From: Climacium dendroides | Lineage: Eukaryota; Streptophyta; Bryopsida; Hypnales; Climaciaceae | Direction of reading: 5' to 3' | Assembly (NCBI GenBank): GCA_950106755.1 | Contig: CATNNA010000005.1 | Coordinates: forward strand, 1,488,001-1,552,000 | DNA length: 64,000 nucleotides | Part shown: piece by piece, positions 1 to 64,000 of the stretch | Layout: each line of letters opens with the position of its first letter | Position numbering within the stretch: the first letter of the stretch is position 1 | Made by a program: the position numbers and the translations under genes | Notes under the pieces: generated by a model | The model's database searches: none | What the model saw: the letters and a program-made list of their open reading frames with translations, nothing else | What the model was told of the DNA's origin: nothing

Positions 1-3000
1 TATTCGTTTGGGTTCTATAAAATACAGCATGATTTTTAGAGTATTTGTTTTGAAATCCATTTTAAATGAAGAAGACAATGTAGGAAAGCAATAGGGTTGT
101 CTTAAAATTATGTTTTCCTATGAATCCTAATTATTTTGAACATCTGCAACTTGTGTGTTACGTTTTGTGACATGCTTCCACGTCAAACCGATATAATTTA
201 TTGGTTTGGGTTCTATTAAACACAACATGATTTTTAGAGTATTTGTTTTGAAATCCATTTCAAATGAAGAAGATAGTGTAGGAAAGCAATAGGGTTGTCT
301 TAAAATTAGGTTTTTCCATGAATCCTAATTATTTTGAACAATTGCAACTTGTGTGTTACGTTTTGTGACATGCTTCCACGTCAAACCGATATAATTTATT
401 CGTTTGGGTTCTATAAAATACAGCATGATTTTTAGAGTATTTGTTTTGAAATGCATTTTAAATGAAGAAGATAGTGTAGGAAAGCAATAGGGTCGTCTTA
501 AAATTAAATTTTTCCATGAATACTAATTATTTTGAATAATTGCAACTTGTGTGTTACGTTTTGTGACATGCTTCCACGTCAAACCGATATAATTTATTCG
601 TTTGGGTTCTATTAAACACAACATGATTTTTAGAGTATTTGTTTTGAAATCCATTTCAAATGGAGAAGATAGTGTAGGAAAGCAATAGAGTTGTCTTAAA
701 ATTAAGTTTTTCTATGAATCCTAATTATTTTGAACATCTGCAACTTGTGTGTTACGTTTTGTGACATGCTTCCACGTCAGACCGATATACTTTATTGGTT
801 TGGGTTTTATTAAATATAGCATGATTTTTAGAGTATTTGTTTTGAAATCCATTTCAAATGAAGAAGATAGTGTAGGAAAGCAATAGAGTTGTCTTAAAAT
901 TAAGTTTTTCTATGAATCCTAATTATTTTGAACATCTGCAACTTGTGTGTTACGTTTTGTGACATGCTTCCACGTCAGACCGATATACTTTATTGGTTTG
1001 GGTTTTATTAAATATAGCATGATTTTTAGAGTATTTGTTTTGAAATCCATTTCAAATGAAGAAGATAGTGTAGGAAAGCAATAGAGTTGTCTTAAAATTA
1101 TGTTTTTCTATGAATCCTAATTATTTTGAACATCTGCAACTTGTGTGTTACGTTTTGTGACATGCTTCCACGTCAGACCGATATACTTTATTGGTTTGGG
1201 TTTTATTAAATATAGCATGATTTTTAGAGTATTTGTTTTGAAATCCATTTCAAATGAAGAAGATAGTGTAGGAAAGCAATAGGGTTGTCTTAAAATTATG
1301 TTTTCCTATGAATCCTAATTATTTTGAACATCTGCAACTTGTGTGTTACGTTTTGTGACATGCTTCCACGTCAAACCGATATAATTTATTCGTTTGGGTT
1401 CTATAAAATACAGCATGATTTTTAGAGTATTTGTTTTGAAATCCATTTTAAATGAAGAAGACAATGTAGGAAAGCAATAGGCTTGTCTTAAAATTATGTT
1501 TTCCTATGAATCCTAATTATTTTGAACATCTGCAACTTGTGTGTTACGTTTTGTGACATGCTTCCACGTCAAACCGATATAATTTATTCGTTTGGGTTCT
1601 ATTAAACACAACATGATTTTTAGAGTATTTGTTTTGAAATCCATTTCAAATGAAGAAGATAGTGTAGGAAAGCAATAGGGTTGTCTTAAAATCAAGTTTT
1701 TCCATGAATCCTAATTATTTTGAACAATTGCAACTTGTGTGTTACGTTTTGTGACATGCTTCCACGTCAAACCGATATAATTTATTGGTTTGGGTTCTAT
1801 GAAACACAACATGATTTTTAGAGTATTTGTTTTGAAATCCATTTCAAATGAAGAAGATAGTGTAGGAAAGCAATAGGGTTGTCTTAAAATTAGGTTTTTC
1901 CATGAATCCTAATTATTTTGAACAATTGCAACTTCTGTGTTACGATTTGTGATATGCTTCCACGTCAAACTGATATAATTTATTGGTTTGGGTTCTATTA
2001 AACACAACATGATTTTTAGAGTATTTGTTTTGAAATCCATTTCAAATGAAGATGATAGTGTAGGAAAGCAATAGGGTTGTCTTAAAATTAAGTTTTTCCA
2101 TGAATCCTAATTATTTTGAACAATTGCAACTTGTGTGTTACGTTTTGTGACATGCTTCCACGTCAAACCGATATAATTTATTCGTTTGGGTTCTATAAAA
2201 TACAGCATGATTTTTAGAGTATTTGTTTTGAAATCCATTTTAAATGAAGAAGACAATGTAGGAAAGCAATAGGGTTGTCTTAAAATTATGTTTTCCTATG
2301 AATCCTAATTATTTTGAACATCTGCAACTTGTGTGTTACGTTTTGTGACATGCTTCCACGTCAAACCGATATAATTTATTGGTTTGGGTTCTATTAAACA
2401 CAACATGATTTTTAGAGTATTTGTTTTGAAATCCATTTCAAATGAAGAAGATAGTGTAGGAAAGCAATAGGGTTGTCTTAAAATTAGGTTTTTCCATGAA
2501 TCCTAATTATTTTGAACAATTGCAACTTGTGTGTTACGTTTTGTGACATGCTTCCACGTCAAACCGATATAATTTATTCGTTTGGGTTCTATAAAATACA
2601 GCATGATTTTTAGAGTATTTGTTTTGAAATCCATTTTAAATGAAGAAGACAATGTAGGAAAGCAATAGGCTTGTCTTAAAATTATGTTTTCCTATGAATC
2701 CTAATTATTTTGAACATCTGCAACTTGTGTGTTATGTTTTGTGACATGCTTCCACGTCAAACCGATATAATTTATTGGTTTGGGTTCTATTAAACACAAC
2801 ATGATTTTTAGAGTTTTTGTTTTGAAATCCATTTCAAATGAAGAAGATAGTGTAGGAAAGCAATAGGGTTGTCTTAAAATTAGGTTTTTCCATGAATCCT
2901 AATTATTTTGAACAATTGCAACTTGTGTGTTACGATTTGTGATATGCTTCCACGTCAAACTGATATAATTTATTGGTTTGGGTTCTATTAAACACAACAT

Positions 3001-6000
3001 GATTTTTAGAGTATGTGTTTTGAAATCCATTTCAAATGAAGAAGATAGTGTAGGAAAGCAATAGGGTTGTCTTAAAATTAGGTTTTTCCATGAATCCTAA
3101 TTATTTTGAACAATTGCAACTTGTGTGTTACGTTTTGTGACATGCTTCCACGTCAAACCGATATAATTTATTCGTTTGGGTTCTATAAAATACAGCATGA
3201 TTTTTAGAGTATTTGTTTTGAAATCCATTTTAAATGAAGAAGACAATGTAGGAAAGCAATAGGGTTGTCTTAAAATTATGTTTTCCTATGAATCCTAATT
3301 ATTTTGAACAATTGCAACTTGTGTGTTACGTTTTGTGACATGCTTCCACGTCAAACCGATATAATTTATTGGTTTGGGTTCTATTAAACACAACATGATT
3401 TTTAGAGTATTTGTTTTGAAATCCATTTCAAATGAAGAAGATAGTGTAGGAAAGCAATAGGGTTGTCTTAAAATTAGGTTTTTCCATGAATCCTAATTAT
3501 TTTGAACAATTGCAACTTGTGTGTTACGTTTTGTGACATGCTTCCACGTCAAACCGATATAATTTATTCGTTTGGGTTCTATAAAATACAGCATGATTTT
3601 TAGAGTATTTGTTTTGAAATCCATTTTAAATGAAGAAGACAATGTAGGAAAGCAATAGGCTTGTCTTAAAATTATGTTTTCCTATGAATCCTAATTATTT
3701 TGAACATCTGCAACTTGTGTGTTATGTTTTGTGACATGCTTCCACGTCAAACCGATATAATTTATTGGTTTGGGTTCTATTAAACACAACATGATTTTTA
3801 GAGTTTTTGTTTTGAAATCCATTTCAAATGAAGAAGATAGTGTAGGAAAGCAATAGGGTTGTCTTAAAATTAGGTTTTTCCATGAATCCTAATTATTTTG
3901 AACAATTGCAACTTGTGTGTTACGATTTGTGATATGCTTCCACGTCAAACTGATATAATTTATTGGTTTGGGTTCTATTAAACACAACATGATTTTTAGA
4001 GTATGTGTTTTGAAATCCATTTCAAATGAAGAAGATAGTGTAGGAAAGCAATAGGGTTGTCTTAAAATTAGGTTTTTCCATGAATCCTAATTATTTTGAA
4101 CAATTGCAACTTGTGTGTTACGTTTTGTGACATGCTTCCACGTCAAACCGATATAATTTATTCGTTTGGGTTCTATAAAATACAGCATGATTTTTAGAGT
4201 ATTTGTTTTGAAATCCATTTTAAATGAAGAAGACAATGTAGGAAAGCAATAGGGTTGTCTTAAAATTATGTTTTCCTATGAATCCTAATTATTTTGAACA
4301 TCTGCAACTTGTGTGTTACGTTTTGTGACATGCTTCCACGTCAAACCGATATAATTTATTGGTTTGGGTTCTATTAAACACAACATGATTTTTAGAGTTT
4401 TTGTTTTGAAATCCATTTCAAATGAAGAAGATAGTGTAGGAAAGCAATAGGGTTGTCTTAAAATTAGGTTTTTCCATGAATCCTAATTATTTTGAACAAT
4501 TGCAACTTGTGTGTTACGTTTTGTGACATGCTTCCACGTCAAACCGATATAATTTATTCGTTTGGGTTCTATAAAATACAGCATGATTTTTAGAGTATTT
4601 GTTTTGAAATCCATTTTAAATGAAGAAGACAATGTAGGAAAGCAATAGGCTTGTCTTAAAATTATGTTTTCCTATGAATCCTAATTATTTTGAACATCTG
4701 CAACTTGTGTGTTACGTTTTGTGACATGCTTCCACGTCAAACCGATATAATTTATTGGTTTGGGTTCTATTAAACACAACATGATTTTTAGAGTATTTGT
4801 TTTGAAATCCATTTCAAATGAAGAAGATAGTGTAGGAAAGCAATAGGGTTGTCTTAAAATCAAGTTTTTCCATGAATCCTAATTATTTTGAACAATTGCA
4901 ACTTGTGTGTTACGTTTTGTGACATGCTTCCACGTCAAACCGATATAATTTATTGGTTTGGGTTCTATGAAACACAACATGATTTTTAGAGTATTTGTTT
5001 TGAAATCCATTTCAAATGAAGAAGATAGTGTAGGAAAGCAATAGGGTTGTCTTAAAATTAGGTTTTTCCATGAATCCTAATTATTTTGAACAATTGCAAC
5101 TTCTGTGTTACGATTTGTGATATGCTTCCACGTCAAACTGATATAATTTATTGGTTTGGGTTCTATTAAACACAACATGATTTTTAGAGTATGTGTTTTG
5201 AAATCCATTTCAAATGAAGAAGATAGTGTAGGAAAGCAATAGGGTTGTCTTAAAATCAAGTTTTTCCATGAATCCTAATTATTTTGAACAATTGCAACTT
5301 GTGTGTTACGTTTTGTGACATGCTTCCACGTCAAACCGATATAATTTATTCGTTTGGGTTCTATAAAATACAGCATGATTTTTAGAGTATTTGTTTTGAA
5401 ATCCATTTTAAATGAAGAAGACAATGTAGGAAAGCAATAGGGTTGTCTTAAAATTATGTTTTCCTATGAATCCTAATTATTTTGAACATCTGCAACTTGT
5501 GTGTTACGTTTTGTGACATGCTTCCACGTCAAACCGATATAATTTATTGGTTTGGGTTCTATTAAACACAACATGATTTTTAGAGTATTTGTTTTGAAAT
5601 CCATTTCAAATGAAGAAGATAGTGTAGGAAAGCAATAGGGTTGTCTTAAAATTAGGTTTTTCCATGAATCCTAATTATTTTGAACAATTGCAACTTGTGT
5701 GTTACGTTTTGTGACATGCTTCCACGTCAAACCGATATAATTTATTCGTTTGGGTTCTATAAAATACAGCATGATTTTTAGAGTATTTGTTTTGAAATCC
5801 ATTTTAAATGAAGAAGACAATGTAGGAAAGCAATAGGCTTGTCTTAAAATTATGTTTTCCTATGAATCCTAATTATTTTGAACATCTGCAACTTGTGTGT
5901 TACGTTTTGTGACATGCTTCCACGTCAAACCGATATAATTTATTGGTTTGGGTTCTATTAAACACAACATGATTTTTAGAGTATTTGTTTTGAAATCCAT

Positions 6001-9000
6001 TTCAAATGAAGAAGATAGTGTAGGAAAGCAATAGGGTTGTCTTAAAATCAAGTTTTTCCATGAATCCTAATTATTTTGAACAATTGCAACTTGTGTGTTA
6101 CGTTTTGTGACATGCTTCCACGTCAAACCGATATAATTTATTGGTTTGGGTTCTATGGAACACAACATGATTTTTAGAGTATTTGTTTTGAAATCCATTT
6201 CAAATGAAGAAGATAGTGTAGGAAAGCAATAGGGTTGTCTTAAAATTAGGTTTTTCCATGAATCCTAATTATTTTGAACAATTGCAACTTCTGTGTTACG
6301 ATTTGTGATATGCTTCCACGTCAAACTGATATAATTTATTGGTTTGGGTTCTATTAAACACAACATGATTTTTAGAGTATGTGTTTTGAAATCCATTTCA
6401 AATGAAGAAGATAGTGTAGGAAAGCAATAGGGTTGTCTTAAAATTAAGTTTTTCCATGAATCCTAATTATTTTGAACAATTGCAACTTGTGTGTTACGTT
6501 TTGTGACATGCTTCCACGTCAAACCGATATAATTTATTCGTTTGGGTTCCATAAAATACAGCATGATTTCTAGAGTATTTGTTTTGAAATCCATTTTAAA
6601 TGAAGAAGACAATGTAGGAAAGCAATAGGGTTGTCTTAAAATTAGGTTTTTCCATGAATCCTAATTATTTTGAACAATTGCAACTTCTGTGTTACGATTT
6701 GTGATATGCTTCCACGTCAAACTGATATAATTTATTGGTTTGGGTTCTATTAAACACAACATGATTTTTAGAGTATGTGTTTTGAAATCCATTTCAAATG
6801 AAGAAGATAGTGTAGGAAAGCAATAGGGTTGTCTTAAAATTAAGTTTTTCCATGAATCCTAATTATTTTGAACAATTGCAACTTGTGTGTTACGTTTTGT
6901 GACATGCTTCCACGTCAAACCGATATAATTTATTCGTTTGGGTTCTATAAAATACAGCATGATTTTTAGAGTATTTGTTTTGAAATCCATTTTAAATGAA
7001 GAAGACAATGTAGGAAAGCAATAGGGTTGTCTTAAAATTATGTTTTCCTATGAATCCTAATTATTTTGAACATCTGCAACTTGTGTGTTACGTTTTGTGA
7101 CATGCTTCCACGTCAAACCGATATAATTTATTGGTTTGGGTTCTATTAAACACAACATGATTTTTAGAGTATTTGTTTTGAAATCCATTTCAAATGAAGA
7201 AGATAGTGTAGAAAAGCAATAGGGTTGTCTTAAAATTAGGTTTTTCCATGAATCCTAATTATTTTGAACAATTGCAACTTGTGTGTTACGTTTTGTGACA
7301 TGCTTCCACGTCAAACCGATATAATTTATTCGTTTGGGTTCTATAAAATACAGCATGATTTTTAGAGTATTTGTTTTGAAATCCATTTTAAATGAAGAAG
7401 ACAATGTAGGAAAGCAATAGGGTTGTCTTAAAATTATGTTTTCCTATGAATCCTAATTATTTTGAACATCTGCAACTTGTGTGTTACGTTTTGTGACATG
7501 CTTCCACGTCAAACCGATATAATTTATTGGTTTGGGTTCTATTAAACACAACATGATTTTTAGAGTTTTTGTTTTGAAATCCATTTCAAATGAAGAAGAT
7601 AGTGTAGGAAAGCAATAGGGTTGTCTTAAAATTAGGTTTTTCCATGAATCCTAATTATTTTGAACAATTGCAACTTGTGTGTTACGTTTTGTGACATGCT
7701 TCCACGTCAAACCGATATAATTTATTGGTTTGGGTTCTATTAAACACAACATGATTTTTAGAGTATTTGTTTTGAAATCCATTTCAAATGAAGAAGATAG
7801 TGTAGGAAAGCAATAGGGTTGTCTTAAAATTAAGTTTTTCCATGAATCCTAATTATTTTGAACAATTGCAACTTGTGTGTTACGTTTTGTGACATGCTTC
7901 CACGTCAAACCGATATAATTTATTCGTTTGGGTTCTATAAAATACAGCATGATTTTTAGAGTATTTGTTTTGAAATCCATTTTAAATGAAGAAGACAATG
8001 TAGGAAAGCAATAGGGTTGTCTTAAAATTATGTTTTCCTATGAATCCTAATTAATTTGAACATCTGCAACTTGTGTGTTACGTTTTGTGACATGCTTCCA
8101 CGTCAAACCGATATAATTTATTGGTTTGGGTTCTATTAAACACAACATGATTTTTAGAATATTTGTTTTGAAATCCATTTCAAATGAAGAAGATAGTGTA
8201 GGAAAGCAATAGGGTTGTCTTAAAATTAGGTTTTTCCATGAATCCTAATTATTTTGAACAATTGCAACTTGTGTGTTACGTTTTGTGACATGCTTCCACG
8301 TTAAACCGATATAATTTATTCGTTTGGGTTCTATAAAATACAGCATGATTTTTAGAGTATTTGTTTTGAAATCCATTTTAAATGAAGAAGACAATGTAGG
8401 AAAGCAATAGGGTTGTCTTAAAATTATGTTTTCCTATGAATCCTAATTATTTTGAACATCTGCAACTTGTGTGTTACGTTTTGTGACATGCTTCCACGTC
8501 AAACCGATATAATTTATTCGTTTGGGTTCTATAAAATACAGCATGATTTTTAGAGTATTTGTTTTGAAATCCATTTTAAATGAAGAAGACAATGTAGGAA
8601 AGCAATAGGGTTGTCTTAAAATTATGTTTTCCTATGAATCCTAATTATTTTGAACATCTGCAACTTGTGTGTTACGTTTTGTGACATGCTTCCACGTCAA
8701 ACCGATATAATTTATTGGTTTGGGTTCTATTAAACACAACATGATTTTTAGAGTATTTGTTTTGAAATCCATTTCAAATGAAGAAGATAGTGTAGAAAAG
8801 CAATAGGGTTGTCTTAAAATTAGGTTTTTCCATGAATCCTAATTATTTTGAACAATTGCAACTTGTGTGTTACGTTTTGTGACATGCTTCCACGTCAAAC
8901 CGATATAATTTATTCGTTTGGGTTCTATAAAATACAGCATGATTTTTAGAGTATTTGTTTTGAAATCCATTTTAAATGAAGAAGACAATGTAGGAAAGCA

Positions 9001-12000
9001 ATAGGGTTGTCTTAAAATTATGTTTTCCTATGAATCCTAATTATTTTGAACATCTGCAACTTGTGTGTTACGTTTTGTGACATGCTTCCACGTCAAACCG
9101 ATATAATTTATTGGTTTGGGTTCTATTAAACACAACATGATTTTTAGAGTTTTTGTTTTGAAATCCATTTCAAATGAAGAAGATAGTGTAGGAAAGCAAT
9201 AGGGTTGTCTTAAAATTAGGTTTTTCCATGAATCCTAATTATTTTGAACAATTGCAACTTGTGTGTTACGTTTTGTGACATGCTTCCACGTCAAACCGAT
9301 ATAATTTATTGGTTTGGGTTCTATTAAACACAACATGATTTTTAGAGTATTTGTTTTGAAATCCATTTCAAATGAAGAAGATAGTGTAGGAAAGCAATAG
9401 GGTTGTCTTAAAATTAAGTTTTTCCATGAATCCTAATTATTTTGAACAATTGCAACTTGTGTGTTACGTTTTGTGACATGCTTCCACGTCAAACCGATAT
9501 AATTTATTCGTTTGGGTTCTATAAAATACAGCATGATTTTTAGAGTATTTGTTTTGAAATCCATTTTAAATGAAGAAGACAATGTAGGAAAGCAATAGGG
9601 TTGTCTTAAAATTATGTTTTCCTATGAATCCTAATTAATTTGAACATCTGCAACTTGTGTGTTACGTTTTGTGACATGCTTCCACGTCAAACCGATATAA
9701 TTTATTGGTTTGGGTTCTATTAAACACAACATGATTTTTAGAATATTTGTTTTGAAATCCATTTCAAATGAAGAAGATAGTGTAGGAAAGCAATAGGGTT
9801 GTCTTAAAATTATGTTTTTCCATGAATCCTAATTATTTTGAACAATTGCAACTTGTGTGTTACGTTTTGTGACATGCTTCCACGTTAAACCGATATAATT
9901 TATTCGTTTGGGTTCTATAAAATACAGCATGATTTTTAGAGTATTTGTTTTGAAATCCATTTTAAATGAAGAAGACAATGTAGGAAAGCAATAGGCTTGT
10001 CTTAAAATTATGTTTTCCTATGAATCCTAATTATTTTGAACATCTGCAACTTGTGTGTTACGTTTTGTGACATGCTTCCACGTCAAACCGATATAATTTA
10101 TTCGTTTGGGTTCTATTAAACACAACATGATTTTTAGAGTATTTGTTTTGAAATCCATTTCAAATGAAGAAGATAGTATAGGAAAGCAATAGGGTTGTCT
10201 TAAAATTAGGTTTTTCCATGAATCCTAATTATTTTGAACAATTGCAACTTGTGTGTTACGTTTTGTGACATGCTTCCACGTCAAACCGATATAATTTATT
10301 GGTTTGGGTTCTATTAAACACAACATGATTTTTAGAGTATTTGTTTTGAAATCCATTTCAAATGAAGAAGATAGTGTAGGAAAGCAATAGGGTTGTCTTA
10401 AAATTAAGTTTTTCCATGAATCCTAATTATTTTGAACAATTGCAACTTGTGTGTTACGTTTTGTGACATGCTTCCACGTCAAACCGATATAATTTATTCG
10501 TTTGGGTTCTATAAAATACAGCATGATTTTTAGAGTATTTGTTTTGAAATCCATTTTAAATGAAGAAGACAATGTAGGAAAGCAATAGGGTTGTCTTAAA
10601 ATTATGTTTTCCTATGAATCCTAATTAATTTGAACATCTGCAACTTGTGTGTTACGTTTTGTGACATGCTTCCACGTCAAACCGATATAATTTATTGGTT
10701 TGGGTTCTATTAAACACAACATGATTTTTAGAATATTTGTTTTGAAATCCATTTCAAATGAAGAAGATAGTGTAGGAAAGCAATAGGGTTGTCTTAAAAT
10801 TAGGTTTTTCCATGAATCCTAATTATTTTGAACAATTGCAACTTGTGTGTTACGTTTTGTGACATGCTTCCACGTTAAACCGATATAATTTATTCGTTTG
10901 GGTTCTATAAAATACAGCATGATTTTTAGAGTATTTGTTTTGAAATCCATTTTAAATGAAGAAGACAATGTAGGAAAGCAATAGGCTTGTCTTAAAATTA
11001 TGTTTTCCTATGAATCCTAATTATTTTGAACATCTGCAACTTGTGTGTTACGTTTTGTGACATGCTTCCACGTCAAACCGATATAATTTATTCGTTTGGG
11101 TTCTATTAAACACAACATGATTTTTAGAGTATTTGTTTTGAAATCCATTTCAAATGAAGAAGATAGTATAGGAAAGCAATAGGGTTGTCTTAAAATTAAG
11201 TTTTTCCATGAATCCTAATTATATTGAACAATTGCAACTTGTGTGTTACGTTTTGTGACATGCTTCCACGTCAAACCGATATAATTTATTGGTTTGGGTT
11301 CTATTAAACACAACATGATTTTTAGAGTATTTGTTTTGAAATCCATTTCAAATGAAGAAGATAGTGTAGGAAAGCAATAGGGTTGTCTTAAAATTAGGTT
11401 TTTCCATGAATCCTAATTATTTTGAACAATTGCAACTTGTGTGTTACGATTTGTGATATGCTTCCACGTCAAACTGATATAATTTATTGGTTTGGGTTCT
11501 ATTAAATGCAACATGATTTTTAGAGTATTTGTTTTGAAATCCATTTCAAATGAAGAAGATAGTGTAGGAAAGCAATAGGGTTGTCTTAAAATTAAGTTTT
11601 TCCATGAATCCTAATTATTTTGAACAATTGCAACTTGTGTGTTACGTTTTGTGACATGCTTCCACGTCAAACCGATATAATTTATTCGTTTGGGTTCTAT
11701 AAAATACAGCATGATTTTTAGAGTATTTGTTTTGAAATCCATTTTAAATGAAGAAGACAATGTAGGAAAGCAATAGGCTTGTCTTAAAATTATGTTTTCC
11801 TATGAATCCTAATTATTTTGAACATCTGCAACTTGTGTGTTACGTTTTGTGACATGCTTCCACGTCAAACCGATATAATTTATTGGTTTGGGTTCTATTA
11901 AACACAACATGATTTTTAGAGTTTTTGTTTTGAAATCCATTTCAAATGAAGAAGATAGTGTAGGAAAGCAATAGGGTTGTCTTAAAATTAGGTTTTTCCA

Positions 12001-15000
12001 TGAATCCTAATTATTTTGAACAATTGCAACTTGTGTGTTACGATTTGTGATATGCTTCCACGTCAAACTGATATAATTTATTGGTTTGGGTTCTATTAAA
12101 TGCAACATGATTTTTAGAGTATTTGTTTTGAAATCCATTTCAAATGAAGAAGATAGTGTAGGAAAGCAATAGGGTTGTCTTAAAATTAAGTTTTTCCATG
12201 AATCCTAATTATTTTGAACAATTGCAACTTGTGTGTTACGTTTTGTGACATGCTTCCACGTCAAACCGATATAATTTATTCGTTTGGGTTCTATAAAATA
12301 CAGCATGATTTTTAGAGTATTTGTTTTGAAATCCCTTTTAAATGAAGAAGACAATGTAGGAAAGCAATAGGCTTGTCTTAAAATTATGTTTTCCTATGAA
12401 TCCTAATTATTTTGAACATCTGCAACTTGTGTGTTACGTTTTGTGACATGCTTCCACGTCAAACCGATATAATTTATTGGTTTGGGTTCTATTAAACACA
12501 ACATGATTTTTAGAGTATTTGTTTTGAAATCCATTTCAAATGAAGAAGATAGTGTAGGAAAGCAATAGGGTTGTCTTAAAATTAGGTTTTTCCATGAATC
12601 CTAATTATTTTGAACAATTGCAACTTGTGTGTTACGTTTTGTGACATGCTTCCACGTCAAACCGATATAATTTATTCGTTTGGGTTCTATAAAATACAGC
12701 ATGATTTTTAGAGTATTTGTTTTGAAATCCATTTTAAATGAAGAAGACAATGTAGGAAAGCAATAGGGTTGTCTTAAAATTATGTTTTCCTATGAATCCT
12801 AATTATTTTGAACATCTGCAACTTATGTGTTACGTTTTGTGACATGCTTCCACGTCAAACCGATATAATTTATTGGTTTGGGTTCTATTAAACACAACAT
12901 GATTTTTAGAGTTTTTGTTTTGAAATCCATTTCAAATGAAGAAGATAGTGTAGGAAAGCAATAGGGTTGTCTTAAAATTAGGTTTTTCCATGAATCCTAA
13001 TTATTTTGAACAATTGCAACTTGTGTGTTACGTTTTGTGACATGCTTCCACGTCAAACCGATATAATTTATTGGTTTGGGTTCTATTAAACACAACATGA
13101 TTTTTAGAGTATTTGTTTTGAAATCCATTTCAAATGAAGAAGATAGTGTAGGAAAGCAATAGGGTTGTCTTAAAATTAAGTTTTTCCATGAATCCTAATT
13201 ATTTTGAACAATTGCAACTTGTGTGTTACGTTTTGTGACATGCTTCCACGTCAAACCGATATAATTTATTCGTTTGGGTTCTATAAAATACAGCATGATT
13301 TTTAGAGTATTTGTTTTGAAATCCATTTTAAATGAAGAAGACAATGTAGGAAAGCAATAGGCTTGTCTTAAAATTATGTTTTCCTATGAATCCTAATTAT
13401 TTTGAACATCTGCAACTTGTGTGTTACGTTTTGTGACATGCTTCCACGTCAAACCGATATAATTTATTGGTTTGGGTTCTATTAAACACAACATGATTTT
13501 TAGAGTTTTTGTTTTGAAATCCATTTCAAATGAAGAAGATAGTGTAGGAAAGCAATAGGGTTGTCTTAAAATTAGGTTTTTCCATGAATCCTAATTATTT
13601 TGAACAATTGCAACTTGTGTGTTACGATTTGTGATATGCTTCCACGTCAAACTGATATAATTTATTGGTTTGGGTTCTATTAAATGCAACATGATTTTTA
13701 GAGTATTTGTTTTGAAATCCATTTCAAATGAAGAAGATAGTGTAGGAAAGCAATAGGGTTGTCTTAAAATTAAGTTTTTCCATGAATCCTAATTATTTTG
13801 AACAATTGCAACTTGTGTGTTACGTTTTGTGACATGCTTCCACGTCAAACCGATATAATTTATTCGTTTGGGTTCTATAAAATACAGCATGATTTTTAGA
13901 GTATTTGTTTTGAAATCCATTTTAAATGAAGAAGACAATGTAGGAAAGCAATAGGCTTGTCTTAAAATTATGTTTTCCTATGAATCCTAATTATTTTGAA
14001 CATCTGCAACTTGTGTGTTACGTTTTGTGACATGCTTCCACGTCAAACCGATATAATTTATTGGTTTGGGTTCTATTAAACACAACATGATTTTTAGAGT
14101 ATTTGTTTTGAAATCCATTTCAAATGAAGAAGATAGTGTAGGAAAGCAATAGGGTTGTCTTAAAATTAGGTTTTTCCATGAATCCTAATTATTTTGAACA
14201 ATTGCAACTTGTGTGTTACGTTTTGTGACATGCTTCCACGTCAAACCGATATAATTTATTCGTTTGGGTTCTATAAAATACAGCATGATTTTTAGAGTAT
14301 TTGTTTTGAAATCCATTTTAAATGAAGAAGACAATGTAGGAAAGCAATAGGGTTGTCTTAAAATTATGTTTTCCTATGAATCCTAATTATTTTGAACATC
14401 TGCAACTTGTGTGTTACGTTTTGTGACATGCTTCCACGTCAAACCGATATAATTTATTGGTTTGGGTTCTATTAAACACAACATGATTTTTAGAGTTTTT
14501 GTTTTGAAATCCATTTCAAATGAAGAAGATAGTGTAGGAAAGCAATAGGGTTGTCTTAAAATTAGGTTTTTCCATGAATCCTAATTATTTTGAACAATTG
14601 CAACTTGTGTGTTACGTTTTGTGACATGCTTCCACGTCAAACCGATATAATTTATTGGTTTGGGTTCTATTAAACACAACATGATTTTTAGAGTATTTGT
14701 TTTGAAATCCATTTCAAATGAAGAAGATAGTGTAGGAAAGCAATAGGGTTGTCTTAAAATTAAGTTTTTCCATGAATCCTAATTATTTTGAACAATTGCA
14801 ACTTGTGTGTTACGTTTTGTGACATGCTTCCACGTCAAACCGATATAATTTATTCGTTTGGGTTCTATAAAATACAGCATGATTTTTAGAGTATTTGTTT
14901 TGAAATCCATTTTAAATGAAGAAGACAATGTAGGAAAGCAATAGGGTTGTCTTAAAATTATGTTTTCCTATGAATCCTAATTATTTTGAACATCTGCAAC

Positions 15001-17930
15001 TTGTGTGTTACGTTTTGTGACATGCTTCCACGTCAAACCGATATAATTTATTGGTTTGGGTTCTATTAAACACAACATGATTTTTAGAATATTTGTTTTG
15101 AAATCCATTTCAAATGAAGAAGATAGTGTAGGAAAGCAATAGGGTTGTCTTAAAATTAGGTTTTTCCATGAATCCTAATTATTTTGAACAATTGCAACTT
15201 GTGTGTTACGTTTTGTGACATGCTTCCACGTTAAACCGATATAATTTATTCGTTTGGGTTCTATAAAATACAGCATGATTTTTAGAGTATTTGTTTTGAA
15301 ATCCATTTTAAATGAAGAAGACAATGTAGGAAAGCAATAGGCTTGTCTTAAAATTATGTTTTCCTATGAATCCTAATTATTTTGAACATCTGCAACTTGT
15401 GTGTTACGTTTTGTGACATGCTTCCACGTCAAACCGATATAATTTATTCGTTTGGGTTCTATTAAACACAACATGATTTTTAGAGTATTTGTTTTGAAAT
15501 CCATTTCAAATGAAGAAGATAGTATAGGAAAGCAATAGGGTTGTCTTAAAATTAAGTTTTTCCATGAATCCTAATTATTTTGAACAATTGCAACTTGTGT
15601 GTTACGTTTTGTGACATGCTTCCACGTCAAACCGATATAATTTATTGGTTTGGGTTCTATTAAACACAACATGATTTTTAGAGTATTTGTTTTGAAATCC
15701 ATTTCAAATGAAGAAGATAGTGTAGGAAAGCAATAGGGTTGTCTTAAAATTAGGTTTTTCCATGAATCCTAATTATTTTGAACAATTGCAACTTGTGTGT
15801 TACGATTTGTGATATGCTTCCACGTCAAACTGATATAATTTATTGGTTTGGGTTCTATTAAATGCAACATGATTTTTAGAGTATTTGTTTTGAAATCCAT
15901 TTCAAATGAAGAAGATAGTGTAGGAAAGCAATAGGGTTGTCTTAAAATTAAGTTTTTCCATGAATCCTAATTATTTTGAACAATTGCAACTTGTGTGTTA
16001 CGTTTTGTGACATGCTTCCACGTCAAACCGATATAATTTATTCGTTTGGGTTCTATAAAATACAGGATGATTTTTAGAGTATTTGTTTTGAAATCCATTT
16101 TAAATGAAGAAGACAATGTAGGAAAGCAATAGGCTTGTCTTAAAATTATGTTTTCCTATGAATCCTAATTATTTTGAACATCTGCAACTTGTGTGTTACG
16201 TTTTGTGACATGCTTCCACGTCAAACCGATATAATTTATTGGTTTGGGTTCTATTAAACACAACATGATTTTTAGAGTTTTTGTTTTGAAATCCATTTCA
16301 AATGAAGAAGATAGTGTAGGAAAGCAATAGGGTTGTCTTAAAATTAGGTTTTTCCATGAATCCTAATTATTTTGAACAATTGCAACTTGTGTGTTACGAT
16401 TTGTGATATGCTTCCACGTCAAACTGATATAATTTATTGGTTTGGGTTCTATTAAATGCAACATGATTTTTAGAGTATTTGTTTTGAAATCCATTTCAAA
16501 TGAAGAAGATAGTGTAGGAAAGCAATAGGGTTGTCTTAAAATTAAGTTTTTCCATGAATCCTAATTATTTTGAACAATTGCAACTTGTGTGTTACGTTTT
16601 GTGACATGCTTCCACGTCAAACCGATATAATTTATTCGTTTGGGTTCTATAAAATACAGCATGATTTTTAGAGTATTTGTTTTGAAATCCATTTTAAATG
16701 AAGAAGACAATGTAGGAAAGCAATAGGCTTGTCTTAAAATTATGTTTTCCTATGAATCCTAATTATTTTGAACATCTGCAACTTGTGTGTTACGTTTTGT
16801 GACATGCTTCCACGTCAAACCGATATAATTTATTGGTTTGGGTTCTATTAAACACAACATGATTTTTAGAGTTTTTGTTTTGAAATCCATTTCAAATGAA
16901 GAAGATAGTGTAGGAAAGCAATAGGGTTGTCTTAAAATTAGGTTTTTCCATGAATCCTAATTATTTTGAACAATTGCAACTTGTGTGTTACGTTTTGTGA
17001 CATGCTTCCACGTCAAACCGATATAATTTATTGGTTTGGGTTCTATTAAACACAACATGATTTTTAGAGTATTTGTTTTGAAATCCATTTCAAATGAAGA
17101 AGATAGTGTAGGAAAGCAATAGGGTTGTCTTAAAATTAAGTTTTTCCATGAATCCTAATTATTTTGAACAATTGCAACTTGTGTGTTACGTTTTGTGACA
17201 TGCTTCCACGTCAAACCGATATAATTTATTCGTTTGGGTTCTATAAAATACAGCATGATTTTTAGAGTATTTGTTTTGAAATCCATTTTAAATGAAGAAG
17301 ACAATGTAGGAAAGCAATAGGGTTGTCTTAAAATTATGTTTTCCTATGAATCCTAATTAATTTGAACATCTGCAACTTGTGTGTTACGTTTTGTGACATG
17401 CTTCCACGTCAAACCGATATAATTTATTGGTTTGGGTTCTATTAAACACAACATGATTTTTAGAATATTTGTTTTGAAATCCATTTCAAATGAAGAAGAT
17501 AGTGTAGGAAAGCAATAGGGTTGTCTTAAAATTAGGTTTTTCCATGAATCCTAATTATTTTGAACAATTGCAACTTGTGTGTTACGTTTTGTGACATGCT
17601 TCCACGTCAAACCGATATAATTTATTGGTTAGGGTTCTATAAAATACAGCATGATTTTTAGAGTATTTGTTTTGAAATCCATTTTAAATGAAGAAGACAA
17701 TGTAGGAAAGCAATAGGCTTGTCTTAAAATTATGTTTTCCTATGAATCCTAATTAATTTGAACATCTGCAACTTGTGTGTTACGTTTTGTGACATGCTTC
17801 CACGTCAAACCGATATAATTTATTGGTTTGGGTTCTATTAAACACAACATGATTTTTAGAATATTTGTTTTGAAATCCATTTCAAATGAAGAAGATAGTG
17901 TAGGAAAGCAATAGGGTTGTCTTAAAATTA
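1..17930. repeat. 198-bp satellite array, higher-order domain I
   Basis: Head-to-tail monomers with an exact 198-bp period: the landmark GATTTTTAGAGT recurs at 31, 229 and 427 and so on. Two main monomer types alternate. One has CGTTTGGG, ATAAAATACAGC and AAGACAATG; the other has GGTTTGGG, ATTAAACACAAC and AAGATAGTG. Rare variants recur at whole multiples of 198: GTTATG at 2,731 and 3,721 (5 monomers), AATTAATTTGAAC at about 8,049, 9,633 and 10,623 (8 and 5), and ATTAAATGCAAC at 11,501, 12,095, 13,679, 15,857 and 16,451 (3, 8, 11 and 3). This is a higher-order repeat of mixed length. The array continues left of the window. A centromeric, pericentromeric or subtelomeric role is possible but cannot be read from sequence. 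Confidence 0.97.
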
Positions 17931-20020
17931 TATTTTCCTATGAATCCTAATTATTCTGAACAATTGCAACTTGTGTGTTACGTTTTGTGACATGTTTCCA
18001 CGTCAAACTGATATAATTTATTGGTTAGGGTTCTATTAAATACAGCATGATTTTTAGAGTATTTGTTTTGAAATCCATTTTAAATAAAGAAGACAATGTA
18101 GGAAAGCAATAGGGTTGTCTTAAAATTATGTTTTCCTATGAATCCTAATTATTGTGAACATCTGCAACTTGTGTGTTATGTTTTGTGACATGCTTTCACG
18201 TCAAACCGATATAATTGATTGGTTTGGGTTCTATTAAACACAACATGATTTTTAGAGTATTTGTTTTGAAATCCATTTCAAATGAAGAAGATAGTGTAGG
18301 AATGCAATAGGGTTGTCTTAAAATTAAGTTTTTCCATGAATCCTAATTATTTTGAACAATTGCAACTTGTGTGTTACGTTTTGTGACATGCTTCCACGTC
18401 AAACCGATATAATTTATTGGTTTGGGTTCTATTAAACACAACATGATTTTTAGAGTATTTGTTTTGAAATCCATTTCAAATGAAGAAGATAGTGTAGGAA
18501 AGTAATAGGGTTGTCTTAAAATTAAGTTTTTCTATGAATCCTAATTATTTTGAACAATTGCAACTTGTGAATTATATTTTCGAACATGTTTCCACGTCAA
18601 ATTGATATAATTTATTCGTTTGGGTTCTATTAAATACTGCATGATTTTTAGAGTATTTGTTTTGAAATCCATTTCAAATGCAGAAGATAGTATAGGAAAG
18701 CAATAGGGTTGTCTTAAAATTAAGTTTTTCCATGAATCCTAATTATTTTGAACAATTGCAACTTGTGTGTTACGTTTTGTGACATGCTTCCACGTCAAAC
18801 CGATATAATTTATTGGTTTGGGTTCTATTAAACACAACATGATTTGTAGAGTATTTGTTTTGAAATCCATTTCAAATGAAGAAGATAGTGTAGGAAAGTA
18901 ATAGGGTTGTCTTAAAATTAAGTTTTTCTATGAATCCTAATTATTTTGAACAATTGCAACTTGTGAATTATATTTTCGAACATGTTTCCACGTCAAATTG
19001 ATATAATTTATTCGTTTGGGTTCTCTTTAATACTGCATGATTTTTAGAGTATTTGTTTTGAAATCCATTTCAAATGCAGAAGATACTATAGGAAAGCAAT
19101 AGGGTTGTCTTAAAATTAAGTTTTTCCATGAATCCTAATTATTTTGAACAATTGCAACTTGTGTGTTACGTTTTGTGACATGCTTCCACGTCAGACGGAT
19201 ATAGTTTATTGGTTTGGGTTTTATTAAATATAGCATGATTTTTAGAGTATTTGTTTTGAAATGCATTTCAAATGAAGAAGATAGTGTAGGAAAGCAATAG
19301 GGTTGTCTTAAAATTAAGTTTTTCCATGAATCCTAATTATTTTGAACAATTGCAACTTGTGTGTTACATTTTGTGACATGTTTCCACGTCAAATTGATAT
19401 AATTTATTGGTTTGGGTTCTATTAAATACAGCATGATTTTTAGAGTATTTCTTTTGAAATCCATTTTAAATGAAGAAGACAATGTAGGAAAGCAATAGGG
19501 TTGTCTTAAAATTACGTTTTCCTATGAATCCTAATTATTTTGAACATCTGCAACTTGTGTGTTACGTTTTGTGACATGCTTTCACGTCAAACCGATATAA
19601 TTTATTGGTTTGGGTTCTATTAAACACAACATGATTTTTAGAGTATTTGTTTTGAAATCTATTTCAAATGAAGAAGATAGTGTAGGAAATCAATAGGGTT
19701 GTCTTAAAATTAGGTTTTTCCATGAATCCTAATTATTTTGAACAATTGCAACTTGTGTGTTACGTTTTGTGACATGCTTCCACGTCAAACTGATATAATT
19801 TATTGGTTTGGATTCTATTAAATATAGCATGATTTTTAGAGTATTTGTTTTGAAATCCATTTCAAATGAAGAAGATAGTGTAGGAAAGCAATAGGGTTGT
19901 CTTAAAATGAAGTTTTCCTATGAATCCTAATTATTTTCAACATCTGCAACTTGTGTGTTACGTTTTGTGACATGCTTCCACGTCAAACCGATATAATTTA
20001 TTGGTTTGGGTTCTATTAAA
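17931..20020. repeat. Heterogeneous satellite zone between two higher-order domains
   Basis: The 198-bp period continues, but monomers here carry many private changes: GTGAATTATATTTTCGAAC in place of GTGTGTTACGTTTTGTGAC near 18,567 and 18,963, ATTCTGAAC near 17,953, ATTGTGAAC near 18,150 and GGATTCTATT near 19,810. No higher-order unit is obvious except a local two-monomer repeat (18,500-18,960 resembles 18,900-19,160). This looks like older, less homogenised satellite caught between two amplified domains. Confidence 0.85.
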
Positions 20021-23000
20021 CACAACATGATATTTAGAGTATTTGTTTTGAAATCCATTTCAAATGAAGAAGATAGTGTAGGAAAGCAATAGGGTTGTCT
20101 TAAAATTAGGTTTTTCCATGAATCCTAATTTTTTGAACAATTGCAACTTGTGTGTTACGATTTGTGATATGCTTCCACGTCAAACTGATATAATTTATTG
20201 GTTTGGGTTCTATTAAACACAACATGATTTTTAGAGTATTTGTTTTGAAATCCATTTCAAATGAAGAAGATAGTGTAGGAAAGCAATAGGGTTGTCTTAA
20301 AATTAAGTTTTTCCATGAATACAAATTATTTTAAACAATTGCAACTTGTGTGTTACGTTTTGTGACATACTTCCACGTCAAACCGATATAATTTATTCGT
20401 TTGGGTTCTATTAAATATAGCATGATTTTTAGAGTATTTGTTTTGAAATCCATTTTAAATGAAGAAGACAATGTAGGGAAGCAATAGGGTTGTCTTAAAA
20501 TTATGTTTTCCTATGAATCCTAATTATTTTGAACATCTGCAACTTGTGTGTTACGTTTTGTGACATGCTTCCACGTCAAACCGATATAATTTATTGGTTT
20601 GGGTTCTATTAAACACAACATGATTTTTAGAGTATTTGTTTTGAAATCCATTTCAAATGAAGAAGATAGTGTAGGAAAGCAATAGGGTTGTCTTAAAATT
20701 AAGTTTTTCCATGAATCCTAATTATTTTGAACAATTGCAACTTGTGTGTTATGTTTTGTGACATGCTTCCACGTCAAACCGATATAATTTATTGGTTTAG
20801 GTTCCATTAAATACAACATGATTTTTAGAGTATTTGTTTTGAAATCCATTTCAAATGAAGAAGACAATGTAGGAAAGCAATAGGGTTGTCTTAAAATTAA
20901 GTTTTTCTATGAATCCTAATTATTTTGAACAATTGCAACTTGTGAATTATGTTTTCGAACATGTTTCCACGTCAAATTGATATAATTTATTCGTTTGGGT
21001 TCTATTAAATACAGCATGATTTTTAGAGTATTTGTTTTGAAATCCATTTCAGATGTAGAAGATAGTATAGGAAAACAATAGGGTTGTCTTAGAATTAAGT
21101 TTTTCCATGAATCCTAATTATTTTGAACAATTGCAACTTGTGTGTTACGTTTTGTGACATGCTTCCACGTCAAACCGATATAATTTATTCGTTTGGGTTC
21201 TATTAAATATAGCATGATTTTTAGAGTATTTGTTTTGAAATCCATTTTAAATGAAGAAGACAATGTAGGAAAGCAATAGGGTTGTCTTAAAATTATGTTT
21301 TCCTATGAATCCTAATTATTTTGAACATCTGCAACTTGTGTGTTACGTTTTGTGACATGCTTCCACGTCAAACCGATATAATTTATTCGTTTGGGTTGTA
21401 TTAAATATAGCATGATTTTTAGAGTATTTGTTTTGAAATCCATTTTAAATGAAGAAGACAATGTAGGAAAGCAATAGGGTTGTCTTAAAATTATGTTTTC
21501 CTATGAATCCTAATTATTTTGAACATCTGCAACTTGTGTGTTACGTTTTGTGACATGCTTCCACGTCAAACCGATATAATTTATTGGTTTGGGTTCTATT
21601 AAACACAACATGATTTTTAGAGTATTTGTTTTGAAATCCATTTCAAATGAAGAAGATAGTGTAGGAAAGCAATAGGGTTGTCTTAAAATTAGGTTTTTCC
21701 ATGAATCCTAATTATTTTGAACAATTGCAACTTGTGTGTTACGATTTGTGATATGCTTCCACGTCAAACTGATATAATTTATTGGTTTGGGTTCTATTAA
21801 ACACAACATGATTTTTAGAGTATTTGTTTGGAAATCCATTTCAAATGAAGAAGATAGTGTAGGAAAGCAATAGGGTTGTCTTAAAATTAAGTTTTTCCAT
21901 GAATACAAATTATTTTAAACAATTGCAACTTGTGTGTTACGTTTTGTGACATACTTCCACGTCAAACCGATATAATTTATTCGTTTGGGTTCTATTAAAT
22001 ATAGCATGATTTTTAGAGTATTTGTTTTGAAATCCATTTTAAATGAAGAAGACAATGTAGGAAAGCAATAGGGTTGTCTTAAAATTATGTTTTCCTATGA
22101 ATCCTAATTATTTTGAACATCTGCAACTTGTGTGTTACGTTTTGTGACATGCTTCCACGTCAAACCGATATAATTTATTGGTTTGGGTTCTATTAAACAC
22201 AACATGATTTTTAGAGTATTTGTTTTGAAATCCATTTCAAATGAAGAAGATAGTGTAGGAAAGCAATAGGGTTGTCTTAAAATTAAGTTTTTCCATGAAT
22301 CCTAATTATTTTGAACAATTGCAACTTGTGTGTTATGTTTTGTGACATGCTTCCACGTCAAACCGATATAATTTATTGGTTTAGGTTCCATTAAATACAA
22401 CATGATTTTTAGAGTATTTGTTTTGAAATCCATTTCAAATGAAGAAGACAATGTAGGAAAGCAATAGGGTTGTCTTAAAATTAAGTTTTTCTATGAATCC
22501 TAATTATTTTGAACAATTGCAACTTGTGAATTATGTTTTCGAACATGTTTCCACGTCAAATTGATATAATTTATTCGTTTGGGTTCTATTAAATACAGCA
22601 TGATTTTTAGAGTATTTGTTTTGAAATCCATTTCAGATGTAGAAGATAGTATAGGAAAACAATAGGGTTGTCTTAGAATTAAGTTTTTCCATGAATCCTA
22701 ATTATTTTGAACAATTGCAACTTGTGTGTTACGTTTTGTGACATGCTTCCACGTCAAACCGATATAATTTATTCGTTTGGGTTCTATTAAATATAGCATG
22801 ATTTTTAGAGTATTTGTTTTGAAATCCATTTTAAATGAAGAAGACAATGTAGGAAAGCAATAGGGTTGTCTTAAAATGAAGTTTTCCTATGAATCCTAAT
22901 TATTTTCAACATCTGCAACTTGTGTGTTACGTTTTGTGACATGCTTCCACGTCAAACCGATATAATTTATTGGTTTGGGTTCTATTAAACACAACATGAT

Positions 23001-26000
23001 TTTTAGAGTATTTGTTTTGAAATCCATTTCAAATGAAGAAGATAGTGTAGGAAAGCAATAGGGTTGTCTTAAAATTAGGTTTTTCCATGAATCCTAATTT
23101 TTTGAACAATTGCAACTTGTGTGTTACGATTTGTGATATGCTTCCACGTCAAACTGATATAATTTATTGGTTTGGGTTCTATTAAACACAACATGATTTT
23201 TAGAGTATTTGTTTTGAAATCCATTTCAAATGAAGAAGATAGTGTAGGAAACCAATAGGGTTGTCTTAAAATTAAGTTTTTCCATGAATCCAAATTATTT
23301 TGAACAATTGCAACTTGTGTGTTACGTTTTGTGACATGCTTCCACGTCAAACCGATATAATTTATTCGTTTGGGTTGTATTAAATATAGCATGATTTTTA
23401 GAGTATTTGTTTTGAAATCCATTTTAAATGAAGAAGACAATGTAGGAAAGCAATAGGGTTGTCTTAAAATTATGTTTTCCTATGAATCCTAATCATTTTG
23501 AACATCTGCAACTTGTGTGTTACGTTTTGTGACATGCTTCCACGTCAAACCGATATAATTTATTGGTTTGGGTTCTATTAAACACAACATGATTTTTAGA
23601 GTATTTGTTTGGAAATCCATTTCAAATGAAGAAGATAGTGTAGGAAAGCAATAGGGTTGTCTTAAAATTAAGTTTTTCCATGAATCCTAATTATTTTGAA
23701 CAATTGCAACTTGTGTGTTATGTTTTGTGACATGCTTCCACGTCAAACCGATATAATTTATTGGTTTAGGTTCCATTAAATACAACATGATTTTTAGAGT
23801 ATTTGTTTTGAAATCCATTTCAAATGAAGAAGACAATGTAGGAAAGCAATAGGGTTGTCTTAAAATTAAGTTTTTCTATGAATCCTAATTATTTTGAACA
23901 ATTGCAACTTGTGAATTATGTTTTCGAACATGTTTCCACGTCAAATTGATATAATTTATTGGTTTGGGTTCTATTAAATACAGCATGATTTTTAGAGTAT
24001 TTGTTTTGAAATCCATTTCAGATGTAGAAGATAGTATAGGAAAACAATAGGGTTGTCTTAGAATTAAGTTTTTCCATGAATCCTAATTATTTTGAACAAT
24101 TGCAACTTGTGTGTTACGTTTTGTGACATGCTTCCACGTCAAACCGATATAATTTATTCGTTTGGGTTCTATTAAATATAGCATGATTTTTAGAGTATTT
24201 GTTTTGAAATCCATTTTAAATGAAGAAGACAATGTAGGAAAGCAATAGGGTTGTCTTAAAATGAAGTTTTCCTATGAATCCTAATTATTTTCAACATCTG
24301 CAACTTGTGTGTTACGTTTTGTGACATGCTTCCACGTCAAACCGATATAATTTATTGGTTTGGGTTCTATTAAACACAACATGATTTTTAGAGTATTTGT
24401 TTTGAAATCCATTTCAAATGAAGAAGATAGTGTAGGAAAGCAATAGGGTTGTCTTAAAATTAGGTTTTTCCATGAATCCTAATTTTTTGAACAATTGCAA
24501 CTTGTGTGTTACGATTTGTGATATGCTTCCACGTCAAACTGATATAATTTATTGGTTTGGGTTCTATTAAACACAACATGATTTTTAGAGTATTTGTTTT
24601 GAAATCCATTTCAAATGAAGAAGATAGTGTAGGAAAGCAATAGGGTTGTCTTAAAATTAGGTTTTTCCATGAATCCAAATTATTTTGAACAATTGCAACT
24701 TGTGTGTTACGTTTTGTGACATGCTTCCACGTCAAACCGATATAATTTATTCGTTTGGGTTGTATTAAATATAGCATGATTTTTAGAGTATTTGTTTTGA
24801 AATCCATTTTAAATGAAGAAGACAATGTAGGAAAGCAATAGGGTTGTCTTAAAATTATGTTTTCCTATGAATCCTAATCATTTTGAACATCTGCAACTTG
24901 TGTGTTACGTTTTGTGACATGCTTCCACGTCAAACCGATATAATTTATTGGTTTGGGTTCTATTAAACACAACATGATTTTTAGAGTATTTGTTTGGAAA
25001 TCCATTTCAAATGAAGAAGATAGTGTAGGAAAGCAATAGGGTTGTCTTAAAATTAAGTTTTTCCATGAATCCTAATTATTTTGAACAATTGCAACTTGTG
25101 TGTTATGTTTTGTGACATGCTTCCATGTCAAACCGATATAATTTATTGGTTTAGGTTCCATTAAATACAACATGATTTTTAGAGTATTTGTTTTGAAATC
25201 CATTTCAAATGAAGAAGACAATGTAGGAAAGCAATAGGGTTGTCTTAAAATTAAGTTTTTCTATGAATCCTAATTATTTTGAACAATTGCAACTTGTGAA
25301 TTATGTTTTCGAACATGTTTCCACGTCAAATTGATATAATTTATTGGTTTGGGTTCTATTAAATACAGCATGATTTTTAGAGTATTTGTTTTGAAATCCA
25401 TTTCAGATGTAGAAGATAGTATAGGAAAACAATAGGGTTGTCTTAGAATTAAGTTTTTCCATGAATCCTAATTATTTTGAACAATTGCAACTTGTGTGTT
25501 ACGTTTTGTGACATGCTTCCACGTCAAACCGATATAATTTATTCGTTTGGGTTCTATTAAATATAGCATGATTTTTAGAGTATTTGTTTTGAAATCCATT
25601 ATAAATGAAGAAGACAATGTAGGAAAGCAATAGGGTTGTCTTAAAATTATGTTTTCCTATGAATCCTAATTATTTTGAACATCTGCAACTTGTGTGTTAC
25701 GTTTTGTGACATGCTTCCACGTCAAACCGATATAATTTATTGGTTTGGGTTGTATTAAATATAGCATGATTTTTAGAGTATTTGTTTTGAAATCCATTTT
25801 AAATGAAGAAGACAATGTAGGAAAGCAATAGGGTTGTCTTAAAATTATGTTTTCCTATGAATCCTAATTATTTTGAACATCTGCAACTTGTGTGTTACGT
25901 TTTGTGACTTGCTTCCACGTCAAACCGATATAATTTATTGGTTTGGGTTCTATTAAACACAACATGATTTTTAGAGTATTTGTTTTGAAATCCATTTCAA

Positions 26001-28880
26001 ATGAAGAAGATAGTGTAGGAAAGCAATAGGGTTGTCTTAAAATTAGGTTTTTCCATGAATCCTAATTATTTTGAACAATTGCAACTTGTGTGTTACGATT
26101 TGTGATATGCTTCCACGTCAAACTGATATAATTTATTGGTTTGGGTTCTATTAAACACAACATGATTTTTAGAGTATTTGTTTTGAAATCCATTTCAAAT
26201 GAAGAAGACAATGTAGGAAAGCAATAGGGTTGTCTTAAAATTAAGTTTTTCCATGAATCCTAATTATTTTGAACAATTGCAACTTGTGTGTTACGATTTG
26301 TGACATGCTTCCACGTCAAACTAATATAATTTATTGGTTTGGGTTCTATTAATTACAACATGATTTTTAGAGTATTTGTTTTGAAATCCATTTCAAATGA
26401 AGAAGATAGTGTAGGAAAGCAATAGGGTTGTCTTAAAATTAGGTTTTTCCATGAATCCTAATTTTTTGAACAATTGCAACTTGTGTGTTACGTTTTGTGA
26501 CATGCTTCCACGTCAAACTGATATAATTTATTGGTTTGGGTTCTATTAAACACAACATGATTTTTAGAGTATTTGTTTTGAAATCCATTTCAAATGAAGA
26601 AGATAGTGTAGGAAAGCAATAGGGTTGTCTTAAAATTAAGTTTTTCCATGAATCCTAATTATTTTGAACAATTGCAACTTGTGTGTTACGTTTTGTGACA
26701 TGCTTCCACGTCAAACCGATATAATTTATTGGTTTGGGTTCTATTAAACACAACATGATTTTTAGAGTATTTGTTTGGAAATCCATTTCAAATGAAGAAG
26801 ATAGTGTAGGAAAGCAATAGGGTTGTCTTAAAATTAAGTTTTTCCATGAATCCTAATTATTTTGAACAATTGCAACTTGTGTGTTACGTTTTGTGACATG
26901 CTTCCACGTCAAACCGATATAATTTATTGGTTTAGGTTCCATTAAATACAACATGATTTTTAGAGTATTTGTTTTGAAATCCATTTCAAATGAAGAAGAC
27001 AATGTAGGAAAGCAATAGGGTTGTCTTAAAATTAAGTTTTTCTATGAATCCTAATTATTTTGAACAATTGCAACTTGTGAATTATGTTTTCGAACATGTT
27101 TCCACGTCAAATTGATATAATTTATTCGTTTGGGTTCTATTAAATACAGCATGATTTTTAGAGTATTTGTTTTGAAATCCATTTCAGATGTAGAAGATAG
27201 TATAGGAAAACAATAGGGTTGTCTTAGAATTAAGTTTTTCCATGAATCCTAATTATTTTGAACAATTGCAACTTGTGTGTTACGTTTTGTGACATGCTTC
27301 CACGTCAAACCGATATAATTTATTCGTTTGGGTTCTATTAAATATAGCATGATTTTTAGAGTATTTGTTTTGAAATCCATTTTAAATGAAGAAGACAATG
27401 TAGGAAAGCAATAGGGTTGTCTTAAAATTATGTTTTCCTATGAATCCTAATTATTTTGAACATCTGCAACTTGTGTGTTACGTTTTGTGACATGCTTCCA
27501 CGTCAAACCGATATAATTTATTGGTTTGGGTTGTATTAAATATAGCATGATTTTTAGAGTATTTGTTTTGAAATCCATTTTAAATGAAGAAGACAATGTA
27601 GGAAAGCAATAGGGTTGTCTTAAAATTATGTTTTCCTATGAATCCTAATTATTTTGAACATCTGCAACTTGTGTGTTACGTTTTGTGACATGCTTCCACG
27701 TCAAACCGATATAATTTATTGGTTTGGGTTGTATTAAATATAGCATGATTTTTAGAGTATTTGTTTTGAAATCCATTTTAAATGAAGAAGACAATGTAGG
27801 AAAGCAATAGGGTTGTCTTAAAATTATGTTTTCCTATGAATCCTAATTATTTTGAACATCTGCAACTTGTGTGTTACGTTTTGTGACTTGCTTCCACGTC
27901 AAACCGATATAATTTATTGGTTTGGGTTCTATTAAACACAACATGATTTTTAGAGTATTTGTTTTGAAATCCATTTCAAATGAAGAAGATAGTGTAGGAA
28001 AGCAATAGGGTTGTCTTAAAATTAGGTTTTTCCATGAATCCTAATTATTTTGAACAATTGCAACTTGTGTGTTACGATTTGTGATATGCTTCCACGTCAA
28101 ACTGATATAATTTATTGGTTTGGGTTCTATTAAACACAACATGATTTTTAGAGTATTTGTTTTGAAATCCATTTCAAATGAAGAAGACAATGTAGGAAAG
28201 CAATAGGGTTGTCTTAAAATTAAGTTTTTCCATGAATCCTAATTATTTTGAACAATTGCAACTTGTGTGTTACGATTTGTGACATGCTTCCACGTCAAAC
28301 TAATATAATTTATTGGTTTGGGTTCTATTAATTACAACATGATTTTTAGAGTATTTGTTTTGAAATCCATTTCAAATGAAGAAGATAGTGTAGGAAAGCA
28401 ATAGGGTTGTCTTAAAATTAGGTTTTTCCATGAATCCTAATTATTTTGAACAATTGCAACTTGTGTGTTACGTTTTGTGACATGCTTCCACGTCAAACTG
28501 ATATAATTTATTCGTTTGGGTTCTATTAAACACAACATGATTTTTAGAGTATTTGTTTTGAAATCCATTTCAAATGAAGAAGATAGTGTAGGAAAGCAAT
28601 AGGGTTGTCTTAAAATTAAGTTTTTCCATGAATCCTAATTATTTTGAACAATTGCAACTTGTGTGTTACGTTTTGTGACATGCTTCCACGTCAAACCGAT
28701 ATAATTTATTGGTTTGGGTTCTATTAAACACAACATGATTTTTAGAGTATTTGTTTGGAAATCCATTTCAAATGAAGAAGATAGTGTAGGAAAGCAATAG
28801 GGTTGTCTTAAAATTAAGTTTTTCCATGAATCCTAATTATTTTGAACAATTGCAACTTGTGTGTTACGTTTTGTGACATG
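20021..28880. repeat. 198-bp satellite array, higher-order domain II
   Basis: Same monomer family with a different higher-order structure. The marker CAGATGTAGAAGATAGTATAG recurs near 21,051, 22,635, 24,020, 25,405 and 27,186, giving spacings of 1584, 1385, 1385 and 1781 bp. These equal 8, 7, 7 and 9 monomers, the last three short by one base. The missing base comes from monomers with AATTTTTTGAAC instead of AATTATTTTGAAC (near 20,127, 23,097, 24,482 and 26,460), so that deletion was copied along with the unit. Confidence 0.93.
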
Positions 28881-29425
28881 CTTTCACGTCAAACCGATAT
28901 AATTTATTGATTTGGGTTCTATTAAATACAGCATGATTTTTAGAGTATTTGTTTTGAAATCCATTTTAAATGAAGAAGACAGTGTAGGAAAGCAATAGGG
29001 TTGTCTTAAAATTAAGTTTTTCTATGAATCCTAGTTATTTTGAACATTTGCAACTTGTGTGTTACGTTTTCGAACATGTTTCCACGTCAAGCCGATATAA
29101 TTTATTGGTTTGAGTTCTATTAAATACAACATGATTTTTAGAGTATTTATTTTGAAATCTATTTCAAATGAAGAAGACAGTGTAGGAAAGCAATTTGGTG
29201 TTATCTTAAAATTAAGTTTTTCCATGAATCCTAATTGTTTTGAACATTTGCAACTTGTTTGTTACATTTTTGGACATGCTTCCACGTCAAAGCGATATAA
29301 TTTATTGGTTTGGGTTTTATTAAATACAGCATGATTTTTAGATTATTTGTTTTGAAATCCATTTCAATTGAAGAAGTGTAGGAAAGCAATACGATTCTTT
29401 TGAATTAATTTTTGCAATGAATCCT
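28881..29425. repeat. Decayed right edge of the satellite array
   Basis: The last two to three monomers diverge strongly, with substitutions and small indels (near 29,020-29,110 and 29,190-29,300). The period breaks after about 29,420, where the final partial monomer merges into unrelated AT-rich DNA. Edge decay of this kind is usual for large satellites because homogenisation acts mainly on internal copies. Confidence 0.85.
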
Positions 29426-29603
29426 ACCCGATGAATTTATCCTCAAGATTTTAGTAGAATTTTTTTGTAGTAGATAAAATGCAGAGCAAGAAATGGTTTG
29501 GTGCTTGCTATGCTATCCATTCATCATTAGAATTTTATAAGAATTGTTGTGTAAAACTTTTAAATAAATCTTCAAATAAAAATCTCAAAAACTTTCTGAA
29601 GTA

Positions 29604-30466
29604 CTTAATTGTTTTGGAATCCAAAATCACTTCAATTGAATGAATTTCTCAAAATTATTTGGTAGTGGCAATAGAAGATTGAAACCATGAAAATTCACAG
29701 CTCACAAAAGAACAAAATCATAGAAGTGCAAAGGAGTGTAAGGCCAAGAGAAGCAATGGTTTTGTTACCTCTATAATATCATTCTATGGATCCTCTTTAA
29801 TATCACCTTCATTTCAACAACTATATTATGTCTATAATATCACCCGGTGGAAAAAGTGATATTACAAAAGTGATTGCAAACTGCTATTCTATTTCTGTAA
29901 TATCAAATTGTGTAAAAATACAATTTCTATGTAAGCATGATTGAAAAAAATTTTACAAAGTATTTAAAATAATTATTTTAAGGATTTATTGAAATCATTA
30001 TTATGCATTCTATACAAATGTGTCAAAATTTTACTATTTGTTTGGACTCAATTATTACAAACAATGGCAACCCAAATAGAAGAATTTAAAGGAAGAACTT
30101 CTAAACCTCAAATGCTTTGTGAACAATTTAATTGTTGTGAAATCCAATTGGTTCAATCTAATAAATTTCTCAAATCATTTGGTAATAGCAATAGAAAATT
30201 GAAATTATGAAAGCTCAAAGCTCACAAAAGCACAAAATCAAAGAAATGCAAAGAAATGAAAGCTAAGAGAAGCAATCATGGATTTGCTACCTCTATAATA
30301 TCACCCTATGGATCCTCTTTAATATCACCTGAATTGCAACAATTATATTATTTTTATAATATTACCCTTTGTAAAAAGTGATATTTGAGGTGATATTATA
30401 GAAGTGATTGCAAATTGCTATTCTATTTCTATAATATCACATTGTGTGAAAATGCGATTTTTATGT
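29604..30466. repeat. Diverged direct duplication of an AT-rich segment
   Basis: About 340 bp at 29,604-29,945 recurs at 30,125-30,466, an offset of 521 bp. Shared landmarks are AATTTCTCAAA, AGCTCACAAAAG, TACCTCTATAATATCA, TATGGATCCTCTTTAATATC and AAGTGATTGCAAA. The copies differ by scattered substitutions and short indels, so the duplication is old. No coding frame is shared by both copies, and the short ORFs here are not conserved between them. Function unknown. Confidence 0.8.
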
Positions 30467-30473
30467 ATGCGGG

Positions 30474-30660
30474 TTCAACAGGGTATCGTGGCGGGTAGAA
30501 TAGGGTACTTGGCGGGTATAGCAGGGTTCAGGGGCGGGTATCGTTGTGCGTACAGGGAAAGGCATTGTGGGCGGGTATCGGAGGGTATTGGACTCTAGTT
30601 CGGGCGACGGGTACAATAAAGGTATCGTGCGCGGGTATCGGAGGGTATCGGGTTGTGGGC
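30474..30660 (+). repeat. G-rich degenerate GCGGGTATCG repeat
   Basis: A sharp rise in G content, with many degenerate copies of GCGGGTAT, GGGTATCG and AGGGTATC at irregular spacing. It directly follows the duplicated AT-rich segment. The G-run density could allow quadruplex formation on the plus strand, but this is inference. No gene is supported here. Confidence 0.6.
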
Positions 30661-31261
30661 GGGCGCGGATTAGGGTTTAGCGCTCTGTTTGCTTTCTTCT
30701 TCGTTGTTGTTTTCCTGTTTCTCTAATTTTAAATCATTTACTTGCTCGTGAGGGAGGAGGATCTTGCTCACAACGTGCGCGGGTTAGGATTTAGGGTAGA
30801 ATTTCAGTGCGACGGCGCAGCAGCAGCAGCGGGCGGGCGGGCGCAGGTGCACACCAGCAGCGGTGGGCGCAGGTGCACATTTCTTCACCCCGCAGAATCC
30901 TCTCATTGTTTTCAGCTCTTCTCACCCTCACTTCATCTTTTGTGAATTCTAGTGAAGTGGCTAGCATCCATCGTCTCCAGTTTCGAACGGTAACCAACAA
31001 AGAAACGAAGGTATATACTAGTCTTCCAGAATGATCACAATCTACACTTGCGCAGTCAGAAGATACAACTCATGGTTGCAAAACTAATAGGAAACACCCA
31101 CCTTTATGTCAGTAATGGGATTCACATAAAGACGGAGAGAGAATCTGCACACCAAAGCGATGTAGAACATAATTATGGTATCTGATATCGAACAAAACTA
31201 CAATAGGTCAGGTGGTTCCTTCTATGAACTGGTTCACAGATTTTTTTGTGATGCAGGTCTT
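30661..31261. other. GC-rich to mixed stretch without a supported gene
   Basis: 30,800-30,880 is GC-rich, with CAG repeats, GGGC runs and two copies of GCGCAGGTGCAC. The overlapping ORFs of 60-82 codons on both strands are the usual product of GC-rich, stop-poor sequence, and none shows a recognisable motif. A 5' untranslated exon of an unseen gene is possible. Confidence 0.4.
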
Positions 31262-31560
31262 CAAGGTTTGAGTGAACGTGTTTGATGAATGGATTTCGGT
31301 GTAGTAGATATTGTATATGAGTTAAGGAAATGGAGCTTGAATGAATTTGTTGGAGCTTTCAGACTGCGGTGTTGAAGGTTTGAGCGTTTGAATGCGCTTG
31401 ATGTATGGATTTTGAGAGTACTGGATTTAGGGTTGAGTTAAGAAAATGGAACTATGAGACCCAGGTATTGGAGGTTTGAGTGAACGCATTTGATGTATGG
31501 ATTCTGGAGTAGTGGATATTGTATGTAAGTTAAGAAAATGGAGCTTGATTGAAAGTATTG
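31262..31560. repeat. Three diverged copies of a unit of about 105 bp
   Basis: Copies begin near 31,262, 31,373 and 31,468. Each carries, in order, GGTTTGAG, a TTGATG-ATGGATT segment, a GTAGTGGATATTG-like segment and GTTAAG(G/A)AAATGGA. The first and third copies are most alike. Short ORFs across it on both strands are not credible genes. Confidence 0.7.
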
Positions 31561-32430
31561 GAGAATTGCAATACCTTGCAATAATAAGTAGATTGGTTGG
31601 GCACCTTGTTTCGAAGCTTGCCATACCAGATGTAGGGTTCTGTGGAAAAATGGTCTTGAATTCCCAAAAATTGAGGATGAAATCACATTGTTTCGAAATC
31701 AGTTTTGAATTTGCTTCTTTTGATGTTGGAATGATCTAATTGAGTGACGATTGTGTTGTGTATTGTGTTGGTAGGTATTTGCTCCCAACAGATTGGATCT
31801 TTGTTTTTAATTGTTGCAATGAATCTGGTTGCTTGGAATGTGTTTGTAGTTTGTTTCTTGGAATTTGGTTTGCAATGAATGTTTTTTAAATTTGGGTTGT
31901 TTTTGCTTGTAGATTGACGATTATAGCACTGGAGTTACAACATTGAGGAGTCCATAATAAGCAGCTATGGGTGAAGTTGCATAGCGCTTGTTTGTAGAAA
32001 CTCAGGTATGTATTAATTTCGATTCTCTTGCACCATTTGTACTTTGAATAGTGATTTCTGTGATTGTTGTAAAGCTAACTACAATGTCCAATGAATGTGT
32101 TAGTGGGGTTTAAGTTGCATAATGTATCGTGTGCATACGTGCGTTTCTTCGTTCTCTTGAGGTTTGTTGGTTTTTGTTAGAATTCATGGTTTGGGAGTTG
32201 CTTGATGGAAGCATGCTTGTTTGAGATGTTGTAGGTTTGTTCAATTAGTCTTTGGTTTCTGGTCTAGGTTGTCTTTTGGTTTGCGATGTTGCTGCTTTTG
32301 ATGTTTTGGCGTTGTTCAACTCCTGAATTTGTCGAAAATGTGGATACTCTTGTAGGATTTGGAGATTAATCCATCTGCATTGCATTTCGAGGTCTTCATT
32401 TGTCAATTCCCAAGTGAGTTTTAATGCACA
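31561..32430. other. Intergenic stretch, nothing recognised
   Basis: T-rich sequence with polypyrimidine and GTTTGTT-like tracts, resembling intron or untranslated sequence (for example AACTCAGGTATG near 32,000 looks like a splice donor). No open frame of convincing length or composition is seen. It could be part of a spliced gene whose coding exons I cannot identify. Confidence 0.35.
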
Positions 32431-32432
32431 GG

Positions 32433-32590
32433 ACTTTGTTTAGGGTTTAGGGTTCAGAAATAGGCATTCATTGTTTAGGGTCAAGATTTGTTTAGGGCCC
32501 AGTGCTTAAGGTCCAGGGTTTGTTTAGGGTCCAGTGCTTAGGGTCCAGGGTTTCATTAGGGTCCATTGCTTAGGGTCTAGGGTTTGCTTC
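32433..32590 (+). repeat. Degenerate telomere-like TTTAGGG tract
   Basis: One perfect pair of plant-type telomere units (TTTAGGGTTTAGGG) near 32,438 is followed by about a dozen degenerate forms such as TTTAGGGTC, CTTAGGGTC and CAGGGTTT. Within it a unit of about 37 bp (GTTTAGGGTCCAGTGCTTAG) is repeated two to three times. This is an interstitial remnant, not a chromosome end. Confidence 0.75.
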
Positions 32591-32689
32591 ACAACCACAT
32601 AAATTCATGGGAATCAACCCGGTATACCCGGGTATCATCCTAAATCCTTAAACGTATCAAGAATGAATGTTACATGATCCAAACTATAG

Positions 32690-33370
32690 TTCAGGTTGCA
32701 TCGACCTGAATTACAAAGCCCCTTAAAACATATCGCCTCTCAAACCAATGCTGCTGTCCGTGGTAGTTCATGGATAATTTTGAGATCAGATTAACATGAA
32801 TTTTAGGTCGGTTCGACCTGAACTGTACACCTACTACCATTGTGTGCATGAAGATTCAACTAAATAGCAGGTAATTGCACTAACATCTAAGACAAGAAAT
32901 AACAACATTGTTAACATCAAATGTAGATCAGGTCGGTCCGACCTAAACCCCACAGAAGACCCTATTCAATTTGATGCGTCAAGTCCATTGAGGTACCAAC
33001 ATAAAATTACTATTAGGAAATTAGACACCTAGTATAACTAAAAAATTGACCACTACAAACATTCTGAATTGTAAGGATAATGTACATAACATGAACTGAA
33101 CGACAATTCAGGTCGCATCGACCTGAATTGCATAGCCCCTTCAAACATATCCACTCTCAAATCAATGCCATTGCCCGTGCAAGTCCATGGATAATATTGA
33201 TATGAGATTAACATGCATTTCAGGTCGATCCGACCTGGAATGTACACCTACTAGCATTGTCTGCACAACTGTAAAAGGGACCCTATGCAATCTGACGCGT
33301 TAAATACATAGTGGTACCAACAAAAAAAATAATATTAGGATATCAGACACCTACTTTAATTAACACATTG
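32690..33370. repeat. Diverged duplication carrying paired palindromes
   Basis: The block from about 32,690 resembles the block from about 33,107 (offset 417 bp). Both contain a palindrome, then AAAGCCCCTT/ATAGCCCCTT, TCCATGGATAAT-like sequence, a second palindrome and GTACACCTACTA. Later parts (GACCCTAT, GGTACCAACA, ATTAGGA) also recur at a shorter offset. The palindromes are retained in both copies although the surrounding sequence has drifted. Confidence 0.75.
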
Positions 33371-33836
33371 AACATCAAATACATTTCCAATAATCATCAA
33401 GCTAACAACAATCGACCTCTCAAAATGAACGCATGCAATTCAGGTCGGACCAACCTGAATTGTAAGATCAGTAGTGAGATGAGTACGTACTACGACATGT
33501 ACGACGATACGATAACACTAAACAAAGCCGTCACACTAGGAAAAACATTCACATATTTCGACTATAACTTCAGGTTGACCCGACCTAAAGCGTGTGATAC
33601 AAACCGAACCAAATCCAAGTACACCAAATGCAAATAACTGGAAACACATAGAAGATGAAATCTAATAACCCCATGTATTCACATTTAGGTCGACTCGATC
33701 TGAATCAGTAGATTGCATTTAGGTCGACTCGACCTAAAACATACGAGGGGAACCAAACCGAAGTAAATTAGATCAAGTACGTAGAAAATAAATCTAGAAG
33801 CTCCAAGCACTAACATTCAGGTCGAATCGATCTGAA
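32690..33836. repeat. Cluster of ten 21-bp palindromes upstream of gene A
   Basis: Ten palindromes begin at 32690, 32802, 32927, 33107, 33219, 33439, 33569, 33684, 33718 and 33816. The arms are TTCAGGTCGA and TCGACCTGAA around one central base; TTTAGGTCGA/TCGACCTAAA is a frequent variant. Several keep perfect arms; others have one to three mismatches. Spacing is 34-220 bp. They lie in the 1.2 kb before the start codon of the ParB-like exon. They could be protein-binding sites, RNA hairpins or a dispersed repeat. Symmetry and position are seen; function is inferred. Confidence 0.9.
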
Positions 33837-33891
33837 TATATAGAGAAACAACTCTTGGTGTAACAATACCCGATTGAAAAATGAGTGCAGA

Positions 33892-35292
33892 ATGGATGAC
33901 CAAATCGAGAAGCTGGAGGCCTTCTACGTACGCTCTGCGCACGAATCCTCTGGAGAGGAAGGGGACGACTTTGACAATGACGGAGACTACTGGGAATTCA
34001 AAAATCCCAACAAGGTTGAGAGTTGGAGTCTCCACATGATTCCTTTCAAGAACCTCATTTGCTTCGCTGCAAAGTTCAAAGACACCGACCATTTCTTCAA
34101 CATATCCTTTGATGAGAAGATAAAGGACGTTGCCCACGATAGTGGTCCATTCTTGAAAATTCGGTGTATTATAGTTGTGACAGGACAGCCTGAAAGCGAG
34201 CAGTACCACTTCACTATTCGCTTGGACTCCTCAAGATGTGCCTTCAACATATCGCACTTCCTGTCAACGTTGGAACCAACTGAGTACAGAACGGAGATTC
34301 CCGACCTTGAGAAGAAGGTTGACCACAACTACTTCAAGACAAAGGACGGGAAGTTGGCAACGGGGAAGGCCCTATACTCTCGCCTGAAGACACTCCTGAA
34401 CGACTTCACAATTCTGAAGATGAAACTTGAGCTGAAGAAAAAAGACATGACTGTCAGAACTGTCTCCTAGGAGTTTCCAAGTAACGTGGAAGGATAGAAC
34501 TCAATGGGTACACCTGGAACCCAACAGAGTCGGGGGACAAGAAAGTCCATGCAGGCCGCAACTCCAGCACGAGCTCCCAGGTAAAGTAAATTGGCATCAA
34601 CCTCAGCAACGGCAACAGCAGCGCAAGACCCTAGTGTAGTTTTACCAGGGGAGCTGAGTTTTGTATCTGCGGTAACTGAGGTCCCGGTCCCTTATGACGC
34701 CAAGAAATCGCACGATTACATTGCGTCCGCGGAGGCATACAAGGCCTACTGGAAGCACTACACGGACGCCTACATCTTTGGCCTGGAGGATAAGAAGACA
34801 ATTTCCATTGAGCAGCTCATCAAGGCCCTAGAGGACTTAAACATCCGTAGCCATGAGATGAAGCTCGCGAAGGACATGATGACATACCTCTAGGAAATGC
34901 CAAATAAGTCCACAAAACAAACATTGTGTGTCATGCCAGTGGACTGCTTCGAGAAGCCATAGCCAGAGGACTGGCCAGCACTTGAAAGGAAGAACTTCTA
35001 CATCATCAATGGGCAACACAGTGTGACTGCCAGCAAAATGATGGTGGACCAAAACCTTGACGAAGAGATTGTCAAGAACTTTCGTCAATGGGATTGCTAC
35101 GTGGTCTGGTCCACAGATGCCCAGAAACTACGGGACATATCGGCGTACTACAATAGGGTCAACCACTTCGTGGCGCAGAAGCCCTCGTGGTCAACAAACA
35201 TTCTGGGAGCCAGAAAAGTGTGGGAACTCATGGGGAGGCCACGCAATCCGAAGGAAGCGGCCCCAATAGCGACAATGTCCAACGTCAGGTGA
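33892..35292 (+). CDS. Gene A, ParB-like N-terminal part (five in-frame TAR codons)
   Basis: A single reading frame runs from ATG 33,892 to TGA 35,290, broken only by TAG at 34468, 34495, 34891 and 34960 and TAA at 34582; there is no TGA and no frameshift. The first 190 residues are acidic at the N-terminus and unrecognised. The later part has the order typical of ParB/Srx-like folds: ISIEQLIKAL, a helix with R and K, the strand LCVMPVDCF, then YIINGQHSVTASKMM. The last motif matches the family box (V-x-x-G-x-H-R-x-x-A) with Ser in place of the conserved Arg. A second part, DISAYYNRVNHF to WELMGRP, follows. ParB domains fused to DNA methyltransferases are known in phages; here a methyltransferase-like exon lies downstream. 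The domain call is by motif only. The gene may be decaying, or TAR may be read as Gln. Confidence 0.55.
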
Positions 35293-35558
35293 AACGCTGA
35301 GAGTACAACAAATAAGAAGAAATTCATGGTAAGAGATTCAGGTCGAGTCGACCTGATCTGCGAATGTCGTCTTCCACCTAGTGTTCCAGCCAGAATAGGT
35401 GATGTATTGATTTACTTCACGTGATAATGAATGAAGAGTTTGAAGTAAGCAGAACGTTAATGGTAAATTTAACGTTCAATATGAAATGTGCAGTTTAGGT
35501 CGGTCCGAGCTGAATAGAGAGCTCCAAATTGACCGTGACATACAAAATTATGTTGCAG
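35293..35558. other. Probable intron or spacer with two palindromes
   Basis: Lies between the ParB-like frame and the next coding block. A candidate donor CAG|GTGAAA sits at 35,288/35,289 and an acceptor TTGCAG at 35,558, but the phases of the flanking frames do not match these borders, so the exact splice is unresolved. Palindromes lie at 35,337-35,357 (near perfect) and 35,494-35,514 (TTTAGGTCGG with an imperfect right arm). Confidence 0.5.
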
Positions 35559-36251
35559 GAATTCTCATCGGCAATGTACAAGCGGTTTGCTCTGCTAGAT
35601 GTACTAAAGGCCCAGAAGGCTGCAAAAGGCAAGGACGCCAAGGAGAAGCTCGAGATCCGAAACGAGCTGAAGATAATCACAGCTCCGGACGACATGTACA
35701 ACCTGTGGAGCGAGGTCATCTCTAGTGCTGCGCATGGGGAGTTGATAGATCCCAATACTAGACTGAAGTACAACGAGAAGGCCACTTGGAAGCCCGAGCA
35801 AGGGAATCTGATGCATGAGTTCTTCAAAGTGCTCGGAAACCTTTCCTTCAATGACTTGTCGAAGCTGGCCGAACATATTCTGCATCAGAATCCAGGGAGC
35901 AAGAACAAGGACTACCCGAAGGTCACAATCAAGCTTCTCTCTGCTGTACAGGAGAGCTGCTACACTGCTAGGGAGTGGGTGGAGAGAAGGAAGCGTAAGC
36001 ACAAGGTGAAGATGGAGCTTCACGCCCTGGACGCAAGTCTCGGGCTCATGTCCTCCTTGAACGAGCTGAACCACGAGAAGTGGAGGGAGTTCAAACGAAG
36101 TCGGAACTTCATGAGTGCTACCATGAACGTGCTGCTAAAGCAGCCAGAGAACGAATATTGGATGGAGGCGAAGCAGTCAAGAGCAAAGGGGAAGAGCGCT
36201 GAGGAGATGTCAATGTACGCGGTTGAGTTCTTCCGGGTCTTCCTGCAGTAG
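35559..36251 (+). CDS. Gene A, helical middle segment of unknown function
   Basis: About 230 codons, open from an acceptor-like TTGCAG to TAG 36,249. The product is rich in Lys, Glu and Leu and looks mostly alpha-helical: ALLDVLKAQKAAKGKDAKEK near the start, then MYNLWSEVIS, WVERRKRKHKVKME with a strongly basic patch, and SAEEMSMYAVEFFRVFLQ at the end. I recognise no family. The following block starts in another frame immediately after TAG 36,249, and that frame is already coding-like there, so a small indel probably separates two parts of one protein. It sits between the ParB-like and methyltransferase-like parts and may link them. Copy B lacks it. Confidence 0.5.
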   Translation, partial: EFSSAMYKRFALLDVLKAQKAAKGKDAKEKLEIRNELKIITAPDDMYNLWSEVISSAAHGELIDPNTRLKYNEKATWKPEQGNLMHEFFKVLGNLSFNDLSKLAEHILHQNPGSKNKDYPKVTIKLLSAVQESCYTAREWVERRKRKHKVKMELHALDASLGLMSSLNELNHEKWREFKRSRNFMSATMNVLLKQPENEYWMEAKQSRAKGKSAEEMSMYAVEFFRVFLQ

Positions 36252-36910
36252 AGAAACAATTTTGTGCCCCAAAATCCACTGCATACTATCGTCCATATGA
36301 CGTTATGTATAAGACGCACCAGGATTGGCCTAGAGGCGTGCTCACTGCAGAGAACGTGAAGGACATCAAGCTTGGAGTGTGGGACCTGCGTTACACCCCG
36401 AATGTGGTGTCAAAGTCTAAGTGTACGCCAGCCGATCCATACTTCGCTACAGTTGTCGAGTCCTTCCAAGAAAAGGGCCAGTCCCTTCTCGAGGACATTC
36501 CGGTGTGGGTGCTCATTTGTTCCGACCTCACCGAGCAAACGCAAGCACTTCACTTCATAGACAGCAATCCCGCGTTGAAGGAGTACTCCATGAGTTTCTC
36601 TAATTACATTCCCTCACCCAATGAGCGTATCGGTGACTTGTCTGCACGAAGCAAGAAGGCGGTGGAACCAATTTACCTGACCATCCTGCAAAGCCCAAGC
36701 AATGCTAGGACGGTGAGAATGAGGTCTTCCTATGATGCTCCCAATACTGAAACATTCACGAGGCCCGGGGCTTACAACGAGCTAGAGTTTAGGATTAATA
36801 ATACTGAGCTACGGATGGAGTTCTTCCTCAATCTTGTGAGGAAATTCTGCGCTCCTGGAGCAAGCGTAATGTCATTCTTCGCCGGGTCGAAGTTCACATG
36901 TGCTGCGATG
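36252..36910 (+). CDS. Gene A, methyltransferase-like exon (first part)
   Basis: The frame is coding-like from about 36,252; the first ATG is at 36,305. It ends at a clear donor (GCGATG|GTAAGC). Homologous over its length to 40,919-41,521 in copy B: HQDW/HKDW, LGVWDLR/LGVLDFR, PYF, WVLICSD/WLFICGD, NELEFRINNTELRMEFF/SELEYRIHPTELRMEFY. The end, KFCAPGASVMSFFAGSKFTCAAM, has the layout of motif I of class I methyltransferases (F-x-G-S), preceded by a helix that carries Lys and Phe. Motif I at the C-terminal end would mean the permuted order of beta-class DNA amino-methyltransferases. The catalytic D/N-P-P-Y box is not clear (ADPYF at best), so activity is doubtful. The family call is an inference from motif layout. 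Confidence 0.55.
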
Positions 36911-37244
36911 GTAAGCCTGAACACAATGAATTCCACAATGTAATGTTTTGGCTATGGTTAAGGTCGATTCGACCTGAATAAAATGAACATGTATTTCTTC
37001 TTGAAATTATAAGGTGATAAAAACCAGGTCGGGTCGACTTGACTCATAGCATTGACTGGAGTGTGTTCCTCCATAGTTTGGCTCGACCTGACTAGTGGCA
37101 TTGAGTGAACTTGAGTGAACTTCAGGTCGGGTCGACCTGACCCAACCTATTGTTGACGTTACATGAAGTACCATTGTATCCTCGTTAGGGAATTTTCATA
37201 CTATCGTAATCTGATAGTATGTGACGCTGCTTGTGACTTTGCAG
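36911..37244 (+). other. Intron of gene A with three palindromes
   Basis: GTAAGC donor and TTTGCAG acceptor, 334 bp. The same phase and residue context (Ala-x-Met | Met-Ser-x-Val-Asn-Val-Phe) occurs in copy B, so the intron predates the duplication. Palindromes lie at 36,958-36,978, near 37,025 (imperfect) and at 37,121-37,141, plus a half-site (GGCTCGACCTGAC) near 37,080. Confidence 0.85.
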
Positions 37245-38220
37245 ATGAGTGGGGTTAATGTGTTTGCAGTGGGGCACGTGGAGGAGTCTGACCAGTGGAC
37301 TGAAATTGCAACCACTGTGAAGAAACTAGATAAGAACGATTTTCTTCTAGAGGGATACTTTGTTGATGAGGGCAAATTCTCGCGCCGACCATCGGGGTCA
37401 AGCACGCCTTCGTCATCAAAGCGCAAGAGGAAGGCAACTGGAGAGGCAAGCACGCCATCCGGTCGGAGGTCATCTGCAATCATATTGTGTGAGTCCTCCG
37501 ACAACGATGGGGCAGCTAGTGATGACGACTACGACGATGATGTTCCCATGGATTGGAGCACCCCTTTAGTGATCCGCTCTCAAAGCATCCGGGGATCATC
37601 AACGTCGTCGGGTCAACCACTTGACACCTCTGCCATGCCGTCTCCAACCTCTAGGGAGAAGCGGAAGAGGGGAAGATCGCAAGCCGACAACAACTATGAT
37701 GCAGAAATTGTAGAGCTGAAGAGGAGGCGGGAACTGGATCAAATGATGTTTGACAGGCAGGCCAGGGAGATGGCGGAGTTGCGACAGTTTATGGTGGCAA
37801 TGTCACAAAAGAACGACTCCAAACTAGAGGCCATTATCAACAGTCTTGGTGGGGCCATGCCTCTAGCATTTGTACAACCGTCTCAGGTTGACCAAGAGCT
37901 TTTGCTAGAGGGAGCGCCAGCAAGACCAACGATGAGTGGATCCTCAAGCTTACCCTCCACTCCACGATTGACTGGGGTGCCTTCTGTCTCTCTCACTCCT
38001 CTTGCAGGTTGCGCAGATCCTCCAGCTCCTCTTCCTACTAAGGAGTGCTCCTCGACCCCTGCACCTCCACCTAATGACGAGGACATGGCTCGAGTTCCAC
38101 TTGATGGTGGCAGGTCCTCAGAGACCTTGGAGTCTAGCCCGAAGATGCCCGCGGATCCTGCCATCGCCATTGATGATGATCGTCCGAGTCATGCATTAGA
38201 TGGCCAGGATGCACCATTAG
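37245..38220 (+). CDS. Gene A, methyltransferase-like C-terminus plus charged linker
   Basis: The exon follows TTTGCAG and starts MSGVNVFAVGHVEESDQW, which would complete the strand after methyltransferase motif I (hydrophobic strand, then acidic residues). The rest is low complexity: Ser/Pro/Thr-rich, with basic nuclear-localisation-like clusters (SSSKRKRKA near residue 57, REKRKRGR near 139), an acidic run (ASDDDYDDDVPMD), a helical heptad region (EIVELKRRRELDQMMFDRQAREMAELRQF) and a Pro-rich tail. It ends at ATTAG|GTTGAC. The leftover base joins the two leading bases of the exon at 38,472 in frame. No TAR codon occurs in this exon although about 14 Gln are encoded by CAA/CAG. Nuclear location is inferred. 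Confidence 0.6.
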
Positions 38221-38471
38221 GTTGACCACACAATCACTCGATGTCATTTGTATAGAATTAGCTCGACTCGAGCTGATTTGTATCATAGGTTGTACTTAGA
38301 TAGAGACCCTTAGTGTGGGAGACAATACTTTTTGATAGAAAACAATCTTTTGACAAATCCATATCTTCATATAAGATGATGACTTTTTTGTACTTAATTT
38401 TATTAATCAATTATACGGATTTTTCTGTAAAAATTTTAAGTCTTGTTTGTCTGGCCCTTCCTGAATTGCAG
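38221..38471 (+). other. Intron of gene A with one palindrome
   Basis: GTTGAC donor, AATTGCAG acceptor, 251 bp. The join is supported by agreeing phases (1 + 2 bases). It contains one imperfect palindrome at 38,258-38,278 (ATTAGCTCGACTCGAGCTGATT type), matching the single palindrome in the corresponding intron of copy B. Confidence 0.75.
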
Positions 38472-38704
38472 AACCTCCTCTGATGGCTATCTCAACTGGA
38501 CCGAATGATCTTCCGAAATCTATTGATCTTGTACAGCATGTACAATGTCCAACATTTGGTTGTGGCATTATAGAAGCTACAAGTGGAGGTGCACCGGAAT
38601 CTGAGTCCATGCACTTAGATGATGACGTCTCTATTCCCGACGCTCAGCTTCTGGAGATTGAAATGCCAGACCCTGTTGGACCGACGTTGTCTTTGCCGGA
38701 AAAG
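38472..38704 (+). CDS. Gene A, short linker exon before the FCP1-like domain
   Basis: About 78 codons between AATTGCAG and the donor GAAAAG|GTAATC. It encodes an acidic linker (HLDDDVSIPDAQLLEIEMPDP) ending SLPEK. Copy B has a shorter exon at the same place ending SALEK before GTATAAT, in the same phase. Phase 0 at the 3' end fits the next exon at 38,861. No domain recognised. Confidence 0.6.
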
Positions 38705-38860
38705 GTAATCTCGTGCCCATGCGTCCTTGATCTCTGTGCTAATAGGTACCTCTCTGTTCATATATAGTCTGCGACAATTGGATTTTGTCTTTTTCCTTGA
38801 GTTTCGAAATGTGTTAGTGCAGCTTAGTAACTAGCTACACATTTGTCCGTTTGATAGCAG

Positions 38861-39660
38861 GGATCGGTTCCCCCATCTGAACGTGGAGATACGTTAAAAG
38901 ATGTTGAGATTCCATTGACGTCTAGGGTGACTGTCGCCGAGAAGTGGCTAAATGTTGTCCTGGACTTGAATGGAGTCTTGTGTGTCTGTGAAGACGCCAA
39001 GTACAAGGGGTGGATTGTGCACGTCGGGAATGTAGACCAACCGCACTCCGCCACGATTCCTGCGATTGTGGGACCTAAGGTGGTCTTTGTCCACCCAAAT
39101 TGCGCTCATTTTCTTCGTGAGCTAGGATTGATAGCACACGTTTCTATTTGGAGCTCGATGAAGAAGTTTACCGTTCAAAAATCGTCGATTATCTTTTTGT
39201 CGGTTTGGATAAGCCTCGCATTATACTTGGGCAGGAGTCTTGCACGACACTCAAGTGTGAGGAACAAGGCCGGATAGTCACATTCAAGGAGCCAGGCACC
39301 ACCAAGGACCTGTTCGTGAAGGACGCGAACACCTTGTTTAATAATTTCAATGGGCAATTTCTTCGAGAGAATACTATCATAGTTGACGATAGTCCTATGA
39401 AGCACTTCATGAACAAGTCGGAGAACGTCGTTCTCCCCATCAGTTGGTCTTCCAAGGGTAACGGCCCTAGGGACTCATATTTGGACATGGTCCTTTTGCC
39501 CTGGCTCAGGCGACTTCACGTAGCTCGAGATGAAGGGTTGAAATCATTTCGCAAGAGTAGTGCGGGGAAAATTGGGCGGAAGATGTTGTATGATGAGAGA
39601 AATCGTGGCATGTACAATAGTCTTATGGATGCAGTCAGAGTGTCTTCAGCGTACCGATAG
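38861..39660 (+). CDS. Gene A, FCP1/HAD-phosphatase-like domain (one frameshift)
   Basis: The exon follows GATAGCAG. HAD/FCP1 features in order: EKWLNVVLDLNGVLC (motif I, nucleophile Asp kept, second Asp replaced by Asn), VSIWSSMKK (motif II with Ser), KEPGTTKDLF (motif III Lys), NTIIVDDSPMKHFMNKSENVV (motif IV acidic pair), then SW and LLPWL as in FCP1/SCP-type CTD phosphatases. A run of A near 39,176-39,181 shifts the frame: the first half is in one frame up to about 39,180 and the rest in another (open from 39,148). Copy B is unbroken here. TAG 39,658 lies at the same alignment position as TAG 44,123 in copy B, ten residues after YNSLM. The Asp-to-Asn change argues against normal FCP1 catalysis. 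Confidence 0.7.
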
Positions 39661-40060
39661 CGCACTGCATTTCATTGTTGTTCATGAGCCACGTGGATGT
39701 AGTGACTGTGTCATCGTCTAATCGGCGTTACGAGAGGGTAGTTTATTTATTGCTTTAGTTCAGGTCGAGTCGTGCTGAATGGCATGTGGATTGTTCTCTG
39801 AGTTCCTAGTGAACTTCAGCTCGCCTCGACCTTAATGGCTCGTGCATTCGCATGTATGGTTAGAGATATACGTAATTTCTGTAATATAATTTTTTTATGA
39901 ATACCTTTCTGTATTTTCTTCTTCCTCCAGTTTAGGTCGGGTTGACCTCATTCGATGGCCAGGACTTCCTAGACTGCAAATTTGCTATTGGAGTTTATTT
40001 GTAAATGTAATGATAGTTACAGTTTTTGATTGAATTGTTCTAATCTCTTTGTTTTCTTAG
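39661..40060 (+). other. Intron or spacer of gene A with three palindromes
   Basis: Ends at the acceptor TTTTCTTAG before 40,061; the donor is not identified. Palindromes lie at 39,759-39,779 (right arm CGTGCTGAA), 39,814-39,834 and 39,931-39,951, all of the GGTCGA type with mismatches. The corresponding place in copy B has two palindromes of the GCGCGA type. Confidence 0.65.
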
Positions 40061-40497
40061 AATTTGGGAATGTCGTCCTCTCTAGTTCGGCACACCAGTC
40101 TTCCGTGCACTGCATCAGCTGACTCTTTCTCCGACTACAGGCAGAATCTAATTCTGAGTACAGGAAACTTCATGTGTTCGGCTGCCACTGCAAATTCGAC
40201 AATGGACTTCTCCCTAAAGCCCATTGATGATGGGGTGGTGGATAGTCCCCCGGGTTCAGCTCCACATCGTCCAAAATCATGTTCTCCATTGCTCATGAAG
40301 TCTAGCGATGTTTTTGCTACACCGATGTCGTCCTCACCTTGCGATAGAGCAACACAACGGAAACTATATGGTGAGGACGTGGGTCCTTCTTCAGATGTTC
40401 AAGGAAGTAGGAGGGCTTTCCAAGCTCATGAATTACAAGCAAGTACAACCATAGGCCGAAGATGACGAAGGCAATCGTGGAGCTCAAGAGTAAATGA
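40061..40497 (+). CDS. Gene A, C-terminal exon, Ser/Pro-rich
   Basis: Opens after TTTTCTTAG. It encodes a Ser-rich tail with LILSTGNFMCSA, NSTMDFSLKPIDDGVVDSPP and CDRATQRKLYGED. Copy B at 44,431 has LILSTGDFLCSA-like, NSTMDFSVKHVEDGVVDSPP and GT*RKLYGD, with TAG where A has CAA. The frame ends at TGA 40,463; a neighbouring frame (HRPKMTKAIVELKSK, ending TGA 40,495) resembles the copy B terminus better, so an indel near 40,440 is likely. DGVVDSPP could be a phosphorylation or docking motif; that is a guess. Confidence 0.55.
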
Positions 40498-40918
40498 CAC
40501 GTATAGTACTTGTTCATAGTGTAGAGTCATACATTCATGCTTCATGAAAGCTCAATGTGCATATTACAAAAGAACTCAGAGCTCGAGTGAATCACACTCG
40601 TAGCTTTTACAGTGTACACAGAACAATGTAATGAACTACATTACTGGCCTTTATAGTTCGTTGCCCGTAGTATAGTGTCACTGGACCTAACCAAGCATAG
40701 TTGGAGATGTATGGAACAACTCATGGTGTACAAGTGAAAGGTCAATATGAACGTTTACCTAGTGGTTCTGATATTTGATTCCTACTTGTGTTCATCTGAT
40801 TTTAATTCTTGTATGATTTGAATATTGTTTGAGGAATTCTCTTCTCCGTTTTCAAATGAAATTAGACTTCTGTAACTCTCATTTCGGTGGAATACTCTCA
40901 TTTTAATGAATATTACGT
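40498..40918. other. Spacer between gene copies A and B
   Basis: AT-rich, no gene. It shares TACTTGTTCATAGT and a stretch ending TCTCATTTTAATGAATATTA-like with the sequence after copy B (45,065-45,420), so it is the 3' flank of a duplicated unit. No promoter is evident for copy B. Confidence 0.6.
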
Positions 40919-41521
40919 TTGGTGGGCAATATACACAAGGACTGGACAGCGAATGTGATGACTGAGCAAATCGCCAAAAATATGGCGCTTGGGGTTCTCG
41001 ACTTCAGGACAATGCCCGGGATTCAGAAGAAGCAGAGCTCCACAATCGACCATCCGTACTTCATTGAAGTACTCACCTCGATGGCCAAGACAAAGAAACC
41101 TGCCCTTGAAGATGTCCGAGTATGGCTCTTTATTTGTGGGGACGAAAAGGAACAATCTCAAGTCCTCCATTGGATTGAATCCAATGTGGTCTTGAAAACC
41201 TTCCAGGTTTCATACGCTTTGTACTGTCCCAGCAAGAACGATCGACTCGGTGATTGCTCAGCTGCGAAAACGTCGAAGAAAGTGTAGCTGATCTTTCTGC
41301 AAAACCCAACCAATGTCAACAAGGTGGCCATTCCAGATGAATTTGAATGTCCAGAGACGGCACGGTATGTCAAGCCGCGCGCATACAGCGAGCTGGAATA
41401 TCGAATCCATCCCACCGAATTGCGAATGGAGTTCTATCTGTGGATCGTCAAGAAGTTCTGCAAGTCTGGGATGTCAATATACTCGGGCTTCGTTGGAGGA
41501 AAGCTGAGGTGGGCAACAATG
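40919..41521 (+). CDS. Gene B, methyltransferase-like exon (first part)
   Basis: Paralogue of 36,305-36,910. The frame is open from about 40,919 to the donor ACAATG|GTAAGAGG with one TAG at 41,285. Shared blocks: HKDW, LGVLDFRTMPG, PYFIEVL, ALEDVRVWLFICGDEKEQSQVLHWIESN, SELEYRIHPTELRMEFYLWIVKKFC, then GMSIYSGFVGGKLRWATM. The glycine-rich motif reads FVGGK where copy A has FAGSK. The start is unclear: homology begins abruptly after the spacer and no counterpart of the ParB-like or helical parts exists, so copy B is 5'-truncated or begins elsewhere. Methyltransferase assignment is by motif layout only. Confidence 0.55.
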
Positions 41522-41751
41522 GTAAGAGGTTTCTGTCAATTGTTTAGCGCGAGTCGCGCTAAAATGACCTGTTGTATTAACGCGAGTCGCGCTGAAGTCA
41601 CTTGCGTTACATATTCAATAGTCTGTACATGTAGACTTCTTCATAGTATCCCTGTCTTCACATTTCTAGAAACCAATAATTTAGCGCGACTCGCGTTGAA
41701 TTCTGGATCCTCAGTACAGGATTAGACTGATCCTCTTTGTTCTGTTGGCAG
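41522..41751 (+). other. Intron of gene B with three palindromes of the second type
   Basis: GTAAGAGG donor, TTGGCAG acceptor, 230 bp, at the same codon position as the 36,911-37,244 intron of copy A. Palindromes at 41,543-41,563 (perfect: TTTAGCGCGA / TCGCGCTAAA), about 41,577-41,596 and 41,680-41,700. Copy A's intron also has three, but with GGTCGA arms. Confidence 0.88.
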
Positions 41752-42790
41752 ATGAGTGATGTGAATGTCTTTGCCACTGCTTTAGCTAGTCAATCAGCAT
41801 GGTGGGACGAAATTTGTGTCAAGGCGATGACACTTGACATCGTGGATTTCTTTGACACTGGGTACTCAATGCTTGGTGATCAAGGTCAATGCTCAACACC
41901 CTCGTCCTACAAGAAAAAGCTGAGGTCAAGCCAATGCTCTCCTCTCAATTTGCAGAAGAATGTTGAGAGCCCTGTCTACAACGAAGCAGAGTCCGAATTC
42001 AAGGAGGAGGAGGAGGGAGAAGAGATTGTAGATGACGGTCCGGAAGGACTTGATGAAATGGCGACACCGACCAATTGCATATCAGCGGATGTACCCGGTT
42101 CATCGGCAAGCTCCATGTTGCCACCGTTGTCGCAGATACCAATGACTCCTGTCGGATCTAGATGGCCAACGAAAAAGAGGAAGCGCGATACAATTGCAAG
42201 TATTGCGAGCGAATTGGCCAAAATTTCTCAGCGGCATAACGAGTCCATGCAACAGATGCAACAGCAAGCTCTGATGGCGCAACAAAAGACCGAGCTTGCA
42301 CTGGCGCAAATGGTGGCCGATCAAGCGAAGGAGAGGCTGGCAAACATTGAGTTGCATAAGGCCAGTCAGAAGTGGATGTAGGAGGAGTCGAGGGCCAACC
42401 GAGAGCTTGCTCAGCAGAACAGGGAGATGCTCCAGCTCTTATTCAAGAAGGTTGGTGTGGAGCCAATCCAGAGGCTGCCACCCGCTGAACCATCGCCCAT
42501 GCTGTTCACCCAGGGTCAGCCCTCTGGCTCGAATATCAGCAATGCTTCGAGTCCGTCGTAGGTAGTGCCCATGCCACCACCTCTTCCCGTAGAGACGCCC
42601 GAACCGCCAGTTCCTATACCGATTGAAGAAGTTGAAGCCAAGGAACTTGCACCAACGGAGATTGGCCGTCCTAAATTCCAAGCTGAGACTGAGACGGCAA
42701 CGGAGGCAGGCATTGAGCAGAACCTGTCCAGGGATGCTTCCAAGGTGGAGTTCGGAAGTGATGCCCTGCCCACCGAAGATCAACCTGCAA
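41752..42790 (+). CDS. Gene B, methyltransferase-like C-terminus plus charged linker
   Basis: Starts MSDVNVFATALASQSAWWDE after TTGGCAG, parallel to copy A. An acidic run (EFKEEEEGEEIVDD), a basic cluster (TKKRKRD) and a long Gln-rich helix (ESMQQMQQQALMAQQKTELALAQMVADQAKERL) follow, then a Pro/Glu tail. TAG at 42,379 and 42,559 interrupt the frame, but it remains coding-like on both sides (KWM*EESRANRELAQQNRE). The exon end is placed at GCAA|GTTCTG because one leftover base plus GC at 43,041 keeps the frame of the next exon. Coiled-coil and nuclear roles are inferred. Confidence 0.55.
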
Positions 42791-43040
42791 GTTCTGCACA
42801 ATAAACTTCTGTTCGGAATGCGTGATGCAGATTTAGCGCGACTCGCGCTAAACTGTGTGATAGATTCCTAGCTGATTTTTTTGTATGTACATACAACGCT
42901 AGATGTCAAGCGGATGTTTTGTAGCTATAGTAGTTGCCAGTAGATATATCTAGAGTGAGTTTTGTATTCTAAAAGATGATGTCTCTGAAATTATAATATA
43001 TCTCTCACAGAGAAACGTTTTCCCGATTTTGGAATTGCAG
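42791..43040 (+). other. Intron of gene B with one palindrome
   Basis: GTTCTG donor, AATTGCAG acceptor, 250 bp; the phase matches on both sides and the length is nearly that of the copy A intron (251 bp). One perfect palindrome at 42,832-42,852 (TTTAGCGCGA / TCGCGCTAAA around C). Confidence 0.72.
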
Positions 43041-43168
43041 GCCTTTGGAATATTGAATCATGTCCTGAAGATTGTGTTGTCCCTCCGATGCAAAATCTGC
43101 TACAGACGAGTCCAAATTCGGCCAGTTGCAAAAACGTTGATTAGCCTTCACAGTCAGCATTGGAGAAG
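43041..43168 (+). CDS. Gene B, short linker exon
   Basis: Counterpart of 38,472-38,704 but about half as long. The frame set by the upstream exon reads LWNIESCPEDCVVPPMQNLL and ends SALEK before GTATAAT, as copy A ends SLPEK before GTAATC. One TAG at 43,142 (NVD*PSQS). Exon borders rest on splice consensus and phase agreement, not on transcript data. Confidence 0.5.
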
Positions 43169-43327
43169 GTATAATCTCTACTTCCTTCTTCATGACGCGG
43201 CCGGACTTTGTTAACATTTTTTCAATCCCGGTCGGGGAATGCTTTTGTCTGATTTGTCTTGAATGTTGTTCCAATGAAGCCAGTTTCACGATTGTAACTG
43301 GCTGGAAATTCCTACGTTTGTTAGTAG

Positions 43328-44125
43328 GGGTCTCATCCTATAGTAGATCGTGAGGGATCTTTGTAGGCCGTCCATCGTCCATTGAGGTTTGGGGGGGCAG
43401 AGAAGTGGTTGAACGTCGTCCTGGACCTCAATGGCATCTTATGTCGCTGCGAGGACATGAAGTCTAACCCTTCCATCAAGCAGTTTAACAAGGCCTCGGA
43501 CCTGTACTCAGCCACCATTCCTGCCGCTGTCGAACCCAAAGCGGTTTATGTTTGTCCCAATTGCGCCGAGTTCTTGAAGGAGCTACAGAAGATCGCAAAC
43601 ATTTCTGTATGGAGCTCCATGAAGAAAACAACGGTCGATGAAATTGCTATCTACCTCTTTCGTGAGGAAAAATGGCCCTTCCTTGTTCTTAGGCAGAACT
43701 CCTGCAAAACGATCAAGCGCAAGGACAAGGCCGGGAGATTGGTGGCTTACAAAGAGCCGGGAACGGATAAGGACTTGTTCCTTAAAAACCTCGATGTCCT
43801 TTTTGGTGGCTTCCATGGGATTTTTGCTCCCGATAACACTGTCATAGTCGATGACAGCCCTCGCAAACACCTCATGAATAAGCCCGAAAATGTAATTTTG
43901 TTGGATTCGTGGAGTAACCGAGGGAATGGGGACAAGGACACGACTCTTCTATCCATCTTACTGCCGTGGTTGCAAAAATTGAACGGCAGCCGCAACATTG
44001 GTCTCAAGTCCTTTAGGGAGGATAAGATGTAGAGGATTGGAAGACGAATGCTGTGCGAGGAACGAGGTCGTCGAGAATATAACAGTCTCATGGAGATCTT
44101 GCTTGGGCCTGTTGTTGTTAGTTAG
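43328..44125 (+). CDS. Gene B, FCP1/HAD-phosphatase-like domain
   Basis: The exon follows TTAGTAG and starts GSHPIVDREGSL (copy A: GSVPPSERGDTL). Motif I is EKWLNVVLDLNGILC with Asn for the second Asp; motif II SVWSSMKK; motif III KEPGTDKDLFLKN; motif IV NTVIVDDSPRKHLMNKPENVI; then DSWS and LLPWLQKL, the usual end of FCP1/SCP-type domains. There are no indels relative to the family, unlike copy A. TAG at 43,364 and 44,030 lie in frame and coding-like sequence continues after each (RIGRRMLCEERGRREYNSLM). TAG 44,123 is at the same position as the TAG of copy A and may be the true stop of this exon or a sense codon. Known substrates of the family are phospho-Ser/Thr proteins such as the RNA polymerase II CTD; the Asn change makes a binding or regulatory role as likely. 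Confidence 0.72.
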
Positions 44126-44430
44126 ACTAACTGGTGGAGGTATGCGGTCAAGCTCTCGCTGTTTGCATGTTGCAGTTCCTCTAATTCTCACGCACTGTAT
44201 TTTAGCGCGCTTCGCGCTAAGATGTGGTAGGCGATCATGGCGTTTGTGAATAACACTTTCCTCCTTTATAAATGCTGAAGTTTAGCGCGCTTTGGGCTAA
44301 TATGTTGTTTGAGTTGAAGTTTGTTTAGTTAGCCTATATTCCATCCCTTCTGCTTTCGCTTCATCGTGGACTTGCTATGATTGTGCTTGGTTGAAGGTTC
44401 CAATGCTAATTCTCTTCCGTTTTCTATCAG
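44126..44430 (+). other. Intron or spacer of gene B with two palindromes
   Basis: Ends at the acceptor TCTATCAG. Palindromes at 44,201-44,221 (TTTAGCGCGC / TTCGCGCTAAG) and 44,281-44,301 (right arm degraded to TTTGGGCTAA). A possible donor is GGAG|GTATGC near 44,138. Confidence 0.65.
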
Positions 44431-45066
44431 GTGAGAAGTCCCTCTGCAAAATCTAGAAGGGGTGGGGTCTTCCCATGTCAAGCGTCAGAGGACTCCCTTC
44501 TTCACTATGGACAATACGTTATTCTTAGCACGGGGGACTTCCTGTGCTCGGCTCCAACATTGAATTCCACCATGGATTTCTCTGTGAAGCATGTCGAGGA
44601 CGGAGTGGTGGACAGTCCTCCGGAGAAGAAGCCGCGCTTGCCAGTTTCGTGCTCGCCATCCCCTTTGCGCTCCAGGGAAGTCAGGAATTCCTCATCGTCG
44701 CCGACTACTTCAGAGAAAGGGACGTAGAGAAAGCTCTATGGAGATGCGAATTATCTAATGAAGATAACAGAAGTGAAAAACGATGCGCCACATGACTTGA
44801 ACGTGGAAATCAATGCTTCCCACGTTGCACAGCTTCTGCTCCCACGTCGTGCACCGGCTGAAGCAAGTAAGTTGAAGAGGAAAGTCGAGAGGCCGGCGTG
44901 TACTCATTCCTTGACTTCCACTTGGGACTCTGCAAAATGGAGGTCACTATAGGCACAGCGGAGGAAATACATGCGCCAGGAGGGTGCGGGTGTCAGGCCA
45001 AAATGCAGTCGAGGCCCGGAAATTTGGAGGGCCCTTGAGAAGCTCAGGAGTACATCACGTAGTTAA
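44431..45066 (+). CDS. Gene B, C-terminal exon, Ser/Pro-rich and basic
   Basis: Counterpart of 40,061-40,497. One frame runs from the acceptor TATCAG to TAA 45,064, with TAG at 44,725 and 44,950 inside. Conserved block: ILSTGDFLCSAPTLNSTMDFSVKHVEDGVVDSPP. At 44,725 the reading is GT*RKLYGD where copy A has ATQRKLYGED, so TAG aligns with a Gln codon (CAA). After 44,950 the frame still reads AQRRKYMRQEGAG and ends KLRSTSRS. No frameshift is seen. Function unknown. Confidence 0.55.
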
Positions 45067-45067
45067 T

Positions 45068-45180
45068 ACTTGTTCATAGTTGTTCATACTAGACGGACAC
45101 TCTGATAGTTGGTAGTTGTTCATAGTTGTTCATACTAGGCTGACACTTCAATAGTTGGGAGTTGTTCATATTGGACATAC
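45068..45180. repeat. Short tandem repeat around TTGTTCATAGTTGTTCATACT
   Basis: Two to three imperfect copies of a unit of about 57 bp (TTGTTCATA, TTGTTCATACTAG, GACACT, ATAGTTGG). A single related TACTTGTTCATAGTGTAGAG occurs after copy A at about 40,507. It belongs to the 3' flank of the duplicated unit. Confidence 0.7.
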
Positions 45181-45416
45181 AGGTGGCATGCATATGAGAT
45201 GAATTTTGCTTATTATTCGGAATTCAATCAGTGCATTGATGCATATCTTTTCCACATTCCTTAATTTCAGACCTCTCTTGATTGCAACTCAATGATTTTT
45301 ACGTGTTGGAGACTTGTCATTCTTCCCAATTTGCAATAATGAGCCTTATGAAATTACGAAGTCATTCAAAATTTACTCCCATTTCACTGGAAAACTCCCA
45401 AAATATTGAATATACC

Positions 45417-45513
45417 GTTACTAGAAAACACGCCCTAGAGGGCGCATTCTGCTATGCAAGTAGGTCATAGACAAGACCTAGCCCGTGAGTAGGGCAGAAT
45501 TCGCCCTCTAGGG
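45417..45513. repeat. Compact hairpin (foldback or MITE-like)
   Basis: Outer arms CGCCCTAGAGGGCGCATTCTGC (45,431-45,452, given in two overlapping parts CGCCCTAGAGGGCG and GCGCATTCTGC) and GCAGAATTCGCCCTCTAGGGCG (45,491-45,511, as GCAGAATTCG and CGCCCTCTAGGGCG). Inner arms TAGGTC and GACCTA. CGCCCTAGAGGGCG is itself palindromic. The left boundary ACTAGAAAAC resembles a degenerate CACTA-type terminus, so this may be a small CACTA derivative; target duplications are not evident. Confidence 0.7.
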
Positions 45514-45879
45514 CGCTTTCCTTGGCCTTAAATATAGGATCCCATAAAGAATCGGCAATTCACATGTAGAATCAACAATTTCCATTCCTACGGCAGATTC
45601 TGTAGGTTGGTGAGCTATGAAACAACCTGAATTGACCACACCTGATCTTAATGAACATGCAGACATGTAGATGCGTGGACTGCAGACGGGGTGACAAGCA
45701 AATTGCGGATGGGCCAACCGCTAAGCAAATGGCCAGCCGAACTCCTTGACCATTGGAGAATCCTTTAATTCCATTAATTCATAAATTGTTGGTCGAGAGG
45801 AGTGAAATGTGCGACCGTCACTATGTCAGAAAGTTTATATCAAGTATTCAGAACCTTAAAAACTGAAGGCCTAAATTTT

Positions 45880-45995
45880 AAACCATTAATCTCAAACTCT
45901 AAAGCTTGAGACCCTAAATCCCAAACCCTAATCTCTAAACCTTGAAACCTTAATTCTTAACCCTTAACTCTAAATCCTAAACCCTTAACCCTTTA
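45880..45995 (-). repeat. Degenerate telomere-like CCCTAAA tract
   Basis: Repeated forms of CCCTAAA, ACCCTAATC, ACCTTGAAACC and CCTAAACCCTTAACCC, opposite in orientation to the tract at 32,433-32,590. No exact tandem of more than two units. A related short tract (ACCCTAAAAACCCTCAACCC) lies near 47,020-47,045. Interstitial remnants. Confidence 0.65.
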
Positions 45996-46073
45996 AGGAT
46001 TTTGAGGTTTTTCTTCATCATATTGGCATTTCATTGTTACATTTTATAAGTATGTAGCTTTCAAAACTACATG

Positions 46074-46195
46074 TTTGACCTTTTTCATGTTAAGGTCCAA
46101 AAAAACAATAATTGAAGGGATTTGGACTTTCGAGTTTGACCTTTTTCATGTTAAGGTCCAAAAAAACAATAATTGAAGGGATTTGGACTTTCGAG
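46074..46195. repeat. Perfect two-copy tandem repeat, 61-bp unit
   Basis: The unit starts TTTGACCTTTTTCATGTTAA and ends GGATTTGGACTTTCGAG; copies at 46,074 and 46,135 are essentially identical, so the duplication is recent. The surroundings are AT-rich and non-coding. Confidence 0.9.
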
Positions 46196-47839
46196 TCTTT
46201 ATTCATGTTTGTGTAATTGTGAAATTTTGATATTTTCTAAGCTCTTTAGTGTGACTATGTCATCTTCAAAAGTCAATTAGAACATTATGAACTGTATGTT
46301 TTTTTGTTTTTTTATAATGGTGATATTTTTTTAAAATACAAGAGATTAGTTTTTGTTTGTGAATCCTTAAATTGATGGACTTGAAATGAGTGAAGCTCGT
46401 TTCATACACACTTGTAGATTGTGGACGCCCCCCCTCCCAACTTGTCTATTGTCATCTTGAATTTTTAATTGAAGTTGGACAATGCATTTGCATTCTAAAT
46501 CCTTTGAGTTCCTAAATACAAAGTTTCAGAACCACACATAAAAAAAAGGAAAAATAAAACACGGGTCCATTTTTTACACTCAACATCTAAAGTTCCAAGG
46601 CCTTTTTTTCATCATACACCACTTAGAATTGCCACATACATAGTATAGAGCATTCTAACCTAGTAACCTTAAGAATGTTTTTGTTTGGCATATTTAGCCA
46701 TTGGATTTTATACCACATTAGCGTTGTAATGTGTGGAAGAATCTTATTTTCTTTTACCATGAATAATGCAACATATTGGCATTTCAATTTTAATGGTGAT
46801 GGAATAGAAACATGGTGATGTGAACAACAACATTGTTTTCAACTTTTACCCTTTCAGCAACATGCAATCGTGCATTGACTTCATGAATATTTGATTATGA
46901 GGCAATTATTAAATGTTAATGGAAAATGAATTCTACAAGTTAGTTAATGAAGGAAATGTTGTTAATCTGTTCATGCTCAATCCTTTTTTTACAATTTCAC
47001 AAAAAACACTAAATCCTAGACCCTAAAAACCCTCAACCCTCAACCCTCAACCTTAGAGCCATTTAAAATTTTATACTTTCCTTCACTAACTTTTTGGATT
47101 TTATTTTTAGAAAAGATTGAAAGACTTAAAGTTTCTAGGATTTCAATTCCTTCACGCCTCGTCTTTGATATATTTGAACTCTCTAATCTTTCTATTCATA
47201 AATGAAAATGTTTTTGTTTTTTTTTGTTTGCAAATCATTTTTTTGTTAGTATGGTTACATTTTTATATAAATTTTTTTTTGATGTTGGCATTTTCTTGAA
47301 TCTTGAGTAGAAATCAAGACATTCAAACAAAGACTTATGCAATAAGCATGTACAATTGTACAAGTAAACTTCACAATTGTAGAAACACATATTTGCATTA
47401 TTCATTATTACAACTTGTCCATTTCTGATTCAATGGATTAATGGCTAAAACATTGGATGCTGAAATTTTCTAGCAATAGCTTATATAAAATAATCTAATA
47501 GTCAATAAAGGAAACTACCAAAGAATTCTATGCTTTTAGGATTTCAAAAAAGATAGAGATAGAAAATCAAAGGAGAACCTTTATCCAGACAGTTGGACCA
47601 ATAGGCAAATAGGACAATGAGGCGGACGAGCCATCTGGCGATCAAGTGTCTACTCCAATCGTCTGATCTAGTGGATGGACGGTCGAATCGAGTTGCTAAA
47701 GCGGTCGTGGTCGGCCCGTCCACTTGTCCACAAATCCATCCACCCATCCGTTGCTTCGAACGCAATCGATTGGTCAGCCTCTCCGGCTGTTTATACCATC
47801 CGCACTGCATTGTCCGGATTAGATTTGGGATGGGGCTTT
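46196..47839. other. AT-rich stretch without a supported gene
   Basis: Long T and A runs with short telomere-like fragments near 46,980-47,060. The longest ORFs are about 60-90 codons, of biased composition, and lack motifs. Composition becomes more balanced from about 47,580, just before the element that starts at 47,845. Confidence 0.5.
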
Positions 47840-48097
47840 TTTAGTGTCGCAACCTAACTTTTTGATTTTTTTCTCTATCGTGTTTTAAAACAAGGAATCC
47901 GGAAATAGTATGCTCGGATCGGTACAGAAAGAAGAGAAAATTTAAAAGTTAGAATGATTAGGGAAATAAGCAGTCACCAACTGGTATAGAGATGGAGTGG
48001 ATATCGGAATTGAACCCAATCCAGATCCAAAGCTAGAGGAACGGATCCGGGATCTGCGCCTGAAAAAGAGGAAAAAGGAATGATTAGGTTTCCAGGG

Positions 48098-48105
48098 TAT
48101 AAAAA
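48098..48105 (+). promoter_or_regulatory. TATA-like box of E4
   Basis: TATAAAAA in the context GGGTATAAAAAG, 253 bp from the E4 5' end. E1, E2 and E3 have TATA-like boxes at a similar distance from their 5' ends (about 325, 310 and 286 bp), which supports it as a real promoter element. Confidence 0.6.
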
Positions 48106-49282
48106 GTTTCCTTTAGGATTTTGATCTCCCATTTGCATTTGAGAGCTCTAGCCTTCCCTCACGCTCTTAGTTGTTTGAACATTCTTATGTGTATGTAGTG
48201 ATTAGTCGGATCAGTATTCCTCCAATTAGCCTTTAATTCCCACTAAAGACCAACTTAGAGTAAACCACTCCGGAATTGTTCCCATGAGGACTCGAGGCTC
48301 ACGGATCTAGGCTAACTCGGTCTAAGCTTTTTCTTTCTCTCCTACTTTCTAATCTGAACCAGAGGTTCGGTCTAGCTACTAATGTCGAATGGGTTCTGGA
48401 AAAGTCCGAAAACCTTTCAGTTGCCCCTTCCGAGATCCCTGGATTTAGATGACAAGTGGCCAGATCCACCGTCTGGATATTTACTGTGTCCAGAAACATT
48501 GACTCTCTCTCTCTCTCTCCCTCTCTCTTGACCTCTACTACTAATGCTAACTTAACTTCAAGAACCGGAAGTATCCTACTATTCTGTCATCTCACAAATC
48601 CGGAATACTTACCGGATCAGGTCACGCAGGGACGATCAAGGACTACAACGACATTCTAGCATTAACCCAACATTGAGCCTCCCATCGACCGGGTGGACAT
48701 CGTTGCACTTTCTTGGGTGTTACACCGGGGCTTTGACTCCGTCTATGGGAGAATTTCGGTATTCGGAATTCGGATCACGTCTTACAAACTCTCGTACACA
48801 GAAGCTACTCTCAGACACCCTCATACACAAGGCAGTATCTTCCCCTCAGGCTATACCGGCATCTAGGCAAGTAGTATATTAACACTTCCTCCGAAACAAT
48901 CCAGCCGATCTCCCCATCAATCTAGTGACATCCGGATCCACTCACAACATCGACACTTGCTAATCAAGGTAAGTTCTCAGCATCTAGAAAAGGCACGAAT
49001 GGACCCACACCCACAAAAGTATGCACCAAGTATAAGAAGGAAGAAAATGGAATGCCTCCAAACGCTTTGAATTAAGCTCAAAGGTACACATTGAAAATCA
49101 TGTGGTGAGTGAGTGACCACAAAGGTCCATCAAAATCTAACTTATACTAAACCAATCCTCATCTTAAAATCACACAAAACACTCCTATTGGCCCGCTAGA
49201 TTTCTGGTAATCTACTAGATCCTACTTTTCTGGCTTGGCGATCGAACTCCGACACTGTTATAAGTATGTACAAAACTACTTC

Positions 49283-51333
49283 CTATTCTTCTACATCCTT
49301 TTCCTTAGGGGGAATAATGTCTTTTAACAAGTCCAGGTATATTTGTTTCCGGCTACTCCCCAGAGGAAACACACTAGGGACTCTTGCTCCCCAACTTGGA
49401 CTTGCAGCAATATCGGTTCCTTTGTCTACACTCCGGATTTCGACTACCGGAACTTCCAGACTTCCTCGAGAATCTCTCCGGGTAAATTTCATGCGGGGAG
49501 AAGAATGAACAGATCGAGTCTCCCTTGTCTTCGGAAGAGTACCCGTAAGGTCTATGATCGGATTCTCCTGAAGGAGGTCTTCACTTCCCTTAGGTACAAT
49601 GGTACCCCAATCCACTTCTGTTTTCTCAGGTGGAGGTGATAGCTTTGGGACAGGAGGTACCACCGGCGACACCTCTGCAATAGCTGTTTCCAGAAAAACA
49701 ATTTTCTTTGGAACCAGCAATGTATGGGTGGGAGAGGAAGGAGGAGGGTCTACCGGATTCGGCTCTGCGGGTGCCAAGCGCGCCACCAATTCCCGCATCT
49801 CTACTCACGATGTGTTCATCCTCCTCACCTGCTCCAGTAGACACTTGATTATGGGCACCCGGCTTGAGCTTGCGGCTACGTTGAAGTTGGCTTCAAACAA
49901 CCGGGCCTTGTTGATGTAGTCCGTCGGGATCTCCAAGGAGTTTCGGAGCTGGATCACACCTCGGCTTAGTGCCTCCGTCTGCCGGCAGTGCTCTTCTTCC
50001 ACGACTTTGGCCTTCTCTTGGGTCGTCCACAACTTGTTCCCCAACCGAGCGCAATTGGACTCCGACCCTTGGGCCCGTTCCAGCAAAGTCCGGTTCTCCA
50101 CTCGTAGAGCGCCCACCTCCGTCACCATCTTCTTTTGGTCTTTGATCAGAAGGTTGTTTTACTTCTCGGCCATCACCAAAACGTCCGTCCTCCGAAAGAT
50201 GGTGTTCCGGTCGGTCAGTGCCATCTTCTGGCACATCCGTTTGAAGGTCTCCTCATAGTTGTGGAGAATCTTCATGATGTCGTCAGCCCGCCACACAATG
50301 TGCTGGGCCAGCTCCGTAATATCCTCGTAGGGCGACCCCCTAGTCGGATCTCGGTCCTTTCTTCCTCTTCTTCTTCCAGAGGATTGGTCCAAGAGGGACC
50401 GGCTTTTGTCCGAAAGGGACTTGCTTCGGTCTGGTTCGGAGCGTCTTCCTCAGTTCGCTCTGGAGCGGAAGGATTCCCCGTTGGCATCACCGGTGGAGTC
50501 GCATTTCGCCGGGTCCGTTTCTTGAGAAGAGTGGATTGCTCCTCTTCTTCCTTCTCCTTGTCATCTGGACCGTCCCGGTGAGAGTGTTCTTCTCCTCCGT
50601 ACTTCTGGAGTTGAATCAACTCCAGATAGGCTTCCTCCTCATTTTCCTTGAGTTAAGAATGGTGGGAGTATAAGTGGGAGATATAAGCCGGAAGAGGGCT
50701 CCTACCTTTCTTTCCCTTCCAAAGAGAACGCACGAGATCCCCTACCAATTCAAAGATGATGAACGCCTAGTCCATCATCATCTTTTCTTAGAGGCTTCCC
50801 AAGATGATGGAAGCTACCTTGGCCACCACTCGCCTCGGCTTGGTCGGGTGGAGAATAGGGTTAAGAAACGCTACCACATCCCGGTATTCTGGGTTTACCA
50901 GGTGTGAGACCTAGTAACCCTCCTTTGGATTTGCCGCCATCCGGAACTCGCCCTCCATGCATTCCTCGTTCTTCTCCATCACCTTGTTTGGTGCCACCTG
51001 GAACCCGTAGACGGCTCTCCACTCGTCCACCGTCCACTGCTCAGGTTTTGCCCGGAGGGTGGAATCCAAGATACCACTCTCTAGTCGCAGCAGATCCACC
51101 ACTAGACTCTCCTCCCGGATGCCCCAAGGGACATCCATCAATCCTACGCACCCCATATTGGTGAGGTTTATCCGGAGATGCTCCATCCGGACTTCATCGG
51201 TTGGGATTTCTGGCACCACCCTCTGCACCAAAATCATCTTCATCTGTGGCTGCGGCGCTGGAGTCGGCTCGTCTGATTCCTCCGGCTCCTTCCTCAGTCT
51301 GCGCCGGCTCACCCTGAAAGTCATCAAGCACAC
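49283..51333 (-). pseudogene. E1 gene, gag-like/plant-transposon-like protein, broken
   Basis: Minus-strand coding remnant aligned end to end with the E2 gene. Segments: 51,333-50,911 (basic N-terminus, then LTNMGCVGLMDVPWGIREESLV and WRAVYGF), a frameshifted middle around 50,880-50,620 (still readable as NPEYRDVVAFLNPILHPTKP), 50,619-50,272 (acidic and basic linker), then 50,392-49,805 (AQHIVWRADDIMKIL, MALTDRNTIFRRTD, INKARLFEA) and 49,798-49,283 (Pro-rich tail ending KEKDVEE). At least two frame changes. TAG at the codon after EGY and TAA after AEK stand where E2 has CAG and CAA. It shares the overall plan of the intact E3 protein. Not functional as it stands under the standard code. Confidence 0.75.
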
Positions 51334-51521
51334 GCGAGGAGCCTCTCACAACCTCTCCCCAACTCTCTTTGCTCACAAAAGGTCACTCCAGAACACACCT
51401 GTACGATCGCAACTCACACAGTCCTTTAATCTACCGGAACTTCTAAGAGTTGGGGAGGCAGGAAAACAAAGATGTAAGGCAACAAGAAAGCAACTGTGCC
51501 TTCTACCGGCTATAGTCCTTT

Positions 51522-51529
51522 TCTTATAC
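51522..51529 (-). promoter_or_regulatory. TATA-like box of E1
   Basis: AGTATAAG on the minus strand, about 325 bp from the E1 5' end and 190 bp before the gene start at 51,333. E2 has the same box in the same context (CCAGTATAAGAGGA). Confidence 0.5.
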
Positions 51530-53547
51530 TGGTCCAGACGGATGGACGGTCGGATGAAAGAACGAAAGTCCGGAAGAAATTTCGGTGGCAAAGCCTAACC
51601 CTTGTACGGCTTACGGATCCGGTTTTCGGCTTTTAGGGCCGGTGCCATCATTCGGATTTCGGAACTTTTTAGGGTTCTAGAATTAGATTTCTTTCACCTA
51701 ATAGGATTTCTCCGGATCCGGAGTTCCAGTATTTCCCAAATCTTACTAATCTTCTATTGGAACTCAAAACTTTCCTATTTGAAGGAATAATTTAAAAATT
51801 TCCCGTCTAATGCTAGTTTTTTGTGTCTAGCCTATGGGATCACACTCCTAGTGTGTGTGTGTGCTTCCTTTGCGCTCAAACGCTGAGTAGAGATTAGATT
51901 AAGGTGCAAATGTTAGCTGTGTGCGCCTAAAGAGAGTGTGACCGGTTGAAATTGGGCAAGCATCACGAGAGTCTGTGTGAAAATTGGCGTAGGGGTTAAC
52001 TTGGTTGAGACCGAGGAGAGATTGTGAGGAACGGGATGTGCGGCTAGAAAGAAAGTAAGGTAGTAAATCAGTGAGGAGACGGATGCTGCAGCTAAAGCGT
52101 CCAAGATCTCTAAGATAAGCGAGCGCACCTAGGACTGAAATCAAGGTTAGTAAGGTGGCGCCATTAGAGCCTAAAGGAAATTGTGAGAAATTGGAATTGA
52201 TGGTTGATCTCTCCGTCATGGGATGCATGGGTTTCTACGGGAAATCTTGGGGCTACTGAAATGAGGCCATCGTTAGGGAGCTCATAAAGGAAGCCCCTAA
52301 CCAATTTGATAACACCATCTGCCCAACTCTGTCCATGTAAACAAAGGAGATGTAGAGAGGGGTGTATGAATTCGACCAAGGAGGCACGTTGCAAGCTAGC
52401 CGAAAAGAGGACTTCGTGAAGGGGAAGTTCAAGGACGCGGCCAATCCCAAGTGTAGCGATTAGTCGGACCAGTATTCCTCCAGTTAGCCCTTAATTTGCA
52501 CCAAAGGCCCACTTAGAGTGAACCGCTCCGGAATCGTTTCCACGACGACTTAAGGTTTACAGATTTATAGGATGACCCAATCTAAGCATTCACTTTTTCT
52601 CCGTCATACTACTCCAGACTATAGGTCCGGTCCGGCCACTAGTGCCGGATGGGTTCCGGAAAAGTCCGAAAACCGTTTAGTTGCCCCTTCCGGGATCCCT
52701 GGGTTTGGGTGATGAGTGGCTAGATCCACCGTCCGGATGCTTACGTGTCCGATAACACGCTCTCTTTCTCTCTCTCTCTTTCAATCTCTAATACTAATAC
52801 TAATTTAACTCTTCAGGAACCGGAAGTGTCCTCTTGTTCCGTCGCCTCACAAATCCAGAAGGCTTACCAGATCAGGTCACGCAAGGACGATCAAGGACTA
52901 CAACGACATTCTAATCTTAACTGGGCACTAGGCCTCCTGTCGACCGGGTGGATCTCCTTGTACTCTTTTGGGCTTGCGTCGGGGCTTTTAACTCTGTCTA
53001 CGGGGAATTCCGACAATCCGGAATTTGGGCACGTCTTGCAAAACTCCCGTATACGGAAGTTGCTAGCAGCCTCTCAGATACCCTTTCACCTAAGGCCGTA
53101 TCCTAGTCGCAGGCTATACCGGCATCTAGGCAGTAATATACTAACACTACTGTCGAAACCATCCGGCCGATCTTCCCATCAAGTTAGTTACACCCGGAAA
53201 CCACTCACGAAGCCGACTCTTGCTACTCAAGATAAATTCTCAGTCTCCGGAAAAGCATGAATGGACCCACACACCCCACAAACATGTACCGAATACAAAA
53301 GATAAGAGAATGGATACTTCCAAACACTTGGATTAAGCTCAAAAAGATACAATGCTGAAACTATGGGACGGATGTGAATGACCAGAAAGGTCCATCAAAA
53401 CCCTACTTGAACTTAAACTAACATCATTCTAAAAATCCCACAAAACATTCCTACTGGTCCGCTAGATTTCCGATAAATCCTAGATCCTATTTTTCCGACT
53501 TTTGATGGCCGGACTCCGGTATTGTCGCTACTCTACACTACTGCACA

Positions 53548-55641
53548 TTAATCCTCGGGATCCTGATCCGTGGGAGGAGCAAAGTCCTTCAACGAATCCA
53601 ACTTGATCTCCTTCCGGCTACTCCTCGGAGAAAACAAATTTGGACCCCTTGGTCCCCATCTTGGGACCTCCACGATGTTGGTGTCCCTGTCTACACTCCG
53701 GGTCCCGACTATCGGAACTTTTGGACTCCCTTGGGAATCCTTCTAGGTCTTCTTATGACGAGGAGAAGACTGTACTGTCCGGCCACTATGAGTCTCCAGA
53801 GAAGTACCCGTAAGGTCAATGGTCGGGGTCAACGGAAGGAGATCTTCGCTTTCTTGGGGTACCACGGCACCCCAGTCCACTCCTTCTGGCCTTCCAGGTG
53901 GTGGTGAAAGTTCTGGACCAACCGGTACCACTCGTGATAATTCAATAACGATAGGTTCCGGATTATTACCTTCCAAAACCGCCAAAGTTTGCGCGGAGGG
54001 GGAAGACAGAGTTACTGGATCTGACTCAGCGGGAGCTAGATACTCCATCATATCCCGCATATCTACCTAGGAGGCGTCCATTCGTCTCGCCTGCTCCAAC
54101 AAACACTTGATGATGTGTACCCGACTCGAGCTGGCTTCGAACAGCCGAGCTTTGTTGATGCAGTCCGCTGATACTTCCAAGGAGTTCCAGAGCCGGACCA
54201 CACCTTGGCACAATGCCGTTATCTGTTGGTGGTGGTCCCCTTCTATGACTCGGGCCGTCTCTTAGGCTGTGCGTAGATTGCTCTCTAATCCAACGCACTT
54301 GAATTCTGATTCTTGGACTTGATCCAGCAATGTCCAGTTCTCCACACGTAAAGCCCCCAGCTCCGTCACCAGCCACTTTCGTTCCTCTATTAGGAGGCCA
54401 TTTTGCTTCTCCGCTGCCATCAACGCATCCGTCCTCCGGAAGATGGCGTTCCGGTTGGTCAGTGCCATCTTCCGGCACACCCGCTTGAGAGTCTCTGTGT
54501 AATTCTCGAGAAGCTTCATGAGGTCATCCGCCCGCCATACAATGTATTGGGCCATTTCCGCGATGTCCTCCAACGGCGCCCCCCCTAGTTGCATGTGGAT
54601 TCTATCTCCCTCTTCTGCCTCCATAAGTCTCGTCCGGGAGGGTCCGGCCTCGGCCTGAGCAGGCCCAATTTGCTGCTGCGCCGGTCCAACCTCTTGTATA
54701 GAAGAACAGACTTCTTCTGGGGTCGGTCTGGTCTCCGTCTTCCGGTCCGGAATTTCTTCCTCCAGTGGCTCCAACGCGGGAGGATCCTCTATCGGCCTTA
54801 CCGGTGGAGTACTATTCCGCCGTCGCCTCTTCATTAGAGGAGTGGCCGGCTCCTCGTCCTTTGTCTCCTCATCGTCCGGTCCGTCACGAGGAGAAGGTTC
54901 TTCTCCTCCGTACTGTTGGAGCTGAACTAGCTCCTGGTAGGCACTCTCCTCATTTGCCTTAAGCAGGGAGTGTTGGGCATACAAATGGGAAAGGTACACC
55001 GAAAGAGGGCTCTGATCCTTCTTCCCCAACCGAAGGGAACGCACAAGATCCCCTATTAACTCGTAGATGATGGTTGCCCAATCCATCATCATTTTACCTT
55101 GAAGACTCCCCAAGATGGTAGAGGCCACCTTCGCTACCACTTGCCTCGGCTTGGTCGGGTGGAGGATATGGTTAAGAAATGCTATCACATCCCAGTACTC
55201 CGGATTCACCAGGTCGGAAACCTGGTGACCCTCCTTCGGATTGGCCGGTGCCTGGAATTTGCCTTCCATAACCTCCTGATTCTTCTCCATAACCTTGTCC
55301 GGCGCCTCCTAGAACTTGTAGACGGCTCTCCACGTGTTAACCGACCACAGTTCTGGCTTCGTCCGAAGGGTGGTATCCAAGATACTACTCTCCAGACAAA
55401 GTAGATCAGACACCAAGCTCTCCTCCCTGATGCCCCAAAGAACCTCCATGAGACCCTCACACATGTTGGTGAGGTTCTCTCGCAAGCGCCCCAGCCGGTC
55501 CTCCTCGGTAGGAACCTCCGGCACCACCTTCATCATCGGAATCGTCTTCGGCCGGGGCGGCGGCGGCGGTAGTTCTTCGTCTGAGTCTTTGGGCAGATCC
55601 TTCAGCTTACGCCGGCTTGCCTTGGAAGACATCTTGGTCAT
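53548..55641 (-). pseudogene. E2 gene, gag-like/plant-transposon-like protein, few stops
   Basis: A near-complete minus-strand gene from ATG 55,641 (MTKMSSKASRRK). Stops within one continuous frame: TAG at about 55,308 (KF*EAPDKV; E1 has GFQVAPNKV), TAA at about 54,261 (TA*ETA; E1 has TTQEKA), TAG near 54,070 (AS*VDM; E1 has TGA) and TAG near 53,743. It probably ends at TAA 53,548-53,550 (DPED*), the position where E1 has TAG (DVEE*). The order is as in E3: basic N-terminus, LTNM..GLMEVLWGIREESLV, NPEYWDVIAFLNHILHPTKP, MDWATIIYELI, PLSVYLSHLY, acidic and Arg-rich linker, VWRADDLMKLLENY, coiled coil, KARLFE, Pro-rich tail. Structural or nucleic-acid-binding role is inferred from charge and coiled coils. 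Confidence 0.75.
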
Positions 55642-55828
55642 AGGAAAACCTCACACAATCTCTCCCTATCTCTCCTGCTCACAAAGTTTCAGTCCGATAA
55701 CCCTTGCACGATTGCAGCTCACACAGTCCCTCAGTCTACCGGAATTCTCACAAAGCTAGGAAGACGGAGAATACAGGTGGAAGGAAGAGAAGGAAGTACT
55801 CGTGTCTTCTGCCGGCTACAGTTCTCCT

Positions 55829-55836
55829 CTTATACT
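55829..55836 (-). promoter_or_regulatory. TATA-like box of E2
   Basis: AGTATAAG on the minus strand, about 310 bp from the E2 5' end and about 190 bp before ATG 55,641. The box and the spacing match E1. Confidence 0.5.
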
Positions 55837-57524
55837 GGCCAGACGGACGGTCGGTTGGATGAATGTACGGGACAAGTTTTGGTGGCAAAACCCTAACCCT
55901 AGTACGGATCCGGTTTCCGGCTTTTAGGGCCGGCGCCGTCATCTGATTTCCGGAACTTTCTAGGGTTCCGGAATTAGGTCTTTATACCTAATGGAATTTT
56001 TCCGGATTCGGAGATCCGGTATTCCTAAGTTTTCTTAATTTCCTATGAGAACTCAAAAACTTTCCTCTTTAAGGGAACAATTTTTGAAATTTCCCGTCAT
56101 AGGCTAGTGTTCTGGGTCTAGCATGTGGGATCACATTTCCACACCAAGGACGGATGTGCCATAGAAGATTGCGTCGATGGGCGACACCGAAGACTTTTGG
56201 AGTTCCTGGTGTCGATTCTACATCCAGAAAAACCCACACAAGTTACTTCTACAATCAGGAACGCCATCTTCGAAGCTCTAAGCGGGGAAAAGAAGATGGA
56301 TTGGGCAAGCTTCATCCGCGGAATGGTAAACACGTTGATGGCCAATGTGGGAAAGAGTAGGGTTACTCTGGTATGCCCCTACCTTTTCCACTTGTACAAT
56401 GAATCAGGGACTCTTGATCCTTGAGGAAAACAAGGAATGGAGAGCTCAGATGGCACTCCTAAAATTTGGAGGATCGGATGAAAAGGGATGCGAGACCGAA
56501 CCGGATAGCCCAAAGCCGGAAGACAAGGGTGAGAATCCGAGGAAGAGGGCTTGGGAGGATGAGGACAAGGAAGCTCCCCTCAGGCAAAGAAAGAGCAAGC
56601 GGACGCCCAACCTAAGGGGATCCTCTTCCGAACCTAACAAGGACAAGGAACCAAAACCGGCCGTTCCTAGGCAGGTGGAGCCAGTAGAAGTGGTCAAACC
56701 GAAGACAGCTCTATTGACCCAATTGACGGACCTTAGGGGTCCTTTCAATGACCTGATCCGAATTCTCAGTGCGGTGAGAGCGGATTGGGAGGTTAAGAAC
56801 ACCACGCTCCATGAAGTGGCGGACTTGGTGGGAGGAAAGGTGGGCAGTGCGCTACCGGAAGTGGTGGCGGACTGCATCAACAATCCGAATGTAATCCGAG
56901 AGTTGGAGGATTGGGAGCTGAAGCAGAATATCAATCTGCAAGAGATGGATGAGTTAGTGCTCTAGTTGCGAGGAGAGATCCAAGGCTTCCAGAAGGATCT
57001 GGAGACCAGTCGAGAGTAGGTGAGAGCTGCAAGGTCACTACAGGAGGAGACCAGGGCAGCAATCGAGTGGATGACTCTGGTGGTGGAAGCATCCGAAGAT
57101 GTGATGGCGAAGGCCAAGTTGTTTGATGAGGAAGTGCATAAAGATCAGAAGCTTTCCGAGACCTGGATTGCCCACATCCTTGCTGACTTTGCCGGGGAGA
57201 TAGAGGACACCATGAAGGAATTCTAGAAGTTAGGATGCTAAGGGAATAGAGGAGAGCATTCGGAAGATTTAGATTGATCCGATCTCTTTATCCGGGATTT
57301 CGATTCCAGATGAATTGGATGACATTGAGATCCTAGAAGGGAAGTTTGAGACTCCAGTCTCAAAGGAGAAGAAAGAGGGAAGAACTTCCACGTTAGGAGC
57401 TCCAATGTTAAGAATAGGGAAAAACTTCCTTGTAGAACTGGAACGCATTCCAGAAGGGGGAGAAAGGAGTAAGAACCTAAACAAATTATCACTAATGGCT
57501 ACTCCAGATAGTGGTGGACCCCCA

Positions 57525-58711
57525 TAGAATGAGTAGGTAGTTAGGAATTTAGAAGTAGGAAATTTTGTTAGACCGGACCTTATCCCGAAAAATTAGGAAA
57601 AGGTCAGATCCGAAAATCTCTGCCGGATCAGTGCCGGATTTCCTGGATCACTTTTTGTAAAATCATGTATATAATTCAAGTCTCAAGATTGAGACCAGAA
57701 GTCTTTCCCTTGCATATTCTGTGTAGCCTTGTATTTTCTATTGTTTTCTTGGCTTTCCAAAGAATGGCCGGGTGAGTGAATGAAAGATTGAGTACTGATG
57801 AATGGAGTGTGAGAGGAATTTCTCCCCTTGGTTCTTTCCTTTGATTGTATGTGCATGTGAACATGTTGTAAGAGTTGGGAGTGAGTCATTGCACCTCAGT
57901 GGATTTAGAGTTCATTATTCCGGATGAGATAGACAGTGTTAGGCTAGGCAGTCAGGGAAGGGATTCTTAACTGTGCTAGAGCTACTGGATGGGATATTTG
58001 GTTTAGCATCCGATCGCTTGAGAGGTCTCGCCATCTGAAATAGTAAACGAAAGAACTTAGGATTACGCTGGTACGGGCGGATATACTTGTAGCCACCTTA
58101 CTTTTGCACGGATTAGAGGAAGTATTAAGGTCGTTGTAGTTGGAGAGGATTATATGGGAGGGTTTGTGTGACTTGCAGGCCGGATTCATTTCTAGTCCAT
58201 TGTGAAAGATTAAACCGGGTTTTGTTAGAATAGGAGATTAGATTAGTTAAGTGTGTTTTCCATCACTATAAGTTCCGGAAGGAGTGGTGGACCTACCTCT
58301 CTAAAAACAAGTGGCGGATCCCTCTAAAGTGCCAATAGAGGTTAAGCAAAACAGGAATAGCAAGAGGAACGGAAACCGAGGAAGAATAGATCCTTGGACT
58401 TAGTAGCAAAATCTGGATGAATGTGTTGAGTCCAACTGGTTTTGAATTGATTGAGTGACCGGATCTTGGTTCGGATCAGGTAGAAACATAATCCAAATTA
58501 GTGATCATTGGTCAAGGGTTTATCCGGTTTTGGGAAAAATGAAAGGAGGAGTGAAAGGAAAGGATTTGTATTGACATTTATCTCCAAAATATATAGCAAT
58601 ACAAAACACTTCACAGATTCTCTTGGGTTCGATCTTTAGAGCCACTTTGTTATGCTTTAAAGTGGTTTTTGTGAGCATAATAGGAAATTTCACTTACCCT
58701 GTGCTGCGACA
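57525..58711 (+). other. 3' non-coding part of E4
   Basis: About 1.2 kb after the E4 gene without a conserved frame. It contains many CCGGAT-type motifs, which are common in all four elements. The final 90 bp match E3 inverted. No second copy of the E4 5' end is present, so this is not an LTR repeat of 47,845-48,190. Confidence 0.6.
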
Positions 58712-59033
58712 TTTAGGTTTAGGGGCGGATGGCTATATGGGTGGACGGCCAAGCCATTTCCCCTCACTTCCACTCTCCCATTTAGGAAACAAAGCCACAT
58801 TGGATGTGCTATTATTGCTTCAACGTGCTAATTGCTCCTTTGTAGTGGAGAGTTGGGGTCGAGAATCTTCATTATACATTGGTTTTCCAAGGCTTACTCA
58901 CTTAGACATAGGTTTGCTGAAGACATCAAGACGCGTTAATTATTTCTGGTGAATAGATCAAGACTTTTTTTAATTACTGTTTTCAAATTCAAATTTGACA
59001 AAGGTCAGACAATATTCAAGGCATCAAGTAGTC
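58712..59033. other. Host sequence between E4 and the next gene remnant
   Basis: Starts with the right TTTAG target duplication. Mixed composition; a 109-codon ORF that overlaps the E4 end is not credible because it crosses the element border. Nothing recognised. Confidence 0.5.
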
Positions 59034-60624
59034 ATGGCAAGTGTAGATAGTGGTGGAGGTGAAAGCAACAAATAATCTAAACAAAAAGGGGCTAGTCAAT
59101 AACTACTCTATGACATTTTAACTCACAACAACATTTTGGTGAAGATCGATTGGAAGAAAGAGGACATAGAATACTGGACTTTCAAATTGTGTAGAAAATA
59201 CGTGAAGATGTATCACATTAGGAAGTTGTGGCCTAAAGAATGTCATATTCTTTACAATCATAAGTATTGTTTTAAACCCAGAAATTGTTTCAGTCATCAT
59301 TTTGTCTACCGCTTCATAGAGGTGTGGCGGGCCCTCTTTTGGAATAAGGCGATAAGTAAGAACATAATTAACTACAGCTTGGCATGCATGATGTATTCAA
59401 GGTGCCATCTTGTCCCCCAAAACAAGGTTCAACGTCAAAGCTACAGAATTAGAAGGAAGAGGTTTTTGTGGAAGAAATAGACAGGTGTCGCAGCACAGAG
59501 TAAGCAATTTCCCTATTATACTCACAAAAATCACTCTAGAGCATAACAAAATGACCCTAAAGATCGAACCCACGAGATCCTGTGAAGTAGCTAACTCTAA
59601 CAAGGAGATAAACCCAATTAAACCCTTTAATTCTACTTTTTCGGTTCTACCTCTGACGACCGGAATGTCAAACAACAACCGGAAGACTACGACCGGACTG
59701 TATCCTACTTCCGGTTTTACTAGTTCCCCGGTTTCTGGACTGACTTCTCAATTCTGGACCCTGCAACTTCCGGTCCTATGTACCCTCCTGGGCGGATCCG
59801 ATCCGGTCCACCCTTCCGTACTCGGTTTAGTTTTACCTCTGTTTTACCATCAGAGGGTTCGCCGCTTGCTTTTGAAAGTGGTAGGCCGACCACTCCTTCC
59901 GTGAATTATAGTGGCTGAAGACCCACTTTCCTATCCACTGATCCCCTAACTAACACGGATCCGGTTTGGTCCTTCACAATAATCCGGATAGCAACCCGAA
60001 TCACAGGTCACACAAAGACCCCCCGTACGATCCTCTCATACTACAACGACCTTGACACTGATCCGTTCCGTACAAAGTTGGGTGGCTACAAGTGCATCCG
60101 TCCGTTCCAACATCTACGAAAGTTCTTCCATTCACAACGGTGGCAAGACCTTACAGGAGTCAGGATACTCGACTGGATTTCCCACCCAGGAGTTCTAGCG
60201 CAGCTAAGGAATCCCTCCTTATCCTCCTAGCCTAATCAACGGATCTCTTACCCGGAATGCTAAACTTCTATAGCTGCTGAGGCACTGGAATCCACTCCTA
60301 ACTCTTCATAACCTACTCGCATGTACCTAGAACCGGAAACATACATCAAGGGGAGAAACTCTACCAACACCTCCGTACTCACCTTCCTATTTTGACTCCG
60401 TACACTCTTGCCAATACTCGGGAAAAATACACAAAAGTTAGTTTAAAGGAAAGTACACAAGGAAATGCCAAAAGAACTCTCTCCCTCGTCTCCAGCTCAG
60501 AGACTGTTTTATATACAAAAAGCAAAAAGTGAATACATGATTTCCGCCTCAGAAGGCGTTGACAATCCGGTCCTACCTTATCCTAACCGGATTCTATTCC
60601 GGTTCCTATCTATAAGTCCTATTT

Positions 60625-62301
60625 TTACAATCCTTCCTGTTCCGTCTCATACACTCCGGATCCAATGGTGGGGCTCTCATTAGGTCTCTCCAACTGCTCG
60701 AAGACCTCATTTAGATTCCGGTTCTGTTCCCCATCCGTAGGTAGAGCTGGGTGATCTTCCTCAGTTTCCGGGGAGTCTAAATTTATCGGCTGATGTTCGG
60801 TCGAGGGCGTCTCCTTCTTTGCCCTACTTGACTGGGGCGTCTTGTCCTTTCCCAGTTCCTGAGCTACGTCTTCCGGAAACAAGTCCGGAAGAGAAATTTC
60901 AAAGAGCCGGACCGGAACTTCTGTCAACTTCTGGCTGTTCTCCACGATCCGGTCCGCTGACTCTCGTGCCTTGGATAGGAGCTTCTCCATCTGCTCCTCA
61001 AAATCGGTGAGGATGTGCACCACCCTGGTTCCGGATATCTTCTTGTCCTTGTGCACCTCCTCTTCGAACAGGCGCGCCTTGGTGACCGCGGCTCCGGGTC
61101 CTCCAAGCACATCCTTCACTTCTGCGGCCAACTTCTTCATTTCCTCCGCCATCTCCTTTGTCGCAGTGGCGTTCTCGAGCAACGCGAAAAGTTCGGCCTT
61201 GAGGGTGTCCACCTCATCGTGCTGCCGCTTGCTATCCTCCTTCATCTTCCGGAGCTCATCCGGATTGATAACACTCTCAGCTACCTTCCGCGGCAACTGA
61301 CTGTCCGGTTCCGCTCCGATTAATTGCGCGATCTCCCCGAGCGTCCACTTCTTAACTTCCCAATTCGCCCAGATTCCGCAGAGGATCCCAACCAACTCGT
61401 CGAATGGATCTGCGGTTCCTGATCCGGATGCCACATCCGGTCCGGTTGGAGTCTCACCTCTGCACGGTCGCAGATGTCCCAGGGGCGTTCCTCGATTCCG
61501 AGTCGGCATGGTCTTCTGCCTCTTGGCGGGGACATACGGTTCCTCCTCTTCTTCTTCTTCTTCTTCCTCCTCCTCGGTTTCGTTTCCGGAATCCGCTTCT
61601 TGGTCGGACTCGGATTCTCCGTACTTCATGGTCCGCTCCTGGGCCTTCCACACCTTCAGCTCCACTTCCGTCAGCAGTTCCTGTTGCTGGTAGAGGTGGT
61701 ACACATAAGGGCACAGTGGGGTAGCCCTACTTCTCCCCACTCTTGTAGTAAGCTGGGACACCAGATCAAAGAAATTCCGGCCCCAGTCTACTTTTCGGGT
61801 TTCGCTCAGCGCTCCAAAAATCGTGTTAGCCAAGGTGATAGTCACCCTAGTGGGCTTTTCCGGATGCAGAATCGGAACCAGGAATTGGAGCAGGCGTCGC
61901 TCCCGGTCATCGAGGCAGTCTTCGACCGCATAGCCGTCCTTCGGGTTTACTACGCTTCCGAACTTGCCCTGGACAAAATCATCCTTCCGGCTGGCAAGCC
62001 CGAGTCCTCCTGGCCAGAATCCGTATACGTCCCACCACAAAGCCTCGGTCCATTGGACCGGATTCCCTCTTAGGGTGTTATCGAACTGATTCGATACGCC
62101 ACTGAGGATTTCTCTAATCATCCTCTCATCTTTGAAACCCCAAGGCTTCAAAGCTAACCCCTGACAACCCATCAACGATAAATCCTCTCTGAGCTCTCCC
62201 TGTTCCGGTTCCTTGGTCGGCATGACCGGAACCACTTTTCTAAGCTTTACTTCACTCAGGGGCGGGGTGTTAGAACCTCTCTTCCGGTTCAGCCGCAGCA
62301 T
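60625..62301 (-). CDS. E3 gene, intact 558-residue gag-like/plant-transposon-like protein
   Basis: Uninterrupted from ATG 62,301 to TAA 60,625, 315 bp downstream of a TATA-like box. Regions: basic N-terminus (1-25); a conserved block LREDLSLMGCQGLALKPWGF (38-56); NQFDNTLRGNPVQW (71-84); a globular block with NPKDGY, RRLLQFLVPILHPEKPTRV, KVDWGRNFF and PLCPYVYHLYQQQELL (120-210); an acidic run of a dozen Glu (243-254) followed by AKRQK; DELVGILCGIWANWEVKKWTLGEIAQLIG (301-329); a coiled coil (350-400); KARLFEEEVHKDKKISGT (408-425); an acidic C-terminus. The middle block resembles, by layout, the plant-specific putative transposon protein domain found beside retroelements; this is a weak call. 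No Cys-His knuckle, protease or RT. All Gln (about 24) use CAA/CAG. Probably a structural, nucleic-acid-associated element protein. Confidence 0.7.
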   Translation of the reverse strand: MLRLNRKRGSNTPPLSEVKLRKVVPVMPTKEPEQGELREDLSLMGCQGLALKPWGFKDERMIREILSGVSNQFDNTLRGNPVQWTEALWWDVYGFWPGGLGLASRKDDFVQGKFGSVVNPKDGYAVEDCLDDRERRLLQFLVPILHPEKPTRVTITLANTIFGALSETRKVDWGRNFFDLVSQLTTRVGRSRATPLCPYVYHLYQQQELLTEVELKVWKAQERTMKYGESESDQEADSGNETEEEEEEEEEEEEPYVPAKRQKTMPTRNRGTPLGHLRPCRGETPTGPDVASGSGTADPFDELVGILCGIWANWEVKKWTLGEIAQLIGAEPDSQLPRKVAESVINPDELRKMKEDSKRQHDEVDTLKAELFALLENATATKEMAEEMKKLAAEVKDVLGGPGAAVTKARLFEEEVHKDKKISGTRVVHILTDFEEQMEKLLSKARESADRIVENSQKLTEVPVRLFEISLPDLFPEDVAQELGKDKTPQSSRAKKETPSTEHQPINLDSPETEEDHPALPTDGEQNRNLNEVFEQLERPNESPTIGSGVYETEQEGL

Positions 62302-62611
62302 GAGGGTAGCTCTACCCGGTTTTCACTCTCTATGGTCCTAACAAGGGAGCGCCGACACTCAGATGTTCCGCTCCGCCTGTAAACTAACCTACTGGCGTGC
62401 TCACACTCTCAGTCTCTCACGTATCCGCTCGCACTCAAGGTCTCACCTACTCATGTCCGGAGGAGATCTCTCCGTCTCACACCCCTTACTCACTTCCGGA
62501 CCCTCTTGTACTTTCTCTTCCTTGCCGTGGTCAACGATAAAAACGTCAGGCGCTAAATCAAGACACGACAACACATGGAAATCCAGAGACCTGAAAATGG
62601 ACAGGGTCAAG

Positions 62612-62621
62612 CTTTATATAG
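62612..62621 (-). promoter_or_regulatory. TATA box of E3
   Basis: CTATATAAAG on the minus strand, 286 bp from the E3 5' end and about 310 bp upstream of ATG 62,301. It is the strongest TATA match of the four elements. Confidence 0.65.
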
Positions 62622-63889
62622 TCCTGACGCCCTGGACTGTCTTTATAACCGGTCGGATATCCGGTCCGGTTCTTGACATCCGGTTCTCTCCCATCCGGTC
62701 AACAAGATTCCGGTTGGAAATACTATCCGGTTGTAAATCTAATCCATTCTGCTTCTACCTAAAACCGGATTAGTTCCGTAAGGTCCTTTTGTGACTATTT
62801 TTGGATTTATCTTTCTCTTTAGATGAATCCGGATACCTATTTCTAATTTCCGGTTCACTCAAAAAGGTAAACAAGAAAAAATCAAAAATATGAGTTGTCA
62901 CAACAGGGTAACTGCTAGATTCACTCATGTCATAGACAATGATGTCCTTGTAGATATCACTAGTAGGGCTATGCATGAAGACTTGAATAAAAGTCCAAGT
63001 CCAAGTCTAGTTTTGATCCCAGTTGATGTAGTGCTACCTTCCCAAAATGTGAATAACAAGAACCTTTAAAAGATGGAGATGGACTTTTTGAAATTGGGTG
63101 TTGTCAACAATAGCAAATAAACCCTGAATCTGGAAGAGCATCCAATCTTAGCGTTTTTAAGTCCTGAGGATCTACAAAGTTTACAAAAGATGCTTTACTA
63201 CAAGAAATGAAGAACTTATTGCAATGTACCCTTTGATGAAAGACATTTAAAGTTACATGAGAAGCTGCTGCCATTGGAAATAAAGGGGGTACAGCAAATA
63301 CAGGGGGCAGTGTAAATGAAGGGCGCCACTTGACTTCGTGCAGTTCAACAATGAAGTTTGGCAAAATGTTCAATAATTCTTATTTTCTATCATATACAGC
63401 TAGAAATGTGGTTGCTTTAACGTCTACCTTCGTGCAAATAGCTGTTACATTTGTGTACATGACGCCAGACATTTTATATGGCGCTGTAGCTTTCAAAAAG
63501 TTTGTCGAGTTTGCAGACAAACTCCAAGAAGAGAAGTTGGAAGACCTCAAGAAATTGATTCATTTTGAACAAGAAAATAAGGAACTGAAGTAGGTGTATT
63601 ATAACAAAGAAGAATATGATGACCTCAAAAAAAGTATGAGATATTGGAAACGAAGTACGCAACAAAGTTTTAGAGTAAAGACTTTAAAACCTTGAGGGAT
63701 AATTGTGAGAGCTTTAAACAAGAAAACGAGGCTTTGAAGGTCATAAATGAGACTTTGAAGGCCACAAATGAGAAGTTGGCATTGGAATTGAAGACATCTG
63801 AGGATATATTACAACAGTACCATGAGATGTTGATGACATTACAAAATGAGAAGACATCTGAACATTGAAAGGGCGCACCAAGCCTCCTA

Positions 63890-64000
63890 CACTAGAAGAA
63901 AAAGCAGGGTTTTGCGACTGCGGTTTGCGACTGGTTTATAGTCGTATCGGACATTTGCGACTTGGTGATATTCTGGAGTCCGTAGTCTCGTAGTGGACAA
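63890..64000 (+). mobile_element. 5' end of a CACTA (En/Spm-type) DNA transposon, cut by window end
   Basis: CACTAGAAGAAAAAGCAGG at 63,890 matches the usual CACTA terminal repeat (CACTACAAGAAAA type). Subterminal copies of TTTGCGACT follow within 70 bp on the plus strand, with related AGTCG on the other strand, as expected for transposase-binding repeats. Preceding CTA may be the 3-bp target duplication; the other end lies beyond the window. Confidence 0.8.

Follow-up and report, generated by a model that had tools for sequence, protein, structure and literature searches.

Two neighbouring genes, A and B, carry a 21-bp palindrome in their introns, each gene in a spelling of its own, and the locus raises the question of how a short site can change together with the gene that carries it while remaining symmetrical. 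In the 64,000-nucleotide stretch of Climacium dendroides DNA analysed here (the window), scanning with the A and B consensus sequences finds 19 A-type palindromes with at most five mismatches in 20 positions, all within 32,690-39,951, and six of B type; only the plus strand was scanned, the palindrome making the other strand redundant. With at most three mismatches, the two patterns give 14 and 5 matches against a shuffle mean of 0.00 (100 shuffles each). Sites of any type with at most four mismatches number 23 in 32,601-45,419; none appears when each of four regions is dinucleotide-shuffled 20 times. None of the 23 has its centre in a modelled exon, though exons occupy 8,122 of these 12,819 bases. 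Genome-wide, a generic palindrome pattern matches 3,915 sites, compared with 6 for the reversed pattern. A chance origin is ruled out by the shuffles, and the two spellings reported in an earlier note on this DNA are indeed present.

As that note had also observed, the A and B arms differ at three positions, each difference being mirrored in the other arm so that symmetry is kept. The third arm type that it proposed to look for has been found, together with a rare fourth. Type C has one further mirrored change, but its position 7 is degenerate, the two arms disagreeing there in 19 of the 32 listed sites; the fourth is designated D. Arm spelling follows element clade in the loci examined. The eight B-clade loci have B sites and no others, seven of these loci having been viewed across the 3.6 kb that surround the FCP1 exon; in three A copies most sites are of A type, and a third clade carries type C. 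These findings support the proposal that site and gene change together. Of 1,168 candidate FCP1 loci, 150 were scored. Mixing of arm types within one gene, which was expected to speak against this proposal, occurs to a slight extent: three sites in each of the three A copies are nearest to D, and an exact D site and an exact A site lie 115 bp apart at C1:16,262,144-16,262,279. Nor are the arms of copy A as uniform as first described, since the site at 38,257 has the D-like arms AGCTCGA and those at 35,494 and 39,815 are mixed half-sites leaning to another spelling. Probably the spelling differs between element families because each element's own protein recognizes its own version.

The two genes had been taken for tandem copies. 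They are instead parts of two DNA transposons with identifiable ends, belonging to a family of large moss elements, and these ends recur elsewhere with different flanks. The A element terminates at 40,919 in a terminal inverted repeat (40,889-40,919), an end common to the copies L028 and L029, whose flanks differ. The B gene starts there in mid-exon, and the B element terminates at 45,419, also in a terminal inverted repeat (45,389-45,419), where homology stops within two bases in five of the seven other B-clade loci with a different flank each time. We infer that the A and B elements are nested.

Copy A is preceded by a cluster of ten A-type palindromes at 32,690-33,836 (32,690, 32,802, 32,927, 33,107, 33,219, 33,439, 33,569, 33,684, 33,718 and 33,816); upstream clusters are also found in the copies L009 and L024. 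Its 5' coding part (33,892-35,288, plus strand) comprises an N-terminal domain and a predicted ParB-like domain, recognized by the fold modelled for a relative, P0005, and is interrupted by in-frame stops. The first intron holds two A-type palindromes (35,337 and 35,494; 35,337-35,514). The rest lies on the plus strand: a middle part with a helical region and a putative methyltransferase-like domain, again from the fold of a relative, and one frameshift (35,559-36,910); an intron with A-type palindromes at 36,958, 37,023 and 37,121 (36,911-37,244); a low-complexity exon (37,245-38,220); an intron with the single palindrome at 38,257 (38,221-38,470); an FCP1/NIF-like phosphatase domain (Pfam PF03031) with one frameshift (38,861-39,657); and an intron with palindromes at 39,759, 39,815 and 39,931 (39,661-40,060).

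Copy B, on the same strand, opens with a methyltransferase-like exon that begins mid-gene at the end of the A element (40,920-41,521). There follow an intron with B-type palindromes at 41,543, 41,576 and 41,680 (41,522-41,751), a glutamine-rich exon (41,752-42,788), and an intron (42,789-43,042) whose palindrome at 42,832 is kept with at most one change in all eight aligned B-clade loci. The FCP1/NIF-like domain (43,367-44,125) matches PF03031 above the cut-off (E 1.8e-18), and the next intron has B-type palindromes at 44,201 and 44,281 (44,126-44,430). In-frame stops in both copies are mostly TAG, and methylated CAG decays to TAG. An alternative genetic code (TAG/TAA for glutamine, or TGA for tryptophan) is rejected because the close copy L009, read in the standard code, stays open where A has its first three stops and both frameshifts; a different stop interrupts L009 at a later point.

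A, B and C genes have their sites at corresponding places in the introns. Between A and B, the agreement noted earlier holds for position but not fully for number, as inspection by eye finds a fourth, half-decayed site at about 37,072 in the A intron 36,911-37,244. The remainder of the introns was said to have diverged, and after masking of the sites the alignment scores of two of the three A/B pairs do fall inside the spread of 100 shuffles. The score of the first pair, 68.5, ties with the highest that 100 shuffles produced (mean 51.8), and a trace of old similarity may persist there. These comparisons bear on the possibility that the palindromes are very small MITE-like or introner-like insertions that copy themselves within each element, their uniformity being due to recent copying and not to recognition. 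Tandem copying does occur, in site arrays of 57-bp spacing upstream of DUF7869 genes and a repeat of 417-bp spacing upstream of A. However, intron positions match across A, B and C though masked A and B introns barely align, and information drops to at most 0.6 bits immediately outside the 21 bp, so that this origin appears quite improbable.

The earlier note had also suggested RNA hairpins in the introns, and near-perfect inverted repeats in introns and leaders could indeed fold in the transcripts and serve splicing or small-RNA production. Selection for hairpins would favour changes that keep a G-U wobble. Among 224 gene-oriented sites, which come from related copies and are not independent, such changes number 127 compared with 132 that leave an A-C mismatch, and this equal decay argues against hairpins. 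A one-base loop is unfavourable for RNA, and the disagreement of the type C arms at position 7 also speaks against hairpins. The hairpin suggestion, rejected on the decay pattern, is the least likely of the explanations considered.

One complete A-family element measures 20,070 bp and has two divergently transcribed genes. Gene 1 is a DUF7869 gene (Pfam), encoding a putative transposase; for gene 2, a relative models as a ParB-like and an N6-methyltransferase-like domain, followed by an FCP1-like domain. Palindromes occupy the upstream regions of the two genes as well as introns, and each of the 16 fetched loci with a DUF7869 gene has an array of 8-15 sites immediately 5' of that gene. Confinement of the palindromes to the ParB-like gene, as first expected, was thus too narrow a view. 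Nor were they seen scattered independently of the family: among 18 exact-A loci, picked from listed places on four contigs with isolated sites such as C1:16262259 and C1:21890796 left out, 17 hold one element gene or part of one, and the 18th is non-coding DNA of the element.

Transposase-bound subterminal repeats are known, and the DUF7869 protein might bind the palindromes for excision and not for regulation, much as in CACTA and other elements. The arrays next to its gene favour this explanation, and the moss sites resemble the subterminal repeats of CACTA/En-Spm elements in being short and present in many copies within a DNA transposon. On the other hand, they are internal and intronic: the complete element has 30 sites, and its terminal 3.8 kb on one side and 0.9 kb on the other are free of them; sites in introns and upstream regions are of no obvious use to an end-binding transposase. 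Binding by the transposase is unlikely on balance, though less so than insertions or hairpins. The element ends read AACACAATATTC and AACGTAATATTC; they begin AAC and not CACTA. One complete copy is bordered by ATTG on both sides; Sola-type DNA transposons have a 4-bp target duplication and a Sola transposase. For the DUF7869 protein no NCBIfam family was found, and a PDB sequence search gave one row, at E 2. VANDALs are Mutator-like, and Pfam scans of the element proteins gave no Mutator or VANC family. No description of this element was found among the titles and abstracts listed by searches of open-access papers.

The protein encoded beside DUF7869 makes recognition by a protein of the element plausible, because a relative models with a ParB-like domain. 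The model of P0005 was built from 98 rows, 12 of them stretches from loci and the window and the other 86 drawn from the 120 listed relatives, and has a mean pLDDT of 63.6, an earlier model from 21 rows being poor (mean pLDDT 43). It predicts a ParB N-terminal CTP-binding fold, followed, where ParB and Noc have a helix-turn-helix domain that reads DNA, by helices at 369-523 in a block with pLDDT of 37-74. The CTP-binding box of ParB and Noc carries an arginine (GxxR); in the moss family arginine is found at the last position of the box in 0 of 59 rows, and the box reads INGQH[SN] in 54 of 59. The second domain is a putative N6-methyltransferase-like fold. Beta-class N6-adenine DNA methyltransferases have a catalytic DPPY/W motif; DPP[YFW] occurs in none of the 120 listed relatives and in neither A nor B, and the presumed equivalent of DPPY is D-[LFM]-R in each of 15 rows. 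The third domain is assigned by PF03031, matched by the relative P0001 with E 3.1e-13. Copy A falls below the cut-off in the 3' part of the domain (E 0.00044; 20.4 bits against 21.8) and shares 54% identity with the unambiguous domain of B. FCP1/NIF phosphatases carry the catalytic motif DxDx(T/V), in place of which DLNG is read in copies A and B and in the six relatives where a script located the motif. A PDB sequence search with the protein profile gave no convincing match, and PHROGs a single weak one, to a family of unknown function.

Another candidate binder, in place of a ParB-like dimer, is a host factor or the methyltransferase-like domain. The commonest palindrome centre is GANTC, which is the CcrM site. 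However, type A sites differ among themselves at the centre, all 32 listed C sites have GGNCC there, and the DPP[YFW] string is lacking. Such binding is about as improbable as an origin by insertion, and GANTC methylation is a weak candidate for the reason behind the palindrome.

The ParB-like protein of the element is the preferred binder. It would bind its own 21-bp site as a dimer and thereby regulate or shield the element, a reading to which we give a probability of about 0.58; the degenerate position 7 of type C and the neighbouring A and D sites on C1 lower this confidence. Binding, dimerization and an anti-silencing or regulatory role are what we infer. The palindrome would be an operator-like site spread through the non-coding DNA of the element, in both upstream regions and in introns. 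Each half-site would contact one subunit, which would explain why changes are mirrored in both arms, and a lineage-specific shift in protein specificity would be followed by the sites. With many sites in each element, many dimers would be loaded and the element marked as a whole; the marking could serve to control expression or to protect the element from host silencing, the role that VANC has in VANDAL elements.

In Arabidopsis, the VANC protein, encoded by the element itself, recognizes a short motif that is concentrated in the non-coding DNA of its own VANDAL family, upstream of VANA and in introns, and motif and protein diverge together via tandem repeat formation (PMC5735166). The moss motif is likewise crowded in upstream regions and introns. 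In contrast to the VANC21 motif of 9 bases, arrayed in a single orientation (PMC5735166), it is a 21-bp palindrome, and the partner gene is DUF7869, with an accessory protein that is ParB-like, methyltransferase-like and FCP1-like. ParB reads the palindrome parS, sometimes in several copies, and its relative Noc reads NBS, which differs from parS at half-site positions 1 and 6 (PMC7383237) and is 16 bp long (PMC8429893). Those systems are bacterial and serve chromosome segregation or division control, whereas the moss protein belongs to a plant transposon and is fused to methyltransferase-like and FCP1-like domains, the likeness being one of fold alone. That a plant transposon recruited a ParB/Noc-like clamp protein, with parS-like palindromes in at least four spellings as a self-recognition code marking the element against host silencing, is a more tentative proposal, to which we give clearly less than an even chance. 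If true, it would be a counterpart of VANC anti-silencing on a fold best known from bacterial chromosome partition. Types A, B, C and D would give, within a single genome, a natural series of protein-site pairs on which the co-evolution of protein and site is directly testable. The plant lineage is distant from Arabidopsis, and a tractable relative, Physcomitrium patens, has multi-copy relatives of the ParB-like gene.

The left part of the window (1-29,426) is a 198-bp tandem repeat in 148.7 copies (TRF). Comparison of element copies with the window by blastn identifies it as an internal repeat of the A-family element, strongly expanded, and the 198-bp period continues through the 10 kb to the left of the window.

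Gene copies A and B each carry their own spelling, or type, of a 21-bp palindrome, and the sites are as the earlier note described them: 19 A-type sites (at most five mismatches) lie within 32,690-39,951 and six B-type sites within 41,543-44,301, where chance would yield none of either. None of 23 site centres falls inside a modelled exon, although exons make up 8,122 of 12,819 bases. The intron sequence around the sites has largely diverged, as had been claimed: with the sites masked, the alignment of A with B is within the range of 100 shuffles for two of the three matching intron pairs, and the score of the first pair equals the best shuffle. The A and B proteins are 42-54% identical, and the joined translation of copy A found as relatives only seven Physcomitrium patens proteins, 92-93% identical to the relative protein P0001.

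Arm positions hold 1.1-2.0 bits of information, the central base 0.07 and positions outside at most 0.6 (185 sites with flanks, chosen by consensus match and mutually related). Within type A most changes are single transitions (C/T or G/A) in either arm, as decay would produce. Between A and B the changes are mirrored, as noted earlier, their consensus sequences differing at half-site positions 3, 6 and 7, each in both arms. A third type, C (TTTAGG[GAT]CGGnCCG[CTA]CCTAAA), departs from the A consensus at positions 3 and 10, again mirrored, with position 7 free, and a fourth, D (AGCTCGA arms), differs from it at position 6 and mostly also at 3. RNA hairpins in the introns had been proposed as an explanation; among 224 gene-oriented sites, 127 changes keep a G-U wobble and 132 leave an A-C mismatch, so that no constraint on pairing is apparent. 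The mirrored differences would be the pattern of an operator read by a dimer whose reader has changed.

The arm type tracks the gene clade where examined. When the genome (412.6 Mb, 123 contigs, with the window at C29:1488001-1552000) was searched with the FCP1 domain of B, 150 loci were scored of 1,168 candidates, with identities of 88-100% in 17, 70-71% in four and 57-68% in the rest. The eight of these loci that were viewed, all belonging to the B clade and including the window, have B-type sites only: 20 in total in the seven inspected for 3.6 kb about the FCP1 exon, and six in the window, where all of B was inspected. A generic site pattern gives 3,915 sites genome-wide versus 6 for the reversed pattern, and the 50 sites listed (C1 up to 8.18 Mb) form clusters of one type each: 32 are C-type, eight are A-type and ten are B-type and belong to the B-clade FCP1 locus C1:471802, some of them in a group about 7 kb beyond it, where the partner gene would lie. 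The FCP1 loci at C1 5157002, 7775967 and 8058180 are each inside a C-type cluster. In a layout resembling that in A and B, these three C genes have sites about 1.7 kb and 3.4 kb 5' of FCP1 and further upstream; two also have sites about 340 bp 3' of it, with none among the sites listed for 8058180. A further C gene (L016/L026) has seven C sites. Type D is rare, with 19 exact sites genome-wide, ten of them within 7.8 kb of C34, and is the nearest type for six decayed sites of a diverged gene in L019/L025.

Several observations count against a strict type rule. D-nearest sites were detected in three A copies (3/17 in the window, 3/21 in L009 and 3/14 in L024/L028), the D pattern having two fewer fixed positions, and at C1:16262144-16262279 an exact A site (16,262,259) has an exact D site (16,262,144) as its neighbour, 115 bp away. 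In type C, G, A and T all occur at position 7, where the two arms are at odds in 19 of the 32 sites listed; at the nine other arm positions they match in all 32.

The A-type sites at the loci examined belong to a transposon family. Twenty 10-kb stretches, representing 18 loci with exact A-type sites, were fetched. In 16 of these loci a DUF7869 (putative transposase) gene or part of one, matching a 985-aa protein of L005 (the one scanned against Pfam), is immediately downstream of 8-15 A-type sites. L009 contains a copy of gene A, with a DUF7869 gene in the adjoining stretch L027, and L011 holds only non-coding element DNA. The element end on the DUF7869 side is common to 13 of 16 comparison copies with differing flanks. 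Of the other three, L023 breaks off before this point, and the compared stretch had no match for L020 or L009. The end on the gene-A side, window 40,919, is common to L028 and L029. Both ends start with AAC, and as inverted repeats they are imperfect, agreeing at 13 of their first 16 bases. One complete element (20,070 bp, C1:14670150-14690219, ATTG on either side) contains, in order, the leftward DUF7869 gene, a site array, a 198-bp tandem repeat, a spacer, further sites and the rightward gene A. A diverged DUF7869 gene, 83-88% identical, occurs at L019 4195-5029, with A-type sites in an array of 44/45-bp spacing (57 bp in the main family).

The window itself can be re-read as probably nested transposons. 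The 198-bp satellite at 1-29,426 is the expanded internal repeat of the A-family element, and its period continues through the 10 kb left of the window (L031 1-10000), giving an array of more than 39 kb that was seeded by the transposon's short internal repeat. Gene A and its upstream sites follow. Since copy B starts mid-gene at the base directly after 40,919, the A element is most likely inserted within B's gene, whose 5' half would be expected beyond the satellite. For the B element the end is at 45,419: of seven other B-clade loci, five cease to be homologous at this point, each with a different flank, and the remaining two lose the match earlier. Given these ends, A and B are members of related transposon families and not the tandem duplicates they had been taken for. 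An A-family element end in or directly beside another superfamily gene copy is seen at three places (C1:24136001-24146000, C4:2747001-2757000 and window 40919), which suggests nested insertion.

Two known systems offer models. ParB reads a palindrome, and the site read by the related protein Noc resembles it but for two half-site bases (PMC7383237). VANC proteins of VANDAL transposons are described as binding motifs that crowd the non-coding DNA, both in introns and upstream of VANA (PMC5735166), as diverging jointly with these motifs and as causing their own family to lose DNA methylation (PMC5735166; PMC10398659). The moss elements share the site layout with VANDAL/VANC and, by predicted fold, a protein of similar kind with ParB/Noc. 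The ParB-like protein of each family would read its own site and thereby regulate or shield the element, to which we assign a probability of 0.58; anti-silencing as the purpose is possible but less likely than not. That the palindromes are subterminal transposase sites is less likely, because all 30 sites in the complete element keep at least 3.8 kb from one end and 0.9 kb from the other. The pairing of a transposon protein with a non-coding motif that co-evolves with it is already a known principle. For a palindromic form of it, spelled in at least four ways and found in moss elements whose protein is ParB-like/methyltransferase-like/FCP1-like, no description turned up in the literature searched.

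Past an A-family element end, open frames at L006 2197-3761 resemble by eye another methyltransferase-like protein; neither of the two pieces scanned had a significant match in Pfam. On the minus strand of window 48000-62400, open frames of 565 aa (60625-62322) and 348 aa (54262-55308), without a Pfam match above cut-off and similar by eye to L025 1661-3250, look like another repeated element family. Among the in-frame stops of the decayed copies (A, B and the loci of the FCP1 search), TAG predominates. In plant transposons CAG decays at methylated CHG sites, and the TAG excess is in line with this.
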